From Butyrivibrio sp. (GTDB lineage Bacteria; Bacillota; Clostridia; Lachnospirales; Lachnospiraceae), in contig JAFUYO010000020.1 in assembly GCA_017470505.1 (NCBI GenBank), forward strand, positions 1 through 64,000: a stretch of DNA of 64,000 nt. Direction: 5' to 3'. The notes beneath the pieces are model-generated. The model did not search any database. It had not been told where the DNA came from and saw only the letters and a program-made list of their open reading frames with translations. Positions 1 through 64,000 of the stretch are shown in pieces. Every line of letters starts with the position of its first letter. Positions within the stretch are counted from its first letter, which is position 1. The position numbers were made by a program, and so were the translations under genes.

Positions 1-121
1 AACTGAACATTTTACGCAGAATGATTTTTCAAAGGCAAGGAAGAAAACGCAGACAATGCGGGCATTGTCGAGGCTTTCTGACGCAGCATTTGGGAAATCA
101 GGCAAGTAAAATGTTCAAGTT
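1..121. repeat. Small MITE-like element, copy 1 (full length)
   Basis: A non-coding stretch with imperfect terminal inverted repeats: AACTGAACATTTTAC at 1-15 and its near complement GTAAAATGTTCAAGTT at 106-121. Inside is a strong stem-loop, GACAATGC (52-59) pairing with GCATTGTC (62-69). A shorter relative at 12351-12405 matches both edges and lacks the middle. No transposase is visible. The unit may begin before base 1, so its left end is uncertain. The following bases 117-142 are also shared with copy 2. Confidence 0.55.
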
Positions 122-189
122 ATTTCGCTACAGTTCCTAAGAACTGTATCATCGCCTTTACATCATTATACACGAATATATGATACCAA

Positions 190-222
190 TCAAAATGGCT
201 GCACGAAATTCATGCAGCCACT
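190..222 (-). terminator. Rho-independent terminator of the riboflavin transporter gene
   Basis: GGCTGCA (197-203) pairs with TGCAGCC (213-219). Read on the minus strand, the stem is followed by a short T-rich run (ATTTTG). It lies about 40 bases downstream of the stop codon of the ribU-like gene, where a terminator is expected. The U-run is modest. Confidence 0.6.
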
Positions 223-259
223 AAATACTATTATGCAAAATGATACCTACGGATTGTTT

Positions 260-1039
260 TTACACTTTAATTTCGCCTGCCACCTTGCGCACGTCTCTGC
301 CGCTGCTCTTCAGGACAGGGCTGAGCTGTTTGTATACAAGGAAGGTGATGACGCTGTCGATGACTCCCTTGAGGAGATTGAAAGGCGCAACTGCAAGTGC
401 GCAGAAGGTGAATAAGTTTGTGATCGCAGGGTTTATAGCAGTTCCCGCTGCTATGAATGTCTCAATTCCCTGGCCGAAAGCAAGCGCATAAGCCGGGAGC
501 AGGAAAAATGCATTGAGGAAGGCGCCGACTAATGTGATGCAGGCCGTCCCCGCAATGCAGCTGATAAGTGCCGATGAACGGGTCTTTTTGAACCTGTAAA
601 TAACTGTAGCCGGAATGATAAACGCCGAGCCGACAACAAAGTTTGCAATCTCACCGACAAATCCCGGAGTAGGTCCCTGAATAAGTACGTTTAAGGTAAC
701 CTTGATAAACTCGATCATAACTCCGACCATTGGGCCGGCAGCAAACCCTCCGATGAGCGCCGGGATATCGCTGAAGTCAAACTTGTAAAAGCCCGGCGCA
801 AACGGAAGCGGAAACTCAAATAGCATAAGTACAAATGAGATAGCAGAGAACACGCCGATTATTGCAATGTTTCGCGTGCTGAAGGTCTGATTTGTAATTC
901 CGCTTTTGGCATCCCGCTTTCCGGCAAGGCTCTCAGCGACAGCTGCCACCGCAAAAGCTGCAAGGATTAGCAAAAGAAGTGCCATAAACCTTCCTGTGCT
1001 GTTTGTGATCGTTTCGATTGTCTGTCTTAAATTTTCCAT
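260..1039 (-). CDS. ribU: Riboflavin ECF transporter substrate-binding protein (RibU-like)
   Basis: Predicted membrane S-component of an energy-coupling factor transporter for riboflavin uptake, about 259 residues and hydrophobic throughout. The segment KFDFSDIPALIGGFAAGP is characteristic of RibU-type S components. An extra N-terminal membrane segment precedes the usual core. The start is the ATG at 1039, preceded by AGAAGGAGAA; longer reading into the leader would run through the riboswitch. The upstream FMN riboswitch and its terminator independently point to a riboflavin or FMN function. The shared energizing module (EcfA and EcfT) is not in this window and is presumably encoded elsewhere. 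The assignment rests on the sequence motif plus the riboswitch. Confidence 0.9.
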   Translation of the reverse strand: MENLRQTIETITNSTGRFMALLLLILAAFAVAAVAESLAGKRDAKSGITNQTFSTRNIAIIGVFSAISFVLMLFEFPLPFAPGFYKFDFSDIPALIGGFAAGPMVGVMIEFIKVTLNVLIQGPTPGFVGEIANFVVGSAFIIPATVIYRFKKTRSSALISCIAGTACITLVGAFLNAFFLLPAYALAFGQGIETFIAAGTAINPAITNLFTFCALAVAPFNLLKGVIDSVITFLVYKQLSPVLKSSGRDVRKVAGEIKV

Positions 1040-1070
1040 TTCTCCTTCTTTCCCTTCGCGGGCTGTGCGA

Positions 1071-1103
1071 TAAAAAAGCCCCATATCAAAAAAGACATGG
1101 GGC
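1071..1103 (-). terminator. Riboswitch-controlled intrinsic terminator
   Basis: On the minus strand, GCCCCAT and ATGGGGC (1097-1103 and 1078-1084 on the plus strand) form a 7-bp stem directly followed by TTTTTTA. It sits between the FMN aptamer and the ribU start, the normal place for a transcription-attenuating expression platform. FMN binding would be expected to favour this terminator. Confidence 0.85.
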
Positions 1104-1125
1104 AACGCAAACAAATCCTCTATGC

Positions 1126-1239
1126 ATTCTTCTCTCATCCAGACTGTACTGTCGGTTCCGGAATCACACCGGATCAGCCACAAATGTGGGTCGCGGACTA
1201 TACCGCCGGTTGGGAATTTCACCCTGCCCCGAAGAATTA
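1126..1239 (-). promoter_or_regulatory. FMN riboswitch (RFN element)
   Basis: Read on the minus strand, the conserved RFN blocks appear in order: AGGGTGAAATTCCC, ACCGGCGGT, GTCCGCGACCC, TGATCCGGTGTGATTCCGG, then CCGACAGTACAGTCTGGATG. The outer P1 stem is ATTCTTC pairing with GAAGAAT. The order and identity of the blocks match the known FMN aptamer closely. It controls the downstream RibU-like transporter gene through the terminator at 1071-1103. Confidence 0.97.
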
Positions 1240-1252
1240 TATTTATGCAGTT

Positions 1253-1281
1253 ATACTAATACGCCTGTAAGTCCGTGTCAA
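1253..1281 (-). promoter_or_regulatory. Promoter for the FMN riboswitch and ribU
   Basis: On the minus strand there is a perfect -35 TTGACA (1276-1281), a 17-base spacer and a -10 TAGTAT (1253-1258). Transcription would start a few bases before the aptamer. The -35 box is 4 bases from the -35 box of the divergent promoter at 1286-1314. Confidence 0.8.
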
Positions 1282-1285
1282 TAGT

Positions 1286-1314
1286 TTGACAACAAATATT
1301 GGCATACTTATAAT
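1286..1314 (+). promoter_or_regulatory. Consensus sigma-A promoter for the HD-GYP gene
   Basis: TTGACA (1286-1291), a 17-base spacer and TATAAT (1309-1314): a full consensus vegetative promoter. It lies about 30 bases before the HD-GYP start and is back to back with the riboswitch promoter. Confidence 0.88.
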
Positions 1315-1345
1315 AATTAATTATCAAAACCCAGAAGAGGATCCT

Positions 1346-2431
1346 ATGAAGAGAGTTCTAACCAAGAAGCTCTTACCGGGCATGAAATTGGGAAAAGATG
1401 TCCTTACCTATGACACAGGCACAAGGCTCCTGGAAAAGGGGACTGTGCTAAGTGAAAAAGATATTGCCCGTCTGGCTTTCTATTCCATAATCGATGTTCT
1501 CATAGAAGACGCCCCTGTCACGAGTCAGGCTACAAGCAGCACGACAGATACAGGGCTTACTTATTCTGAGCGTCTCAAGCAGTCCCAGGAGTTCAAGGAA
1601 TTCAAGCACGATTTTGAGGAATGTGCCACCAAGTACGAGCACAAGGTTCAGGACATCATCAAAGGCAACGACGATCTGGATCTCGACGAGATGATGACGC
1701 CCATCTATTCCCTTTTAGGTCAGGGCAGAACCGCCTCTAACATTTTTGACATGCTACACAGCCTGAGGCTCTACGACGATGCCACCTACACCCACTGCAT
1801 CAATGTGGCGCTGATCACCAACATCCTCGCCCAGTGGCTCAGATGGTCAGAATCCGAGATCGAGATTGCCACGCAGGCCGGTCTTTTCCACGACATCGGC
1901 AAGCTCCTGATTCCCGAGCCCATCATCACCAAGCCCGGGCATCTGTCCGATTCAGAATATGCCATAATAAAGACCCATCCCCAGAAGGGCTATGAGGCAA
2001 TGAAATCGCTCTCTATCAGCAACCACGTAAAAAATGCTGCTCTCATGCATCATGAGAGATGCGACGGTGGAGGCTATCCCTTAAAGCTCCGTGGCCCTCA
2101 GATTGACAAGTTCGCCAAGGCGGTTGCCATCGCCGATGTCTACGACGCCATGACAAGTGCCAGGTGTTACCGCGGACCTCTCTGCCCCTTCATTGCAATC
2201 TCAATGTTTGAGGACGAGGGTTTCCAGAAATATGACCCCGAAATGATAATCGCCTTCCTTCACAACATAGTCAACACGTACCTCAGAAACACCGTGAGAC
2301 TGAATACGGGAGAAATTGGCGAGATAATCTTTATCAACAACACATACCTCTCGAGACCCACGATCAAGGTCGGAAACGACTACATCGACCTCAGCAAGTG
2401 CCCCGGGGTCTATATACAGGAAATTATATAA
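1346..2431 (+). CDS. HD-GYP domain cyclic-dinucleotide phosphodiesterase
   Basis: Predicted cytosolic phosphodiesterase of 361 residues. HD-GYP enzymes typically hydrolyse cyclic di-GMP. The N-terminal 55 residues form the small module often found before HD-GYP domains. The catalytic domain shows HDIGK at about 182-186 and HHERCDGGGYP at about 235-245, so the metal-binding His/Asp residues and the GYP signature are intact. No receiver, GAF or membrane sensor domain is present, so the input is unknown. The ATG at 1346 is chosen over upstream codons because AGAAGAGG sits 5 bases before it. It is a single-gene transcription unit, divergent from ribU and ended by the hairpin at 2443-2499. Confidence 0.9.
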   Translation: MKRVLTKKLLPGMKLGKDVLTYDTGTRLLEKGTVLSEKDIARLAFYSIIDVLIEDAPVTSQATSSTTDTGLTYSERLKQSQEFKEFKHDFEECATKYEHKVQDIIKGNDDLDLDEMMTPIYSLLGQGRTASNIFDMLHSLRLYDDATYTHCINVALITNILAQWLRWSESEIEIATQAGLFHDIGKLLIPEPIITKPGHLSDSEYAIIKTHPQKGYEAMKSLSISNHVKNAALMHHERCDGGGYPLKLRGPQIDKFAKAVAIADVYDAMTSARCYRGPLCPFIAISMFEDEGFQKYDPEMIIAFLHNIVNTYLRNTVRLNTGEIGEIIFINNTYLSRPTIKVGNDYIDLSKCPGVYIQEII

Positions 2432-2442
2432 TACGGATAAAA

Positions 2443-2499
2443 TCATGGGGACGGTTCATTTGACTTATTATAAATAAGTCAAATGAACCGTCCCCGTGA
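2443..2499. repeat. Long perfect hairpin between convergent genes
   Basis: GGGGACGGTTCATTTGACTT starts a 23-bp perfect inverted repeat (arms 2447-2469 and 2473-2495, loop ATA), extended outward to 2443/2499 with one G-T mismatch. It lies between the HD-GYP stop and the convergent murA stop. It has no U-tract, so it is not a classical terminator, though such a stem could still block convergent transcription. GGGGACGG-type palindromes recur as dispersed repeats in many clostridial genomes (from memory). Confidence 0.75.
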
Positions 2500-2507
2500 C
2501 TTTCCCG

Positions 2508-3797
2508 TTATGCGTGCTTAAGTTTAAACTTCTGTATGTCCCTGTCGTCTTCCACTTTCTCAATCTGTGCACCAAGTTCACGCAGCTTTATATCGAAGTC
2601 CTCATATCCTCTCTGGATATATTTGATCTCCTCTATAGTTGAATACCCTTCGGCAGTGAGTGCTGCAATTACAAGCGCAGCTCCCGCCCTAAGGTCAGGC
2701 GCTGATACAGATGCTCCCGTGTACCTCTCTACGCCCTCTATGATGGCCGTGCTGCCCTCAACCTTGATATTGGCACCCATCCTGGTAAGCTCGTCGACAT
2801 ACTTGAATCTGCTCTCAAAAATGCTCTCCGTGACAATGCTGATACCGCTGGCAAGTCCGAGTGCAACGGTGATCTGCGGCTGCATATCCGTAGGATAACC
2901 TGGATACGGCAGTGTCTTGACATGCGTGTTCTGAAGTCTCCTGGTCGCAACAACCCTGACTTCATCGTCTGACTCGTGTATCTGGCAACCCATCTCCACA
3001 AGCTTGGCGCTAATTGACTCAAGGTGCTTGGGGATGACATTTTTGACTGTGACATCTCCCATGGTAGCCGCTGCTGCCAGCATGAAGGTCCCGGCCTCAA
3101 TCTGGTCAGGAATGATAGTATATTCAGTCCCGTGAAGCTTCTCAACGCCTCTTATTCGTATTACGTCGGTTCCGGCTCCCTTGATATTGGCTCCCATGCT
3201 GTTTAAGAAGTTGGCAATATCAACAACATGCGGTTCCTTGGCTGCGTTCTCAATAATAGTCTTGCCCTCAGCCATCGCTGCGGCCATCATGATGTTGATG
3301 GTTGCGCCTACGCTCACTACATCGAGGTAGATGTGGCTGCCCACAAGATGTTCGGCCTCTGCGTAGATGATGCCCTGTATGGTGACCTTGGCTCCAAGAG
3401 CCGTAAAGCCCTTGATATGCTGGTCGATGGGGCGAAGCCCGATATGACAGCCACCGGGAAGAGCAACGCCGGCGCTCTTATATTTGCCCAAAAGAGCTCC
3501 AAGCAGATAGTAGCCTGCCCTTATCTTCTTGATATAGTCGTTCTCTATAGAATAACTCTTAATCTGTGAAGCATTGATCTTGACAGAATGTCTGCCCGTG
3601 CGCTCAACGAATGCGCCAATGCTCTCGATCGCCTGCAGCATCGCATTGGTATCAGATGCATCCGGCATGTTATCTATGTAGACAGTCTCATCTGTCATGG
3701 TCGCTGCCGCGAGTATTGCAAGAGCCGCATTCTTGGCCCCTCCTATATTCACTTCACCAACCAGCGGATTACCGCCTTTAATAATATATTTTTCCAT
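2508..3797 (-). CDS. murA: UDP-N-acetylglucosamine 1-carboxyvinyltransferase
   Basis: Catalyses the first committed step of peptidoglycan synthesis, transfer of enolpyruvate from PEP to UDP-GlcNAc, in the cytosol. It has 429 residues, the normal MurA length. The substrate-binding GGAKNAAL motif is near residue 20. The catalytic cysteine lies in PGGCHIGLRPID (Cys117), the residue alkylated by fosfomycin in this family. The ATG start at 3797 follows a purine-rich AAAGAGAGAG site. Clostridia often carry two murA paralogues; which one this is cannot be told here. The gene appears to be transcribed alone, ending at the 2443-2499 hairpin. Confidence 0.95.
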   Translation of the reverse strand: MEKYIIKGGNPLVGEVNIGGAKNAALAILAAATMTDETVYIDNMPDASDTNAMLQAIESIGAFVERTGRHSVKINASQIKSYSIENDYIKKIRAGYYLLGALLGKYKSAGVALPGGCHIGLRPIDQHIKGFTALGAKVTIQGIIYAEAEHLVGSHIYLDVVSVGATINIMMAAAMAEGKTIIENAAKEPHVVDIANFLNSMGANIKGAGTDVIRIRGVEKLHGTEYTIIPDQIEAGTFMLAAAATMGDVTVKNVIPKHLESISAKLVEMGCQIHESDDEVRVVATRRLQNTHVKTLPYPGYPTDMQPQITVALGLASGISIVTESIFESRFKYVDELTRMGANIKVEGSTAIIEGVERYTGASVSAPDLRAGAALVIAALTAEGYSTIEEIKYIQRGYEDFDIKLRELGAQIEKVEDDRDIQKFKLKHA

Positions 3798-3831
3798 AGG
3801 TATCTCTCTCTTTGTTCTTAAACAAATACTA

Positions 3832-3859
3832 GTTATACCACATTAGGATTAATTTGTAA
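3832..3859 (-). promoter_or_regulatory. Candidate murA promoter
   Basis: On the minus strand, TTACAA (3854-3859), a 16-base spacer and TATAAC (3832-3837). The -10 is good and the -35 weak. It lies in the only gap upstream of murA. Confidence 0.35.
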
Positions 3860-3868
3860 AATGTGTTG

Positions 3869-5461
3869 TCAATTCAGATAACTAAGCGGATTTACCTGAC
3901 TTCCGTTTACAAGTATCTCAAAATGCAGATGCGGCCCTGTGGAAACACCGGTGTTTCCTGAGAGCGCTATTCTCTGTCCCTGGGAAACACTCTGTCCGAC
4001 AGACACGAGCACCTTTGAGAGATGTCCGTATCTTGTTTCTCTTCCGTCGGGGTGCCTTATGTACACACAGTAGCCATATCCGCTCCCCCAGCCGGCTCTC
4101 GTCACGGTGCCGGAAGAAGATGCCACTACGCTTGTGCCGACCGGTGTTGCCCAGTCAACGCCCTTGTGATAGGTACTTGCTCCCTTTGTGGGTCTTGATC
4201 TCTTTCCAAAGCCTGAGGTAAGCCTTCCGCCCGAAATCGGTTTGATGTACGTAGGAGGAACAATAGTCCCCTTCTCTATGATCTTGGGGACGGCCATGTA
4301 GCTGATCTCTTCCTTGACAATCTCACGGCCTTCCTCGCTGCCATCCGTGTAGCTGACAAGTGCAACAACCTTCCGATGGCCCGCTGACGGCTCCTGTATC
4401 ACCTTGGTCTGGGTAGTGTACCAAGTGTCATTGTAGACGTACTGAACCTCCGCCTCATAGTCCTCCTCGTAATACTCCTGCACCTTGTAGCTGACAGAGA
4501 GTTCCGGCTCAGGCACCGTTACGATGAGGTTATCCTGCACCCTTATGGTCGTATTTGCATCCTCAAGGTTTTCATTCATCGAGACAAGATCGTCGACGGA
4601 AAGTCCGAACCTCAGCGCGATCGTACTCAGTGTATCTCCTGCCTGCACCTCATATATCTGGTTCGTCTCCTTGTCCTTGGTCACTTCATCGATTGCAGAA
4701 GCCACATCCGATATCTCACTGTCTGGCAGATAGCTCTCAACAATCTCCACCTTGTCCGCAAAATCCATGCTCATAAGGCCCAGCTCATAGTCGGAGAAGT
4801 CCCTGTCATAGGCGATGGGCTTGGCGTCGTTGACTATCTGTGTCAGCTCCGCCTGAAAACCCGACTGGGGCATACTGCTCTTTTCTGCAATCTCCTCTTC
4901 CTTCCTGACCTCCTCCTTGCTCTGCACGACCGGAGTCAGAACATTGACCTCGCGCTCTGTATCCACAACAAGATTTACGTCATAGAGCCTGTTCTCATCG
5001 TAATTGCCAAGTGCAGTGGACAAGAGCTCCATGACGTCAGAAGTGGTCGCAAGATTAATCGAAAACTCGTTGATCTTGATGGAATATGCCCTGTTCAGAG
5101 TGCTCTTTTCGTTGTTCCGAAGGACCCTCTCCATCTCCCTTGAAAGTGACGATACAGAATCAACTTCTCCGAAAAGTACGTTGTCTCCCTCAATCTCCAT
5201 ATCCGCATTGAGAAGGACAAGCTCATCATTGCCCCTGGCAATTCTCCTGCGGGCCCCACGGTAAGCGTCCTGCGCATCCTCTATTGAAGAAGCCATTCCC
5301 ACGACGCTGCCGTTCATTTTTATGGAAAAGATATTGTCCTCGCCCCTCTCAAATCCCGCAAACGTCGGCATAAAGAGTATCCACACCGCAATCACCACAA
5401 GCGCAGACTGCAAAAACCATATCTTTATCTTTTTTCTGAAAACTGTATTGGTAAAAAGCAT
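3869..5461 (-). CDS. Membrane-anchored LysM-G5-M23 peptidoglycan endopeptidase
   Basis: Predicted cell-wall peptidase of 530 residues. A transmembrane anchor spans about 14-37, followed by a long stalk, a LysM peptidoglycan-binding domain (about 269-313, with VQAGDTLSTIALRFG), a G5 domain (about 318-398) and a C-terminal M23/LytM peptidase. The zinc and catalytic residues look intact: HKGVD (His432, Asp436), YGH (His480) and HLHFE (His511, His513). It should cut peptide cross-links outside the membrane during growth or division. The ATG at 5461 immediately follows the stop of the coiled-coil gene with no gap and no obvious separate ribosome site, suggesting translational coupling. Confidence 0.9.
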   Translation of the reverse strand: MLFTNTVFRKKIKIWFLQSALVVIAVWILFMPTFAGFERGEDNIFSIKMNGSVVGMASSIEDAQDAYRGARRRIARGNDELVLLNADMEIEGDNVLFGEVDSVSSLSREMERVLRNNEKSTLNRAYSIKINEFSINLATTSDVMELLSTALGNYDENRLYDVNLVVDTEREVNVLTPVVQSKEEVRKEEEIAEKSSMPQSGFQAELTQIVNDAKPIAYDRDFSDYELGLMSMDFADKVEIVESYLPDSEISDVASAIDEVTKDKETNQIYEVQAGDTLSTIALRFGLSVDDLVSMNENLEDANTTIRVQDNLIVTVPEPELSVSYKVQEYYEEDYEAEVQYVYNDTWYTTQTKVIQEPSAGHRKVVALVSYTDGSEEGREIVKEEISYMAVPKIIEKGTIVPPTYIKPISGGRLTSGFGKRSRPTKGASTYHKGVDWATPVGTSVVASSSGTVTRAGWGSGYGYCVYIRHPDGRETRYGHLSKVLVSVGQSVSQGQRIALSGNTGVSTGPHLHFEILVNGSQVNPLSYLN

Positions 5462-6391
5462 TTAGATAATTCCCAAAGTCGAAAGAATATTTACAACAAG
5501 AGTTGCCGCCGCAACAATGAGCGTGATGATAGAAACCACCCTCACGCTTCCGACAGGATCTTCCTTTGGTGCATCTGCAGCCGCATCAAGCTTCTGTGAA
5601 ACGCTCTCAAGCTTTTGGGAAATATCCATAAGGCTCGTCTTAATGTCATAGAGGTCACTGTTCGCAACATCTATCTTGTCCCTGTTCTCGCGAACCTCTT
5701 TCTCGACAACGGCCTGAACATTTCTGTAAACCTGTACTCCGATGTCGTGTATCCTGGTATCGTTGTTCTCGATCTTTTCTGATATCCCGGAAAAAGAGTC
5801 AGCTGTCCTGTTCATCTTTTCGCTCATCTCAGCAAAAGAGCCTGCTGTCTCGTTTATTTTTGCAGAAAGAGCAGCAATCTCTTCTTTGGCTCCACTAATG
5901 GAAGAGCTAAGTTCATTCCTGGCCTCTGTGACAGCGTCATGCTGCTTCAGACTCTCCTGCTTTATTTCCTCGATGGCATCGCGCTGCACAAGGCTCTCCT
6001 GCTTCATTTGCTCGAGGCAGTCCTGCTGTAGCCCGCCCTGCTTCATCTCCTCAATTGCGCCAATGAGCTTAAGGCTATCCTGCTTCATCTCCTCGATGGC
6101 ATCGCGCTGTAGTATGCTGCCCTGCTTTATTTCTTCGATAGCGGCACGCTGAACACGTGCGCTCTGTCTTATCTCTTCAATTGCGATGCCGTGAACAGTG
6201 TCATTTTCCCTGATCTTTTCGAGCGCATCGCGGTATTCACGGTCATTTTTCCTGATTTCTTCGATCTGAAGCCTGTACTGCTCAGCCTCCTGCCTTGTTC
6301 TCTCCGCCTCCAGAGTCTCAGCCTGTCCGTTAGCCCTGATAATATTCTGTGCGCTGATCTTCTCAGCAAGTCTCTCCATAAAATTATCCAC
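5462..6391 (-). CDS. Tail-anchored coiled-coil protein with 14-residue repeats
   Basis: A 309-residue protein of unrecognised family. The N-terminal 280 residues are highly charged and helical. From about residue 42 to 152 they hold roughly eight 14-residue repeats of the type AIEEIKQxSLxQRD, which is two heptads each; one copy is a residue short. A second coiled-coil region follows. One hydrophobic helix ends the protein (about 283-309), giving a tail-anchored topology with a cytosolic rod. GTG at 6391 is chosen because GGAGGAA precedes it by 7 bases; no such site precedes the upstream ATG. It abuts the M23 peptidase gene, so a scaffold or regulator of that enzyme is a reasonable inference. 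Confidence 0.75.
   Translation of the reverse strand: MDNFMERLAEKISAQNIIRANGQAETLEAERTRQEAEQYRLQIEEIRKNDREYRDALEKIRENDTVHGIAIEEIRQSARVQRAAIEEIKQGSILQRDAIEEMKQDSLKLIGAIEEMKQGGLQQDCLEQMKQESLVQRDAIEEIKQESLKQHDAVTEARNELSSSISGAKEEIAALSAKINETAGSFAEMSEKMNRTADSFSGISEKIENNDTRIHDIGVQVYRNVQAVVEKEVRENRDKIDVANSDLYDIKTSLMDISQKLESVSQKLDAAADAPKEDPVGSVRVVSIITLIVAAATLVVNILSTLGII
5936..6268 (-). repeat. In-frame 42-bp repeats encoding coiled coil
   Basis: About eight diverged 42-base units within the coiled-coil gene, each encoding 14 residues with the core IEE(I/M)(K/R)Q. The unit keeps both reading frame and heptad phase, except for one 39-base unit. Confidence 0.8.
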
Positions 6392-6602
6392 AACTATTCC
6401 TCCAAGTATATTTATAGATTTATGTGAATAGATATAGCTTATCATTTATTGGTTAATATAGACAAGATTGCACTTATTAAAATATATTTATTGTCTATTT
6501 TTACCCTTTGTTCACTCACTGTTCATATTTTATTCATAATTATCTTGTATATTTAGACTACAGCCGACGGGAACGGCGGCCTTACATTCGAAAGATAGAT
6601 TT

Positions 6603-6638
6603 TTTCATAATAGGGTAGGTGCAGCGATGTGCCTACCC
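6603..6638 (-). terminator. Stem-loop after the alarmone synthetase gene; rest of gap 6392-6659
   Basis: GGGTAGG (6613-6619) pairs with CCTACCC (6632-6638). On the minus strand it follows the stop of the synthetase gene at 6660 and is succeeded by TATTATGAAAAAATC, a poor U-tract. A smaller GCCG/CGGC stem lies near 6563-6577. The remainder of the 6392-6600 gap is A+T rich and should hold the promoter of the coiled-coil/M23 operon, but no convincing pair of boxes was found. Confidence 0.5.
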
Positions 6639-6659
6639 ACTCCTCATTAATAAGGTCTT

Positions 6660-7313
6660 TTACTTTTCCATCAGAAGTATTTCCTCATTTAATCTTAACA
6701 TTTTTTCGTCGAGATTGGATACCATAGTTGCACATTCAAGAAGTTCTGCATTTATGCGCGCAGGGGCCTCCCCCTCGAATTTGTACTGGATCTTGTGCTC
6801 CAGTGACGCCCAGAAGTCCATCGCAACCGTCCTTATCTGGATCTCCACCTTGACATTCACTATCCTGTCAGAGAGATACACGGGCAGCGAGACGATCATG
6901 TGATAGCTCCTGTAGCCGCTCTTTTTCGGGTTCATTATGTAATCCTTGACCCTGAGGACGCGGATATCCTTCTGATTGCTGATCATCTCGGCAATCCTGT
7001 ATATGTCCGACGTGAACGAGCATATTATCCTGATGCCCGCGATATCATTGACGTATCTCACCATATTTTCAATGGTGGACTCATAGCCGTTTTTCTTGAG
7101 CTTTTTTACTATGCTCTCAGGGGATTTGGCACGGGCCTTGATGTGCTCTATAGGGTTGTACCTGTGGACCTCCTGAAATTCCTCGTTCAGTATCTCAATC
7201 TTGGTCGTTATCTGCTTTAGCGCAGCATTATAAAGGAGGTTCACTTCCTCCCATGTATTAATGTCATCCGATATTCTGATATCAATTCCTGAAAGGTCAA
7301 GTTCCATTCGCAA
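6660..7313 (-). CDS. Small alarmone synthetase (RelQ/RelP-type (p)ppGpp synthetase)
   Basis: A single-domain RelA/SpoT nucleotidyltransferase of about 217 residues, predicted to transfer pyrophosphate from ATP to GTP or GDP in the cytosol. The family motifs YRSYHMIV and EIQIRTVAMDFWASLEH are present. The hydrolase, TGS and ACT domains of long Rel proteins are absent, the hallmark of small synthetases. The start is ambiguous: TTG at 7313 has AAGGA 5 bases upstream, while ATG at 7307 has the same site 11 bases away. Either way it overlaps the end of the glycosyltransferase gene by 11-17 bases, implying coupled translation. Its place next to envelope-glycan genes suggests a link between starvation and surface synthesis (inference). 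Confidence 0.88.
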   Translation of the reverse strand: MRMELDLSGIDIRISDDINTWEEVNLLYNAALKQITTKIEILNEEFQEVHRYNPIEHIKARAKSPESIVKKLKKNGYESTIENMVRYVNDIAGIRIICSFTSDIYRIAEMISNQKDIRVLRVKDYIMNPKKSGYRSYHMIVSLPVYLSDRIVNVKVEIQIRTVAMDFWASLEHKIQYKFEGEAPARINAELLECATMVSNLDEKMLRLNEEILLMEK

Positions 7314-8235
7314 AATATTCCTTATTCATCGCAAAGGCTCTGACAAGCTTTTTGGGCAGACGCCGGTAGTTCCTTCCGAGCTTGTAGCCTAGAAATCTGC
7401 AGCCGCACATCAGTATGTAATGCGGGATGAGATACGACTTGCCTATATGCCTGAAGTGCCGCAGAGTCTGAGCGACCATTTTCCTGCCCTCGGACTCCGA
7501 GCTCACCGCCCCGAAAATCTCCGGGTGCTGAGTCTGCGAGACGCCAATGTCAAAATTTCTGTGAAACTGCTGCATACATGTATAGTTGTGGGAATGGATA
7601 ACGCCGGCTGCCGGGACATACATGACAGCATATCCCATCTGGCAGGCGTGCCCAGCGTAGATCATGTCCTCATTAAAGATGGTCCTGTGTATAAATCCCC
7701 CGAGTTTATCAAAAATATCCCGCCTGTACATAGCACAGACATTTGAGCAGAAATAGGTCTTTATCCCGAGCCTCTTTATATCTTCCTGAGTCTTCTTCAT
7801 GGGCTCTGCGGGATAGTTGAACTTTCGCGAATAGCGCTCTGCAAGGTTGCAGTCAGACCTCGGGTACTGCCTTCCATAAGCAACTGCAACGTCCGCATCA
7901 AGTGCCCCTGCAAGATTTGAGATAAGCTCCCTGTCTCTGGGAAATGCATCCTGCGTCAGCATCAGGAAAAAATCCGCATCCGACAGCTTAACTGCCTGAT
8001 TTCTGGTCTCACCGTGGTCAAACTTATTTTTGGTAACATGTTTAATGACAATATTGTCGTATTTTTCCAAAGGGTTCTCCCCCGAAGAGCCCACAAGAAC
8101 ATCCCAGTACTTCTTTTCAGTGTTGATGATTATGATGTGAGACGGGGCATGGGTCTGCCTCTCTAGGTCATCAAGGAGCCTGAACAGGGCTGTATCCGGT
8201 TTATAAGTAGGTATAATCACATCTACACTGCTCAT
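7297..8235 (-). CDS. GT2 glycosyltransferase, rhamnosyltransferase-like
   Basis: Cytosolic family-2 glycosyltransferase of 312 residues. The nucleotide-binding N-terminus VDVIIPTYKPD begins at residue 4. LMLTQDAFP takes the place of the usual DxD motif region, and FNEDMIYAGH is the acceptor-side acidic motif. The overall order resembles rhamnosyltransferases of O-antigen and rhamnan pathways. ATG at 8235 is chosen over GTG at 8244 because AAGGTG precedes it at good spacing. It overlaps the downstream alarmone synthetase gene. Donor and acceptor cannot be told from sequence. Confidence 0.8.
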   Translation of the reverse strand: MSSVDVIIPTYKPDTALFRLLDDLERQTHAPSHIIIINTEKKYWDVLVGSSGENPLEKYDNIVIKHVTKNKFDHGETRNQAVKLSDADFFLMLTQDAFPRDRELISNLAGALDADVAVAYGRQYPRSDCNLAERYSRKFNYPAEPMKKTQEDIKRLGIKTYFCSNVCAMYRRDIFDKLGGFIHRTIFNEDMIYAGHACQMGYAVMYVPAAGVIHSHNYTCMQQFHRNFDIGVSQTQHPEIFGAVSSESEGRKMVAQTLRHFRHIGKSYLIPHYILMCGCRFLGYKLGRNYRRLPKKLVRAFAMNKEYFANGT

Positions 8236-8261
8236 AAAATTCACCTTACGTTTATGTGGCA

Positions 8262-8282
8262 GGAATTTACCGGGTAAATTCC
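8262..8282. promoter_or_regulatory. 21-bp perfect palindrome, candidate operator
   Basis: GGAATTTACC, one central G, then GGTAAATTCC: a perfect 10-bp inverted repeat. It lies 27 bases upstream of the GT2 start at 8235 and just downstream of the terminator of the large operon. It fits a dimeric repressor site or a small hairpin; no U-run follows on either strand. Confidence 0.45.
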
Positions 8283-8289
8283 CGTTGGC

Positions 8290-8325
8290 AAAAAGGGGCA
8301 GGGCTCACAGGAACCCAGCCCCTTA
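8290..8325 (-). terminator. Intrinsic terminator of the large polysaccharide operon
   Basis: On the minus strand, GGGGCTGGG pairs with CCCTGCCCC (one bulge) and is followed by TTTTT. It begins 11 bases after the LCP stop codon at 8336, so it ends the long minus-strand operon that starts near 35.5 kb. Confidence 0.85.
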
Positions 8326-8335
8326 TGATCAGATA

Positions 8336-9661
8336 TTATTTGGTCAGAAGTCTGTCGACATCACTTGATATCTTGTCCGAATACTTCTGGACATCAGAGG
8401 AAACCTCATACTCCGTATCCTCAAAGAGGAACTCGTGAAGCCATTTTACGTTGGTCTTGAGGTCCATGGCAAGTACGCAGCTTCCAGCCTTGCCCATGGT
8501 GCCTGTTGTGCGGTACTCCTCATTGGGGAATCCGTTATTATCAACAACCTTGTAGTTGGTGATATTCTTGAGAAGATCCAGTATCTCTGAGAGATCAAGA
8601 GACGTGTAGGTCTCGTTAAACGCGCTGTTTGCGACACTCTCGAGCTGTGAGTAGCTCATGTCCTTGGCCTTTTCCAGGCAGGCCATGAGAACCGTCCTCT
8701 GACGCTCTGCTCTTCTGAAATCATCTCCTGCTGTATATCTGATACGGCAGTACGCAGTAGCCTGAAGGCCGTTAAGTGTCTGCTTTCCGGAACTTGTAAC
8801 CGGGTTGTATGAGAGCTTGAGCTCCGTCGCCATGGTTGACTGATAGTTGTTGAGGTGCGGTATCTCCGCATCGGTAACATCAATTGTTACGCCTCCAAGA
8901 GCATCAACCACGTCTGTGAGTCCCCTGAATCCTATTGTTACAAAATCCTCGATATCCATATCAAGGTTCATATTGAGCATGGAAATAGCCTGTTCCGGAC
9001 CGCCCTGGGCATATGCCGCGTTGCACTTGGTGTAAGTATCGTTGGACAGATTAAGATATGTGTCACGGTATACCGAACAGAGCTTGATGTCACCGTTCTC
9101 ATTGTTGATAGAAGCGATGATGATCGTATCCGACCTGGTATTCTTGGTCAGCTCCTCTTCCCTGGAGTCAACGCCAAACAGGGCGATATTGGTGTAGCCC
9201 GACATCTGCTGGTTGGTCGCAACGCTCTGGCTGATACTCTGCGAAATTGTCTCCTCATTCAGATTGACCTTGCCGACCTTGGTCACATCAACCTTGAAGA
9301 AAAGAGTGTATGCCACATATACGAGTACGCAGGCAACGAGCATCTCCGCCACAAGAAGGACAATAGCCTTCGTGTTGCTCTTCTTTTTTCCGCCACTGCT
9401 CTTTGACGATGCAGAATGTGAGCTTCCTGATGACCTCTTCGATGCTCCGGATCTGTGAGATGAACTTCTCGATGAGGAATTCTTTCTCACAGGTCTGTCG
9501 TCGTAATCGTCCTCGTAGCCATCATCCCCGTACCCGTCGTCATATCTGTCATCATATCTTTCATCATAGCGATCATCATATCTGTCGCCCTGTCTATCAC
9601 TGCTCCTACGTGAAGATTTTCGCTCTTCCCTGTCGTAATACTCTTCATCTCTATTAGACAT
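8336..9661 (-). CDS. LytR-CpsA-Psr (LCP) family glycopolymer ligase
   Basis: Predicted to move an undecaprenyl-pyrophosphate-linked glycan onto peptidoglycan at the outer membrane face. It has 441 residues. An unusual cytosolic tail of about 95 residues is made of DRYDD-type repeats followed by a Ser/Lys-rich stretch. One membrane helix (about 98-122) comes next, then the LCP domain with IALFGVDSRE, VYRDT and RIRYTAGDDFRRAERQ, which carry the conserved Arg and Asp residues for pyrophosphate and magnesium binding. ATG at 9661 has GGAG upstream. It is the last gene of the operon and the expected final step after export of the polymer made by its neighbours. Confidence 0.92.
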   Translation of the reverse strand: MSNRDEEYYDREERKSSRRSSDRQGDRYDDRYDERYDDRYDDGYGDDGYEDDYDDRPVRKNSSSRSSSHRSGASKRSSGSSHSASSKSSGGKKKSNTKAIVLLVAEMLVACVLVYVAYTLFFKVDVTKVGKVNLNEETISQSISQSVATNQQMSGYTNIALFGVDSREEELTKNTRSDTIIIASINNENGDIKLCSVYRDTYLNLSNDTYTKCNAAYAQGGPEQAISMLNMNLDMDIEDFVTIGFRGLTDVVDALGGVTIDVTDAEIPHLNNYQSTMATELKLSYNPVTSSGKQTLNGLQATAYCRIRYTAGDDFRRAERQRTVLMACLEKAKDMSYSQLESVANSAFNETYTSLDLSEILDLLKNITNYKVVDNNGFPNEEYRTTGTMGKAGSCVLAMDLKTNVKWLHEFLFEDTEYEVSSDVQKYSDKISSDVDRLLTK

Positions 9662-9833
9662 TGTAAATCTCCTTGTCCCTGCAAAATCAGACTGCCGCTC
9701 ACAGTATCCTTATGCCGAGCGCGGTTGCGCAAGCAACATCCTCCACTCGCGCGATGTGCGCATCCATAGCGGAGCGTTTTCTGTGCAAAACGCACCAATC
9801 TATTGTGCCACAAATGGACAAATTATACAAGTA

Positions 9834-11240
9834 TCAATAAGCGTTCTTGTTTATGAAGCCATGTCGTATCGTGCCGAGCATGATCCTGAAATCAAAAGAC
9901 ATGCTCCAGTTCTCTATGTAATAGATGTCGTAGTCGATCCTCTTCCTGATCGAAGTGTCACCTCTGTAGCCATTTATCTGTGCCCATCCCGTCAGCCCCG
10001 GCCTTACCTGGTGCTTTACCATGTAGCGCGGGATCTGCTCCCTGAACTTCTCGACAAACTGGGGTCTCTCAGGCCTGGGTCCGACGAGGCTCATCTGTCC
10101 TATGAAAATGTTGAAGAACTGTGGCATCTCGTCGATACTGGTCTTACGCAGAAGCCCCCCAACAGGAGTGATCCTCGGATCACCCTTGGTGGTCCACCCT
10201 TTCTTTTCTTCCGCCTCAGTCTGGACCTGCATGGTCCTGAATTTGTACATCATAAAGGGCTTGCCGTTAAGGCCTATCCTCTCCTGTCTGTAGATGATAG
10301 GTCCCTCACTGCTGAGCTTAACCGCAACAGCCGCAGATATCATGATCGGAGAAAACAGCACTATTGCAAACAAAGAGCCTATTATATCAACAAATCTCTT
10401 TGCTATCCTGTTAAAGGAATTGGTCAGCGGAACATATCTGATATTGATAACAGGGATTCCCTGGACGTCCTCAGTGTATGGGTTACTTGGAAAAAGAGAT
10501 GAATAGTCCGGTATAAACTTGGTGTGGACGCCGGATTTTTCACATTCAGCGACAAGCTGCTCCAGGCGGTCATAGTCATCCAAAGGGAGCGTTATGGTAA
10601 TCTCATCGTAGTTGTTTTTCTCAAGGTAATCAGTCAGCTGGTCTATCTTGCCGATGACCCTGATCCCGTGATATTTGGTATCGAGCGGCACATAATCATC
10701 GAGAACACCCGCTATTACATAACCCCACTGTGGGTTTTCGAGGATGCGGCTGATGTAGGCCTCAGCGGCCCTGGAATAGCCGACAAGCAGAATATGTTTG
10801 ATGTTGTAGCCCTTTTTCCTGATGTAGCGAAGGAACTTTCTGAGCAGCCAATGCGCTACTGTCGTCAGCGTAACATTGACCACAAAGAATATGAATATCA
10901 TTGATCTTGAGAAGTTCGGCTGGTTGATGATATACAGGACCACCAGAAAGCCTATTACGCCCATCACATTGGCCTGCACGATATCAACAAATTCGTTCCA
11001 CAGCCGCAGCGCCCTTCTGGATGTATAGAGCTGCACCATATAGTAGAGCAAAAGATAAGCGGGAACCAGGAAATAAAGGGCAGAGAAATAGACCGGCATC
11101 GGAAGTCTACCGCCCGGCTTCTTATCTGCAAAGACTGATTCAAATTTGAGATAATAGGACATAGCATAGGATCCCGCCACCAGAAGGCCGTCCACTATGA
11201 CATGTGCCCTATTTAAGTGCACCTGATTGTCTTTGATCAC
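9834..11240 (-). CDS. Polyprenyl-phosphate sugar-1-phosphate transferase (initiating)
   Basis: Starts glycan synthesis by transferring a sugar-1-phosphate from a nucleotide sugar to undecaprenyl phosphate. It has 468 residues. The N-terminal half has about four membrane helices and a CoA-binding-like domain with LLVGYSRAA. The C-terminal third is the catalytic bacterial sugar transferase domain: IYRQERIGLNGKPFMMYKFRTM, RKTSIDEMPQFFN, MSLVGPRPE and RPGLTGWAQINGYRG. GTG at 11240 gives the family-typical beginning (M/V)IKDNQ; no good start lies upstream. The 172-base gap to the LCP gene holds a GCGTTTT/AAAACGC hairpin (9774-9793) and nothing else recognised. Sugar specificity is unknown. Confidence 0.9.
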   Translation of the reverse strand: MIKDNQVHLNRAHVIVDGLLVAGSYAMSYYLKFESVFADKKPGGRLPMPVYFSALYFLVPAYLLLYYMVQLYTSRRALRLWNEFVDIVQANVMGVIGFLVVLYIINQPNFSRSMIFIFFVVNVTLTTVAHWLLRKFLRYIRKKGYNIKHILLVGYSRAAEAYISRILENPQWGYVIAGVLDDYVPLDTKYHGIRVIGKIDQLTDYLEKNNYDEITITLPLDDYDRLEQLVAECEKSGVHTKFIPDYSSLFPSNPYTEDVQGIPVINIRYVPLTNSFNRIAKRFVDIIGSLFAIVLFSPIMISAAVAVKLSSEGPIIYRQERIGLNGKPFMMYKFRTMQVQTEAEEKKGWTTKGDPRITPVGGLLRKTSIDEMPQFFNIFIGQMSLVGPRPERPQFVEKFREQIPRYMVKHQVRPGLTGWAQINGYRGDTSIRKRIDYDIYYIENWSMSFDFRIMLGTIRHGFINKNAY

Positions 11241-11309
11241 AATACTTATCCATACTTTCCCACAGTTATAATTATTATATGCTAAGTCTGTAAAAAATAA
11301 AAGCACTCC

Positions 11310-12305
11310 TCAGACGGCCAGCAGCCTTCTGACACAGTTGATCCAGAGCTCGAACTGGAGCCTTATAGCGTTCAAGACCTCCGTCCATCCAAAGCTGACC
11401 TTTTTGTCGGAGCCTCTCAAAATCTTCTTAATTCCGGCAAGCAGACCTTTTACGTGTGCCATTCCAAGGCCCTGCCTTAAGTAAAACACATGCTTTATAA
11501 CAATTCCCGCAAGGATGAGCGGTAAGTTAAAAAGAATCTGAACAGCCGGCATATTCTTGTAGATGAGATAAATATTGTTGCCAGCTGTAAGTTCCACCTT
11601 AAATTCATTGTATCTGGAGCCGCTGCTTGCGCTTCCCACATGATATACTATGGCCGACGGTTCCATGATATTGGCATATCCCTTCAGCCTCGCCCTGTAT
11701 CCTATATCCACATCTTCGAGATAACAGAAGTGGTTTTCATCAAAGAGCCCCACCTTTTCAAAGTACTCCCGCCTGTAAATGGCCGCGCCGGCACAGGCAC
11801 TTGTCACCGGCTCCCTTGCGGAAAAATGTCTGTTATCCGCATCCTTCCCCGGAGTAAAGGCCCACCCCAAAGCGCAGTATAGGTCACCGCAGTCATCTAT
11901 TTTATAGGGTTCTTTTGCCTGCAGCATCTTACCCTGCGCAGAAAAGAGCTTTCTCTTGTGGTCCATGACTCTGACCAGGCTCTTTAGTGCATTCTCATCA
12001 CAGAATGCGTCATTATTCAAAAGAAATACGTACTCACCGGCAGTTTCCTTATTCTCGCCGCTAGCCCTGATCCCGACATTTACGGCGTTTGCAAATCCCG
12101 TGTTCTCAGAAAGTTCTATGAGCTTCACCATATCCCGGGTGCCAAGCCATCTCTCCTTCAGACGCTCACAGCTACCATCATCTGATGCGTTATCCACAAC
12201 TGTTATGTCGAAGTCTGAAAAGGTCTGCCGCATAAGGCTCTTTAGGCAATCATCCAGATATTTAATTCCGTTGTAGTTTGGGATAATGACGTTAACTCTT
12301 GGCAT
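11310..12305 (-). CDS. GT2 glycosyltransferase (WbbL/rhamnosyltransferase-like)
   Basis: Cytosolic family-2 glycosyltransferase of 331 residues. It opens with VNVIIPNYNGIKYLDDCLKS, has VFLLNNDAF near residue 95 as the DxD-region equivalent, and LEDVDIGYRARLKGY as the acceptor motif. A C-terminal amphipathic region, likely membrane-associated, follows. This arrangement is common in rhamnosyltransferases that act early on lipid-linked intermediates. The start is ATG 12305 with AGGAGC. It lies just before the initiating transferase gene and in the same operon, so a role in adding the second sugar is plausible but unproven. Confidence 0.85.
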   Translation of the reverse strand: MPRVNVIIPNYNGIKYLDDCLKSLMRQTFSDFDITVVDNASDDGSCERLKERWLGTRDMVKLIELSENTGFANAVNVGIRASGENKETAGEYVFLLNNDAFCDENALKSLVRVMDHKRKLFSAQGKMLQAKEPYKIDDCGDLYCALGWAFTPGKDADNRHFSAREPVTSACAGAAIYRREYFEKVGLFDENHFCYLEDVDIGYRARLKGYANIMEPSAIVYHVGSASSGSRYNEFKVELTAGNNIYLIYKNMPAVQILFNLPLILAGIVIKHVFYLRQGLGMAHVKGLLAGIKKILRGSDKKVSFGWTEVLNAIRLQFELWINCVRRLLAV

Positions 12306-12350
12306 CTGTCAGCTCCTGAAAATTATTGTTTGAGGACCTGTAGCAGAATT

Positions 12351-12405
12351 AACTGAACAATTTACAACGAATGATTTTTCAAGTTATTTCGCTACAGTTC
12401 CTTAG
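12351..12405. repeat. Small MITE-like element, copy 2 (internally deleted)
   Basis: Matches the left end of the copy at 1-121 (AACTGAACAATTTAC and GAATGATTTTTC) joined directly to its right flank (AAGTTATTTCGCTACAGTTCC), omitting about 85 bases. The junction falls on the short repeat TTCAA, present at both break points in copy 1. The element overlaps the 3-prime end of the neighbouring GT2 gene and supplies its stop codon. Confidence 0.6.
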
Positions 12406-13803
12406 TCTTAAAACCATAAGGGGATCCCACATCACTCGAAGGCCGCGTCGTCTGACCTCCTCACCAAACTTCCGGCTCATAAGGGCAACCTTTTCCGCGC
12501 TGTTTTCACTCTCCAAAGTGCCCGCTTTATCTGCAGCTTCGCTCATCGATACCTCTGCCTTCATCCCGGTGATCTCTTCGAATACAGAGGCAAGCTCCGG
12601 CCTGACCACGACGCATCTCACATCGACGGCGAAAGTATCCTGCTGCAGAACAGCCCTGTGCTGTAGTCCTCCGCTGTACTCCTCCCTGAGCCCGTTAAAC
12701 ATAAGAGTTCCGTTGCCGTCGTACATTCCTCCGCATATCCTGTGGTTTTTGTCTATGACCCTGCCGCCTATGCACCCGAGGTCAGGTCTGCGTTTAAAGA
12801 CATCATCTCCGTATGATACGTGGTAAAATCCGACATGTGAAAGTTCGGAAACCTCTCCTCCAAGGGAGTAGGAATCACACAGGTTCTGAAGAGCCCTCGC
12901 CCCCGCTTCATAGGCGTAGTTCTTGCTGGAAGGGTTCGCAGCTGTTGAGGATGAGTGGATCCTCCAGTGATACAACACTTTATCAATATGGGCAATCTGG
13001 ACTGACGCCTGCGGCATCAACAGAGCCGCCTCCGCACAGGCGCGCAAGAACAGATCGTAGTCCTGTGCACCGTCATATTCTTTTCGCAGTTTAAGTCTCT
13101 TTATTATATCTGCGCGCAGCATGGTGAAGTGGCATATATAATTGTTGGAAAAAAGAAGATCCATATTAAAGTCAGTCTTTAAATGGGGCTCAACAAATCT
13201 GCCGCTCTTGTCGTCGAGCTTGTCCTCATCGGAATAGATGAGACGAAGCGGACACAGCGAGTATTTTGCCAGTCTGTTCTTTTTCATGCTGCTTCTGATA
13301 ACCCGGAACATCTCATACAGGGCATCCGGTGTCAGAACATCGTCGTGATCCAACAGTCCAATATAGTCACCTGCTGCTACCTCTATTGCGCGATTGGTGT
13401 TTTCTGATATTCCGGCATTTTTTTCAAGATGAAGATACCTTATCCTCGGGTCAGCCTTCGCGTACTCAGAGATGGCAGACAGCGGTGTAGGCGTAGCGTC
13501 AGCCAGCACCAGCTCCCAGTTTCCGTAGGTCTGTGCCACAACGGAGTCTATCATCTGCCTAAGGTACTTCTCAGGGGTATTAAAAAGAGGCACCACAACG
13601 CTAAACCGCGGCAGCACCTCAGCCTCTGCAAGAAGTTTGTACTCCTGCCTCTGCTCCTTAAGTACAGCTTCGGAGACAGAAACGTAGTTATACTTTGTTC
13701 TCACGGTGTATGAGAGTCTCTCCAGAGCAGCAAAAAATGCGGCCCTGACACCATTGCGTTTTGTGTATGCAATTGTCTTTTGGACCGCACTTTTTATGCT
13801 CAT
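12379..13803 (-). CDS. GT2 glycosyltransferase with repeat-derived C-terminus
   Basis: Cytosolic family-2 glycosyltransferase of 474 residues. The GT-A domain starts near 66 with RFSVVVPLFNTPEKYLRQMI, has GLLDHDDVL at about 149-157 for metal and nucleotide binding, and continues through IYSDEDKL. A poorly conserved segment of about 130 residues follows. The last eight residues, LRNCSEIT, and the TGA stop are encoded by the dispersed repeat at 12351-12405, so the original C-terminus was probably altered by that insertion. The start is ATG 13803, 15 bases after the pgm stop. It resembles the N-terminal half of the 697-residue GT2 at 18934-21027. Sugar specificity is unknown. Confidence 0.85.
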   Translation of the reverse strand: MSIKSAVQKTIAYTKRNGVRAAFFAALERLSYTVRTKYNYVSVSEAVLKEQRQEYKLLAEAEVLPRFSVVVPLFNTPEKYLRQMIDSVVAQTYGNWELVLADATPTPLSAISEYAKADPRIRYLHLEKNAGISENTNRAIEVAAGDYIGLLDHDDVLTPDALYEMFRVIRSSMKKNRLAKYSLCPLRLIYSDEDKLDDKSGRFVEPHLKTDFNMDLLFSNNYICHFTMLRADIIKRLKLRKEYDGAQDYDLFLRACAEAALLMPQASVQIAHIDKVLYHWRIHSSSTAANPSSKNYAYEAGARALQNLCDSYSLGGEVSELSHVGFYHVSYGDDVFKRRPDLGCIGGRVIDKNHRICGGMYDGNGTLMFNGLREEYSGGLQHRAVLQQDTFAVDVRCVVVRPELASVFEEITGMKAEVSMSEAADKAGTLESENSAEKVALMSRKFGEEVRRRGLRVMWDPLMVLRLRNCSEIT

Positions 13804-13818
13804 ATTAGTATACCTTAA

Positions 13819-15558
13819 TTATTCTATCATTGCCTTAACAGCAGCAGTCAGTTCATCAAGGAGCTTCTGTGAATCTTCGAGGTTTTCTCCCTTGACGCCC
13901 ATGTAGAACTTGATCTTGGGCTCTGTTCCCGAAGGTCTCGCGCAGCACCATGCGTCGTTATCAAGCTCAAAGTAGAGAACATTTGATGTCGGAAGGCCTG
14001 TGTCGCTTTCCTCCCCTGTTTTCATATCGACAACCTTGTGGGTCTTGTAGTCCCTGAACTCCAGGACATTCCAGCTGCCAATTGCCTTAGGAGGATTGTT
14101 CCTGAGTTTGTCCATAAGAGCTGCAATCTGCTCAGCTCCCTCCTTGCCCTTCATGGTGATGGAGTACTGACCTTCTCTGTAATAACCGAATTTATTATAC
14201 ATATCGATCATTGCATCCCATACAGTCTCGCCCTGCTTCTTGTAATATGCAGCAAGCTCGCACAGCATCATGACTGCAACAACCGCATCCTTGTCCCTTG
14301 CGTGTGTTCCTGCAAGACATCCGTAGGACTCCTCAAGACCAAAGACATAATTAAGCTCCTCTTCGCCCTCCTCAAAGAGCTTGATCTGCTCACCGATGTA
14401 CTTAAAGCCTGTCAGAACCTCCTTGTAGCTGAGTCCGTAGTACTCAGCAACCGCCCTGGCCATGTTTGTGGTAACTATGGTCGTAACGAACTCAGGATTC
14501 TCGGGCATTGTACCCGTTGCCTCACGCTCTCTTAAGATGTAATCACCTATGAGCATACCGGACATATTTCCCGTAAACGGCACATATTCTCCGGTGGCAG
14601 TATCCTTTGCATAGATTCCGAGTCTGTCGGCATCGGGATCGGTTGCAAGTACGATGTCCGCATCCTTTTCTTTTGCGAGCTTGAGCGCAAGCTCAAAGGC
14701 CTTGGGATCCTCGGGGTTAGGATATTCAAGAGTAGTGAAATCAGGATCCGGCTCCTCCTGCTCGGGAACCACATATACATGCTTAAAGCCGAGCTCCTTG
14801 AGAATACGCCTAACAGGAAGGTTTCCTGTGCCGTGGAAAGGAGTGTAGACAATGGTGAACTGGTCAGCCATCTCGTCAATGACATCCTGATGAATGATCT
14901 GCTTCTTGAGCTCCTCCATATATTTGTCGTCAATTTCCTTGCCGAAGGTCACATAGAGTCCCTGTGCGATCGCATCTTCCTTGGACATGGTCTTGACGTT
15001 GTGGTAATCGGTGATGGCAACTACCTCATCGATGATACCTGTGTCGTGAGGAGGTGTAACCTGTGCACCGTCCTCCCAGTATACCTTGTATCCGTTATAT
15101 TCAGGAGGATTGTGGGACGCAGTTACCATAACACCGGCTATGCAGCCAAATTCTCTGAGCGCAAAAGAAAGCTCGGGTGTGGGACGGAGAATGTCGCTCA
15201 CATAGGCCTTGATACCGTTAGCTGCAAGACACAGAGCTGTCTCATCGGCAAATTCCGGTGAAAATCTTCTGCAGTCGTAGGAAATTGCAACACCCTTTTT
15301 GGCTGCGTCCGGTCCGCCGTGCTTCCTGATATAATTGGCAAGACCCTGAGTAGCCTTCCTGACTGTGTATTTGTTCATCCTGTTGGTTCCTGCTCCGATG
15401 ACGCCGCGAAGTCCGCCCGTGCCGAACTCAAGCTCTTTGTAAAAGCGGTCCTCAACCTCTGCCTCATTGTTTCTGATGGCCAGAAGCTCATCCTTGGTCT
15501 CCTGATCGAAGTAATCGTCATTTAACCAGTACTCCAGCTGCTTTGTTGCTTCACTCAT
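13819..15558 (-). CDS. Phosphoglucomutase / phosphomannomutase family enzyme
   Basis: Interconverts hexose 1- and 6-phosphates in the cytosol, supplying glucose-1-phosphate for nucleotide-sugar synthesis such as the RfbA step in this operon. It has 579 residues. The phosphoserine loop TASHNPPEYNGYKVYW places the catalytic serine at about 148. The metal-binding loop is DPDADRLGI, and the phosphate-binding end is RPSGTEPKIKFY. This long form is the PgcA-like type common in Firmicutes. ATG at 15558 is preceded by AAGGAGG. An extended -10 box upstream may give it its own promoter besides operon read-through. Confidence 0.93.
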   Translation of the reverse strand: MSEATKQLEYWLNDDYFDQETKDELLAIRNNEAEVEDRFYKELEFGTGGLRGVIGAGTNRMNKYTVRKATQGLANYIRKHGGPDAAKKGVAISYDCRRFSPEFADETALCLAANGIKAYVSDILRPTPELSFALREFGCIAGVMVTASHNPPEYNGYKVYWEDGAQVTPPHDTGIIDEVVAITDYHNVKTMSKEDAIAQGLYVTFGKEIDDKYMEELKKQIIHQDVIDEMADQFTIVYTPFHGTGNLPVRRILKELGFKHVYVVPEQEEPDPDFTTLEYPNPEDPKAFELALKLAKEKDADIVLATDPDADRLGIYAKDTATGEYVPFTGNMSGMLIGDYILREREATGTMPENPEFVTTIVTTNMARAVAEYYGLSYKEVLTGFKYIGEQIKLFEEGEEELNYVFGLEESYGCLAGTHARDKDAVVAVMMLCELAAYYKKQGETVWDAMIDMYNKFGYYREGQYSITMKGKEGAEQIAALMDKLRNNPPKAIGSWNVLEFRDYKTHKVVDMKTGEESDTGLPTSNVLYFELDNDAWCCARPSGTEPKIKFYMGVKGENLEDSQKLLDELTAAVKAMIE

Positions 15559-15602
15559 GCTCTTTCCTCCTTGCTGTAATCTCAATTAAAATCAGTACAA
15601 TC

Positions 15603-15611
15603 AGTATACCA
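15603..15611 (-). promoter_or_regulatory. Candidate extended -10 promoter for the mutase gene
   Basis: On the minus strand, TGGTATACT fits the TGn extended -10 pattern. It lies in the 67-base gap between the DUF4956 and mutase genes. There is no convincing -35. Confidence 0.4.
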
Positions 15612-15625
15612 CACAATTCCTTCTT

Positions 15626-16303
15626 TTAGTATGTAACTTCTCCATCATGTTTCAATAATGAAACGCTCGTTATTCCATCGATGGATGAGAGTTTTTTGCA
15701 CAGCTCTTTTCCGTCGGACGTCCTCAGCTCATAGGCCACGCTGACAAGTCCGTTCACAATGGTTCTTGACTTCTCATCGCAATTGCCTGTGCTCTCCCGT
15801 ATAGTCTTCTCAATTGTATCCTCTGTGTCGCCTTCTGCGCTGTAGCTCAAAAGGAGGATCTGAGGTGCTTTTGCCTGCGGTATCAGGTCAAGGGCGAGCA
15901 CGATTATAGTGATGCATAGCGCCAGCGCTATGGCAAGTCCGTAAATCCTTGCTCCGCAGATTATCCCCGTAGAAATGGACCAGAACAAGAATACCAGGTC
16001 CATAGGTTCTTTTATGGCAGTCCTGAAGCGGACTATGGACAGCGCACCGACCATACCAAGAGAGACAACTACGCTGGTCTGGATTGTAAGGATTATAGCG
16101 GCTGTTATTATTGAAAGTGCCGCCAGGGCGATATTAAAGCTCTTTGAGTAAAAGCCTTTTTTGGTCACGATCCTGTAAAAGCAGTAGATGTAGACAGCTA
16201 TTGCGCAGGTGACAGCCATCGATATGATTATGGTCTTTGCGTCCATCTGGGTCTGTGCATAGTTCTCAAGAAAAGAGTTTTTCAAAATATCCTTAAAGCT
16301 CAT
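15626..16303 (-). CDS. DUF4956 membrane protein
   Basis: A 225-residue protein with about four membrane helices in its first 140 residues and a soluble C-terminal domain of about 80. The segment SLGMVGALSIVRFRTAIKEPMDLVFLFWSI is diagnostic of the DUF4956 family, whose function is unknown. ATG at 16303 is chosen because GGAGGAATTT precedes it; an ATG at 16315 is possible. It follows the VTC gene with essentially no gap, and CotH lies just before that. CotH, VTC and DUF4956 genes are often neighbours in Firmicutes (from memory), so they probably work together. The C-terminal domain resembles small regulatory folds but was not identified. Confidence 0.85.
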   Translation of the reverse strand: MSFKDILKNSFLENYAQTQMDAKTIIISMAVTCAIAVYIYCFYRIVTKKGFYSKSFNIALAALSIITAAIILTIQTSVVVSLGMVGALSIVRFRTAIKEPMDLVFLFWSISTGIICGARIYGLAIALALCITIIVLALDLIPQAKAPQILLLSYSAEGDTEDTIEKTIRESTGNCDEKSRTIVNGLVSVAYELRTSDGKELCKKLSSIDGITSVSLLKHDGEVTY

Positions 16304-16315
16304 AAATTCCTCCAT

Positions 16316-17023
16316 TTATACAAATGACATCGGCATCATGCGGCAAAGCGCATATTTGGAAAAAGCCGTGTTTATCATCTTACCAAAAGAAAGCGAGTGC
16401 CTTATGTGGTCAGGAAGGAGAGTGTCATATTTAACCTCCATGATCTCCTTATCTGCAGGCATTATGGGTCTGACAGGAAGGTCCCTGTCAAAAAATCTGT
16501 CGAACATCTCAGAAGAAGCGATGTTCTCATCGAAGGTTATCCTGACATTTGACGGTCTCCATATGTATGGGATTCTCTCGTACTGGACGATCGTCACCGC
16601 TCTGAGTCCCCTTGTTGTCATCTTCATCACAAATCTGTTCCAGACCGGGTCCGGCCCGCAGCAAAGGCCCACATCCCCGTTTATCGCGCTTTCGGCCTGC
16701 GAACGAGTAATCCTTGCGCTGTCCTTGTAGGTCATGTTTCCGACTTTTCCCTTACACTCAAGCCGGATCATAGAATCGTCAGCATCATAGATCCGGATCC
16801 TCCACTTCTCTCTCTCACCCACGCCGTCTATCTTGTCACACAGGCACGAATCGTCAGGATCATCAAAATAGACGCTGCGTATGAGATATGTCCTTTTTTC
16901 ACCCAGATGCGGATCCTTTTCCATGATCCCCAAAAGGCGCATCTTCAGTATTTCAGCACTGCTTTTATGCAGAAAATATTTCTGTTCGGTCCTGAGTTTT
17001 TTATTCATTAAAAAATCCACCAT
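16316..17023 (-). CDS. VTC-domain (polyphosphate polymerase-like) protein
   Basis: A 235-residue protein of the VTC family, a tunnel fold in which yeast Vtc4 makes polyphosphate from ATP. Matching features are RTEQKYFLHKSSAEILKMRL, YLIRSVYFDD, KWRIRIYDADDSMIRLECKGK and a late EVKYDTLLP. The basic residues and the Glu-Lys pattern of the tunnel are kept. It is cytosolic, with no membrane helix of its own. Its start codon overlaps the CotH stop (TAATG), so the two are translationally coupled; ATG 17008 is an alternative start. The family also includes triphosphatases, and bacterial members are little studied, so true substrate and product are open. Confidence 0.85.
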   Translation of the reverse strand: MVDFLMNKKLRTEQKYFLHKSSAEILKMRLLGIMEKDPHLGEKRTYLIRSVYFDDPDDSCLCDKIDGVGEREKWRIRIYDADDSMIRLECKGKVGNMTYKDSARITRSQAESAINGDVGLCCGPDPVWNRFVMKMTTRGLRAVTIVQYERIPYIWRPSNVRITFDENIASSEMFDRFFDRDLPVRPIMPADKEIMEVKYDTLLPDHIRHSLSFGKMINTAFSKYALCRMMPMSFV

Positions 17024-18897
17024 TACCGCCCTTTTTCCTGTGTAAGCTCCATGTCCTCACGGACGAGTGTCTCAGTCGTAAAAAGCTCATCTCCAAAATA
17101 CCAGTCCATGCTGTCGTGATAGAGCGGAAGAGCTGCCGTTCCTATCGTATCTCCAGGCATTACAGGCATCACGAGGTTAAATCTCGATGTCGGGATGACG
17201 AAGGTCACCGTGACATAATCACTTTCATTCCTGTAATAGCCGTGAAGAAAATCAAGTCTGTCATTAAACCCCTGTATGATCTGTTTTCCTCTCTTCTGAC
17301 ATGTGGCAACGGCGTCATCAAAATCATCTTCCGTGAAGTCGTAACCGCCGTTTTTTATGGCATCAACTCCCGCTGAGTTGCCGATATCCTCAAGCCATTT
17401 CTCTGCGTCATTTACAAGGATCCTTCTCATTTTGGGCTCTGCGACATCATAGTAAAACTCTTTCATCTCTTCGTGAAAGTCCTTATGATTATCAAGCGCT
17501 TTCAGCCACATAATTCCCGATGGGTCCTTTTCCGGGATTGAAACTGAATTATTGTGGATTGAACGAACGGCAAGTTCAAGTCTCTCATTTTCGATAAAGT
17601 TTATGTAATCTGTGAGCGACCTGTCAAAATCCCAGGCGGGACCGCCGTACAGCATTCTCTCATTTTCTTTCACGTAGAAAAACTCGCTCGAATACTCCGT
17701 GTCAAGATTGACAGATATCTCCTGCAAAATAAACTGCCTGATCCAGGATGCGGTGTCAAAATAGTCTGACCATATCTTTCCCGAATCGTTCTTTTGTCCG
17801 TCTCTGAGGTAAAGAGCCTGTTCTGCCTCATTCACGAGACCTGATATGTACTCCTTTTGCCCGGCCGTGGCATTATTTGGGGACTTTATGCGGATCCATC
17901 TGTGAGGGGTCTCAAAGATAAGGTTCTGATCTTCGTCAGTCATGGTCTCATAGACGCCGAGTTCGGCGAGATATCCGCCTGTGACATCAGGAGCTCCTCC
18001 CATCATCTGCATCTTATCGTTGGCGGCCTCAAGGTCATTAAGCCCATGAAGGGTTCCGCCGTCGATTTCAATCTTCTGCGTCAGGAGATAGAGTCCCTCA
18101 TACTGTCCGTCCAGATAGACATTTACATAGCAGAACTCAGGGCTGTATATATCGCCAATATCTGCAGAGAGCTTGTACATGATTGCGTCCTTCAGAAAAG
18201 ATATGTCCGCAAACTCGGATATCAGAAGCCACTTGCGCTGCGCTCCCATACCGAGAATACTGCTGTCACTCTCCAGATTTATCTGATAGGACTTCTTGTC
18301 ATAGTTCCAGCTGGTATTGCCATGGATGCTGAGGCTGCAGTTGCCCGCAAAATTCTCATCACCATACTTGTCGATCACCGTACAGAACCCCGAGGCGGTA
18401 TTGCCCTTTTCCTGCGTCAGGTATTCCTTGCCCTCATCTTTGTTGTAAGTTCCAAGGTGAACGGAGGGAAGATCATTTACTCCCACAAACCTGAAAATCC
18501 CGGCAGCGCTTCCCAGAACATCAACGTTTATCTCTCCCGGAATCTCTTCAAATGCTTCTACAGAAAGAATGTCGCCGTCGCGGTAAGTTACTCCGGAAAG
18601 AGAAACCGACACATCTCTGTCGCAGACGAGTCTGATCCCGTCCTTTTCGTTCCAGTTCAGAAACACATCAAAGAGCACATCTCCGTCGTCGTTAAAATGA
18701 GCGTAAACTCCGCTTGCGGTTTCATCCGGAGCGCCGTCCGAAACAAAGCCGACCGTCTCATAGATAACAACATCCTCGTACTTCTTTGCCCTGCTGTCCT
18801 TATATACTATCGCAACGCACAGCAAAAAGAGTGCACCTGCGATAATGGCCAGAAAAAGCCATATTCTTTTTTTAGTCGTCTCACTGCTTCTGTTCAA
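17023..18897 (-). CDS. CotH-family protein kinase-like, membrane anchored
   Basis: A 624-residue protein with one membrane helix at 12-32 and a large extracytoplasmic part. The CotH kinase domain spans about 145-555: LSIHGNTSWNYDKKSYQI is the nucleotide-binding region and GGPAWDFDRSL (418-428) the catalytic metal-binding segment. CotH of Bacillus phosphorylates spore-coat proteins. A short beta-rich domain lies before the kinase and another after it. The start is TTG at 18897, with AAGGAG 10 bases upstream; no in-frame ATG fits. It heads the coupled CotH-VTC-DUF4956 set inside the polysaccharide operon. Its substrate is unknown; a wall glycan or a surface protein is possible. Confidence 0.88.
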   Translation of the reverse strand: MNRSSETTKKRIWLFLAIIAGALFLLCVAIVYKDSRAKKYEDVVIYETVGFVSDGAPDETASGVYAHFNDDGDVLFDVFLNWNEKDGIRLVCDRDVSVSLSGVTYRDGDILSVEAFEEIPGEINVDVLGSAAGIFRFVGVNDLPSVHLGTYNKDEGKEYLTQEKGNTASGFCTVIDKYGDENFAGNCSLSIHGNTSWNYDKKSYQINLESDSSILGMGAQRKWLLISEFADISFLKDAIMYKLSADIGDIYSPEFCYVNVYLDGQYEGLYLLTQKIEIDGGTLHGLNDLEAANDKMQMMGGAPDVTGGYLAELGVYETMTDEDQNLIFETPHRWIRIKSPNNATAGQKEYISGLVNEAEQALYLRDGQKNDSGKIWSDYFDTASWIRQFILQEISVNLDTEYSSEFFYVKENERMLYGGPAWDFDRSLTDYINFIENERLELAVRSIHNNSVSIPEKDPSGIMWLKALDNHKDFHEEMKEFYYDVAEPKMRRILVNDAEKWLEDIGNSAGVDAIKNGGYDFTEDDFDDAVATCQKRGKQIIQGFNDRLDFLHGYYRNESDYVTVTFVIPTSRFNLVMPVMPGDTIGTAALPLYHDSMDWYFGDELFTTETLVREDMELTQEKGR

Positions 18898-18933
18898 AAA
18901 ACCAAAAACTCCTTTTTATGCTGATAATAACTG

Positions 18934-21027
18934 TCACTGAACCCTGAGGCTTGAATACCCTTCGACATTCAGGCTGAAGTCACTGCGGTCCAGGGAGAAA
19001 TTGGGATTGTAATAAGGATCTCCCTTGTCCAGAACAGCCTTCCATTTGGTGCGGAAATGCTCGGATTCAATGTTGTAACGCTCTGCGTTCCGGCCGGTGA
19101 GGTCAAGCCCCCTTGATAGCGATTCATAGTGATAGAGCTCAGCAAAGGGCGTAAAGACATTCAGATACCCCTTCTCTCTGAGCTTAAGGCAGAAGTCCAC
19201 ATCGTTTAAGCTGACTTCAAAGCTCTCATCAAAGCCACCGACCTCGTCGTATTTTTTCCGTGATACCATAAGGCAGGCACCTGTAACAGCGCTCACATCC
19301 TGGGCGTAGCAGAGTCTCCCCATGTACCCGAGATTCATGCCGGCCTGACCGTAGTGGGAGTGTCCGGCTGTCCTGTGCGCGCCGAGCCCCAGAACAACGC
19401 CTGCGTGCTGTATCTTCCTGTCGGGGAAATAGAGCTTGGCCCCGACTGCACCGACATCGCCTCTCTGCGCGTACATTAGAAGCTCTTCCATCCAGTTCAC
19501 GGTGATGACCTGAGTATCATTGTTGAGCAGGACAATATACTCGCCTGATGAGTTTGCAACTCCATAGTTTACAACCGCAGAGTAATTAAAAGATGCTCCC
19601 GTAGGAGACTGTTGAGGCTCTGATGAGCGGTTTTCATTCTTCCGGGCGGTGTAGTCTATAACCTTTACGATGTCCTTATATGCGCCTGTCCCGAGTTCCT
19701 CATAATAGCCCCGGATCTCCGCCCCTTTGGAGTTGTTCTCAACAACTATTATCTCATAGTTGTCGTACACTGATTTCTCATAAATCGAGTCTATGCAGCG
19801 CTTTAAATCCTCAGCATGCTCGCAGTTTGGGATAACAATAGATATTTTGGGTGTCCCGATAACCTCATACGTTATCTTGAAAATCGTCTCAAAAGCCCTG
19901 GTGCTGGTTATCTTGAAGTGGTCGTAGCCGTGGCGGCGCAGATGATCTGCCACCGCGCCCTTTGCAGCATCTATCGCATAGGGCTTGGCCGTTATATCTG
20001 ATGCCACTGAGCCTGCGTGTGACCTCCAGTAATAGAGAAGCTTTGGCACATGAACTATATGCTCCGCCCTGTCTGTCAGGCGCAGTATCATGTCGTGGTC
20101 CTGACTTCCGTCAAATTTGGTCCTGAAGAGCTCAGTGCCGTCAAGGAGAGTTCTCCTGAATACGCTGAAGTGGCAGATGTAATTATTTGCCCTGAGATTG
20201 TCAATTGCATAGTCAGGCTTGAAGTGCATGGTTATCATCCTGTTGATGTCATCGCCCTTAAAGGTCGTCTCATCACAGTATATGTAATCTGCATTCTGCT
20301 CATTTATTGCCTTCACATACCAGTACAGCGCCTCGGGATGGAGTATGTCATCGTGGTCAAAAAGACCTATGTACTCCCCGAGCGCCAGTTCCAGACAGTG
20401 GTTGGTATTTCCGGAGATTCCCTCGTTTTTTTCGAGCTTCTCGTAGAAGATCCTGCATTTATCCTTTGCAGAAGTAAGGGCGCCGTATGAAGCCTTTGCC
20501 CTCTTATCCTGCCTGTACTCTTCTACGATCCTTGAGACCTCCCCTGCGTGCTGTTCATCTGACCCGTCAGCAAGGCAGAGCTGCCAGTTGCTGTAGGTCT
20601 GGGAGAGTACTGACTCAATCATGTCTCGCAGAAACTTTTCGGGAGTGTTGTAGAGAGGCACCAGGATTGAAATAAGCGGCATCTTTTCAAACTTTTCGCT
20701 CTCCTGCGCTCTCCTTATATCCTCAGACGGAAAGCTCTCCGTGCCGTAATGGGTCATGGCCTTCTTTTCGATCTGCTTGTACTTTATCCTGGCAATAACT
20801 CCCTTTAAAGAGCCCTGGTTTCTGATACGGTCCCTCTGCCTGATGACCCAGTGCATCACGTTTCGCGCAGGAGTGGATGCCTTCCAGATGGGATTGTTTT
20901 TTATCCTGTTTAATTTAAACTCAAGCTCCTGATTCTTGTCCTCAAGCTCCGCTATCCTGCCCGCAAGATCTGCAGTCTTTAGTTTTTCCCGCTCATAGGC
21001 GGCCTTATAGTCAATATTATCCGACAT
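18934..21027 (-). CDS. Tandem-domain GT2 glycosyltransferase with coiled-coil N-terminus
   Basis: A 697-residue cytosolic enzyme with two complete GT-A domains. Residues 8-45 form a coiled coil, followed by the NPIWKASTPARN linker common before such GT2 domains. Domain A (about 117-330) has LISILVPLYNTPEKFLRDMI and GLFDHDDIL. Domain B (about 395-650) has PKISIVIPNCEHAEDLKRCI, VLLNNDTQV and SLNDVDFCLKLREKGY. Two active sites suggest it adds two different sugars or polymerises a repeat. ATG 21027 has AAGGTG upstream. It is packed 4 bases from the next GT2 gene and 36 from CotH. Donor sugars are unknown. Confidence 0.9.
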   Translation of the reverse strand: MSDNIDYKAAYEREKLKTADLAGRIAELEDKNQELEFKLNRIKNNPIWKASTPARNVMHWVIRQRDRIRNQGSLKGVIARIKYKQIEKKAMTHYGTESFPSEDIRRAQESEKFEKMPLISILVPLYNTPEKFLRDMIESVLSQTYSNWQLCLADGSDEQHAGEVSRIVEEYRQDKRAKASYGALTSAKDKCRIFYEKLEKNEGISGNTNHCLELALGEYIGLFDHDDILHPEALYWYVKAINEQNADYIYCDETTFKGDDINRMITMHFKPDYAIDNLRANNYICHFSVFRRTLLDGTELFRTKFDGSQDHDMILRLTDRAEHIVHVPKLLYYWRSHAGSVASDITAKPYAIDAAKGAVADHLRRHGYDHFKITSTRAFETIFKITYEVIGTPKISIVIPNCEHAEDLKRCIDSIYEKSVYDNYEIIVVENNSKGAEIRGYYEELGTGAYKDIVKVIDYTARKNENRSSEPQQSPTGASFNYSAVVNYGVANSSGEYIVLLNNDTQVITVNWMEELLMYAQRGDVGAVGAKLYFPDRKIQHAGVVLGLGAHRTAGHSHYGQAGMNLGYMGRLCYAQDVSAVTGACLMVSRKKYDEVGGFDESFEVSLNDVDFCLKLREKGYLNVFTPFAELYHYESLSRGLDLTGRNAERYNIESEHFRTKWKAVLDKGDPYYNPNFSLDRSDFSLNVEGYSSLRVQ

Positions 21028-21031
21028 AACA

Positions 21032-23149
21032 TCACCTTGATGGTTTTATTCTCATCACGTTTGGAACCCAGTTGATCAGCTTTGTGCGGCTGGTCTTATC
21101 GATTGCCAGCATCCCTATCTGATAGTAGCCGGGGGGAAGAACCCCTTTTTCGATCCTGAGTTTATAGCCCGTAAGGTCGACATTCACCTGATCGGAGAGC
21201 CTCACCCTGATGTCCGGGCGGTACCATACATACGGCGAAAAGCTGTAAACCTTGGGTCCTGCCGGGCCTGCGCCGTTTTCATATCTCTCCACGAGACGCA
21301 GAAGCAGCTTTTTCTCAAAGCAGGCATTGTCTGAGCCGATCACAAAGCTGTAGCCCTTCAAGAAGTACCCGTCCTCGTTGCCATCTGCCGTAGCTCCGTA
21401 CAGCCAGTTGTCCATAGTGCCGTTGTACTCGCAGCCTATCCTGAGGCACTGGTCCTCCCTAGCGCCCCGGATTCCCTTCTCATGTATTGTCACAGGGTAA
21501 TAGGGAAGCTCCTCGACGGGGGTGTAATCCTCCTTTGGTATGATGGCCGATATCGTCTCATCTTCCGTAAGGTGCGGTGAGTAGAACGGATCAACATTGT
21601 AGAGATGGGAGTGTCTCTTCATCAGAATATCTCCCTCTGCTGCAAGCCTCTCCATCTTCTGCGGGTCCAGATTGTCAAGCCCTCTCGTCAGCGACTCGTG
21701 ATGGAACAGATATATGTGATTGCAGGTCACATTGTAGTAGCCCTTTTCGTGCAGTGAATAGCAGAAGTCAACATCGTTAAAGGCAACCTTCAGATCCTCA
21801 GGAAAGCCTCCCACGTCGTTAAACTTTTTTCTGCTGATCATAAGGCATGCCGCGGTAGCTCCGATGGTGTTGTGTATTCCGCGGTTATAGCCGAAGTAAT
21901 GGCTCTTGTTGTCGTGCATCTTCTGGAGCTTATGCACGGGACCGCGCCTGACGTTGGCAATCCCCGCGTGCTGAATGAGATCACTGTCCGGGTAGATGAG
22001 CTTTGCCCCAACAGCTCCAACGTGTCCGAGCTGCGCCTGTGAAAGCAGCTCACGCATCCACCCCTCTTTTGCGCACTCAATGTCATCATTCATGAAAAGA
22101 AGATACTCTCCGGTGGAGTTCTTTGCTCCGTAGTTGCACATATGTGAAAAGTTGAATTCTTCGAGCTTGTAGATATAGTTGATCTTGACAAGTCCGTTCT
22201 TGCGCTGCGCCCTCGATGCATATACTCCGTATTTGACCCTGTTGGCCGCGCTGCTGCCGTTGTCAACTATGACGATCTCGTACTTTATGCTGTCATCTCC
22301 GGTAGTCTCGATGATAGAGCCAAGACACTGGTTGAGCACCTCGGGATGATCTTTGGACGGTATTATTATGCTGACTGTTGCGGGCGCAAGCAGCATATGC
22401 CTGGATGCGTGAAAGCTCCTGCCGTAAAAGACATCCTGCTCCGGTTCTCTGTGAAAGAGTACCTCGCGGATATGACCAATCGGGAACTCAAGTCCTGTCC
22501 TCTTTGCAAACGCGTGCTCATGGATTGCCAGCATGCAGAACAGGACATCCGCTGACAAAAGAGAGGCTTCAAGCCCTGTCTGTTCAACCGTTCCGCGCCC
22601 CGAAGACGAGCCTCCGAGCATCCTTACTGCATTGTCGTACTCTGTTGCAGCCGCGTGCATAGCCTCTGACCTGCAGGCAAAAAAGCTGCCGATATAGTAG
22701 GCGTTCAGGTAAGAATCAGGCGACCAGTCAGGCTTAAAGAACGGGTGGATATATTTACCTCCACTGCCAAGCTCATCCTCATCCCCGTAGACCACATTGT
22801 GCTCGGGGTGAGCGATAAAGTACTGTTTGACCACTTCCTGGGCCTTCTTTATGATCTTTCCCTTCGGACTTACAAAAAGGTAGACGGTCCCCTCATCGTT
22901 CTTGTCGTCCTGAACTTCCCATATCTTGCCAAAGGGAACTACCTTCACGGCCAAAACCGGAAGCTTTTTCCGGTACATATCAGGGCCCATATTTGTCTCG
23001 TACTGAATCGGTGCTGCAAAAGGCATGACCGGCTCTTTTTCCCGGGCGCGCTGCCACTTGTCATAGGCAGATGACTTGGCCGAAAGAAGCTTGTTGTATT
23101 TACTTTTGCTCTTCTTTATCAGTGCTGTCTTCGCCAGCTGTTTTAGCAT
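21032..23149 (-). CDS. GT2 glycosyltransferase with degenerate first domain and C-terminal beta domain
   Basis: A 705-residue cytosolic protein. The first 240 residues keep only part of a GT2 domain: the VVYGDEDELGSGGKYIHPFF motif (about 120-139) is present but the usual N-terminal nucleotide-binding strand is not. A complete GT2 domain follows at about 258-500, with ATVSIIIPSKDHPEVLNQCL, LLFMNDDIE and AFNDVDFCYSLHEKGY. The last 180 residues are beta-rich and resemble carbohydrate-binding modules, unidentified. ATG 23149 follows AGGGG. Its gene is 6 bases after the methyltransferase-kinase gene, within one operon. The first domain may serve in binding rather than catalysis. Confidence 0.85.
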   Translation of the reverse strand: MLKQLAKTALIKKSKSKYNKLLSAKSSAYDKWQRAREKEPVMPFAAPIQYETNMGPDMYRKKLPVLAVKVVPFGKIWEVQDDKNDEGTVYLFVSPKGKIIKKAQEVVKQYFIAHPEHNVVYGDEDELGSGGKYIHPFFKPDWSPDSYLNAYYIGSFFACRSEAMHAAATEYDNAVRMLGGSSSGRGTVEQTGLEASLLSADVLFCMLAIHEHAFAKRTGLEFPIGHIREVLFHREPEQDVFYGRSFHASRHMLLAPATVSIIIPSKDHPEVLNQCLGSIIETTGDDSIKYEIVIVDNGSSAANRVKYGVYASRAQRKNGLVKINYIYKLEEFNFSHMCNYGAKNSTGEYLLFMNDDIECAKEGWMRELLSQAQLGHVGAVGAKLIYPDSDLIQHAGIANVRRGPVHKLQKMHDNKSHYFGYNRGIHNTIGATAACLMISRKKFNDVGGFPEDLKVAFNDVDFCYSLHEKGYYNVTCNHIYLFHHESLTRGLDNLDPQKMERLAAEGDILMKRHSHLYNVDPFYSPHLTEDETISAIIPKEDYTPVEELPYYPVTIHEKGIRGAREDQCLRIGCEYNGTMDNWLYGATADGNEDGYFLKGYSFVIGSDNACFEKKLLLRLVERYENGAGPAGPKVYSFSPYVWYRPDIRVRLSDQVNVDLTGYKLRIEKGVLPPGYYQIGMLAIDKTSRTKLINWVPNVMRIKPSR

Positions 23150-23155
23150 ATCCCC

Positions 23156-25321
23156 TTAATCCCACTCCTCGTCTTTATATAAACGCGCTTCGCGCCTTGA
23201 CATTATCTTTCTGCCAATCTTTCCAAAGATGTTCTCGCTCTTTTTGCCCTCTGCATCCTCGTCCTGATGAACAGATTCTGCAATGGCATCCGCAGAGTTA
23301 CCGGGAATCAGCGTTGTGAGAAGGCTGAGCTTTAAATGATTTCTCTCCTGCTTTTTAAGTCCGCCATCAGATAGCCCGAACTCAATATTCGGGTCATCCG
23401 AGTTAAAAACAAATGTATCGTCCGATATCCACTCGCCGTTGACGGGATGGATACTTATATGGCAGTCCCTGTCCGAGATCTGCTTGTCGTTCCACGTGGC
23501 GTCAAGTATCGTCACAATGCAGGGGGCAAAAGCAGGGTCAACGCGGACAACATTGCAGTCCCCCGAAACCCTTATGTCAAGACTGATCTCGTTTTTGTCG
23601 TCATACTGCTCCTCAGGGAAGAAGGACTCGTCCTCAGAATATCCCTCTCCCTCGTCAATGTATATCTGTACGCAGTCGTCCGGTCTCGCAGCATCTGATG
23701 AGACAGAAAGCTCCCTGGGCACTATTGTCTTTCGCCCGATTCCCCGCCATATCTCAACCATCGACTTGCGGTTTCCCGTGACATATTTCTGGAAAGCATA
23801 CTCCTCATCAAGGAGCGATTGTATATCCTTCTCAGTCAGCCCCAGCCTCTTATATACAGGCTTTACGTCAAACCTCTCCCTCTTCCTGTCCTCTAGTCTG
23901 TAACAGTAAAGTGCGCGCCAGACCTGCTCCCTCACCGGAATGCACTTTCCGTAGGTCCACTCGTAATCTATTATCGTCCAGATGGGTCCGTTGACCATGA
24001 TATTCGAAAAGATAAGGTCGTAGTCCGATACCGGATAGTCTTCCTTGTAGCCTATTCTCTTGATGTACTCGTTGATAAGGGCATCAAATCCGTCAGTATC
24101 GTCATGGTCGATGCATCTGTCAAGAAGCGCAGAAAGCGGTACTCCGTTGACAAAAGAAAAGATGGCACAGTTTCCTTTTTCGCTTATCTGGCAGTCATTG
24201 ATCTCAAGGTCGCCTCCTCTGAACTTTTCGCAGAGTCCAAGGTATGCATCACGAAGACCTAATACGTGCTCCCTCGCCGCTGCAGAAAGAGGGTATTTCT
24301 TGATGAGTCTGCGCCCTGCAACGTCGATCACAATATCGGTCCTTATCTTGAACTCATCAACCCTGTCATTTGAGTACTTGCTGTAAATCGTGTCAAACCC
24401 CGGGCCTAAGATAACTTCAAAAGAGTTGGCAAACTCAGGGTACATTCCCTCTCTTATGAGCTCTTCGTAGGCGTGCTTTTCGTTAAACAGGATCATTCTG
24501 TCGCGGTCAAAGTTCCTGACGTTGTCCTGAAGCTCCCCGTGCTTTGGAAGGTATTTATCAGAGTGCAGAAGAGTCATCAGTTTGTAATCAGGGTACGGGT
24601 AATAGAAGTGATACTCGTTCATGCCGCATTTTTTGAATATATTGATAAGTCCGCTCCTCGAGAAGGTCCTCGCCACGGAATCTGCAGAGTAGCCCTCAAT
24701 ACCTGTAAAATAGCTCCCAAGATGGTCCTCTGTGCAGCCCGCAAAATACTTAAGTCCCAACCTGTTCTCAATGGCTATTACAATCCTGCCGCCGCGCTTT
24801 AGGTGGCGCTGCAGCATACGAAGAAATCTCTCGTATGGGCTGTCTGTCCCGATGTAGCCCTGCCCGTACTCAAAGACGCCTATCAGGAAGATGTAATCGA
24901 AATCCCTTGGAAGGTCCGGTTCAATATCCCGGAAATTGCCCACGTGGATCGTGACATTACTGCAGTCAGCGTTTCTTGTTGCATTTATCTCAGAGCGCCT
25001 TCTAGAGAGATCGCAGGCAACAACTTCACGAGCCTTTGAGGATAGCATCCCCGTTATGGCCCCGCACCCGGATCCGACTTCCAGAACCTTGGAATTCGGG
25101 TTCATGGGAATCCACTCGACAATGTTCGCCCTCTGATCAGAGAGGTGATACAGAATCGGCCAGCTGTTCCTCTCCTCTATAACCTTCTGGTAATCTTCTT
25201 TTTTGTATTTTTTTACTATTTCGAGAAGGTCGTTCTCAACCGCGCCGTCGCTGTAGAGATCGACTCCCGAGTAATGCCTGAAATTAAGGCGCACCCCGCC
25301 TATCTTTATCTCTTCCTGCAT
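23156..25321 (-). CDS. Bifunctional methyltransferase-kinase, WbdD-like
   Basis: A 721-residue cytosolic protein with two recognisable enzymes. Residues about 50-240 are a class I SAM methyltransferase: motif I is VLEVGSGCGAI (79-89), followed by an acidic CDLS and later FDYIFLIGVFEY. Residues about 320-530 look like a kinase of the aminoglycoside/choline-kinase type: LIKKY (about 339-343) could supply the N-lobe lysine, DLIFSN (Asp435, Asn440) the catalytic loop, and IIDYEW (Asp452) the metal ligand. The order matches E. coli WbdD, which caps O-antigen with methyl and phosphate groups. The C-terminal 180 residues are an unassigned acidic beta-rich domain. ATG 25321 follows GAGGAAGC. It lies directly beside the Wzt gene. 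Confidence 0.75.
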   Translation of the reverse strand: MQEEIKIGGVRLNFRHYSGVDLYSDGAVENDLLEIVKKYKKEDYQKVIEERNSWPILYHLSDQRANIVEWIPMNPNSKVLEVGSGCGAITGMLSSKAREVVACDLSRRRSEINATRNADCSNVTIHVGNFRDIEPDLPRDFDYIFLIGVFEYGQGYIGTDSPYERFLRMLQRHLKRGGRIVIAIENRLGLKYFAGCTEDHLGSYFTGIEGYSADSVARTFSRSGLINIFKKCGMNEYHFYYPYPDYKLMTLLHSDKYLPKHGELQDNVRNFDRDRMILFNEKHAYEELIREGMYPEFANSFEVILGPGFDTIYSKYSNDRVDEFKIRTDIVIDVAGRRLIKKYPLSAAAREHVLGLRDAYLGLCEKFRGGDLEINDCQISEKGNCAIFSFVNGVPLSALLDRCIDHDDTDGFDALINEYIKRIGYKEDYPVSDYDLIFSNIMVNGPIWTIIDYEWTYGKCIPVREQVWRALYCYRLEDRKRERFDVKPVYKRLGLTEKDIQSLLDEEYAFQKYVTGNRKSMVEIWRGIGRKTIVPRELSVSSDAARPDDCVQIYIDEGEGYSEDESFFPEEQYDDKNEISLDIRVSGDCNVVRVDPAFAPCIVTILDATWNDKQISDRDCHISIHPVNGEWISDDTFVFNSDDPNIEFGLSDGGLKKQERNHLKLSLLTTLIPGNSADAIAESVHQDEDAEGKKSENIFGKIGRKIMSRREARLYKDEEWD

Positions 25322-25357
25322 TTTAAGCTTCCTCAAACCTCAGAGTTTATCAGTATA

Positions 25358-26716
25358 TTATGATGTTGCGTCTGTCACAACGCACCTTGATTCCATGTCG
25401 TAGTAGCCAACCGTGTTCTTGTCAGAGACCACAGTCACATTAAGCGCATCGTACAACCTGTGATAAACCGTAAAGTCATTTTTTTCAAACCCTGTAACTC
25501 CAAAACTTATGAGATATTCACCGCCCTGAAGCGTCATCTTCTGGGTAAAAGAAATATCCTTTTTATCTCCGGCCCTGACCGGGTCTAAAAATGCCTTCTC
25601 AACCATGGAGTTGGTACCCGTGATCTCTATGCCCATGATGTTCTTGAATGTAAATGCAAATATCGGTGCCGCAACATCCCTGTCAAAGCGCACGCGCATG
25701 TGGACCGTAAATTCAGTCCCTTTGATGATGGAGTTTGTGCGTATGCCCCTGTTGTCGGTTACAAAGAATTCCTCAATCTTTGCCGCGCCGTCCCCATACT
25801 CCAGAAGATCCGGGTTGTCATTCATCTGCTCTTTTGGTGCGGGTGTATTCTTATCAGAGCCTTTTTCGCTCTTTTTCTCAGGATCAGGCTCTTTTGCTCC
25901 GCCGGCTTTTTTCGCCGCTGCCTGTCTGATCTCTTCATCGTCAAGAAGATTTTCCCCTTCTCCCTTGGGGAGCGGGTACTGGCCAACGAGAACCTGCTTG
26001 TAGATATCTATCATCTTCTTGGGAGTTCCCTCGCCGAGCAGAACTCCCTGATTTAACAAAACTGCCCTGTCGCAGTACTTACTGATACTGGAGAGGTCGT
26101 GGGAGACGAACAGGATCGTCTTCCCCTGCTTCTTGAACTCCTCAAACTTGTGGTAGCACTTGGCCTGGAAGAACACGTCGCCGACTGAGAGCGCCTCGTC
26201 GACTATAAGGATCTCCGGGTCAATGTTTATCGCAACCGCAAAGGCGAGCCGGACAAACATACCGCTTGAATAGGTCTTCACCGGCTGATAGACATAATCG
26301 CCTATATCCGCAAATTCCAGGATGGAATCGAGGCGCTTTTTGATCTCTTCCTCAGAGAAACCTATCATCATCCCGTTCAGATATATGTTGTCTATGCCGT
26401 TGTACTCCATGTTAAAGCCGGCTCCGAGCTCCAAAAGAGCCGAGATGTGGCCGTCAACACTGACAGAGCCTCTTGTGGGAGAAAGAACACCTGTTATTAT
26501 CTTCAGTATGGTGGACTTTCCCGAGCCGTTTGTGCCGATGATTCCCACGGTCTCGCCCTTTTTCACGGTGAGATTGACGCTGCTGAGTGCCAGGTGCTCC
26601 TTGTACTTCTTTTTCCCGGCAAGTCCAAGTGAATCCTTGAGGCGGTCGATCGGCTTGTCATACAATTTATAGATTTTGGTAAGGTCCTTTACCTCAATGG
26701 CGATGTCTTTATCCAT
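25358..26716 (-). CDS. wzt: Polysaccharide ABC exporter ATPase with C-terminal glycan-binding domain (Wzt-like)
   Basis: A 452-residue ATPase of the polysaccharide/teichoic acid export family. The Walker A is GTNGSGKST (61-69), the signature is YSSGMFVRLAFA (149-160), Walker B is ILIVDEALSVGD (169-180) and the H-loop histidine is near 206. A charged linker (about 250-303) leads to a beta-sandwich domain (about 304-445) of the Wzt C-terminal type, which in Gram-negative homologues binds the chemically capped end of the polymer to license export. TagH-like ATPases lack such a domain or have a different one. ATG start at 26716. It pairs with the permease encoded just before it. Confidence 0.92.
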   Translation of the reverse strand: MDKDIAIEVKDLTKIYKLYDKPIDRLKDSLGLAGKKKYKEHLALSSVNLTVKKGETVGIIGTNGSGKSTILKIITGVLSPTRGSVSVDGHISALLELGAGFNMEYNGIDNIYLNGMMIGFSEEEIKKRLDSILEFADIGDYVYQPVKTYSSGMFVRLAFAVAINIDPEILIVDEALSVGDVFFQAKCYHKFEEFKKQGKTILFVSHDLSSISKYCDRAVLLNQGVLLGEGTPKKMIDIYKQVLVGQYPLPKGEGENLLDDEEIRQAAAKKAGGAKEPDPEKKSEKGSDKNTPAPKEQMNDNPDLLEYGDGAAKIEEFFVTDNRGIRTNSIIKGTEFTVHMRVRFDRDVAAPIFAFTFKNIMGIEITGTNSMVEKAFLDPVRAGDKKDISFTQKMTLQGGEYLISFGVTGFEKNDFTVYHRLYDALNVTVVSDKNTVGYYDMESRCVVTDATS

Positions 26717-26734
26717 ATGAATCCTTTTTAGTAC

Positions 26735-26778
26735 ATGATACGGATTGCTCCGCTTTTCTCCCGCAATCCATGTATCAT
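26735..26778 (-). promoter_or_regulatory. Intercistronic stem-loop between permease and ATPase genes
   Basis: ATGATAC-GGATTGC (26735-26748) pairs with GCAATCC-(AT)-GTATCAT (26763-26778), 14 bp with a two-base bulge. It starts at the permease stop codon and has no U-tract, so it is more likely an mRNA-stabilising or stoichiometry-setting hairpin than a terminator. It occupies most of the 58-base gap. Confidence 0.5.
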
Positions 26779-27776
26779 AGCACGTCTGCGAAATGCGGTT
26801 TGCTGCGCTTGAAGATAAGTGTTCCCAGGCAGAACAGCGCCACCACCACTATCCAGAAGTAGGTGGAGGAGTAAAAGTGCTCAAAGAACCATGACTGCCC
26901 GTATATGGAATTCCTGAATCCCTCAACAATATAGGCCATGGGGTTGAGCTTAATTATCCACTTGTAGCGGTCGGGGACGATGTCGATATTCCACAGGATA
27001 GGCGTAGCCCACTGGAAGAGCTGCAGTCCTATGGAGATTATCTGCAAAAGATCCCTGAAGAACACAACAATAGCACAGGTTGCATAGCTGAGTGACAAAA
27101 CCAGCAGAAATTCGCAGCCCATGTAATAGAGAAGCTGTATCCAGTAAATGCTCGGATAATACCCATAGACGCAGGCTATGATCATCAGCACAAACGTAAA
27201 GAATATGTGGATGAACATCGCGGCGATTATCTTTATTATGGGCAGTATGCTTATTTTGAAAAGAACTTTTTTGACAAGGTAATTGTACTCAAGAAGAGAC
27301 GTCGTTCCGTTGGTGAGCGCCTCAGAAAAAAAGAACCAGGGAACAAGGCCGGCTGTCAGAAAGAGGACGTAAGGCACCTCCACTCCCCCGGAAACAGCCT
27401 GTGCTCTGGACTGGAAAACCATGTCAAAAACAATATAATACATGATAACAGTGACCACCGGCTGAGCCAGTGCCCACACAACTCCCATGTATGATCCCGC
27501 ATATCTCTTCTTAAAATCGTTGATCGCAAGCCGCTTTATCAGCTTTCTCGACTGATATAACTCCACCGGCAGGACCATGAGTCTGTCGTACCACGCAAAA
27601 ACGAGGATGCAGCTGACGCCTATCAGAAGGCAGCCGCAGATCTTTTTGAGCATGGCGGTGTGCGCATCCTCCAGAGGATTGTTGTGAAAGATCAGAAGGA
27701 GCGCCAGTATCAGTGCCAGTGTATAGAATATGCTGAGCCCTATACGCTTGGGAAGTCTTCTTGCTCCACCGTTCAA
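26775..27776 (-). CDS. wzm: Polysaccharide ABC exporter permease (Wzm-like)
   Basis: A 333-residue membrane protein of the ABC-2 polysaccharide exporter family. About six core helices follow the amphipathic gate segment LIKRLAINDFKKRYAGSYMG, which is typical of Wzm and TagG. Two additional helices lie in the first 65 residues, more than in most relatives. Together with the ATPase it should move the lipid-linked polymer across the membrane. The start is TTG at 27776, overlapping the rfbC stop (TTGA), with GGGGAGG about 12 bases upstream; no in-frame ATG or GTG fits better. Confidence 0.88.
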   Translation of the reverse strand: MNGGARRLPKRIGLSIFYTLALILALLLIFHNNPLEDAHTAMLKKICGCLLIGVSCILVFAWYDRLMVLPVELYQSRKLIKRLAINDFKKRYAGSYMGVVWALAQPVVTVIMYYIVFDMVFQSRAQAVSGGVEVPYVLFLTAGLVPWFFFSEALTNGTTSLLEYNYLVKKVLFKISILPIIKIIAAMFIHIFFTFVLMIIACVYGYYPSIYWIQLLYYMGCEFLLVLSLSYATCAIVVFFRDLLQIISIGLQLFQWATPILWNIDIVPDRYKWIIKLNPMAYIVEGFRNSIYGQSWFFEHFYSSTYFWIVVVALFCLGTLIFKRSKPHFADVL

Positions 27777-28318
27777 AGCTGCTTAATTCCTCCCCACTTA
27801 GTATCCTTTTCCGAGAGATTGAGCTGTACTCCCTCCTGAAGCGGCCAGTCGATGCCTATATCCGGGTCGTTCCATATAAGCCCGCCCTCATCTCCGGGAT
27901 GATAGAAGTCAGAACACTTATACGCAAATTCAGCGTAATCCGATAACACCAAAAAGCCATGGGCAAAGCCTTTGGGAATAAAAAACTGCTTCTTGTTCTC
28001 TGCGCTAAGTATCACTCCAAACCACTTGCCGTAGGTCTCTGACCCCTTCCGGAGGTCCACAGCCACATCAAAAACTTCTCCGTTTATGCATCTGACGAGC
28101 TTGTCCTGCGGAAACTGCTTCTGGAAATGAAGGCCTCTCAAAACGCCTCTCTTGCTGGCTGACTGGTTGTCCTGAACAAATGTCACATCAATGCCCGCCT
28201 CCACAAAATCATTCTGATTGTATGTCTCTACAAAGTACCCTCTGGCGTCTCCAAACACCTGAGGCGTGATAACCTTAAGTCCGTCTATTTCACATGTCTC
28301 TACTGTGATCTTGCCCAT
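27773..28318 (-). CDS. rfbC: dTDP-4-dehydrorhamnose 3,5-epimerase
   Basis: Cytosolic epimerase of the dTDP-L-rhamnose pathway, 181 residues, the usual length. GVLRGLHFQKQFPQDKLVR carries the catalytic histidine (His64), and FIPKGFAHGFLVLSD is the conserved cupin strand. ATG 28318 is preceded by AGGAGATATT. Its stop overlaps the start of the permease gene. rfbA and rfbB lie upstream in the same operon, but the reductase rfbD was not found in this window. The end product could therefore be rhamnose, with rfbD elsewhere, or another dTDP-6-deoxyhexose. Confidence 0.94.
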   Translation of the reverse strand: MGKITVETCEIDGLKVITPQVFGDARGYFVETYNQNDFVEAGIDVTFVQDNQSASKRGVLRGLHFQKQFPQDKLVRCINGEVFDVAVDLRKGSETYGKWFGVILSAENKKQFFIPKGFAHGFLVLSDYAEFAYKCSDFYHPGDEGGLIWNDPDIGIDWPLQEGVQLNLSEKDTKWGGIKQL

Positions 28319-28341
28319 TATAAATATCTCCTGTTTTTTAT

Positions 28342-28962
28342 TTATGGTGTATTTCCAACCGGGGTGCCGCTTATCGTCTCGCCCGCGGGAATGTACTGTC
28401 CGTATCCGCCGGCAGGTGCCTCCGGAAGGGTTGTCAGGTATCCCGAAGAATCAGAGCCCGATCCCATGCTGCCCTCTGTGTTATATACGTTCGTCCCCGT
28501 TGGATTCGGATTTATAAGCTGTCCGACAACCGCCATACCTGTGCCTTCGCGATCAGTGGAGCCATCACCGGATATATCTTCGCCATCTCCTCTGATCCCG
28601 TCATCTCCGACAAGTGCATCCGGATCTGCCTGCTCACCGGCTATTCCCTCTGTCCCGACCGCTGTATCACCGGCAGAGGACGAATTTGTCTTTTTGCGGA
28701 CAACCACAGAAGGAATCTTCTCGGTCTCGTCGAAGAAATCATCGTCCAGCAAAAAAGCGTTCAGATTGTCGCCTATCTGATCTCCGTATATCACCGGAGT
28801 CTGCTCCTCTTCGACATCAGCCTCTACCTCCTGACCCTTTTTCTGCCCCCAGCCCATCAGCTCGTTTATCTTGCTGGTATTGGTCGCGTAGACGATCACG
28901 ATCACCAGGATGAAGGCGCTTACGATTGTGAGTAATGCCATTGTAAAAATACGTCTATCCAT
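28342..28962 (-). CDS. Hypothetical membrane-anchored Gly/Ser/Asp-rich protein
   Basis: A 206-residue protein of no family I recognise. One membrane helix lies at about 6-27 (LLTIVSAFILVIVIVYAT), followed by an acidic, low-complexity extracytoplasmic tail rich in Gly, Asp, Ser, Thr and Pro, with no cysteine and no sorting signal. ATG 28962 follows AAGGGC; it is preferred over a TTG at 28983 inside rfbA. It sits between rfbA and rfbC, 4 bases after rfbA, so it is transcribed with the sugar-nucleotide genes. The tail looks unstructured and could be a site for glycan attachment or a spacer in the wall, which is speculation. Confidence 0.65.
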   Translation of the reverse strand: MDRRIFTMALLTIVSAFILVIVIVYATNTSKINELMGWGQKKGQEVEADVEEEQTPVIYGDQIGDNLNAFLLDDDFFDETEKIPSVVVRKKTNSSSAGDTAVGTEGIAGEQADPDALVGDDGIRGDGEDISGDGSTDREGTGMAVVGQLINPNPTGTNVYNTEGSMGSGSDSSGYLTTLPEAPAGGYGQYIPAGETISGTPVGNTP

Positions 28963-28966
28963 ATCG

Positions 28967-29836
28967 TCACAGCCCTTCAGCAACTTCCTTTAAGTATTTG
29001 CCGTAGTCTGTCTTCATGAGGGGCTCTGCCAGCTTAAGGAGCTGCTGCCTGTCTATGAATCCCCTCTTGTAGGCAATCTCCTCGATGCAGGAAATATACA
29101 GTCCCTGCCTCTTCTGGAATGCACAGACAAAGTCGGATGCATCCAGAAGCGAGTCGTGATTGCCGGTATCAAGCCAGGCAAAACCTCTGCCCATTGTCTC
29201 AACACGGAGCTCTCCGCGATTTAAGTACTCATTATTGATACTGGTTATCTCAATTTCCCCTCGGGGAGATGGTTTCACGTTCCTCGCTATCTCCACCACC
29301 TTGTTGTCATAGAAGTACAGGCCGGGAACCGCGTAGTTGCTCTTTGGCTTCTCGGGCTTTTCCTCGATGCTGACAGCCCTGCCGTTTTCATCAAATTCAA
29401 CGACGCCGTACGCCCTTGGGTCCCTGACATAGTAGCCGAATATCGTGGCGCCATTTTCTCTGGATGCAACCTCCCGAAGGAGCTTGGAAAAGCTCTGCCC
29501 GTAAAAGATATTGTCGCCCAAAACCAGGGCAACCGAATCAGATCCGATAAAATCCGCGCCTATAATGAACGCATCCGCAAGTCCCCTGGGCTTATCCTGA
29601 ACAGCATACGAAAAAGTCATGCCGAGCTGGCTTCCGTCTCCAAAGAGCTCCTCAAACGCAGGAAGATCCCTGGGCGTTGAAATGATCAGCACATCCCTTA
29701 TCCCTGCCAGCATGAGTGTTGACAGCGGATAATATATCATGGGCTTGTCATAGACAGGCATCATCTGCTTGGACATAGCCCTCGTCAGCGGATATAGACG
29801 GGTGCCGGAGCCTCCGGCAAGAATAATTCCCTTCAT
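28967..29836 (-). CDS. rfbA: Glucose-1-phosphate thymidylyltransferase
   Basis: Makes dTDP-glucose from glucose-1-phosphate and dTTP in the cytosol, the first step toward dTDP-deoxysugars. It has 289 residues, as expected. The nucleotide-binding signature [13 protein letters not shown], the [17 protein letters not shown] block and the metal-site segment VLGDNIFYG are all present. ATG 29836 follows AAAGGAGG. It lies 21 bases after rfbB in the same operon. The mutase encoded at 13819-15558 can supply its substrate. Confidence 0.96.
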
Positions 29837-29857
29837 GTACTCGGCCTCCTTTGACTT

Positions 29858-30952
29858 TTACTCTGCGACCTTGGAGTCATACATCTTTGCGTAATACTTC
29901 TCATAGTCGCCGCTTGTCACATGCTCCATCCACTCGGCATTCTCAAAATACCACTTGATGGTCTTGCGGATCCCTTCCCTGAACATTGTCTCCGGCTCCC
30001 AGCCGATCTCGGTCCTTATCTTGTCGGGAGCTATAGCATAACGCCTGTCATGTCCTTTTCTGTCCTCGACATATGTGATGAGATCATAGGTCAGATTTTT
30101 CTTTCCGGGATCGGAGTCATCAAGCTCCTCTCTGAGGATATCTATTATTGTCTTTACTATCTCAATGTTCTGCTTCTCATTGTGTCCGCCGACATTGTAG
30201 GTCTCAAACAGCCTTCCCTTCTCCTGCACCATGTCGATCGCCTTGGCGTGATCCTCAACATAGAGCCAGTCCCTGACGTTCTTGCCGTCTCCGTAGACAG
30301 GAAGCTTTTTCCCCTCAAGGGCATTGTGTATGATAAGCGGAATGAGCTTCTCCGGGAACTGGTACGGTCCGTAGTTGTTGGAACAGTTGGTTATGTTTGC
30401 AGGGAACTTATATGTGTCCATGTAGGCCTTTACCAGCATATCTGAGCCGGCCTTGCTGGCAGAATACGGGCTGTGGGGCGAATAAGGAGTCGTCTCATAG
30501 AAAAAAGCCATAGGGTCATCAGGGAGCGACCCGTAAACCTCATCTGTGGAAACATGAAGGAATTTCCTGTCCTCCATGAAGGTGCCGTCCTCTCTCTCCC
30601 ATGCCTTTTTGGCGGCGTTTAACATCGTCGCTGTCCCTAGGACATTGGTCTTTACGAAGATCTCAGGATTCACAATCGACCTGTCTACATGGCTCTCAGC
30701 CGCAAAGTGTACAACCCTGTGTATGTCATTCTCCTCAAATATCCTGTTGATGGCGTCCCTGTCGCAGATATCTGCCTTTATGAAGGTGTAATTATCTCTT
30801 CCCTCCAGGTCCTTTAAATTTTCCAGATTCCCCGCATAGGTCAGGGCATCCACATTTATGATGCGGATATCATCCCCATATTTCTTAAACATATAGTGAA
30901 TGTAATTTGAGCCGATAAAGCCAGCTCCCCCTGTCACAAGATAAGTTCTCAT
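29858..30952 (-). CDS. rfbB: dTDP-glucose 4,6-dehydratase
   Basis: NAD-dependent short-chain dehydratase converting dTDP-glucose to dTDP-4-keto-6-deoxyglucose in the cytosol. It has 364 residues, slightly longer than the usual 330-355. The Rossmann motif is TGGAGFIGSNYI, the catalytic YxxxK is in SPYSASKAGSDML, and HVSTDEVYGSL and NCSNNYGPYQFPEKLIPL are family landmarks. ATG 30952 follows AAAGGACA. Its product is the branch point for rhamnose and other 6-deoxyhexoses; rfbC is present downstream. Confidence 0.96.
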   Translation of the reverse strand: MRTYLVTGGAGFIGSNYIHYMFKKYGDDIRIINVDALTYAGNLENLKDLEGRDNYTFIKADICDRDAINRIFEENDIHRVVHFAAESHVDRSIVNPEIFVKTNVLGTATMLNAAKKAWEREDGTFMEDRKFLHVSTDEVYGSLPDDPMAFFYETTPYSPHSPYSASKAGSDMLVKAYMDTYKFPANITNCSNNYGPYQFPEKLIPLIIHNALEGKKLPVYGDGKNVRDWLYVEDHAKAIDMVQEKGRLFETYNVGGHNEKQNIEIVKTIIDILREELDDSDPGKKNLTYDLITYVEDRKGHDRRYAIAPDKIRTEIGWEPETMFREGIRKTIKWYFENAEWMEHVTSGDYEKYYAKMYDSKVAE

Positions 30953-30953
30953 A

Positions 30954-32474
30954 TCAGTGTCCTTTCGAAGAATAATTTTTTACATACTTAGAAGTAGTAT
31001 AACACATTACAAGGGCCTGGTAAAAGAGTCCGAAACTATAGCACATATACCTTGGCTGCGGAAAGATAAGTGCGCCCGTGACAACGCAGTTTACGCACAG
31101 CCCCGCAAACACCACAAACGAGAACAATAAAGCCGTCTCCGTATACGCGCCGCCCCCTTCGCCATTCCTCAAAAGAGCTCTTTTTACGAGCCTGAAAAGA
31201 AAGCCTGCTAAAAACAAAATATAAATAACAGCCGAAATTTTGACCAGTATTCTCGGAGAGATATTTGCGTTAGAGATAACAAAAGCCTTGAAAATATTGG
31301 TAAGAAAAACTTTGACAGTTCCTTTTGCGCCCCCTGCCATCACGTCGCGTATTCTCTGAGCAAGGAGGACCATAAAGAGCATGCCCTCGACCTGATTTTC
31401 CTTTATCTGCGCGTGGACTCTGTCGAGCTCGGGAAAATACTCCTCAACATACTCATCGCACATCACAAGCACAATGTCAAAACCGATCACATCATAGCTC
31501 TGCGCGTAGTGATCGGCCATCTCAAGATAGTCTTCAGGCGCATAGTCAAAGGTAAGCTCCCTGCTCTTGCACTCATTGTAGATCCTTGTGTAAAGAAGTG
31601 ACAGATCAGGATAGTCTTTGGGATCTGCGTCCTCAAACAGCTCTGCATCTTCTTCCGATGCAGTGTAAAGAACTGTGTCAAGCCCGCCCCTGCTGTCTCC
31701 GATATGCTTAGCAAAGACGCCCCTGACAGCCAGATTATAGGATGCATCCAGAAGGTTTATGAGCACAAAGGCAAGGACAACTGCGATGACAGTGTAGCTG
31801 AAATTCTTTAGCGACCTGTACTTTTTCACAAAAAGATGCAGTATAAATGAGGCCCCGGCCCAGGTTATCAAAACTATAAGCATCTGTTTGCGGATGCTCG
31901 CCATGAGCACCGACAGAAGAAGAAGCTTTATCACCTTTTCCTCGTCGTACCTGATGAAGGCTCTGCTCAGCATAACCATGAAGATCACAAAAAGAGGCAT
32001 TGCCAGGCTCTCTGTCATGATGCTCTCAGAGTACATAGAGCCGCGTTTTGCAACAAACCTGTTGAGAACTGCTACCGCAACCTGCAAAAGCATCGCGCAG
32101 GCAGACAAAAGCCTCGTCTTTTCCCTTGAAAAAGCCATGCGCGCCGCGTCATAGACGAAACACCCCAGATAAAAGGCTGCATAGGCCCATAGAATGCTCT
32201 GCAGAATTGCAGCTCCCGTAAGGTATCCCGGAAGATCATAGAGCTCAAGATCCCGCAAAACACCTCCCGGAAAGGCGTTAAATATCCACCTGAGGAGTGT
32301 CAGAAACAGCGGGTATACCGGCTCCCTCCCAAAATCCATTGAGACATAGCTCGGCGTATCCACGCACCACTGTGGTCCGTCCATAAGAGCTATTCCAACA
32401 TAAAATATCAGTAATAAAGCAAGGGACAGAGGCTTAAAAGCATCTGTCTCCTTTCTCATTTGTTTAAATGACAT
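30954..32474 (-). CDS. Polytopic membrane protein, possible GT-C-like glycosyltransferase
   Basis: A 506-residue integral membrane protein with about 10-12 predicted helices. The first extracytoplasmic loop carries CVDTPSYVSMDFGREPVYPL, which resembles the acidic loop-1 motif plus following segment of GT-C glycosyltransferases and some Wzy-like polymerases. A large loop of about 120 acidic residues lies between helices in the second half (DAELFEDADPKDYPD and onward). ATG 32474 is preceded by GGAGTGAAT and is favoured over GTG 32480. It sits between the GH25 gene and rfbB, so transfer or polymerisation of lipid-linked sugars outside the membrane is the likely role. The family is not firmly identified. 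Confidence 0.65.
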   Translation of the reverse strand: MSFKQMRKETDAFKPLSLALLLIFYVGIALMDGPQWCVDTPSYVSMDFGREPVYPLFLTLLRWIFNAFPGGVLRDLELYDLPGYLTGAAILQSILWAYAAFYLGCFVYDAARMAFSREKTRLLSACAMLLQVAVAVLNRFVAKRGSMYSESIMTESLAMPLFVIFMVMLSRAFIRYDEEKVIKLLLLSVLMASIRKQMLIVLITWAGASFILHLFVKKYRSLKNFSYTVIAVVLAFVLINLLDASYNLAVRGVFAKHIGDSRGGLDTVLYTASEEDAELFEDADPKDYPDLSLLYTRIYNECKSRELTFDYAPEDYLEMADHYAQSYDVIGFDIVLVMCDEYVEEYFPELDRVHAQIKENQVEGMLFMVLLAQRIRDVMAGGAKGTVKVFLTNIFKAFVISNANISPRILVKISAVIYILFLAGFLFRLVKRALLRNGEGGGAYTETALLFSFVVFAGLCVNCVVTGALIFPQPRYMCYSFGLFYQALVMCYTTSKYVKNYSSKGH

Positions 32475-32484
32475 ATTCACTCCA

Positions 32485-35475
32485 TCAGTTGTATAGAATG
32501 TTCATATCAACATTTCCTGAAATGCCTGCGACAGAGCCCTTGGAGGTGTACTGCCACATGTCATACCTGCTGCCCGTGTAGGTGACGGACGAAGCGTACT
32601 GCGCCAGCCATATCTTGTAATTCGTGATAGAGCCGGTGTTGATATGAGTCGTAAACCATGTCTTATTGGCATATACGCCTGCCCTGTATCCTGCGTTCTG
32701 TATAGTTCCGCAGAAAGCCTTGATATTGGCGGTTCTCTGGCTTGCGCTGATGGCATCGCCCCTGCCGTTGCTGGCCTCTACATCGAGGTATACAGGGAAG
32801 CTCACATTGTAGCCCTTTATCAGACTGATAACCATTGACGCCTCTTCAACAGCCTCAACCTCATTGACGGCCTGGGTAAAGAAGTAAACTCCGACCTTGA
32901 GGCCCGCCGCAGCTGCACCCTGGATATTGGTCCTGAACTTGGGGTCCTCAATGAGTGCTCCTGCGGAGGATCCACGATATCCGCATCTTATAATTACAAA
33001 GTTTACTCCTGAGTTCTTGACCTGTGACCAGTTAATGTTGCCGTTCCACTTGCTGACGTCAATTCCCATGCTGCCGGATGAAGAGCCGAGTGCGCCGTCG
33101 CTTCCGAAGGTGTATTTGGCTCCCTGAATGACCTGCTCGCCGGTCACATAGTTGCCGTTTTTGTCATAATAGTAGGTCTTGCCGTCGATGGTCTGCCATC
33201 CGGTGTACTTGTAGTTTGTAGCGCTGTTTCTGATATATAGCGTCCTGTCAGAGTAGTAATCCTCATAGGTTGCTTCTCTGTATTCATCATCGTCTTTTAC
33301 ATAGACGGTCTTTCCGTTTTTATCCTTCAGTACCGTGCTCTTACTCAGGACCGTGACTTCAATGCTCGCATCCTTGTAGCCCCAGCATGATGCCCAAACG
33401 GTTGTCTTACCGGCTTTTTCACCTTTTATCTTTCCGTCCGAGACGGTGGCAATATCCTCGTCATCCGAATCATAATCCACGTCGAGTGAGGAGTCCTTGG
33501 GAGAAACCTTCACGCTCTCTCCCTGTACAACCGTCACCTTGCTCGCACTCATCTTAAGCTTCTCTTCATCTGTGGAATACTCTTTCGAATCGCTTTCACT
33601 GCTGTTGTCTTTGGTCGATGAATCAGAGCTGCCCTCATCCTTGCTTGAAGCTTCGGAGCTGCTATCGTCCTTACTTGAAGCTTCAGAACTGCCATCGTCC
33701 TTACTTGACCCTTCAGAGCTGCTATTGTCATCTGATTTTTCCGAGCTTCCATCACTGCTCTCATCAGATTCCGAATCAGAGCTGCTGCTGTCGTCAGAGT
33801 CATCCTCTGACAGATTTTCGTTGTCATCCTCGTTCTCAGCAGCAAGCTCCGGACTCGATGAGTCGGGCTCATTGCCTGCATCTGTAGAAGCAGAAACTGA
33901 CTCATCTGTCGTCTTTGCCATTACTGAGGACAGTCTGCTAATTCCCGTTATCGGGAGCTGGGGACCGTTAGCGCCTGTTGTGTGGGCGGTTACGGACCCC
34001 GCATCCGACCGGGCATTGTCAGATATAAACATGCGTTTATAGAGGAGGATCGGGTTTGATGCTGCGTAGCTCTTCAGAGAGCCTGTGACCGTCATGGATG
34101 TGGAGCTCGGATCTGAAATGGTATTCCTGTCCACTTTCTCGTAGGTATAGTCGCCATCCCCGTCGCCATCTACAGCTGTCTTGCTACTCTCCACCCACTC
34201 AACTGTGTCTGTCAGGGCAGACTCCACAACCTGGGCTACAGCAGTGTCCTCAACTGCCGCATTGACCTGCGATTCCTTCTTGATCTCGTTCGATACGTCA
34301 ACCGCCTTCATCTCGACAGTATCCTTGATGGTCAGTGTCTGCGCAGAAGTATCTATCGTGTACTCAGAAAAATCAGCCGGAAGAGCTGAGGGCGTTATCT
34401 TGTACTTGCCTGCTGTCAGGTTGTTCTTGTAGATAATACCGTCCTGGTCGTGATCGTCGTAGGTTACACTGGTTCCATCAGGAGTAACAACAGTCACAAC
34501 AAACGGAACGCTGGCGATGAGCTTACCCGAGTCCGAATTGATAAACTTTATCTTCATGTCGCTCTTTATGGTCTGGAGAGTCATCTTTACCGTGACATCC
34601 TTCACCTCATCGACAGTCTCTTCCTCCTCTTCTTCTTCCTCAAGCATGCCTGCCGCAAGGGCCTTTGCCCTCTCAGCATCTGCAACTGCCAGAAGTCCCA
34701 CAGATCCGACAACGCTGTCCGTATCAAGGTCCGCTCCTACTTCCGCAAAGGCTCCTATTTCCTCAGCCTTTGAAAGAGCCTGCGAGTAAAACGCAAACGT
34801 TGCTATTCCGCCGGCAACAATAACAACCGCAAAAATCGCGGCAGCGCGCTCCGCAAGAGACGCATTCCCAACCGCATCGGCTGCCTTACCTCCAAATGAA
34901 ACAACTGCTTTTTTCGCCTTTGACAGGACTTCCAAAGCCGCAGCGCCTGCGCCCGCAGAGGGCTTCCCTGCTTTTCTGCGGCGAGAACGCTTCCTGCGCC
35001 TACGGTCATTTCCTCTGACCAGCTGCGGCACATCATCCGCTACTTCCTCAGGGTAATCCTCCTCCTCAGGGTAGTCATCTGCGGGCTCATCTTCGGGGTA
35101 GTCCTCCGCACTCTCATCTGCAGGCTCATCTCCAGGATAGTTGTCATCCTCTTCGAGATAGCCCTCCTCGTAGTTTTTTTCGTCCTCAGGGGCGTTTTCT
35201 TCACGATCATCCGAAGTCTCTTCAATTGGTTCTTCTTCCGGATAATCTTCTTCTCTCTCATCAGTCAGCCCTTCAGCCGGCTCCTCTTCGGGATAGTCCT
35301 CTTGAGATTCTTTCCCGTTATCTCCATATACCTCTTCAAACTCCTCGTCGGGATAATCATCCTCGTCGTAGTCATCAGAACTATCGTTTTCATACTCCTT
35401 GTCGAGATCGATTATTTCATCGCGCTGACGAGTTTTTTTATTCTTTTTACCAAACAATCTGAAACCCTTTTTCAT
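32485..35475 (-). CDS. Multi-domain membrane-bound GH25 muramidase
   Basis: A 996-residue protein. Residues 1-150 are a strongly acidic cytosolic region with DYPEEEPAE-type repeats, then an Arg/Lys-rich patch and one membrane helix (about 208-230). Outside follow a beta-sandwich (about 295-395), a Ser/Asp-rich stalk (550-640) with 10-residue repeats, a bacterial Ig-like domain (about 641-710), a short choline-binding-like repeat (YTGWQTIDGKTYYYDKNGNYV, 757-777) and a GH25 lysozyme domain (803-996). The catalytic residues look intact: GIDVSKWNG (Asp806) and YLDVEAS (Asp898, Glu900). It should cleave the glycan strand of peptidoglycan, perhaps making room for the exporter. A TTGCCC/TACAAT promoter precedes it, making it the first gene of the polysaccharide operon. 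Confidence 0.9.
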   Translation of the reverse strand: MKKGFRLFGKKNKKTRQRDEIIDLDKEYENDSSDDYDEDDYPDEEFEEVYGDNGKESQEDYPEEEPAEGLTDEREEDYPEEEPIEETSDDREENAPEDEKNYEEGYLEEDDNYPGDEPADESAEDYPEDEPADDYPEEEDYPEEVADDVPQLVRGNDRRRRKRSRRRKAGKPSAGAGAAALEVLSKAKKAVVSFGGKAADAVGNASLAERAAAIFAVVIVAGGIATFAFYSQALSKAEEIGAFAEVGADLDTDSVVGSVGLLAVADAERAKALAAGMLEEEEEEEETVDEVKDVTVKMTLQTIKSDMKIKFINSDSGKLIASVPFVVTVVTPDGTSVTYDDHDQDGIIYKNNLTAGKYKITPSALPADFSEYTIDTSAQTLTIKDTVEMKAVDVSNEIKKESQVNAAVEDTAVAQVVESALTDTVEWVESSKTAVDGDGDGDYTYEKVDRNTISDPSSTSMTVTGSLKSYAASNPILLYKRMFISDNARSDAGSVTAHTTGANGPQLPITGISRLSSVMAKTTDESVSASTDAGNEPDSSSPELAAENEDDNENLSEDDSDDSSSSDSESDESSDGSSEKSDDNSSSEGSSKDDGSSEASSKDDSSSEASSKDEGSSDSSTKDNSSESDSKEYSTDEEKLKMSASKVTVVQGESVKVSPKDSSLDVDYDSDDEDIATVSDGKIKGEKAGKTTVWASCWGYKDASIEVTVLSKSTVLKDKNGKTVYVKDDDEYREATYEDYYSDRTLYIRNSATNYKYTGWQTIDGKTYYYDKNGNYVTGEQVIQGAKYTFGSDGALGSSSGSMGIDVSKWNGNINWSQVKNSGVNFVIIRCGYRGSSAGALIEDPKFRTNIQGAAAAGLKVGVYFFTQAVNEVEAVEEASMVISLIKGYNVSFPVYLDVEASNGRGDAISASQRTANIKAFCGTIQNAGYRAGVYANKTWFTTHINTGSITNYKIWLAQYASSVTYTGSRYDMWQYTSKGSVAGISGNVDMNILYN
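33601..33720 (-). repeat. Four tandem 30-bp units encoding a Ser/Asp stalk
   Basis: Four in-frame units encode SSEGSSKDDG, SSEASSKDDS, SSEASSKDEG and SSDSSTKDNS (residues 586-625 of the GH25 protein). The DNA units are similar enough to recombine, so stalk length may vary between strains. Confidence 0.85.
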
Positions 35476-35540
35476 ACGCCTTTAATCCCCCAAAACAACA
35501 TCTTGTGCGCAAAAAATCTTTACCACAACATCTTACTCAA

Positions 35541-35569
35541 ATTGTATCATTTAGCGTGCATGTGGGCAA
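35541..35569 (-). promoter_or_regulatory. Promoter of the GH25/polysaccharide operon
   Basis: On the minus strand, TTGCCC (35564-35569), a 17-base spacer and TACAAT (35541-35546). It lies about 65 bases before the GH25 start and after the foldback terminator, so it is well placed to drive the operon running from 35.5 to 8.3 kb. The rest of the 35476-35678 gap shows nothing else clear. Confidence 0.6.
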
Positions 35570-35678
35570 CAACGGGCTTTCATTTTAATATTCTTTGATG
35601 GTATAAATTGCCTACTGAATCATTTTCTCACGCGATCAGCAGCATGATGCGGGCAATTGATGGCAGATAGGTAAGTCA

Positions 35679-35858
35679 GGCCGGACAGGCATAAATCCAG
35701 CTGCGAATCATGTCGACGAGGAGATGATTTATCGGATAAAAAAAAGAATGGCTCACGACTTTTCCGAATAACATGAGAGGAGTGAGCCATTCTTTTTTGA
35801 ATCCTGATAAATCACGACACAGTCGAAGTGAGCAGCTGGATTTATGCCTGTCCCGGCC
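35679..35858. repeat. 180-bp foldback element (MITE-like) between two operons
   Basis: The two halves are imperfect inverted copies. Outer arms: GGCCGG-ACAGGCATAAATCC with AGCTGC from 35679, mirrored by GCAGCTGGATTTATGCCTGT and CCGGCC ending at 35858. Middle arms: TGATTTATC with GATAAATCA. Inner arms: the terminator stem at 35738-35798. Left of 35679 is non-coding sequence, and the EamA stop lies 32 bases to the right. No coding function is apparent. It could be a mobile foldback element or a very long structured terminator. Confidence 0.65.
35738..35798. terminator. Bidirectional intrinsic terminator
   Basis: AAAAAGAATGGCTCAC (to 35756) pairs with GTGAGCCATTCTTTTTT (35782-35798). Stem and poly-A/poly-T tracts work in either direction. 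On the minus strand it should end the operon whose last gene is the EamA protein at 35890-36231. Confidence 0.8.
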
Positions 35859-35889
35859 GTCCCCTTTGGTCAGAAAAGTCCCATTACCA

Positions 35890-36231
35890 TCACGCACGGT
35901 AAAACACCGCAATGCCGCAGATGATAAGGCACACGCCGAGAATCTTGTACAGAGTCACTTTTTCACCGAAGAACACTCTCGAGAGCAGCATCACCATTAT
36001 GTAAGAAACCGGCTCCATCACCACCGCAGCCATGTATCCGAGCCCCTTGTAGCAGAAGATCATTATGGCCATGGATACCACCAGGATAGCATATCCCCCG
36101 ATAACCAGGACATTTAAGTACTCCCTCGCAAAGGATGCGTGCTCTTTTGACGCGCTTTTTTTAAGCAGTATCTGAGAGATGGCTGCCAGGAGCTGTGCAA
36201 AAACAGCCAGAAAGAAAAACATGTTCCTCAT
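35890..36231 (-). CDS. Small EamA/DMT-family transporter subunit (ArnF-like)
   Basis: A 113-residue protein with four predicted membrane helices (FLAVFAQLLAAISQILLK to the end), the size of a half-unit drug/metabolite transporter such as ArnE/ArnF or SMR proteins. ATG 36231 overlaps the stop of the preceding gene (ATGA) and follows AAGGA. The Gly-rich final helix, ILGVCLIICGIAVFY, is typical of EamA domains. Together with its partner it could flip a lipid-linked sugar across the membrane; in other systems ArnE/F do this for undecaprenyl-phosphate-aminoarabinose. Assignment of cargo is inference from the surrounding glycan genes. Confidence 0.75.
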   Translation of the reverse strand: MRNMFFFLAVFAQLLAAISQILLKKSASKEHASFAREYLNVLVIGGYAILVVSMAIMIFCYKGLGYMAAVVMEPVSYIMVMLLSRVFFGEKVTLYKILGVCLIICGIAVFYRA

Positions 36232-36587
36232 TCCTTGCCGGCCTCCTGTCCTATGTTCATCACCATGACTCCCGCCATTACAAGAAGAACCCCGACAGCT
36301 CTTCCCCCGGTGATGCCCTGCGAGAATATCAGAAAGTTCCACAGCATCGACCACAGGAGCGTCATCGCCTTGTTGATATATGCAACCGAGAGCTGGAATC
36401 TCTTAATCGCCTGCTGCCAGAGAATCGCATAAATCGCAAGTACCACGAACTCAAGAGCAAAGAAAAAGATATATCCCACTGATAAAAACTCATACCCGGA
36501 CGCAAGATTCCCGGCAACAGTCGAGAGCGAATACACCACCACGGAGAGCTGTAAAAGAAAATAATCCTTAAGTTTAAACTTATTCAT
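36228..36587 (-). CDS. Small EamA/DMT-family transporter subunit (ArnE-like)
   Basis: A 119-residue protein with four predicted membrane helices: LLQLSVVVYSLSTVAGNLA, GYIFFFALEFVVLAIYAI, an AYINKAMTLLWSMLWNFLIF segment and GVLLVMAGVMVMNIG. The GGRAVGVLLVMAGV block is the EamA signature. Its start codon overlaps the CotH gene by 8 bases and its stop overlaps the next EamA start, so three proteins are coupled. A heterodimer with the following gene product is likely. The role is probably flipping of a polyprenyl-linked sugar rather than drug efflux, judged by context only. Confidence 0.75.
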   Translation of the reverse strand: MNKFKLKDYFLLQLSVVVYSLSTVAGNLASGYEFLSVGYIFFFALEFVVLAIYAILWQQAIKRFQLSVAYINKAMTLLWSMLWNFLIFSQGITGGRAVGVLLVMAGVMVMNIGQEAGKE

Positions 36588-38703
36588 CGGTCATCCCCAT
36601 ATCCTCTTCAAGATACTGCTTAACATACTGTTTTCTGTCCCTTAGAAAGGTATCGATATCACTTAATCTCTCGAGGTAGCTTTTTTCGGCCTCATCCCGG
36701 TCCATGTCAAAGTACCTCATGAGGGATATTATATTCTGGGATCTGTACTCCTCATCCCATTCCACCAGCTTTTTGTGCAGAGCCTCATAGGAGTACTCAT
36801 TGTCCATAAGTTCCATCATCCGGTTGTAGTATTTCTCCCTGAACTCTTCATTTCGATACAGATGCCCGGGAAGATACATGGTGTCCGCAGTCTCGCGGTA
36901 GAGCTCGAAGGTGTTCGTATCAGCATCGCCGAACACGGCATCCATGTCGTAGATGATCCACCTCCACTTTCCACCCATCTCCCTGTACAGCATCTGGTTG
37001 TGGTCGTGGTCTATATCTTCGTTGTCAAAAAATATCATCGTGCAGAAAAAATCTATCAGATTGTCAATATCCACCAGATCACAGAGTATCTCGTAGACCT
37101 CTGGGTCGTCGCCCTCCCCTGCCAGAATGACATCCTTCATGTATGTGTAGCTCTCAAGTGCCTCATCTCCTCCGTACTCGGAGACGCCGTTCTTTATCAG
37201 CCAGAGATTGTTCTCCTCAATCCCGAAGTAGTTCAGAAAATACAGATCGTTATACTGCTCTCTTAAGTTGTAGACTCCCCAGTACTCGCCGTTTACAAAA
37301 AGAGCTGCCTGCCTGTTTCTCTGGATCACAAAACCAAGATCCGCAGCCGCATAGTGCACAAAGGGCTCATCGAATATAACGTCGCTCTCGCCCCTCCTGA
37401 GCCTTACCTTGTCCTCCTTTTCAGCAAAAAACGGCTCCCTGAAGCTGTCCCCTTCATCATAGATATCCCTGGCAAAAAGATTAAGCGACTTCTGAAAGTC
37501 GTAGCGCGATGACTCCCCGGCAATCCTGATCCCTACATTCTGTGAAAAGACAAAGTTGTGGTCCTTGTCAAATACCGTCAGATGCGCCTCTCGCTCCGAC
37601 TCCTTGCCGTATATGCTGGCATTGGTGTACTCGTACCTGTGTACAACCTCACCGTCCTCATTTACAGCCGAGGCCGGAACATCTCTGATATCGAGGTCTT
37701 CGACGCCTGCAAGCCTCCTGTACTCGTCAAACTCCTCTCCCAGGGCAAAGATCCCCCTCTCATAGCCAAAGAGCTCATCCGGGTCAGCCACGAGGGAGAC
37801 GACGGATACTCCTCTATAGTCCTCCCTGCCTCCAAAGCCGCAGAAATAGACGTGGGTTTCAACTTCGCTCTTTTTGCCTGTAAAGATGTTTACCGACATC
37901 GCCCTTATGACGTTGCACTTGTCGATCTTAAAAGAGGGAGGGGTATAGGTGGGATACATGATCTCATTGGCATAGACATTCTCATTTTCTGAAGCGTCAA
38001 AGAGCGTTATGCCGCCCGAGTATTTTTTAGATTCAGTCGTTGGCACACTTCCATCTGTTGTGTAATAGATATTGGTAAAGAGATCTGAAAAGAGCTTTAG
38101 CCTTGTACCTTCATCGTAGAAACCGTCCTCAAGGGAAAACACGGGGCTTTTTCCGGACGGCATCTCAATTTCGGGAGCTGCATTGTTGGAAGTTCCCGGA
38201 GTCGGGCTTTTTACGACAAAGCCCTTCACCCCATCCTCTCTCCTGCAATAGGAGGTGTTGTACTTTAGCTTTGGCACATATATCTCGTCAATTGGATTTC
38301 CGTCTTCATCTCCGAGGAGTAAAAACTCTCCCTCCTTTGAGATGCCAAAGGTGGCATGGAGTTCCCCCGACGAGTCCTTGCCCGAGAGCCACACCAGCAT
38401 GTACCCATGGGCAGGGATATCGGCAAAAAAGGAGTATTTTTTCGAATCATCTTCGTTGTCCGAGAGATAGAGTCTTCCCTGATAGTCGCTGCTCCCGCTG
38501 TTGTAGATCTCCGCAAAATCATAGTATTTTTCATTTTCGTCGCAGATCACGGAAAAGTTGTCAGAGCACACCTCATTGATGACAAGCCCGCCATCTTCCC
38601 TTGGCACACGAAGTGTCCTGTAAAACAGTCCCGCACCCACAAGAAACGCAAGGACAAAAGCGCATATTAAGATTGAATAGAGTTCCTTCTTTTTATTTCT
38701 CAT
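36580..38703 (-). CDS. LTD-chitobiase-like-CotH surface kinase
   Basis: A 707-residue extracytoplasmic protein with an N-terminal membrane anchor (about 9-28). A lamin-tail domain (about 38-172, opening LVINEVCSDNF) is followed by a chitobiase C-terminal-like beta domain (about 188-290, with NIYYTTDGSVPT) and a CotH kinase domain (about 295-690). CotH landmarks are VGIRIAGESSRYDFQKSLNL, FVNGEYWGVYNLRE and WRWIIYDMDAVFG (581-593), so the catalytic aspartates are present. The same three-domain order forms the C-terminus of the 1531-residue fusion at 50020-54615. It overlaps genes on both sides (ATGA with the SGNH gene; 8 bases with EamA). The substrate is unknown. Confidence 0.88.
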   Translation of the reverse strand: MRNKKKELYSILICAFVLAFLVGAGLFYRTLRVPREDGGLVINEVCSDNFSVICDENEKYYDFAEIYNSGSSDYQGRLYLSDNEDDSKKYSFFADIPAHGYMLVWLSGKDSSGELHATFGISKEGEFLLLGDEDGNPIDEIYVPKLKYNTSYCRREDGVKGFVVKSPTPGTSNNAAPEIEMPSGKSPVFSLEDGFYDEGTRLKLFSDLFTNIYYTTDGSVPTTESKKYSGGITLFDASENENVYANEIMYPTYTPPSFKIDKCNVIRAMSVNIFTGKKSEVETHVYFCGFGGREDYRGVSVVSLVADPDELFGYERGIFALGEEFDEYRRLAGVEDLDIRDVPASAVNEDGEVVHRYEYTNASIYGKESEREAHLTVFDKDHNFVFSQNVGIRIAGESSRYDFQKSLNLFARDIYDEGDSFREPFFAEKEDKVRLRRGESDVIFDEPFVHYAAADLGFVIQRNRQAALFVNGEYWGVYNLREQYNDLYFLNYFGIEENNLWLIKNGVSEYGGDEALESYTYMKDVILAGEGDDPEVYEILCDLVDIDNLIDFFCTMIFFDNEDIDHDHNQMLYREMGGKWRWIIYDMDAVFGDADTNTFELYRETADTMYLPGHLYRNEEFREKYYNRMMELMDNEYSYEALHKKLVEWDEEYRSQNIISLMRYFDMDRDEAEKSYLERLSDIDTFLRDRKQYVKQYLEEDMGMTDE

Positions 38704-39677
38704 CTGTCCCTGTAGATAACGTCTGTAAAGTGCTGTGCCATGTGTTCGTTGCAGGCAGCATTGACATGAATATTGTCAAGAAGCCACCCCGAACTGTTGT
38801 CCTCATCGATGGTCCCGTAATAGTTGTCTATAAACGTAACTCCGGTTGCCCCGGACATATCAATCATGAACTGGAGATAGGTCGTGAGCCTCCCGTTCCC
38901 GAAATCATACCTGTCGCCGCTTACCAGCTTTCCGTCTGCATCATAGGCATAGCACATAGGAAAAGACATGCAGACTATCCTGATAAACGGAAAAGCCTTC
39001 TGGATCATCTGGATCCCCGAGTTCAGCGCCCCGCTGTAGGTGATGGGGTCTGAGTCGTCATCGGGGTTCATTCCTATCCTGCGGCTGATGTAATCCTGCG
39101 CGTCGTAGAACACAACCAGTGTGTCAACGCTGTTCATATCAAGCTCTTCAAGCACCGCCGTGTGATCGTCAAAGGTCGAATCGCCAAAGAGCTTGGCAGA
39201 TGAATGCATCCTGGAGAAATCGCCGCTCGAAACAGACTCGCTAACGCTGTAAAAGCTGAAGGCATCGAGGGGATAACTCTCATCAAAAGATGCGTTCTTA
39301 AGGGCAACAGTCGACTGGGTAAAGCCAGCATTTATGCAGGTTGCGCCTGTCTTTTTGGCAACCTTTTCAACAAAGCCGTCCTCATTTTTGTAATATGTTA
39401 AAATGTCATTTCCGAGGAACAGAATTGTCTCTACGCCGTCGTCCTCGTGCATAGCCTTCTTGTCCTCAGGAAGCAGGAACACCTGGTCCAGCACCTCGAC
39501 CTCAAAGTCGCCCTCGACGACTCCTTCTGTCTTAGCCGTTCCCATGTTCCACCTAAGAAGCTTGTACGCCGAAAAAGCAATCACCACCACGATAACAGCG
39601 ATCAGGGCTATATGCACCCATGCAGGTATCCCGTTTTTTTTGGCCGATGTTTTTTTGCTGCCTTTATTCTTTTCCAT
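38700..39677 (-). CDS. Membrane-anchored SGNH-like protein with altered nucleophile motif
   Basis: A 325-residue protein with a Lys-rich cytosolic N-terminus, one membrane helix (about 20-38) and an extracytoplasmic SGNH-type domain. Block I reads ILFLGNDILTYY (about 85-96) where the family has GDS(x): the serine position is aspartate. Block V, DNIHVNAACNEH, keeps the Asp-His pair. VVFYDAQDYI may stand for block III. It may therefore be a non-catalytic or binding homologue of GDSL esterases. ATG 39677 follows GGAG. It is part of the MBOAT-SGNH-CotH run and overlaps the CotH start. Confidence 0.75.
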   Translation of the reverse strand: MEKNKGSKKTSAKKNGIPAWVHIALIAVIVVVIAFSAYKLLRWNMGTAKTEGVVEGDFEVEVLDQVFLLPEDKKAMHEDDGVETILFLGNDILTYYKNEDGFVEKVAKKTGATCINAGFTQSTVALKNASFDESYPLDAFSFYSVSESVSSGDFSRMHSSAKLFGDSTFDDHTAVLEELDMNSVDTLVVFYDAQDYISRRIGMNPDDDSDPITYSGALNSGIQMIQKAFPFIRIVCMSFPMCYAYDADGKLVSGDRYDFGNGRLTTYLQFMIDMSGATGVTFIDNYYGTIDEDNSSGWLLDNIHVNAACNEHMAQHFTDVIYRDR

Positions 39678-39731
39678 ATTTTCTCCGAACCGGTCCGCAA
39701 CAAGCTCATCCGGTCTTTCCTTTCCAAGTTT

Positions 39732-40805
39732 TTACCAGTCCTTTGAGAGGAGCCCTTCATAGTCAAAGCCCTCAACAACCTTTCGCATATTGAGAAGTTC
39801 TTTTTCCATCTGCTCATGGCTCTTTATCTCATAGCGCCCGTCCTTAAAACATTCTACCATAAAGCGGTTTATCTCCGGCTTGTAGTGCGAGTAATCCGCG
39901 TAGTTATTCAGATCAGTTACCTCTCTCATCGTCTGGAAGTAGAACAGACGGACATTCTCATATTTGAGGAGCTCATCCGCAACATACTGATACTGCGCAA
40001 ATGCCGCCTCGTAGAAGTTCTCCTGCTGTAAGTTGTGCCAGTAGAGGATACTGTAGGGCGGGAAAAAGAAATAAAACTGTGTTTCGGGATGCTCCTCAAC
40101 AAAGGGCAGGATGTTTTTGTCGAGATTTGCCTTTGTTGACCTGAGCACTTCCTCCGTGTCTATCACCTCATCCGACTTTGGCGGCTCCTCATAGGTGTGC
40201 ATCACCCACTGAATGTTGTAATAATCAGGCGTCCACCAGCTTGCATAGATTTCCGAGAGGTCCGATCCCTTTTTCTGGATCATGGGCCGCAGGATGTACT
40301 GCAGCAGTACATCCTTGTTCAGGCAGTAGTTTACATCGTTTAAAATGTTCTGATCATAGAGGTACTCCGGAAGCGGGTACTTGGTCTCGTTCGTAGCCGC
40401 AGTCATTGTCGGTATGTCCATGGCAAAAAAGACTGCCCCGACATCCCGCCTCTTCCTTGCGTATGTATCCTTGTCAAAGACAATCGAGAGGATGTTGTAG
40501 TCATCCCTGGGGTACGCCCCGCTGTAACTGAGCTTCAGGGTGTCGTACCCTAAAAGCTCTTTAAAGTCATCCGTGTCGAAATTCACCGTCATGGACGAGC
40601 CTATGATGCAGGCGTTGTAGTCCATGTTTCTCGCCATCCCCGGATTCTGGGAGAGCTGGTTGTCAACGATATACGGAAAACCCTGAAGAGGCCTGTGATA
40701 GTGAAAAAACGGATCGACAAAGACAACCAGCGCGCCGCACAAAAAGAGCAGCGTCAAAACCAGTATGATCAGCGATATAAACAGCCTTCTGTATTGCTTC
40801 TCCAA
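39732..40805 (-). CDS. SGNH/DltD-like membrane-anchored protein
   Basis: A 357-residue protein with an N-terminal membrane helix (about 8-30) and an extracytoplasmic domain. CIIGSSMTVNF (about 66-76) resembles the nucleophile block of DltD/AlgJ-type SGNH proteins, and YADYSHYKPEIN near the C-terminus supplies the Asp-x-x-His pair. Such proteins are partners of MBOAT acyltransferases, one of which is encoded at 42593-44140. The start is TTG at 40805, just after the preceding stop, with ACAAGG upstream; the first ATG would lose the membrane anchor. A role in moving acyl groups onto a surface polymer is inferred. Confidence 0.68.
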   Translation of the reverse strand: MEKQYRRLFISLIILVLTLLFLCGALVVFVDPFFHYHRPLQGFPYIVDNQLSQNPGMARNMDYNACIIGSSMTVNFDTDDFKELLGYDTLKLSYSGAYPRDDYNILSIVFDKDTYARKRRDVGAVFFAMDIPTMTAATNETKYPLPEYLYDQNILNDVNYCLNKDVLLQYILRPMIQKKGSDLSEIYASWWTPDYYNIQWVMHTYEEPPKSDEVIDTEEVLRSTKANLDKNILPFVEEHPETQFYFFFPPYSILYWHNLQQENFYEAAFAQYQYVADELLKYENVRLFYFQTMREVTDLNNYADYSHYKPEINRFMVECFKDGRYEIKSHEQMEKELLNMRKVVEGFDYEGLLSKDW

Positions 40806-42491
40806 TTACCTTGTACCTTTCCTTTTTCTGCATATTTCAAGCGCCAGAGCTGCGACAAGAAGCACTGCAGTGACAGCGCTGATAACGTATGCTGTTTTCT
40901 GGACTGTCGTCTTTTTGTAAGTTACGAGAAGATGTCCGAAATCGCTCCTTCCCTCAGGCATGAAAACCCTGACATATCCGTTGTCGTCATAGGCTTCCCC
41001 TACCTTTAGCTCCTCTGTTGGTTTCAGGTCGTCGTCCACCAGATAAGCCCTGTATCCGTAGTAGTAGACATAGGGTACATCATAGTACTCTTTTGAAAGA
41101 TCTGCCCACACCTCATAGTATTTGGCATTTTCGTGCTTAAATCCATCAGCACCGGCGCCATCGGAAGCCCTGGAGTAATTCGGCTCAGTACACGCGCTCG
41201 GCTCACATTCAACAGGGAGCCACTCCGCGCCGGAAACCTCGTACTCCTCCATGTAGTCCTGCGGATTCAGGACTCTCTGAGGGTATGATGAGAGGTCATA
41301 AAAATCGGCCTTGTTGTCAAACCTTGTCAGGAGAATGAAAAACGCTGAAATAAAAAGCGAAGCGATGACATATTCTCTTTTCTTTTCAATGACGGGAAGC
41401 GTCAGTTTCCCGATGACCATCACGATAAAAATTATCATAAGGTTGGTCAGCACATAAACAAACCTCTCCGTGTACTGGAAAAAGCTCAGCGCCTGACCCA
41501 CAGGCCCCAGCCAGATAGTCCTGGAACAGGTTATGTACATCATAAGGACATCTATTATGAATATGGTAACCACAGGGCGGTCTGCCTTCTTTTTCTTTAT
41601 ACAGAACACAGCATAGGCAGCTGCTGAGATGATAAAAAGGACATAGAGTATGATCCCGACATCATTGGTAAACAGCCTGTAAAAGCCCATAATGTGATCA
41701 GCAAGATTATATGAATTATCATAGACGGCTATGAATTTTATGTGGATAGCCTGTTCCATCGCAGGAAGCCAGTAAGCTGTTGTAAAAGCCATGGCAACGA
41801 GGCTGACAGCAAAGAGCTTTCCGAGTATCCTGACATTTTTCACGACAACATCAATGTGTGCTATCACGATGAGGAAGAGCGAGAACATCAGCGTCATAAA
41901 TATCAGGTGATGTGATAAAATAACCAGCGTTATCCCGATTGCGTAATCAATATAGCCCCTCTTTTTATCCTCAAGTGCTTCCAGAAGACCGACTATTGCA
42001 AGAGGCGCAAAGAGGTATGCATTTAAGTGAGGAAGCCCCGAGCCGCCCACAAAATTGTCAAAATTGATTCTGCTGCCTATAAACAATACTTCCCCGAAGA
42101 GTGCTGCAAGCCTGTTGCCTGTAAGCCTCCGGTAGCAGGTATATCCGATGAGTGCTCCTGCGACGATATAGACAAACTCAAATATCTTGATTGCAAGGGC
42201 AGGCCTGACCCCCAAAACGATCAGAATCGCCGCCGGGTAGATGAAGATATCCGGATAAAAAAATCCCACTCCGTAGCCATACAGCTTCATGTGCATAGGC
42301 CGCAGTTTTGCGGGAAAAATACCCTCTTTGAGAGAGTCCGCCAGTGTCCCTATCCTGGCATAGTGAAAGGGGATCTCCGCCCCCGCAGGGTAGTCTCTCC
42401 CCATAAACGGTATCCAGAACAGCAGTATACTCAGAAATATCAGCACATAGATCGCTATATCGATTCTGTCAAACTTTTTTTCTCTTTTCAC
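40806..42491 (-). CDS. PTPS-related polytopic membrane protein (GT-C-like)
   Basis: A 561-residue integral membrane protein with about 12 helices. Its core, with AGAEIPFHYARIGTLADSL and GYGVGFFYPDIFIYPAAIL, matches the 6-pyruvoyl-tetrahydropterin-synthase-related membrane family, which has a GT-C-like layout. It is a paralogue of the larger protein at 59735-62113 (RFHYYRIYNIAQGL, GYELGLFYPDFFLYFPAF). The extracytoplasmic C-terminal part holds about 150 residues before a last helix and a basic tail. GTG at 42491 with AGAGGG upstream is preferred to GTG at 42512. Likely a polyprenyl-sugar-dependent glycosyltransferase, not proven. Confidence 0.72.
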   Translation of the reverse strand: MKREKKFDRIDIAIYVLIFLSILLFWIPFMGRDYPAGAEIPFHYARIGTLADSLKEGIFPAKLRPMHMKLYGYGVGFFYPDIFIYPAAILIVLGVRPALAIKIFEFVYIVAGALIGYTCYRRLTGNRLAALFGEVLFIGSRINFDNFVGGSGLPHLNAYLFAPLAIVGLLEALEDKKRGYIDYAIGITLVILSHHLIFMTLMFSLFLIVIAHIDVVVKNVRILGKLFAVSLVAMAFTTAYWLPAMEQAIHIKFIAVYDNSYNLADHIMGFYRLFTNDVGIILYVLFIISAAAYAVFCIKKKKADRPVVTIFIIDVLMMYITCSRTIWLGPVGQALSFFQYTERFVYVLTNLMIIFIVMVIGKLTLPVIEKKREYVIASLFISAFFILLTRFDNKADFYDLSSYPQRVLNPQDYMEEYEVSGAEWLPVECEPSACTEPNYSRASDGAGADGFKHENAKYYEVWADLSKEYYDVPYVYYYGYRAYLVDDDLKPTEELKVGEAYDDNGYVRVFMPEGRSDFGHLLVTYKKTTVQKTAYVISAVTAVLLVAALALEICRKRKGTR

Positions 42492-42554
42492 TCTTATACC
42501 CTCTTTTATCACAGATACACTCAGGCGCTGTAAACAAATAACTTAAATATTAAT

Positions 42555-42588
42555 GCTGCGTAAGCCCCCGGCAATGCCCGGTCGCAGC
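42555..42588 (-). terminator. Weak stem-loop after the MBOAT gene
   Basis: GCTGCG (42555-42560) pairs with CGCAGC (42583-42588), with inner CCCCGG/CCGGG possibilities. On the minus strand it is followed by ATTAATATTTAAG, not a true U-tract. It may cause partial termination or protect the mRNA between the MBOAT and PTPS-related genes. Confidence 0.35.
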
Positions 42589-42592
42589 TTCC

Positions 42593-44140
42593 TCAGAAAT
42601 TCATGTACAAAAAGGTGCTGACACCGGCAAAGCTCAGAATGCTCCACACCAAAAGAATTGCTGTAAGGAGCGTAGTCTTTACTCCAAGTCGGCAGTTTTT
42701 GGAAAAATCTGCGGCACTCGGAAAAAAGAATACTATGGCTGCGGCTGCAATAACAAACAGCCAGAGGCAGATATCCCATGCGAAATTAAATCTCATTATG
42801 GGCGTCACCTTTATAACATACCATATCTCATCAAGCTGAAAAACAGATGACAGCTGCGTTGTTATTGGCTTTTTGCCGCCTTCTATGACTCTCATAAATA
42901 GTGAAAACGCTTCTTTAACTGTCCTTGCCCTGAAAAATACCCAGGCCGCCGTCACTAAGATAAACGTAAATATCACTTTTACGCCGCTACTTATTCCGGA
43001 GATCAGTACCTTATGCGGCGCCCTGTCCGCGACTGTCATCTCCCCTGACACTTCTTTTTCCGAAGTCCCTGTTTTCATGGCAGAGTCTCTGTGCATGGAC
43101 ATGGCAGCCTTCGTTATCACGTACAATCCCCCGTGTATGGCTCCCCAGATAACAAATGTTATCCCGTTTCCGTGCCACAGGCCGCTTAAGAGAAAGACTG
43201 CCATATAATTCAGGTACATCCTCATCCTGCCCCTGCGGTTGCCGCCAAGGGGAATGTAAACATATTTAGTGAAAAAGCGCGTAAGTGTTATGTGCCACCT
43301 CTTCCAGAAGTCCACTATGCTCACAGCCTTGTAGGGGGAGTTGAAATTCATGGGAAGGTCAAAGCCCATCATCATAGAGATCCCCATCGCCGCGTCGCAA
43401 TAGCCGCTGAAGTCGAAGTATAGCTGGAATGAGTAAAATACAGCGACAAGCACAGCCTCAAGGCTCCCTAAAGAGATGATATTATCAAAGCCGTAATCCA
43501 CAGCCTTTCCGAAGGTGTCAGCCAGGATAACCTTCTTAAAGAGCCCCATCGAGAAAAGAAGAAGTCCTCTCAATAAGTTTTCAAAGGACAGCTTGTCTTT
43601 AAGCGCTCTCTCGAGCTTTTCCCCAAATTCATCAAAGCCCATAAGCGGCCCCTGAAGGAGTTTTGGAAAAAACAGTATGTATGACAGGTAGTCGGCAAGG
43701 CCCGGAAACCTGGCATCCCCTCTGTATATGTCAACAAGCAGTGATATCTGGTTAAAGGTATAAAAGCTGACCGCCACCGGAAAAAAAGAGCCCGAAAACT
43801 TAAAAAACAGGAGGGATCCGATATTTATGAAAAGGCCTGCGGCAAACAGCAGCTTTTGCCTTGAGCTTTTTGCCCCGGCTGTCCCCCCGCTACCGGAGCC
43901 TGTATTTCCTGCACTGGAAATAAGATAAGTCATTATCCTGCCCAGTGCGATGCTCACAATAAGGACAAGTGTGTTTCTAAGCCCAAAGGGCACATAAAAA
44001 ACAAATGAGCCTGCAGCTATTATCCACCTGCACGCGTCCCTGAGCCCTATGCTATTATATGAAGCCTTTCTCACCACGAAATACAGGATCAGAAAGACCG
44101 GCAAAAATACAAGAACAAATATATAAGAATTAAACAGCAT
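42593..44140 (-). CDS. MBOAT-family O-acyltransferase
   Basis: A 515-residue membrane-bound O-acyltransferase of the AlgI/DltB/PatA type. It opens MLFNSYIFVLVFLPVFLIL, has DFWKRWHITLTRFFTKYVYIP, and the active-site histidine segment GLWHGNGITFVIWGAIHGG. It ends with the family-typical FLYMNF. Such proteins pass acetyl or other acyl groups through the membrane to an outside SGNH partner, and one lies two genes downstream. ATG 44140. Probable role: O-acetylation of the surface polysaccharide or peptidoglycan, with acceptor unknown. Confidence 0.92.
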   Translation of the reverse strand: MLFNSYIFVLVFLPVFLILYFVVRKASYNSIGLRDACRWIIAAGSFVFYVPFGLRNTLVLIVSIALGRIMTYLISSAGNTGSGSGGTAGAKSSRQKLLFAAGLFINIGSLLFFKFSGSFFPVAVSFYTFNQISLLVDIYRGDARFPGLADYLSYILFFPKLLQGPLMGFDEFGEKLERALKDKLSFENLLRGLLLFSMGLFKKVILADTFGKAVDYGFDNIISLGSLEAVLVAVFYSFQLYFDFSGYCDAAMGISMMMGFDLPMNFNSPYKAVSIVDFWKRWHITLTRFFTKYVYIPLGGNRRGRMRMYLNYMAVFLLSGLWHGNGITFVIWGAIHGGLYVITKAAMSMHRDSAMKTGTSEKEVSGEMTVADRAPHKVLISGISSGVKVIFTFILVTAAWVFFRARTVKEAFSLFMRVIEGGKKPITTQLSSVFQLDEIWYVIKVTPIMRFNFAWDICLWLFVIAAAAIVFFFPSAADFSKNCRLGVKTTLLTAILLVWSILSFAGVSTFLYMNF

Positions 44141-44151
44141 AAATAATCAGC

Positions 44152-44940
44152 TTACCCCTCTTCAATGACCACCGGGTCGGCATAGATCAGATATCCATCA
44201 ACACTCTCAATTACCTTAAGTCCGTAATTTACAAGGTCTTCATCCACTTTTCTGTCATCTTTAAGAACGATGTAGCTGCAACCTGTGCGTCTCGTCGCAT
44301 CAAGGAGTTCTTTGGCGTTTATGACCTCAGGCTTTTCCATGACCTCGTAGACCTCATTGTAGTAATCCCACTGCGTCGCCAGCATCTCGCGGCCATAGGG
44401 CATGAGTATATCAGTGTCATACTGCCTGACAAAGTGGACCAGCTCCGACGGAAACGCCGCTCTCACCCTCGGCTCGTTTTTTTCCGGAGAAATTATGTCG
44501 CATATATCGATGACATTCTGAGGTATGTGATAAAAGTTCTCCGCAACAGACATGTACTGATTCAGATAGACCAGGGAACCGCAAAGAGCTGCTGCAGCCA
44601 AAACAACTACAAGTGCCATCCTCTGCTTCATGCGGCTTGCAAACCTGAAAATGAGACTGCACGCGGCGTAGCCCTCGATGATATACATGGGTATCAGCCA
44701 GAGGATCCGGTAGTAGGTATCGCTCCCCTCATCGAAGGCCGCAACATAGACGATCTTGGTGACAGGCACAAGGAACCCGGCCAGGACAACAAGTGGCAGT
44801 ACCCCAAGTATCAGCTTTTTCCTGATGTCCTTCTCGGTGACCGTCAGGTAGATAGCAGAAGCTATGAGCAAAATTATCTGCGCGGGGTTTCCGAAAAAGA
44901 GCTTCATCGAAACCCAGCACTCCATAAATATTCCGTACAT
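44152..44940 (-). CDS. Hypothetical membrane protein, possibly completing DUF6077
   Basis: A 262-residue protein with about four membrane helices in its first 150 residues and a soluble C-terminal domain of about 110. No family is recognised with certainty. The YYRILWLIPMYIIEGYAA segment suggests it could correspond to the C-terminal half of longer DUF6077-type proteins, in which case this and the preceding gene are halves of one ancestral gene. ATG 44940 has GGAGCC 6 bases upstream and lies 13 bases after the DUF6077 stop, so it is probably expressed as a separate polypeptide. Confidence 0.6.
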   Translation of the reverse strand: MYGIFMECWVSMKLFFGNPAQIILLIASAIYLTVTEKDIRKKLILGVLPLVVLAGFLVPVTKIVYVAAFDEGSDTYYRILWLIPMYIIEGYAACSLIFRFASRMKQRMALVVVLAAAALCGSLVYLNQYMSVAENFYHIPQNVIDICDIISPEKNEPRVRAAFPSELVHFVRQYDTDILMPYGREMLATQWDYYNEVYEVMEKPEVINAKELLDATRRTGCSYIVLKDDRKVDEDLVNYGLKVIESVDGYLIYADPVVIEEG

Positions 44941-44953
44941 ACAGGCTCCATTC

Positions 44954-46153
44954 TCATCTAAAGAACAAAGAAAAATACGTTGCAAGATACAGCAAATTGG
45001 GGATCACGCACAAAAATGCCCCGAGGAGCACAGTCCATCTCCTCGACAGCACAAGTAAAAGGAGCGACAATAAAGCTATGAGGCCGCTTCCGAAGATAAC
45101 TCCCATCGAGCTGCACACACCCGAGAACATATTGACAAGTGAGAGCATTATCCAGGGGCACGCCAAGAGGCGCCTTTCAGAGATTGCGTCGTACCTTGCG
45201 TAGCCGCTCCCCTCTCCGGGATAGTCTCTTCTCGCCTTTATATCCTCCATCATCCAGAGGAAGATCCAGAATATCATTGGAAAAACGATGTTTGCAACAA
45301 GCGCCTTCCCCTGCCAGGTCCTCATCAGAAAGAAGGTGGCCGGAGTGTATATCGAGACATTGCCAAACATCAGAAGAACTGATACTACTACCATAAATAC
45401 CGGAATGACCTGCTGCCTGCTCCTGAACAGTATCCTTGCGATCTCACTGTACAATAGGTACACAAAAGGTATGACAAAGAGGGGGATCACCGAGTGCGAG
45501 AGGATCGTCGCATGGATACCCGACTGCCTTGCAACAAAGGCGATCCACATCGTTATAACCGCAAGGGCGTGCCTGATATCCAGCGATGTCGACGAGCCCG
45601 TGTAGGGAAGGATCGTGTTCATCACATCTGCCTGCTGGGCAAGAAGCGATTCAACAACATAGTACGCATCATCGCCGTCAAAGCTTGACATCACAACGCT
45701 CATCACCATCTGGAATATCAGAAGTGCGAAGAATATCCCCCAGTACACCTTGCTCTCAAACGTGTAATCCGTTTTGAAGAGCTTTGGGTCAGAGCGGGGG
45801 TTTAAGAAGTCCCTGATATCCGGGTGCGCTTCTCCCGGGAAAAGAGTCAGGCAGCTTAAGCTCCTCTTTTTAAGAAGATATATGCTCCTTGCTATTCCTA
45901 AGGCTCCCAAAAAAAGCGACACAATCGTAAAGCTCACCGTGCAGCAGGTGAAAGCGCTGTAGGTCACATTCAGCATGCAGGCAATCGATATGACTTCAAA
46001 CACCGCCATGTACGACAAAAAGCCAAGAATATAGGTTATTCCGATTGTCCTTCTGTGCCTCGGCAATATGAAGTTAAACAAGAGCCCGATGCAAAAGGGT
46101 ACGACAAGGACCCACAGCACGAGGGCAGGAAACGCAATCAAAAGTTTAAACAA
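44954..46153 (-). CDS. DUF6077-like polytopic membrane protein
   Basis: A 399-residue integral membrane protein with about 10 helices. The loop SSFDGDDAYYVVESLLAQQ (about 174-192) looks like the acidic first-loop motif of GT-C enzymes and is characteristic of DUF6077 as I remember it. It ends abruptly after LLYLATYFSLFFR. The start is TTG at 46153, with GGAG 9 bases upstream and 6 bases after the udk stop. The protein may be a glycosyltransferase or polymerase subunit. See the following gene for a possible second half. Confidence 0.6.
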   Translation of the reverse strand: MFKLLIAFPALVLWVLVVPFCIGLLFNFILPRHRRTIGITYILGFLSYMAVFEVISIACMLNVTYSAFTCCTVSFTIVSLFLGALGIARSIYLLKKRSLSCLTLFPGEAHPDIRDFLNPRSDPKLFKTDYTFESKVYWGIFFALLIFQMVMSVVMSSFDGDDAYYVVESLLAQQADVMNTILPYTGSSTSLDIRHALAVITMWIAFVARQSGIHATILSHSVIPLFVIPFVYLLYSEIARILFRSRQQVIPVFMVVVSVLLMFGNVSIYTPATFFLMRTWQGKALVANIVFPMIFWIFLWMMEDIKARRDYPGEGSGYARYDAISERRLLACPWIMLSLVNMFSGVCSSMGVIFGSGLIALLSLLLLVLSRRWTVLLGAFLCVIPNLLYLATYFSLFFR

Positions 46154-46159
46154 TTATTT

Positions 46160-46780
46160 TCACTCCGCCATCATAAGCTTTAAATGTTCCGTCAGGATAT
46201 TAATGCCCGTCAGATTCTCACCGCCTCTGGGTATGATGAGATCGGCGTACTTCTTGCTGGGCTCAACAAACTGCTCGTGCATGGGCTTTACGGTGTCTCT
46301 GTACTGGGTGAGGATCGATTCGATGCTCCTCGCCCTCTCGAGCATATCTCTCTGTATCCTTCGCATGAGGCGCTCATCCGCGTCAGTGTCCACAAACACC
46401 TTGATGTCCATGAGGTCGCGGAGCTCTTTGCTCTCAAGTATGAGTATTCCCTCAAGAATAATTACGTTTTTGGGAACGACATGGATCGTGGCATCCGACC
46501 TGTTGTGTATAGTGTAGTCGTAAACAGGCATATCTATAGGCTCAAGATTCTTGAGTCTCTTTACATCCCTGATCATGAGGTCTGTATCAAAAGATGCCGG
46601 ATGGTCATAGTTGAGTCTGCTCCTGTCCTCATAAGTCAGATCGTCGTGAGCCTTGTAATAGGAGTCGTGGTTGATGACAGCAATATCATCGCCAAACATC
46701 TCCTTTATCTTTCTCACGATAGTAGTTTTCCCGGATGCAGTTCCTCCTGCGATGCCTACTATACAAACCTTGTCCTTCAT
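46160..46780 (-). CDS. udk: Uridine kinase
   Basis: Cytosolic pyrimidine-salvage kinase making UMP and CMP from the nucleosides, 206 residues, the usual size. The P-loop is GIAGGTASGKTT (about 7-18). DHPASFDTDLM, PVYDYTIHNRS and EGILIL are family landmarks. ATG 46780 follows GGGGGGAAG. It lies between the FAD mutase-like gene and membrane-protein genes of the envelope cluster. UMP salvage feeds UDP-sugar pools, which may explain the location, but it could also be a chance neighbour. Confidence 0.95.
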   Translation of the reverse strand: MKDKVCIVGIAGGTASGKTTIVRKIKEMFGDDIAVINHDSYYKAHDDLTYEDRSRLNYDHPASFDTDLMIRDVKRLKNLEPIDMPVYDYTIHNRSDATIHVVPKNVIILEGILILESKELRDLMDIKVFVDTDADERLMRRIQRDMLERARSIESILTQYRDTVKPMHEQFVEPSKKYADLIIPRGGENLTGINILTEHLKLMMAE

Positions 46781-46802
46781 AGCGCTTCCCCCCAAAAGAA
46801 TT

Positions 46803-46830
46803 GCCCTGAGAGAGATGAACTTCTCAGGGC
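46803..46830 (-). terminator. Stem-loop between FAD enzyme and udk genes
   Basis: GCCCTGAGA (46803-46811) pairs with TCTCAGGGC (46822-46830), a perfect 9-bp stem. On the minus strand it is followed by AATTCTTTT, a moderate U-run, so it is probably a partial terminator within the operon. Confidence 0.6.
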
Positions 46831-46852
46831 ATGAACATGCATTACCAAAATA

Positions 46853-48442
46853 TCAGTCAACCTCTACTTCTTCCTCATCCCCGGCGCCCTTGCCCTCATC
46901 GGACTCGTGGTATTCCTTCTCGGTGTTGACGTTCCATATGTTGCTCCTGTCAGTTGCACCGCTCAAAATGTTCTTAACCGTCTCAAAGGAAGTACACATG
47001 GAGTGGTCGATGTTGTTGTATCTGTGCTGGCCGTTTCTGCCCACACAGTAGAGATTGTCTATGGTGTTGAGGTACTTGATAAGCTTGTCCATCTCCTCAT
47101 AGGTGTCAAAGTATGCAGGATAAGCCTTCTTAACCCTCTCCATGTGGTAGTCGATGACTTCGGACGGACTGCTGATGAGGTTTAGTGTGACCATCTCAGC
47201 AATGGCCATTTTGGCGAACTCATCCTCTGTCATGTTCCACATCTGATCGCCCTCAAAGCAGAAATACTCAAGGCCTACCCACACCGTGTGCTCAAGGTCC
47301 TTCACAAGATAGGGAGACCAGTTGTTGTAAATCTGGAAGCGCCCCATCTTGACCGTCCTGTCCTGAACATAAACCCAGTTGTCCGGGACAATATTGCCAA
47401 TTGTCTTTATGTTGGTCCTGTTCACAAGGTTGAGCTTCGGAACAAGAACGCCCAGTGTCATGTAATCGCGGTAGGGGAGTCCTGCCGCAATCCTGGCCGG
47501 CTCTTCCGGGACATCGTTCATCCCTGCCACAAGGTCCTTGACAGGCATCGAGCTGATGACAACATCGCCGTCCATATCTATTCTCTTCCCGTCCTGCTCA
47601 TAGGTGACTCCAAGGATGTGATTGCCATCCTTGCGGATCCCTACTACCTTCGCGTTCATGATGATGGTTCCGCCGAGCTTACCTATCTCCTCAGCGGTCA
47701 CATCCCAGAGCTGACCGGGGCCGAGCTTGGGATAGCTGAACTCCTCGATGAGGGAGGTCTCGACCTTGCCGCCTGTCTTTCCGAACATCTTGCGGAGAGC
47801 GTTCTTAAGGACTGCCATGATCGACACGCCCTTTACGCGCTGTGCTCCCCAGGAGGGGTCGATCTCCGACGGGTGCCTGCCCCAGAGATTCTCCGTGTAG
47901 TACTCAAAGAACATGGAGTACAGCTTCCTGCCAAATCTGTTGACATAGAAATCCTCGAGAGATCTCTCTTTTCTCTTGAAGATCATGGCATTCAGATACG
48001 AAAAACCGCAGGCTATGGTCTTTAAAAGTCCCATGTTCTTAAAGGTCTCAAACTTTAGGGATATCGGGTAGTCATAGAATTTCCTGTCGAAAAAGATCCT
48101 GGACACCCTGTTGCGCCTTAGCATGACCCTGTCAGTCTTCTCAGGGTCCGGTCCTCCCTTTTTCATCTTCATATGTCTCTTTAAAACTATATCGTCATAA
48201 GTGGGCGCGCCCTGCTGAGGAAGCATATTCTCCCACCACTCGTTGACCTCAGGCACCTTGGAGAAAAATCTGTGTCCTCCCATATCCATCCTGTTGCCCT
48301 TGTAATCAACAGTTCTGGATATTCCGCCAAATTTATCTGTCTCTTCGAAGACAACAACCTCGTAGTCTCCTGACTTTTTCAGAAGTTCATACGCCGCCGT
48401 GAGTCCCGCAGGCCCTGCTCCGATGATCAGTGCTTTTTTCAT
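46853..48442 (-). CDS. FAD-dependent oxidoreductase related to UDP-galactopyranose mutase
   Basis: A 529-residue cytosolic flavoprotein. The FAD-binding fold opens [20 protein letters not shown], followed by [13 protein letters not shown] and [13 protein letters not shown], a pattern shared by UDP-galactopyranose mutases and phytoene-desaturase-like enzymes. It is longer than Glf (about 370 residues), and [19 protein letters not shown] is typical of this longer NAD(P)/FAD group found in glycan clusters. The last 20 residues are acidic. ATG 48442 follows GAGGGAAAC. The promoter at 48473-48501 makes it the first gene of its operon. Its exact sugar substrate is unknown. Confidence 0.82.
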
Positions 48443-48472
48443 ACTGTTTCCCTCTCTAATCATAATAAATAA

Positions 48473-48501
48473 AGTATAAACCACCGCAGTTTTTTCTTCA
48501 A
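48473..48501 (-). promoter_or_regulatory. Promoter of the FAD enzyme-udk-MBOAT operon
   Basis: On the minus strand, TTGAAG (48496-48501), a 17-base spacer and TATACT (48473-48478), 31 bases before the ATG at 48442. Both boxes are close to consensus. The rest of the 48443-48746 gap is A+T rich and holds a direct repeat of TTCTTAAGA near 48600. Confidence 0.7.
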
Positions 48502-48676
48502 CCTAAAGCGAAAGTATATTCCGCCCGATAAATATCATGATGCGATTCAGCTATTGTTTTCATCTTTATAACGTTATGTTATTATCGTTATGCAGTTTAT
48601 TTCTTAAGACTTTCTTAAGATTAGCGGCAGATTTTATTAATTTTTGGAGCAAATCATTACTTTTTTCATTTACGGG

Positions 48677-48685
48677 TGTTAGAAT
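48677..48685 (+). promoter_or_regulatory. Extended -10 promoter of the SGNH lipoprotein gene
   Basis: TGTTAGAAT: a TGn extension plus a good -10 hexamer (48680-48685), about 60 bases before the ATG. The -35 region at 17 bases spacing is poor (TTACTT). Confidence 0.5.
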
Positions 48686-48746
48686 GTATTCGTGAATCAG
48701 AGATCAAAGAAAACCACTGCTTTTAGCAATACGTGAGGAGAGATAT

Positions 48747-49994
48747 ATGAAAAAAATACACAGTCTTTTACTGGCAGGCATATCCTGCGCGGGCATCCTG
48801 CTGGGAGGATGTTCACTTTCAAATAACGACGCCAGGGAAGCGGTTGAATATATCGGTGATACGGCTTCAGAGGAGGATTCATCTGTAGATGACGCGTCGG
48901 CCAGGAACTCAATAGTGGTTGTAAACGACCTCTTTGAGCCCATACTCGAAGAGACATCTTCTTCAAAGGACTCAGACAAAGAAGAGAAAGAAGAAGAAAA
49001 AGAGGATGAGCAGAAAGAGGAAACAGAAAGCGATGTTGAGGATGCCGACAAAGTCAACATAGTCTTCTTTGGCGACAGCCAGTTTGCAAACGGGCGCGAT
49101 GACGGCTCTGACCTTCCGACACTGACCGGCAAAAGAGTTCCGAACTCTGTCATCTACAACCTGGGAATAGGCGGCACCACCGCATCGATAGAAGCCTCCA
49201 CAAATGATGTCAGCCCTTCATCCCTGACATCGACGAGCTTTCTGGGAATGACCTACTGCCTTACTGGTGCTTCTGACAGGAACAGGACGCTTGAGAGCTA
49301 TCCTGACGTACTCGAGACCATGAACAGGATCGATCCCGAGACTGTCGACTATTACGTCATAGAGTACGGCGCCAACGACTTCATCAACGGTGCAGCGCTC
49401 GATTCCACAGAAAACGTATCAAGAGCCGAGGGCGCCCACGCCTATTACAACGCTCTCTGCGCCGGCATAGATGAGCTCAGTGAGATATCGCCGGATGCGA
49501 CCTTCATCCTGCTGACTCCCTTCTACGGGATTTATACAACAGACGACGGGACTTATATAGGCGATTCCTATATCGTCAGCAACGGAGTGGGAACTCTTGC
49601 AGACTATGCGCGCAAGATGACAAACGTATCCGAGGATAAGCACACTTATCTTCTTGACTGTATGTTCATGACAAAGTGTGACCTCTACCTCGACACGGCA
49701 TCAGAGTACCTCATGGACAACCTGCACTTATCACTTACAGGCCGGCAGATCTTCTCAAGGCTCCTTGCTCACATTCTGAACTTCACGCTCAAGAATGAGC
49801 CCTACGCGTACCTTGAGACCGATTTCATCAAGATTGCCGAGTTTGATCCCGATGAGTATTACAGATACGACGAGCGCATGATGAAGGAGTACTACGCAGA
49901 GTCCTGGGAGAAGTACATAAAGGGAGTATTCCCTCTCGCCCAGCCCTCTGAGGAAGCGCTTGAAGAGTACGGTTCAGGCGAAGATGATGACTGA
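48747..49994 (+). CDS. SGNH/GDSL hydrolase lipoprotein
   Basis: A 415-residue surface lipoprotein. The signal peptide ends in the lipobox LLGGC (Cys22). An acidic Glu/Lys/Ser linker (about 70-100) precedes the catalytic domain. Block I is VFFGDSQFANG (Ser111), block III is EYGANDFINGA, and DNLHLSLTGRQ has the Asp-x-x-His pair, so the SGNH set is intact. It is probably an esterase acting on an O-acylated surface glycan. ATG 48747 follows GAGGAGAG. It is the only plus-strand gene in the glycan region, with its own promoter and a shared terminator. Confidence 0.88.
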   Translation: MKKIHSLLLAGISCAGILLGGCSLSNNDAREAVEYIGDTASEEDSSVDDASARNSIVVVNDLFEPILEETSSSKDSDKEEKEEEKEDEQKEETESDVEDADKVNIVFFGDSQFANGRDDGSDLPTLTGKRVPNSVIYNLGIGGTTASIEASTNDVSPSSLTSTSFLGMTYCLTGASDRNRTLESYPDVLETMNRIDPETVDYYVIEYGANDFINGAALDSTENVSRAEGAHAYYNALCAGIDELSEISPDATFILLTPFYGIYTTDDGTYIGDSYIVSNGVGTLADYARKMTNVSEDKHTYLLDCMFMTKCDLYLDTASEYLMDNLHLSLTGRQIFSRLLAHILNFTLKNEPYAYLETDFIKIAEFDPDEYYRYDERMMKEYYAESWEKYIKGVFPLAQPSEEALEEYGSGEDDD

Positions 49995-50000
49995 TTTTAA

Positions 50001-50030
50001 AAGGGTGACAACCACGTTGTCACCCTTCTT
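50001..50030. terminator. Bidirectional terminator between convergent genes
   Basis: AAGGGTGACAAC (50001-50012) and GTTGTCACCCTT (50016-50027) form a 12-bp perfect stem with loop CAC. It is followed by CTTTT on the plus strand and TTTTAAAA context on the minus. It ends the lipoprotein gene and overlaps the last codons and stop (TGA, 50020-50022) of the giant minus-strand gene. Confidence 0.88.
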
Positions 50031-53000
50031 TTAACTCATCCACAAGGTCAGAAACATCCCCGTCGCTGTCGAGGTCATCTATCATGTACTGCATGATAAA
50101 TCCCGGTCTGTCCCTGTAAAAGCCGTCGATAAGTCCGACTGCGGTCCCAAAATCAATATCATCAAACGGGGGCTCATAGTCCTCTATATCGGGGTAGTTT
50201 TCAAGCTCATGCTCTCCCCTGAACCGTGCCTGTGACTGTATGTCCTGAACGCGGTATTTTTCCGCCATCTCCCAGAGCTTTCCCGAAACATCTTCATATC
50301 TGAAATTGTTGTTTATCATGTCCATCATTGATTCTACGAACAGTTTCTTAGACTCATCATTTTTTATCAGAGATGCAAAGAGCCGGTCGTCGACTAAAGG
50401 CCCCGTATCGGTCCACCAGTTGCCATACAGAAATGAGTCCACGTCTGCCGTGTTCATCCCTTCATCAAGGCTCGCCGTGTCATCGAGGTCATATAAAAGC
50501 CACCTCCACCTTCCGTCACCATATTCAGAGTCTGTCCTTTCCCTGCACCGCCACAGAGCCACATTGTTGTAGTAGGCATCGCTGTTTCCAAGAAAGATCT
50601 CGGCGGCATAGTAGTCAGCTGCGCTCCTGACATCTATCACTTTCTTTATGTACTCATAGTTTTCCCCGTCCGACAGGTCATTTTCTTCAGTAAATTTAAG
50701 GATATCGAGGTACTGCGCAAGAAACCCGCTGTTCTCCTCATCGGTATCGTAGCTTCCATAGCTCTTTTTCAAAATGGCAACATTTTCAGGATCTACCCCA
50801 TAGTGGTTAGATACATAGTTTTCCGATACTCTCTCCTGGATGTTGTAAAGCCCCCAGTACTCTCCGTTTAAAAACAGCACGCACGGAACGCCCTTCTGCG
50901 TTCCCACCGCACGGTCCTCAAGGAGAGACTGATGGAACACATCCCTCATTTTTGTCACATAGAGGTCCTCTCCGCCGCCACCGCTTCGAAGGCACAGACT
51001 ATCATACCTGTATCCGTTGTCCAGAAAATCATATCCGAAATACTCCTGCCCGTCGTATTCCTGCCTTGAATAGATATTGAAGCTCTTCTGGTTGAGTGCA
51101 ACCGACCAGCCGCCGTGAATCCGTATCCCCAAGCTCTTGTCAAAGACCGCGTTGTGGTTCTCATCGAAATACTCTATCTGCGCTCTCCTCTCCCAGCCTC
51201 GTCCCTCCATCGCGTAGTTCGCGTGGTAATAGGAAAAGTCCCTCTCTCTGTCATCCTTGTCATACTTGGCGGTATACCGGTCGTAGACGTTGCCGATCAT
51301 GTATATGCCCTTGTAGTAGTCAAAAAAATCTCCGGGCGATACCGTCAGCGATATTATAGGCATATCCCTGTAAAGATCCTCATCAAGCCCGACAAAAAAG
51401 GTTCTCGTTACGACATTGCTGACGCCCTTATCCGAGATGCATACGGCCTTGATGACAGTTCCCTTGTCGACCTCGTAGTCAGGAAGATATCTGTTGTCAT
51501 TGGAAATACCGTCTATCGCAGAATAGACATTTTTTTCACTGCTCCTGTCAGTTATTTTTATCGGCCCGTCATATACCGGCGATTCCTCGTCCGGGTCAGT
51601 CCCGTCGAGAGTATAGTGTATAACTCCCTCTTTGGATGTAAGTTCAACTTCTATGTCCTTACTAAACCAGCCACCGTCGGCGGAAAAGACCGGGGCGGAG
51701 AGGACAATGTTTTTACGTGGCGTAAGCTGTCTTTCAACATAGTAAGGCGATGGATAAGTTATGGTATATGTCTTTAAATCTGAGTAAGATACTGCCAGAA
51801 CCTCATCATCTGAAAGGTCCCCCGGAACCGGAACATAGCTTAGTACCTTGCCATAGGGGTCTGTTAACAGGCACGCCTCGCCATTCGAGATTTTAAATCC
51901 CAGGTCGTGGACATCGACAGGAACATAACCCTCGCTGTATTTAGAGACATCATCCTTATTATCACTGCACCAGGCAATTACAGCCTTCCCAGGCTCAACG
52001 TTTATATCTCCAAAGACGTATTTCATAAGAGAGCGCTTATCATCCGACAGTCCATACCCCTTCAGATTTATGGTCTTATTCGTGGGATTATAGATCTCAA
52101 TGTAGTCAGCTCCATATTCACCGTTGTCATCATAGGCGGCATGCACATTGTGGGCGCATACTTCGGATATCAGGACATCAGTATTATTAAGAGCAGCTTT
52201 GTGGCTCTCTGCATCCAGATACTGCACCAGCGCTATTCCAAGAAGCGCCGCGAAAAGAGCGCAGATCATGACCTTGTTTTTCTCCCTGCGGTCACCGTCC
52301 GTCAGTATAAAAAAAGCCAGTATGATAATAAGCGATATTGCGCTGACAGCCACTGCCACAAAAAGAGCCGGTATGTGGTAGGCTGCAGATATCTCATGCT
52401 CTCCCTCAGGGACAGCTATCAGCATCATTCCGCCGCTGTCGTAAACATCCGCTCTTTCTCCGTCTATCTCTACATCCCACCCCTCATCGTAGGGGATTGT
52501 GAACAGAACGTATCCGTCGCCTGAAAGAGATGTCCCGGCGTTAAAGCCTCTGCTGTTTTTTTGGAAGTTCTTAACACTGCGTGCAGTATTTTGGGCTACA
52601 AGAGAGGATATTGCCCTGTTATCAAAAAGAGCATTCTTCTCCACATGCTCTTTGTCCTCTTCGATGAGCCGCGTCACATCTTCTGCAGTAGCAGAATCTA
52701 TCCCAAGCTCGTCTACCAGCTCGTCCGGGACAACCGCCGCATATAAAAGTGCGATACCCCTCTGCTCTACAGGAAGAGTTCTGAGTTCCGATTCAGAGAT
52801 CACTTTGTCTGCCTCAAACCCTATCGGACAGGCTTCAAGTTCATAAATGTTCCACTCTTTGCCGTAAACCTCAAACGATAAATACGGGTCCTTGAGCTTA
52901 TCAAGAACCGCGTCGGGATAGCGCTCCTCCACTTTGTTTTCGCTCATCACAAGATATCTGCCTCCCAGAAACTCAGGAAGCCCCGGGATAAAATTCTTGT

Positions 53001-54615
53001 TCATCCTGCGCGATACATCCCAGTGGTCAAAGAGCTCGTCAAATTCGATGACAGAGCTGCTGGTTGTGGATGAGTAACTGCCAAGGCCCGTCACATTTTT
53101 GCCTGCCGCAAACATTATCATCGTATTTGTATAGTTCCTGTAGCGGTAGCTGTCAGGAATCTCGGGAAACTGCATCGATGCGGTATACGTATTCTTGAAT
53201 TCATCGTGAGATACAGGAGATGCGTCAATATAGAGCTTTTCCGCATAAATAAAGGTCAGAATACTTGAAAGTATGATCCCGCAAAAAAGTGTAGCCCTGT
53301 ATTTTCTGTCATCGCGGATTTTCATCACAGCGATGGTAAAGAGCATTGACAGGATGGTAAAAACTATCTCAAGAATAAACCTCAAAGGATGATAGAGAAG
53401 GCTCTCCCCGTCCTCTCTTATTAGACACACGGATATCCCCAAAAATGCCACAAGGAGTGTCTCTATGAGCGCGGGCACCTTAAAGCTGTACTTTTGTCTG
53501 TTTTCCAGTACAAGGACGCTTTCAAGCGCCATGATCAGTATGAGGAAGTACCACCATCTGTGATACACGATAGTAAACAAGAGAAATGCGCCGTTTCCGG
53601 CAGGAATAAAAGATATCAGCACAAGGAAACATGTAAGGCGCGATAAATAGTCCCTGTTGTGCAGGATGTAGGCAATGACGCACAGGATCCCGACAAGGGG
53701 AAGAAAGGCGTTAGTTGACGACCACTCATGAAACATCAGGCACGTCTCATCGAGCATTGCATCCCCCGGAAGGAGAAGTCCTTTCAGGATATAGAGTATG
53801 TGCTTAAAGTCATAAAGATACATAACCTCGGACAATCCCGCTGATGCACGCTCGTTGTCCATTATGTATCTGATGCTCGGGATAAAGATGATGCCTGAGA
53901 GCCCTACCCCCAGAGTGCCAAAAAGGATGCAGCCTGCAGCCTTTAAATAAGTCTCTCTGCGTCTCCAGCTAACTCTGAACACAAAGTAAATGACCACGGC
54001 CACAACGCTCTGAATGAAGAACACATAATTCGTGACACAGTTAATAAAGACAGCAAGCGCAAAGAATATGCCCTTCCTGCATCTTTTCGAAGGCTCTCTC
54101 TCATCGATGATCCCGTCACAGCCTGCCAGCATCAGCGGAAAAACCGCCGTTATGTCATGGAAACAGTAGAAAGACAGATTCGTACACTGAAGCCCCGAAA
54201 AGGCATAGAGAATAGCCCCTGCCATGGCAGCAAAGGACGTCTTCGTATGTCTTTTGATAAAAAAATACGCGGTATAGCAGGCTGTCAGATACTTCAGAAA
54301 AAAAATAACGCCTATGATGTATGGGAGAAACTTTCTTGATACCAAAAAGACCGGGTAGTAAAAGATGCTCCCTATGCCGTAATACCCATAGGCATAGAGC
54401 ATCGGGGTCCCGAGGTCAAAATTCCACATATACGTGTTCAGACCATTTTCAAACGCGTCCCGAAAGTTAAAAAGGAAGGGCAGCATCTGATTGTCAAAGT
54501 CATCAGATATATGATAAAATCCGCCGTTTCGCACGGTTACATACATGATAGGGATAAGGGCAGTAACAGCGCACATCAGCAGAAAGAGATGTTTTTCTTT
54601 TTTGTCCTGTTCCAA
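50020..54615 (-). CDS. YfhO-type GT-C fused to LTD, chitobiase-like and CotH domains
   Basis: A 1531-residue protein. Residues 1-770 form a YfhO-like membrane glycosyltransferase: about 12 helices, the first loop GGFYHISDDFDNQMLPF with an acidic pair, and an extracytoplasmic domain (about 460-745). One further helix (782-802) leads to an outside module. That module has a lamin-tail domain (about 813-935, VLISEVCAHN), a chitobiase C-terminal-like domain (about 975-1075, IHYTLDGTDPDEESPVYDGP) and a CotH kinase domain (about 1085-1505, with LGIRIHGGW, FLNGEYWGLYNIQER and RWRWLLYDLDDTASL). The start is TTG 54615 after AAGGAG. One chain thus joins a lipid-sugar-dependent transferase to a kinase fold. 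The GtrB-like GT2 gene is 15 bases upstream. Confidence 0.87.
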   Translation of the reverse strand: MEQDKKEKHLFLLMCAVTALIPIMYVTVRNGGFYHISDDFDNQMLPFLFNFRDAFENGLNTYMWNFDLGTPMLYAYGYYGIGSIFYYPVFLVSRKFLPYIIGVIFFLKYLTACYTAYFFIKRHTKTSFAAMAGAILYAFSGLQCTNLSFYCFHDITAVFPLMLAGCDGIIDEREPSKRCRKGIFFALAVFINCVTNYVFFIQSVVAVVIYFVFRVSWRRRETYLKAAGCILFGTLGVGLSGIIFIPSIRYIMDNERASAGLSEVMYLYDFKHILYILKGLLLPGDAMLDETCLMFHEWSSTNAFLPLVGILCVIAYILHNRDYLSRLTCFLVLISFIPAGNGAFLLFTIVYHRWWYFLILIMALESVLVLENRQKYSFKVPALIETLLVAFLGISVCLIREDGESLLYHPLRFILEIVFTILSMLFTIAVMKIRDDRKYRATLFCGIILSSILTFIYAEKLYIDASPVSHDEFKNTYTASMQFPEIPDSYRYRNYTNTMIMFAAGKNVTGLGSYSSTTSSSVIEFDELFDHWDVSRRMNKNFIPGLPEFLGGRYLVMSENKVEERYPDAVLDKLKDPYLSFEVYGKEWNIYELEACPIGFEADKVISESELRTLPVEQRGIALLYAAVVPDELVDELGIDSATAEDVTRLIEEDKEHVEKNALFDNRAISSLVAQNTARSVKNFQKNSRGFNAGTSLSGDGYVLFTIPYDEGWDVEIDGERADVYDSGGMMLIAVPEGEHEISAAYHIPALFVAVAVSAISLIIILAFFILTDGDRREKNKVMICALFAALLGIALVQYLDAESHKAALNNTDVLISEVCAHNVHAAYDDNGEYGADYIEIYNPTNKTINLKGYGLSDDKRSLMKYVFGDINVEPGKAVIAWCSDNKDDVSKYSEGYVPVDVHDLGFKISNGEACLLTDPYGKVLSYVPVPGDLSDDEVLAVSYSDLKTYTITYPSPYYVERQLTPRKNIVLSAPVFSADGGWFSKDIEVELTSKEGVIHYTLDGTDPDEESPVYDGPIKITDRSSEKNVYSAIDGISNDNRYLPDYEVDKGTVIKAVCISDKGVSNVVTRTFFVGLDEDLYRDMPIISLTVSPGDFFDYYKGIYMIGNVYDRYTAKYDKDDRERDFSYYHANYAMEGRGWERRAQIEYFDENHNAVFDKSLGIRIHGGWSVALNQKSFNIYSRQEYDGQEYFGYDFLDNGYRYDSLCLRSGGGGEDLYVTKMRDVFHQSLLEDRAVGTQKGVPCVLFLNGEYWGLYNIQERVSENYVSNHYGVDPENVAILKKSYGSYDTDEENSGFLAQYLDILKFTEENDLSDGENYEYIKKVIDVRSAADYYAAEIFLGNSDAYYNNVALWRCRERTDSEYGDGRWRWLLYDLDDTASLDEGMNTADVDSFLYGNWWTDTGPLVDDRLFASLIKNDESKKLFVESMMDMINNNFRYEDVSGKLWEMAEKYRVQDIQSQARFRGEHELENYPDIEDYEPPFDDIDFGTAVGLIDGFYRDRPGFIMQYMIDDLDSDGDVSDLVDELKEG

Positions 54616-54630
54616 AGGCTCACCTGCTCC

Positions 54631-55578
54631 TTACTTTTCTTTGGCGTAATCGCTGTCCTTGTGCCGATGAAGCATATTGAGCTGCATCTCAAACTGCCTC
54701 CTGTCGTTTATCGCAAGGGTCGACAGAATGATCCCCGCAAACATGCTGATAACAGCTGCCATCATGACAAAGCAGCACACAATAAGCGTCGGAAATCTGG
54801 GCACCATATGGGTTGCCCAGTACTCAGTGAATATGGGTGTAACGAATATAATGGATAGAATAGCAAGAAATGCCGCCACTATGCTGAAGAACCCAAAGGG
54901 CTTGTAGCTGCGATACAGCCTTGCTATGGTGCGAAGGACCTTGAATCCGTCGGCGTAGGTGTTCAGCTTGGACACCGAGCCTTCCGGGCGGTCCCTGTAA
55001 TCAATTACGACGTTGTCTATCTGCATATTGTTGTAGACAGCGTGGATCGTCATCTCAGTCTCTATCTCAAATCCCTTGGAGAGGACCGGGAAGGTCTTTA
55101 CGAACTCATAGGAGAACGCCCTGAATCCGGTCATAATATCCCTGACGTTACATTTAAAGAGCTTGTTGATGCTGCCGCGCACTAGGTTATTTCCGAAATT
55201 GTGGAAGGGCCTCTTGTTCTCCTGATAGTAGGTAGATGAGAGTCTGTCGCCAACAACCATGTCGGAGTTGTGGGTCAGGACAAGGTCCACCATCTCGGGA
55301 GCTGATTCCATGGGATAGGTGTCATCTCCGTCAACCATCACGTATACGAGGGCATCGATCTCGCGGAACATCCGCCTTATTACATTGCCCTTGCCCTGCA
55401 TATATTCGTTTCTCACAACAGCTCCGGCAGCCTCTGCAATCTCTGCAGTGCGGTCCTGTGAGTTGTTGTTGTAGACATAGATTGTCGCCTCGGGAAGAGC
55501 CGCCTTTGCGTCCTTAATAACCTTTTCAATCGTCTTCTCTTCGTTGTAACAGGGAATTAAAACTGCAATCTTATCCAA
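54631..55578 (-). CDS. GtrB/CsbB-like polyprenyl-phosphate glycosyltransferase (GT2)
   Basis: A 315-residue membrane GT2 of the dolichol-phosphate-mannose-synthase type. The catalytic domain has IAVLIPCYNEEKTI, VYNNNSQD, the metal-binding DGDDTYP and DIMTGFRAFSYEF. Two membrane helices lie near the C-terminus (about 228-300). Such enzymes load one sugar on undecaprenyl phosphate for a GT-C partner. CsbB of Bacillus works with YfhO, and a YfhO-type protein is encoded 15 bases downstream. The start is TTG 55578 with GGAGG 7 bases away, overlapping the preceding gene by 8 bases. Confidence 0.88.
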   Translation of the reverse strand: MDKIAVLIPCYNEEKTIEKVIKDAKAALPEATIYVYNNNSQDRTAEIAEAAGAVVRNEYMQGKGNVIRRMFREIDALVYVMVDGDDTYPMESAPEMVDLVLTHNSDMVVGDRLSSTYYQENKRPFHNFGNNLVRGSINKLFKCNVRDIMTGFRAFSYEFVKTFPVLSKGFEIETEMTIHAVYNNMQIDNVVIDYRDRPEGSVSKLNTYADGFKVLRTIARLYRSYKPFGFFSIVAAFLAILSIIFVTPIFTEYWATHMVPRFPTLIVCCFVMMAAVISMFAGIILSTLAINDRRQFEMQLNMLHRHKDSDYAKEK

Positions 55579-57109
55579 AACGCTTCCTCCAAAAACTGCT
55601 GATATTTTCCGCCCCGGCCGCAGCACCTGTTATATACACCGGAACATATATAAACACATATCTTGCCCTCGCCTCGAACAGGCACAGAAACAAAAATATA
55701 CCGATCAAAGTCATCTGGATGACCATGCCCTTTTTGCGGTCAGGTGACCTTAAGAAAAAGAGATTCAAGACAAGCACAACGAGCCATAGCGCATGAAACG
55801 CGGATGCAAGCACCTGGTAATACTCTCCCTCATAGATAAAGAGCTTTTTCAGAAAGGGCGAGAAAACCTGATCTTTGTCATCATAAAGCGGTGAGTAGAA
55901 GTCTCCCTCTATGCCGTAGCCAAAGGTCCCGTCATTGTAATTGACAAGTGTCTTCCTTGCCTCAAACATAAAAATGCCAAAAGGCAGCAAGGCCTTTATT
56001 CTCTTTTTGGCCTCTGAGAGGCAGTACTCGTATCTGTCATCATATTTCGGTATGAAGAGGGCGCTGTCGCTGTCCTCAAAATTAAAGGTTCCCGCCTCGT
56101 AGTCATTGAACCCCATCATCAGATAGTGCGTAAAGGGGCAAGCCTGCTCAGGATCAAGCACAATGCCGCAGGAGACATACATCGCCCTGAAAAGCCCCGC
56201 GGAAATCACAAGAGCAAGTATGGAACATACAAGAGCCCGTAAATAGCCTGTTATCTTCTCTCTCGCGATAACGGCCCTCAGAATATCCATCAAAAAAGTT
56301 ATCGAAACCGCAATAGTTGCAACTGCGGATGTCGCCTTGAGTCTGTACGCAAAAACAGCTGCGGCGCCAAACAGAAACGAAAGGAATATCTTCCTTCCCT
56401 TCTGCGCACCGTTTTCAGACGCCTTCATATATATCCATATCAGAAATACGGGGGCCGCAACTCCGAGGCTGTCCGTGTAGATCACTGAAAACCAGGGTGA
56501 TAACATCACCAGCAAAAGATATATTAAAAGTCCTGCTCTCACGGCGATCCGGCTTCCCGGTAGCATCATTTTAAGGATATCAGTAACGAGATATCCGCCA
56601 AAGGCAGAGAGCATGCATCCAAGGATCACCAGGACAAAGCTCGCGATCTCAAAATCAGTAACTCCGGCCAGGATACACAGCCTGAAAATCCCGTACTCGA
56701 TCAGGTGCATCAGGATATTGTTGGTGTAGTAAGAGTAGTACAGCTCCGGAGTCTCAACAGTTCCCACAAGCGCCTGCTGCCATGCCTTCTCCGACACGGT
56801 TCCTGCATCCCACCCGGAGTTGTAGTGGTAAAACCAGATCATTAATACCTGAAGCACAAATCCCGCAATGAGTATTGGCACCGGGTTTAACGGCCTGTCT
56901 TTAAATAATCTCATAGCCAGAAAGAGCGCAACAAACCCAAGTGCTGCCAGAGGCAGGTTTCCCAACAGGAACTCCTTTTTTACCCATATGGGGATTGTGA
57001 GATTTGTCATAAAAAGCACGATAACGCAGATCCACAGAAAAACCGCCTTGTGGATCAGACTTATCAGCCCCGAGAAAAAATCTGTAAGTTTATTTGATGC
57101 CGTCGTCAT
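55571..57109 (-). CDS. Polytopic membrane protein, GT-C/PMT-like
   Basis: A 512-residue integral membrane protein with about 12 helices. Segments NSGWDAGTVSEKAWQQAL (first loop), LSPWFSVIYTDSLGV and a late soluble loop with HYLMMGFND...GTF resemble glycosyltransferase 39-like proteins. The C-terminal pattern is shared with the partial gene at 63220-64000, so the two are probable paralogues. ATG 57109 is preferred to TTG 57127; either overlaps the radical SAM stop. Likely transfers a sugar from a polyprenyl donor outside the membrane; the acceptor is unknown. Confidence 0.68.
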   Translation of the reverse strand: MTTASNKLTDFFSGLISLIHKAVFLWICVIVLFMTNLTIPIWVKKEFLLGNLPLAALGFVALFLAMRLFKDRPLNPVPILIAGFVLQVLMIWFYHYNSGWDAGTVSEKAWQQALVGTVETPELYYSYYTNNILMHLIEYGIFRLCILAGVTDFEIASFVLVILGCMLSAFGGYLVTDILKMMLPGSRIAVRAGLLIYLLLVMLSPWFSVIYTDSLGVAAPVFLIWIYMKASENGAQKGRKIFLSFLFGAAAVFAYRLKATSAVATIAVSITFLMDILRAVIAREKITGYLRALVCSILALVISAGLFRAMYVSCGIVLDPEQACPFTHYLMMGFNDYEAGTFNFEDSDSALFIPKYDDRYEYCLSEAKKRIKALLPFGIFMFEARKTLVNYNDGTFGYGIEGDFYSPLYDDKDQVFSPFLKKLFIYEGEYYQVLASAFHALWLVVLVLNLFFLRSPDRKKGMVIQMTLIGIFLFLCLFEARARYVFIYVPVYITGAAAGAENISSFWRKRFG

Positions 57110-58109
57110 TATTGTTCCGGTTTCCAATTTTCATTCTCTCATGACCGCCGATCCTGTTGGCAGCGTCCTGGTCGCCCCTTAGGATTGCGTTTACCAGCTG
57201 CATCCTGAAGCCCGCGTCGATGAAGTCGCAGTGCTTGCAGAAGGGATAGTTCTGTCTCCCCTCAGCAATCTTTCTCCTGACCTGCTGGAACTTCTCAGAT
57301 CCCCAGGCTTCCTTCAGTGACATCTTATTAAGGTCACCGAAGTCGGTGGTCTCAAAGTTGTCGCAGCAGCACAGTCCCATCTTGCCGTTTGGCATTATCC
57401 ACATATCGGTAAAGGGCAAAAGGCAGGTTTCCGTTATGACCTTCTCTGTCTCCTTCTTGTTGGGAGCGCTTCCTGCGCGGTTTGTGAGAACCTCCTGAAG
57501 GTACCTCATCTGTATCTGGATATCAAGGTCCTTGAACTCATCGGGGTGAGCCTTGACATAGTCATACAGCTCCTGAATATTCTTGTGGAGCTTCATCTCC
57601 ATCGAATAGTTGTTGATGATCAGCTGGTTTATGTAGGGAGCAACCTCCTTGACCTTGTCGATTGTCAGTATCAGGCCGTTGGTCGACATGAAGATAAAAC
57701 TCTCAGGGAGCTTCTCTCTGGCGTACTTGTGTCTCTCAACTATCTTGGTGTCAAGGAGAGGCTCATTGTTGCCGTACAGAGTCAGATGCCCCTTGTAGCC
57801 CCAGTCTGCAAGCTGGTCTATGATGCTCCTGTAAAGATCGTCATCGATTTTGGCAAGCGGTCTTTTCTCAGCGTGCACATTGGCCGTGCAGAAGGCGCAG
57901 GTGGAATTGCACCTGTTAATGGTCTCGATGTTCACAACATTTGGCATCGGAACCTCTTTGGAATTCAGGAAATAGTCGCAGTAAGCCTTCTGTGACTTTC
58001 TCCTTGTCACAAACTGAAGCTTTAAATATGCGTTACTGGCAAGCATAGGGAAGTGTTTTCTGGCAAACCACCCGAATTTTCCCATGAAACTGTTAACTCT
58101 TATCGGCAT
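57090..58109 (-). CDS. Radical SAM protein with SPASM-like C-terminus
   Basis: A 339-residue cytosolic radical SAM enzyme. The cluster motif CNSTCAFC (Cys67, Cys71, Cys74; CX3CX2C) binds the SAM-coordinating 4Fe-4S cluster. LTLYGNNEPLLD is the glycine-rich SAM-binding strand. Cysteines in CLLPF, GLCCCDNF and CKHCDF near the C-terminus suggest an auxiliary cluster as in SPASM proteins. ATG 58109 follows AAGGAGATATGAG. Members of this group are found in lipopolysaccharide and capsule loci, often with unknown substrates. It overlaps a GT-C-like gene on its 3-prime side. Confidence 0.85.
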   Translation of the reverse strand: MPIRVNSFMGKFGWFARKHFPMLASNAYLKLQFVTRRKSQKAYCDYFLNSKEVPMPNVVNIETINRCNSTCAFCTANVHAEKRPLAKIDDDLYRSIIDQLADWGYKGHLTLYGNNEPLLDTKIVERHKYAREKLPESFIFMSTNGLILTIDKVKEVAPYINQLIINNYSMEMKLHKNIQELYDYVKAHPDEFKDLDIQIQMRYLQEVLTNRAGSAPNKKETEKVITETCLLPFTDMWIMPNGKMGLCCCDNFETTDFGDLNKMSLKEAWGSEKFQQVRRKIAEGRQNYPFCKHCDFIDAGFRMQLVNAILRGDQDAANRIGGHERMKIGNRNNNDDGIK

Positions 58110-58138
58110 CTCATATCTCCTTTGAACTGCAAATATAA

Positions 58139-59725
58139 TCATTCCGTGACCGGATTGTCATTCCTCTGGTAGAGATAGTAGGTGTGGTCAAAATCATAGA
58201 ACACACATCTCTCAGTCATCACCTTGTCATACAGATCTCTCTCACCCTCTGCAGGAGTATCACACGTCACAATAAAATCCGCCTCTCCCGAGTGGAGATA
58301 TCTCTTCTGATATTCCAGCACCTCGTCCATATTGAGAGTCTGGGTCTGGAAGTAGTAGCATATCGGCTCTATATCGAGCACGGTATAAAGTCCCACGTCA
58401 AAGGTAAACTCAACAATCAGCCCCGGGTCCTGAACTCCTGATGCCTTTATATGATCCCTGAACTTATATAGCCAGAGGCCGTCAGCAGTTACTCCCATGG
58501 TCTTCACATTCATGGACAAAAACCAGATGAGACAGGCGCCTGCCACAAGGGCAACCGGACACAGAACAAAGCGGACTGTTTTGTTTATAAGCTTTTCTAT
58601 TATATAACAAAACGGAATAAAACCAAACACCACAAAGGCGTTTATCGGAAACGAATAGTAGGGAAGACTCACACCTCCTATAAATATCACCAGCACAAGG
58701 AAAAGAAGCAGCATTCCAAGGTTGATGAGCTCAAACAGCCCCAGCTTTATCGTAACAGCCGTCTTCTCCCCTCTTATCAGGTAAGTGACGCAGGACGCAG
58801 TGAAGTAAACTATCCCGATCAGAATAAATACAAAGACAACCTTATTGTTCAGGAAATGATTTTTTAATATATCGTAAAAGAGGTATGCCCTCTCGCCTAT
58901 CGTTATCTTCTTGGAGTACTCAAACACATTCTTGTAGATGTAGACATACACCCAGCTGTAGAGCGATCTGTTTACCGCAAAGTATATTACCCAGGGGAGC
59001 GTTGCAAGTCCCATTCCACCGAGGAAAACAAGGCAGCTCTTAAACGCCTTTTCAATCTGAACGTCCCCAATGATATCCGCAAAGAATATCATCATCATGA
59101 ACGCGAAGTAAAAGCCGAGTGAATTGAACTTTATGTTGAGGACGCAGCCGGCAAGCACTCCGCCAAGAAGGACAGTCCCATAACCGCAGGGATGCGGATA
59201 CTCTTTTCTGAAATACTTCGCGGACAGGTACAGCCCCCACATGATGAAGGGAAACAGAAACTCCTCAGCGCTGCCTCCCCAGTAAAAATTCCCGGATGAG
59301 TAGATGACCGCACCGGAGAGAGATGTCACAACATAGGGCATCTGCCTGCTGCCTAAAAAAAGCTGTGAGATGCGAAAAATGGCCCTCAGCGAAAAGTATG
59401 CCGCAATTATCTCCATCAGATACACACCAAAAAAGGTGGTCGGCGATATGAGGGATGCAAGGCCGTAGATAAAATAGAGCATAATGCCCTTCTGGTCAAA
59501 CAGATCCCTGTACGGCACAAAGCCCCTGAAAATACACTTCCCGACAGTAAAGTAACTGTTGGCGTCATCCCAGAGATTAAATACATACAGAAAAGACGAC
59601 CTGCTGCAGATAGTCATGATGACTGCCGCTGACAAAAAGCACCACACATAGGGCATAATATCGCGCTTTTCGTAAACCGCATCAAGATCATATTGTCCTT
59701 TTTTTATTCCGAGTAATACGTCCAA
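58139..59725 (-). CDS. Polytopic GT39-like membrane glycosyltransferase
   Basis: A 528-residue membrane protein with about 11-12 helices. LWDDANSYFTVGKCIFRGFVPYRDLFDQKGI carries the acidic pair and the GxxPYRDxFDxKG block of ArnT/PMT-like GT-C enzymes. A soluble C-terminal domain (about 430-528) follows the last helix. The start is TTG 59725 with AAGGTG 6 bases before. It lies between two other membrane glycosyltransferase-like genes and likely uses a polyprenyl-linked sugar. Confidence 0.78.
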   Translation of the reverse strand: MDVLLGIKKGQYDLDAVYEKRDIMPYVWCFLSAAVIMTICSRSSFLYVFNLWDDANSYFTVGKCIFRGFVPYRDLFDQKGIMLYFIYGLASLISPTTFFGVYLMEIIAAYFSLRAIFRISQLFLGSRQMPYVVTSLSGAVIYSSGNFYWGGSAEEFLFPFIMWGLYLSAKYFRKEYPHPCGYGTVLLGGVLAGCVLNIKFNSLGFYFAFMMMIFFADIIGDVQIEKAFKSCLVFLGGMGLATLPWVIYFAVNRSLYSWVYVYIYKNVFEYSKKITIGERAYLFYDILKNHFLNNKVVFVFILIGIVYFTASCVTYLIRGEKTAVTIKLGLFELINLGMLLLFLVLVIFIGGVSLPYYSFPINAFVVFGFIPFCYIIEKLINKTVRFVLCPVALVAGACLIWFLSMNVKTMGVTADGLWLYKFRDHIKASGVQDPGLIVEFTFDVGLYTVLDIEPICYYFQTQTLNMDEVLEYQKRYLHSGEADFIVTCDTPAEGERDLYDKVMTERCVFYDFDHTYYLYQRNDNPVTE

Positions 59726-59734
59726 AGAGCACCT

Positions 59735-62113
59735 TCAATCTATTGTTGCCGCTTCGTTTGCAGGCAGTAACAATCCTCTTTTAATACACAGATACATGGT
59801 CACAAAAAATGCAGCCACAGAAACCACAAGTGAGAGGTTCCAGAATACGGAAGGTTTGTAGGTGAGTGTTATGTCTCCTTCAAATCCTGCAGGGATGAGT
59901 GCGCACGCCCTCTTATCCTCAGCCTCTGTAACCTGTATTATACCCTCTTTTGTCCTTACAATATACCCGGGATAATATACTCTCGGGAACGTCACTAATT
60001 GAGCGCTCTCTGATGGATTTATCGCGTATCCGTCTATCCTGACTCCGTTCTGGGACAGCTCCTGAAAGCTTCCTCCTGCCGCCTCAAGGTCTGATGCGTC
60101 CACCCGGTTGATGCAGTTGTCAAGGTCGTACCCCTGCGGCAGAAATTCCGCGTTGTACAGGGCGCTGAAGTCAAGTGAGCGGAAAGAATTGATAAACTCA
60201 AACTCCGGCATCTCGTTGGCGTAGGCCCCGATAAGGTCAGTCCCCTGAATTACAAAGGCTGCAAACACGCCGAGGATGACAACTTTTGCGATAGTCATGT
60301 GCTCTTCTTTCACTTTAAGGCTTGAAAATATCAGGACTGCCATCACAGAAACCGTGAGAGACACGGGCCCAAGCAGCCTGTAGCTGTGCTGGAAAATCCC
60401 AAGCGCGTCATAGAGAGTATTAAAGTGGAGATAGAGCCACTTATACGGGAACAGTGTCGTCGCCTGCCACAGAGGGATAAGCGTACACAAAAATATCGGC
60501 GTCAGTATCTTTCTTGTTTTCGATGAGATTATGTCCTTGTTTGCATGGATAAAGACCATGATGATAATGAGAAATACGACAAGGGTCGCAGGCCCCAATG
60601 TAAGAGGCATCTCATTGTTCATCCCGTGAAGGGCAGCCCTCGTATCCGCCGTAATATCGTAGTGGTTTGAAAAGAGCTGCGCCGGTATGACCGCCTGGTC
60701 GTAGAAGTGAACCTGAGCGTCAGCCACCTTCATCTCGATCTTGAAGTAGTTTGCAAGAAAGGGAACAATGTACCACGCCGACAAAATAACTGTGAGCCCG
60801 ATCGATTTTGCTGTTTCAAGCCATACCCTCTTAGACCTCAGCTTGTCAAACGAAAAGAGCATGAATATGACCGCGTAGGCAACACCCATGACGCTCCCGA
60901 GAACGTGAGTGGCCAGAAATCCGCTCATTCCAAGGGCAATATAGACATAGGGCTTAATCCTGTGCTCCTCCTCGTCAACGTAATAAAGTCTCACAAGTCC
61001 CAGCGCAAATAGAGGCGCAAAGGTGTAGCAGCTGGCTGCCCCGAGAGCTCCCCTCGAATAGACAGCCGCAAGTCTTGGAAGGGCGAATACATACATTAAA
61101 GTGCCGCCAAATCCGACATACCTGTTTCCCCTTGCAATACGCCTGAACGAGAAGTAAGCTATCACTGCCGTCAACACATTCACCGCAAACAGGAAACACT
61201 TATAGGCGGTCTCGAGTCTGAATCCCACAAAATACATAAATGCGGGGAAGTACAAAAAGAAGTCGGGGTAGAAAAGTCCCAGCTCATAGCCGTAATTATT
61301 GATAAACTCAGGATAAATGTAAGTCGGGAACTGCCCGCTCCTGAGCCCCTGCGCAATATTGTAGATACGGTAGTAGTGAAAGCGCATGTCAAGCCCCTTG
61401 AGGAGGTGCCCCGCAAAGAGCGGAAGGGAGGATACCAGGATCACTGCCAAAAGTCCCACCACGATAAGGCGATTGTCCCTTACGTACTTTCCGATAGCGC
61501 TACCGGAGTCAAATGCAATGACAAGAACAACATCCAAGAGCAGGAACAGGATAAAAAGACATATAAGGGGCGGAAAGAGCGAGCGCCCCGCAAGCCTTGT
61601 TATCTGCGCAGAAGTTACCGTCACAGTTGATGTGCAGTCATCATCGAGAACAACTCTCAGTTTAACCTTTGTTTTATCTGTGGCATGAACATAGAAAGAT
61701 GCATGACTCTTGGCTGATGTCAGGAATATCTTTTCAGACTCGGAGTAAGGATAAAATCCCTCGTCGTCATCTGCCGACATATACGCTCCGACAGTGCTCC
61801 TGATCGGAACAGTTGAGTCGTAGTCCACGTCAACCTGGTAGACACCTTTTATCAGATCAGTCGCCGGGAACACCAGTCTCCTTCTCTGTCCGAGATCGGT
61901 AGCCCCGTCTATCTGGTTGGACATAAGGCCCTCCGCCCTCTCGTAATCTGTATCCAGGTCCGAGGCATAGCCTATGTCCTCCTGCGTGTATAACACAGAA
62001 GTAAAATTTTTCCCGTTCGTGATGAGAACCGCCATGTATACTATCATGACCAGTATCTCTGCTGCGATGATTGCCGCCTTTACTTTGGCAGCCTTAATAT
62101 TCTTGATCTGCAT
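59735..62113 (-). CDS. Large PTPS-related polytopic membrane protein
   Basis: A 792-residue membrane protein. One helix (about 12-32) is followed by an extracytoplasmic beta domain (about 33-175), a block of about 12 helices, a second soluble region and a final helix near the C-terminus. KGLDMRFHYYRIYNIAQGL and YGYELGLFYPDFFLYFPAFM place it in the same family as the protein at 40806-42491. ATG 62113; AAGG lies about 11 bases upstream. Probably a GT-C type glycosyltransferase; acceptor unknown. Confidence 0.75.
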   Translation of the reverse strand: MQIKNIKAAKVKAAIIAAEILVMIVYMAVLITNGKNFTSVLYTQEDIGYASDLDTDYERAEGLMSNQIDGATDLGQRRRLVFPATDLIKGVYQVDVDYDSTVPIRSTVGAYMSADDDEGFYPYSESEKIFLTSAKSHASFYVHATDKTKVKLRVVLDDDCTSTVTVTSAQITRLAGRSLFPPLICLFILFLLLDVVLVIAFDSGSAIGKYVRDNRLIVVGLLAVILVSSLPLFAGHLLKGLDMRFHYYRIYNIAQGLRSGQFPTYIYPEFINNYGYELGLFYPDFFLYFPAFMYFVGFRLETAYKCFLFAVNVLTAVIAYFSFRRIARGNRYVGFGGTLMYVFALPRLAAVYSRGALGAASCYTFAPLFALGLVRLYYVDEEEHRIKPYVYIALGMSGFLATHVLGSVMGVAYAVIFMLFSFDKLRSKRVWLETAKSIGLTVILSAWYIVPFLANYFKIEMKVADAQVHFYDQAVIPAQLFSNHYDITADTRAALHGMNNEMPLTLGPATLVVFLIIIMVFIHANKDIISSKTRKILTPIFLCTLIPLWQATTLFPYKWLYLHFNTLYDALGIFQHSYRLLGPVSLTVSVMAVLIFSSLKVKEEHMTIAKVVILGVFAAFVIQGTDLIGAYANEMPEFEFINSFRSLDFSALYNAEFLPQGYDLDNCINRVDASDLEAAGGSFQELSQNGVRIDGYAINPSESAQLVTFPRVYYPGYIVRTKEGIIQVTEAEDKRACALIPAGFEGDITLTYKPSVFWNLSLVVSVAAFFVTMYLCIKRGLLLPANEAATID

Positions 62114-62174
62114 TTCACATTAAACCTTATCTGTTTGTATTCTGTATAAGCCTGTATGAGGCAGGAGGTGTCCG

Positions 62175-63230
62175 TCAACGCCTATTTTGGGCTGCCACAA
62201 GCCTTTTCAGCACTTCGTAGCAAAAAGTCATGGTCCCGCAAACTGTCATCGCTATAACGCAGTAGATGACCGAAACCAGAAGAAGTGACGGAACAGCCGG
62301 ATGCATCCTGTGAACAAGAGGCTTTAAAAAGTTCCCGACAATGGGCTCTGTGAGATATATCCCGAGTGTAAGGGAGGAAACAAGAGCGGCAGCTCTCGCC
62401 ACACTCTCCGGGAGAGGTCTCACGGTAATATAGTACTTCACGATCAAAAAGAGACTGATGGTTATCAGAAAATCATAGCCCCTGAATACATTCTCAGGCC
62501 CGTCGAAATACGTAAGAGCGCACTCCAAGAGGTTTGCCAGAAGGAAAGCTGCCGTCACGGTCCGGATTTTCCAGCCGCCAAGCGCCCTCACGTCAAGCTT
62601 TCTGTCAAGTCCGAATCCGACAACAGGGTAAAAGACACAGTCAACGGTAAATATCACAGGTTCAAACTCTGATGCAAGATGGATATTGCTGTCCAGAACC
62701 TTGTTGAGAAACAGAAAAACCATCGGGATAATCCCGGTGATCACTGTGCGCATGACTATAAGGTAATACACATCGCGCAGCGTAATCTTTTCAGTGACAT
62801 ATCTCATAAACCTTGCCATCAGTAAAATCCCGATATATGCGTACAGGTACCAGTATGGTCCAGCTCCGTCAACATCAGCTGATGCAAACGTCCTGATAAA
62901 TCCCGGCAGATACAGATATCCCTTGTTTGCAACGTTGGCGATAAGGGAAAACACCAACAGGATCACAAAAAACTTACACGTCTTTTTCATCAGGGCATCT
63001 GTCCTGATATCCTTATTCAGCATAAGCGTCCCTGTTATCATATAGAATATCGGGACATTGACCTTTACCAGCATTCCCACAAAGAGGTGCCAGAAAACAA
63101 GCAGGATGGGCGTTCCTGCGTCATAGTCAAAGCAGGCGATATACCCGGGCGTATGATTTAATATCACCAGAAAACAGGCAATGATCCGAAGGACGTCCAG
63201 ATATGATAGGCGCCCCTTATCACTTGTCAA
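62175..63230 (-). CDS. Acyltransferase-3 (OafA-like) membrane protein
   Basis: A 351-residue membrane O-acyltransferase with about 10 helices. RLSYLDVLRIIACFLVILNH contains the catalytic His of the family's LRxxA...NH motif. NVPIFYMITG and PYWYLYAYIG are further landmarks. It would acetylate a sugar or glycan at the membrane. The start is TTG 63230 with GGGGGAGA upstream, overlapping the preceding gene by 11 bases. Upstream codons would run deep into the neighbouring gene and add no conserved sequence. Confidence 0.85.
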   Translation of the reverse strand: MTSDKGRLSYLDVLRIIACFLVILNHTPGYIACFDYDAGTPILLVFWHLFVGMLVKVNVPIFYMITGTLMLNKDIRTDALMKKTCKFFVILLVFSLIANVANKGYLYLPGFIRTFASADVDGAGPYWYLYAYIGILLMARFMRYVTEKITLRDVYYLIVMRTVITGIIPMVFLFLNKVLDSNIHLASEFEPVIFTVDCVFYPVVGFGLDRKLDVRALGGWKIRTVTAAFLLANLLECALTYFDGPENVFRGYDFLITISLFLIVKYYITVRPLPESVARAAALVSSLTLGIYLTEPIVGNFLKPLVHRMHPAVPSLLLVSVIYCVIAMTVCGTMTFCYEVLKRLVAAQNRR

Positions 63231-64000
63231 TTCTATCTCTCCCCCTTTCCGGACAGAGGGCCCCGGCAATAAGGTCAAGAAGCCTTTTGAGCCCGAACCC
63301 TGCATATGGAAGATAGTAAATATAGTATCGCATTGCATATCTTGAGGACCCCTCCCAGAATTCGTGGAAAAGAATTCCTCCAAATATCAAAATCAAAAGA
63401 AGCATCTCGGATGCAGACGGCTTCCTCTTTCTGAGATTTCCCAAAAGATAAATAAAAGCTCCGAGGTAGCATACCGTCATAAACACGTTCATGATCCATA
63501 TCAGCAGAGGACACCCCTTGTCGGAGCCAAATACAAGGTATGACACAAGCGGCGATGAGTTTTCAACATGTCTGCTCACGAGGTCCAGATTGTGGGTTGA
63601 GACGCATACCGAATCCGCCCACTGCGTGGTGAACTTCCTGACAAAAAATCTGGCCCCGTGGAGAGGCCTTTTTGCAAACTCTCCGAGAGTTTCCTTAATA
63701 TTCTGAATAGCTGCTGCCTTTGTTGCAGCCGTGTCATAATTGTTTTCCGCAAACACTTTGTAGTTGTAGCCGTTGTACCATCCGTCCTCGAGATCACTCT
63801 CCTGAAGTCCCATGGCGATGTGGGAAAACGCGGGATTCCCCTCAGGAATGGCCGAAAGCCCTGTCAGATTGCAGTAATACAGGTCAATGGCTTTTTGTAC
63901 ACCAAACGTTATCATAACAAATGCCGCAGCTATAAGTAGCCTTGAAAAGAGCTCCTTGCCAAACTTATTTTTATCTGCTTTCTCTGAAAAAGCTCCCAGA
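63220..64000 (-). CDS. GT-C-like membrane protein, 5-prime end cut by the window
   Basis: Only the C-terminal part (about 260 codons) is visible; the reading frame stays open to base 64000, so the true start lies beyond the window. It has several membrane helices and an outside loop with HIAMGLQESDLEDGWYNGYN, similar in place and pattern to the loop in the protein at 55571-57109. The late part, SASEMLLLILIFGGILFHEFWEGSSRYAMRYY, fits GT39-like enzymes. It overlaps the acyltransferase-3 gene by 11 bases. Confidence 0.7.
   Translation of the reverse strand, partial: LGAFSEKADKNKFGKELFSRLLIAAAFVMITFGVQKAIDLYYCNLTGLSAIPEGNPAFSHIAMGLQESDLEDGWYNGYNYKVFAENNYDTAATKAAAIQNIKETLGEFAKRPLHGARFFVRKFTTQWADSVCVSTHNLDLVSRHVENSSPLVSYLVFGSDKGCPLLIWIMNVFMTVCYLGAFIYLLGNLRKRKPSASEMLLLILIFGGILFHEFWEGSSRYAMRYYIYYLPYAGFGLKRLLDLIAGALCPERGRDRIDK

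Follow-up and report, generated by a model that had tools for sequence, protein, structure and literature searches.

A YfhO-type glycosyltransferase apparently joined to a predicted extracytoplasmic CotH kinase module in a Butyrivibrio cell-surface polysaccharide locus

We asked whether a long open reading frame in a polysaccharide locus of Butyrivibrio sp. (GenBank assembly GCA_017470505.1, contig JAFUYO010000020.1) encodes one protein that combines a GT-C glycosyltransferase with a CotH-type kinase, or two neighbouring genes that are read as one. The analysed stretch covers positions 1 to 64,000 of the contig (hereafter, the window). The gene is a single open frame of 1531 amino acids on the minus strand (50020–54615). 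A preliminary description, made from the sequence alone, had reported this frame and left its strand unstated; a plus-strand reading of the same positions is filled with stops and was rejected. We consider, with a probability of about one half, that the gene is a genuine GT-C/kinase fusion with a coherent topology, serving to tailor surface polymers. A search of the open-licence literature recovered no work treating CotH, kinase and YfhO together; in the one paper listed for YfhO and CotH, the latter is merely part of an author's name.

The first half (residues 1–775; 52291–54615) is of the YfhO GT-C type. The Pfam YfhO model (PF09586) scored 181.3 bits against a cut-off of 28.5, residues 11–648 being the best of two matching stretches. 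Asp39, Asp67 and Asp154 were invariant across the 11 sequences of alignment A2, and Asp39, found in all 11 rows, matches the acidic residue that YfhO proteins carry in their first outer loop, here predicted to lie outside the cell. Simple hydropathy gave 10 helices in residues 1–775, with the last YfhO helix at 753–771, and an extra one at 782–800 (52216–52272), which corresponds in alignment A1 to the helix that anchors free LTD-CotH proteins at their N-terminus. Behind this helix we found an LTD domain (residues 811–925; 51841–52185; PF00932, 43.5 bits, cut-off 34.3), a chitobiase C-terminal-like region (residues 981–1073; 51397–51675) composed of CHB_HEX_C_1 (PF13290, 981–1023) and Fn3_assoc (PF13287, 990–1073), both over their Pfam cut-offs, and a CotH kinase domain (residues 1164–1464; 50224–51126; PF08757) at 129.7 bits against a cut-off of 23.8. 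All these features lie on the minus strand. The HMM search and hydropathy thus bear out the domains and order that the preliminary description had proposed, including an additional helix (placed there at 782–802) and CotH in the C-terminal half, which it had singled out for checking. Its placement of the kinase module outside the cytoplasm agrees with our hydropathy-based topology, which predicts the CotH module on the outer side of the membrane.

Close relatives of the two halves are found separately in other genomes. Relatives of the YfhO half at 48–58% identity, unfused as far as they were read, were present in 4 of the 78 other Butyrivibrio genomes, and free counterparts of the CotH half at 44–50% identity also came from other genomes of the genus, while close relatives of both halves together were found in none of the 78. 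Of the 19 other rows of alignment A1, 14 are free proteins that align along the LTD-CotH module at 42–50% identity. The preliminary description had based its case for a gene fusion on a free version of the module encoded in the window itself (36580–38703, minus strand, 707 amino acids). This protein does contain CotH, Fn3_assoc and CHB_HEX_C_1 domains over cut-off, with LTD below it (18.4 versus 34.3), but it is only a distant paralogue at 29–32% identity, so a direct descent of the fused module from it was rejected. The fusion is instead supported by the separate close relatives of each half elsewhere, by the codon usage of the linker and by unfused YfhO-CotH pairs, the last two of which are described below.

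The survey across Lachnospiraceae that the same description had suggested placed the fusion in one genome only. No second case was found in the 78 other genomes of the genus (up to seven candidates scored per genome), in 199 other genomes of the family (two candidates scored per genome) or among the 80 relatives of the YfhO half that were retained from named genomes. An order-wide YfhO scan gave matches in 193 of 392 genomes and no fusion among the matches listed, though this silence is weak evidence of absence, since at most two candidates were scored per genome. Single halves only were recovered in the plasmid search (2 of 72,556 records). Up to 8 kb on each side of the 80 YfhO-half relatives, a broader CotH model detected divergent CotH genes, missed by our first model, at 2 loci and none at the other 78.

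Several long frames were considered as further fusions and rejected. Two combine YfhO with an aminotransferase (L090, which also has GtrA, and L091), one is GtrA joined to YfhO (L092), and three are single frames of 1165–1343 amino acids without CotH according to the CotH model of this analysis (L185, L186 and L187). The frames listed with 1864 and 1888 amino acids (G020, G547) and with 1236 (G275) were actually separate YfhO genes of 885–971 amino acids, and two long CotH frames (L073, L182) corresponded to repeat-bearing surface proteins with no YfhO. Other long CotH frames (e.g. G010, G011, G027, G058) were checked against the YfhO matches by position only.

A stronger result than the fusion itself is the recurrence of unfused YfhO and CotH genes beside genes for VTC (polyphosphate-polymerase type) and DUF4956 (a membrane protein), an association that the preliminary description had missed. 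A same-strand YfhO-CotH-VTC run was present in 5 of 26 genomes of the genus, the genome of the fusion included, and DUF4956 was the fourth gene in all five. Taking the nearest ATG as the CotH start, the YfhO stop and the CotH start shared a 4-nt ATGA overlap in three of the five runs and a 14-nt overlap in another, and were 20 nt apart in the remaining one. Two Eisenbergiella loci showed the order CotH-VTC-DUF4956-YfhO, and the YfhO half of the fusion has close relatives in G271 and G255 that stand 3'-to-3' with CotH-DUF4956-VTC. VTC or DUF4956 genes accompanied the close free CotH relatives in just 2 of the 12 loci fetched. None lies beside the fusion, and the only VTC and DUF4956 genes found in the window are more than 30 kb away with another CotH, in a minus-strand run (15626–18897) of CotH (17023–18897), VTC (16316–17023) and DUF4956 (15626–16315).

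This third CotH gene of the window, with its two companions, was absent from the preliminary description. The trio resembles the accessory genes of Gram-positive Pel loci (CotH/polyphosphate polymerase/DUF4956), as presented in the available parts of PMC7112168 and PMC12345266, in having a secreted CotH accompanied by VTC and DUF4956-type genes; unlike those loci, the one studied here is of the ABC-exporter type, and YfhO joins as a fourth gene in some related genomes. YfhO is not mentioned in PMC7112168, and in the available parts of both papers the role of the CotH genes is left as a hypothesis. According to the accessible text of PMC12345266, deleting the secreted CotH of the CotH/polyphosphate polymerase/membrane-protein trio of Streptococcus intermedius alters Pel levels and lowers aggregation, which shows a CotH protein of this kind to be active in surface polysaccharide biology.

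The join itself runs from end to start, with a complete YfhO half and a CotH half that retains its anchor helix and basic n-region. Between them, codons 769–782 (52270–52311, minus strand) encode a basic linker ending in TDGDRREKNKV, predicted to be a cytosolic loop. A real, although minor, possibility is that two ordinary neighbouring genes only look like one. Either a one-base error or a neutral frameshift that arose recently in this strain would explain this, and there would then be separate proteins or a fusion with no function. A T7 run (52309–52315; A7 on the plus strand) occupies codons 767–769, and the gain or loss of one base there would soon bring the YfhO frame to a stop, as the two alternative frames meet stops about 2 and about 5 codons past it; an error elsewhere in the linker could act likewise. 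Moreover, ATG783 is preceded by AGGGAG and overlapped by an out-of-frame TGA, similar to the ATGA junctions of the unfused pairs, and together with the T7 run this arrangement looks like a former two-gene junction. The fusion was also a singleton across all surveys and comes from one draft genome (83.9% complete, 56 contigs). Two relatives, G272 with the closest YfhO half and G244 with a CotH half, leave the matter undecided, since each contig breaks off on the side of the join; that of G272 (CAMNOS010000100.1) stops at the equivalent of residue 751. However, the codon usage of the linker favours the fused frame (−3.83 per codon versus −4.72 and −4.85 in the other frames), by a measure under which the true frame scored best in 1237 of 1289 control stretches, and a start at ATG783 would lose the basic n-region that free relatives carry before the anchor helix. 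The window further holds 24 in-gene homopolymer runs of at least 7, and 17 of the 19 other window genes with a relative at 45% identity or more were matched along 90% or more of their length in the stretches examined; the two exceptions were a gene cut by the stretch edge and a multi-domain GH25 protein.

The gene directly upstream (54631–55626, minus strand) stops 15 nt short of the fusion start and encodes a family-2 glycosyltransferase (PF00535) with two C-terminal helices, thus providing the partner GT-A gene typical of YfhO. Its product is likely the GT-A enzyme that makes the lipid-linked sugar; it matched polyprenyl- and dolichyl-phosphate sugar synthases and PgfS below cut-off, as were all its NCBIfam matches, and is a candidate for the CsbB-type subfamily. 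Further upstream in the same run (55571–58142, minus strand) we found a TIGR03766-like membrane protein (below cut-off) and a radical SAM/SPASM protein, and the surrounding genes (ABC-2 exporter, Wzt-type ATPase, nucleotide-sugar genes, MBOAT) form a polysaccharide locus. The CsbB-GtcA-YfhO systems that glycosylate lipoteichoic acid in B. subtilis and wall teichoic acid in Listeria, in so far as the accessible parts of PMC5836110 and PMC8035078 describe them, share with the fusion the YfhO GT-C half, the GT-A gene directly upstream (csbB and yfhO share an operon; PMC5836110) and a last YfhO helix that returns the chain inside. The fusion differs in its extra helix and extracytoplasmic LTD-CotH module, and a Pfam scan covering 32 of the window's 43 gene frames revealed no GtrA-type flippase.

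Under the fusion model, the GT-A enzyme would load a sugar onto undecaprenyl phosphate inside the cell, a putative flippase would turn it outward, and the YfhO half would pass it to an acceptor outside. The chain would then make a short basic cytosolic turn and cross the membrane through the second helix, placing LTD, the beta-sandwich and CotH on the same outer side, where the kinase could phosphorylate the newly decorated acceptor, either on the sugar itself or on the protein or polymer that carries it. Both catalytic steps are presumed, and the flippase, the common acceptor, so that sugar and phosphate would reach the same polymer, and the phosphate donor are likewise conjectural.

Pgf acts on proteins, and the sole NCBIfam match of the fusion was PgfM2 (51 bits, far under the cut-off of 1500), while PgfS is among the sub-cut-off matches of the GT-A neighbour. 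The acceptor might accordingly be a secreted or wall protein. In that case the fusion would carry out O-glycosylation in the manner of Pgf, and its CotH half would be a Ser/Thr protein kinase on the same glycoprotein; characterised CotH is a protein kinase, as stated in the available parts of PMC7821199. We regard this version as unlikely, given that the surrounding genes belong to a polysaccharide locus.

The CotH half retains the catalytic-type residues K1177, E1261, D1346, N1351 and D1376, all invariant in the 20 aligned sequences (fusion included), with D1346 in a D-x4-N motif and D1376 in YDLD. It is therefore improbable that this half is merely a scaffold in which LTD and the beta-sandwich bind wall glycans and hold YfhO at its acceptor, kinase chemistry being lost or irrelevant, even if some large GT-C enzymes are thought, in the accessible text of PMC8035078, to bear extracellular carbohydrate-binding parts for acceptor binding. 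Through a bridging CotH (L072), D1346 and D1376 line up with the Asp motifs of a solved CotH structure, 5jd9, and may correspond to D228 and D251, the catalytic and metal Asp residues of B. subtilis CotH, required for activity according to the available parts of PMC7821199. The fusion is thus like the spore coat CotH kinases (5jd9/5jda; PMC7821199, as available) in its CotH Pfam domain and two Asp motifs, but it is predicted to sit outside the cell on a membrane anchor, it carries LTD and chitobiase-like domains and a GT-C partner, and its activity is putative. PDB sequence searches with both halves reached no CotH or YfhO structure, and when solved structures were searched by sequence and by profile with the fused module, only its chitobiase-like part found a match, not CotH; a related CotH used as query did match 5jd9.

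ATP is generally scarce outside cells, so an extracellular kinase needs an explained donor, and for this reason we propose that VTC and DUF4956 may supply it. In an undescribed envelope system of this kind, coupling glycosylation and phosphorylation of one surface acceptor, YfhO would deliver a lipid-carried sugar, the secreted CotH would phosphorylate that sugar, and VTC (inside) and DUF4956 (in the membrane) would make a phosphoryl donor, e.g. polyphosphate, and pass it across the membrane. We hold this wider scheme to be distinctly unlikely as a whole. In animals, the secretory-pathway kinases Fam20B and POMK add phosphate to a sugar as a glycan is assembled; they serve as a working analogy, being eukaryotic and without a GT-C fusion. 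If true, the coupled system would be a bacterial counterpart of such glycan kinases, with its own donor supply.

In summary, one membrane protein appears to unite two enzyme types that exist as separate adjoining genes in several related bacteria, and its soluble kinase half is open to direct testing. The fusion raises the possibility that bacteria phosphorylate glycans or glycoproteins of their own surface and, together with the repeated YfhO-CotH-VTC-DUF4956 runs, points to YfhO-made glycans or glycoproteins as the substrate of secreted, non-spore CotH-type kinases.

We detected the YfhO, LTD, chitobiase-like and CotH domains in one chain of 1531 aa, encoded on the minus strand at 50020-54615 with a TTG start, and the HMM search placed all of them past the Pfam cut-offs, as the preliminary description had proposed. 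The YfhO match comprised two stretches (the best at residues 11-648) and was followed by the LTD (residues 811-925), CHB_HEX_C_1 (981-1023), Fn3_assoc (990-1073) and CotH (1164-1464) domains; against NCBIfam, the protein gave a sub-cut-off match to PgfM2. The last YfhO helix corresponded to residues 753-771 and, after the segment TDGDRREKNK, hydropathy placed a helix at 782-800, in agreement with the extra membrane helix previously described after the YfhO part. The last two helices of B. subtilis YfhO are reported to flank a large outer loop (PMC5836110); thus, the chain of the fusion should be inside past the last YfhO helix and outside past the extra helix. Judging from hydropathy, the kinase module would lie on the GT-C active-site side of the membrane.

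K1177, E1261, D1346, N1351 and D1376 were invariant across 20 aligned CotH-type sequences, one of which was the fusion. D1346 (D-x4-N) and D1376 (YDLD) aligned with a related CotH of the same genome, which in turn aligned with the solved CotH 5jd9; the activity of B. subtilis CotH is reported to require D228 and D251 (PMC7821199). Asp39, Asp67 and Asp154 of the YfhO half were invariant in 11 out of 11 alignment rows.

The fused frame is in our view probably genuine, with a probability of roughly 0.78. Against fusion, there is a T7 run at codons 767-769, beyond which stops follow in the two other frames after about 2 and 5 codons, and an AGGGAG followed by ATG783, whose ATGA contains an out-of-frame TGA; this pair resembles a former start site. 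In favour of fusion, a complete YfhO half is joined to a CotH half that retains the anchor helix and the preceding basic residues, as its free relatives do. Moreover, over codons 769-782 the fused frame had a per-codon score of -3.83, compared with -4.72 and -4.85 in the other frames; as a control, the true frame scored best in 1237 out of 1289 14-codon stretches of other window genes. Homopolymer runs of at least 7 were found 26 times in the window, 24 of them in genes and six inside the fusion gene. Among the 19 other window genes that had a relative with at least 45% identity in the examined stretches, 17 had 90% or more of their length covered; the exceptions were w23156, whose relative was cut by the stretch edge, and w32485, which encodes a multi-domain GH25 protein.

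In the genus survey, with up to 7 candidates scored per genome, 75 out of 79 genomes (the window's own included) matched the fusion protein at E 1e-10, and both halves were matched in one frame only in the window's own genome. Close YfhO halves (48-58% identity) were present in 4 of the 78 other genus genomes (G272, G271, G221 and G255) and close CotH halves (44-50% identity) in 15 (G274, G207 twice, G266, G251, G208, G245, G235, G227, G269, G248, G222, G205, G238, G233 and G244), while none of the 78 held close relatives of both. On the join side, the G272 YfhO half and the G244 CotH half run off their contigs, so either could hide a fusion; the YfhO half of G255 was cut at its start only. 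At family level, with two candidates scored per genome, 48 out of 200 genomes matched and none was fused except the window's own, which was also the only one with both domains in one frame when positions of Pfam matches were compared in 60 family genomes. A pattern scan of named genomes gave at least 430 confirmed YfhO-half relatives, and none of the best 80 was fused. In the open-licence papers searched, CotH, kinase and YfhO were not found together, and in the one paper with both YfhO and "CotH" the latter was part of an author name. The fusion, so far a single case, is likely to be genuine and joins a YfhO-type GT-C enzyme to a predicted extracytoplasmic CotH kinase module.

Other long frames were also recovered. 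Two genera of the window's own family carried fusions of YfhO with a class I/II aminotransferase (L090:3545-7750 in G549, additionally with an N-terminal GtrA domain, and L091:4937-8764 in G152). In L092:4261-7710 (G517), a GtrA flippase-type domain was fused N-terminal to YfhO, which is another fusion of consecutive glycosylation-pathway steps. The YfhO frames L185:1993-5697, L186:2345-6376 and L187:2423-5920 (1165-1343 aa) had an N-terminal extension of about 300 or more residues ahead of the main YfhO match. Single long YfhO frames listed by the genome search for G547:C832 (1888 aa), G020:C6 (1864 aa) and G275:C4 (1236 aa) were contradicted by the DNA reading: the YfhO genes there are separate and 885-971 aa long, and those of G547 and G020 stand in tandem. 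Finally, L182:5387-9931 (G265) encodes a large surface protein of 1514 aa that bears a CotH domain, a BspA-type LRR match and nine stretches of Listeria-Bacteroides repeats.

The Pfam scan, which took in 32 of the 43 window gene frames, identified an ABC-2 exporter (26775-27776), a Wzt-type ATPase (25358-26716), nucleotide-sugar genes (28967-30952), an MBOAT (42593-44140), a GH25 (32485-35475), a priming sugar transferase (9834-11306) and several GT2 genes; this gene content is that of a cell-surface polysaccharide locus. A family-2 GT with two C-terminal helices (54631-55626, minus strand) lies 15 nt before the fusion; its NCBIfam matches were all sub-cut-off and included dolichyl/polyprenyl-phosphate sugar synthases and PgfS. 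A radical SAM/SPASM gene (57090-58142) is in one run with both. CsbB/GtcA/YfhO systems are reported to decorate LTA or WTA (PMC8035078, PMC5836110).

Reported accessory genes of Gram-positive Pel loci include CotH, polyP polymerase, DUF4956 and DUF4832 (PMC7112168), and deletion of CotH or of the membrane gene in S. intermedius reportedly altered Pel levels and reduced aggregation (PMC12345266). The authors of that 2025 paper state that they failed to find the three-gene order (CotH, polyP polymerase, membrane gene) outside the Pel locus (PMC12345266), whereas the runs of CotH, VTC (polyphosphate-polymerase type) and DUF4956 (membrane gene) recovered here appear to stand in ABC-exporter or YfhO settings. 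One such run occupies 15626-18897 of the window, inside the ABC-exporter polysaccharide locus.

We compared the positions of CotH, VTC and YfhO matches in 26 genus genomes (own included). VTC was located within 3.5 kb of CotH at 38 out of 68 CotH places, and YfhO at 7, the fusion counted among them; two genes, probably split, account for two places each. Five genomes (G000 on contig C45, G230, G262, G272 and G273) had the same-strand order YfhO-CotH-VTC, and in each of them DUF4956 came fourth. With CotH assumed to start at the nearest ATG, the YfhO stop and the CotH start shared an ATGA in G230, G273 and G272, overlapped by 14 nt in G262 and were separated by 20 nt in G000. These five runs look orthologous and thus do not represent five independent events; the YfhO of the own-genome run was so distant from the fused half that the genus survey did not match it. 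At the seventh YfhO-CotH place (G271), a close relative of the fused YfhO half stood 3'-to-3' with CotH-DUF4956-VTC, and the same order was found in G255, outside the 26, where the convergent CotH and YfhO genes (L080:7833-10028 and 9973-12240) overlapped by 56 nt at their 3' ends.

Further arrangements were CotH-VTC-DUF4956-YfhO on one strand in two Eisenbergiella loci, VTC-DUF4956-YfhO with CotH 2.5 kb upstream in G003, and divergent CotH and YfhO about 100 nt apart in G004, with no VTC in the 10 kb examined. VTC and DUF4956 adjoined 2 of the 12 close free CotH relatives in loci with extended flanks (G205 and G238), and YfhO none of the 12. CotH, VTC and DUF4956 were all absent at 78 out of 80 YfhO-half loci, examined over at most 8 kb on each side, G221 had no CotH within the 20 kb examined, and VTC and DUF4956 were not adjacent to the fusion itself. 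The association of YfhO, CotH, VTC and DUF4956 is thus repeated, though far from universal, and the several genomes in which the two are unfused neighbours support a coupling of the YfhO and CotH families.
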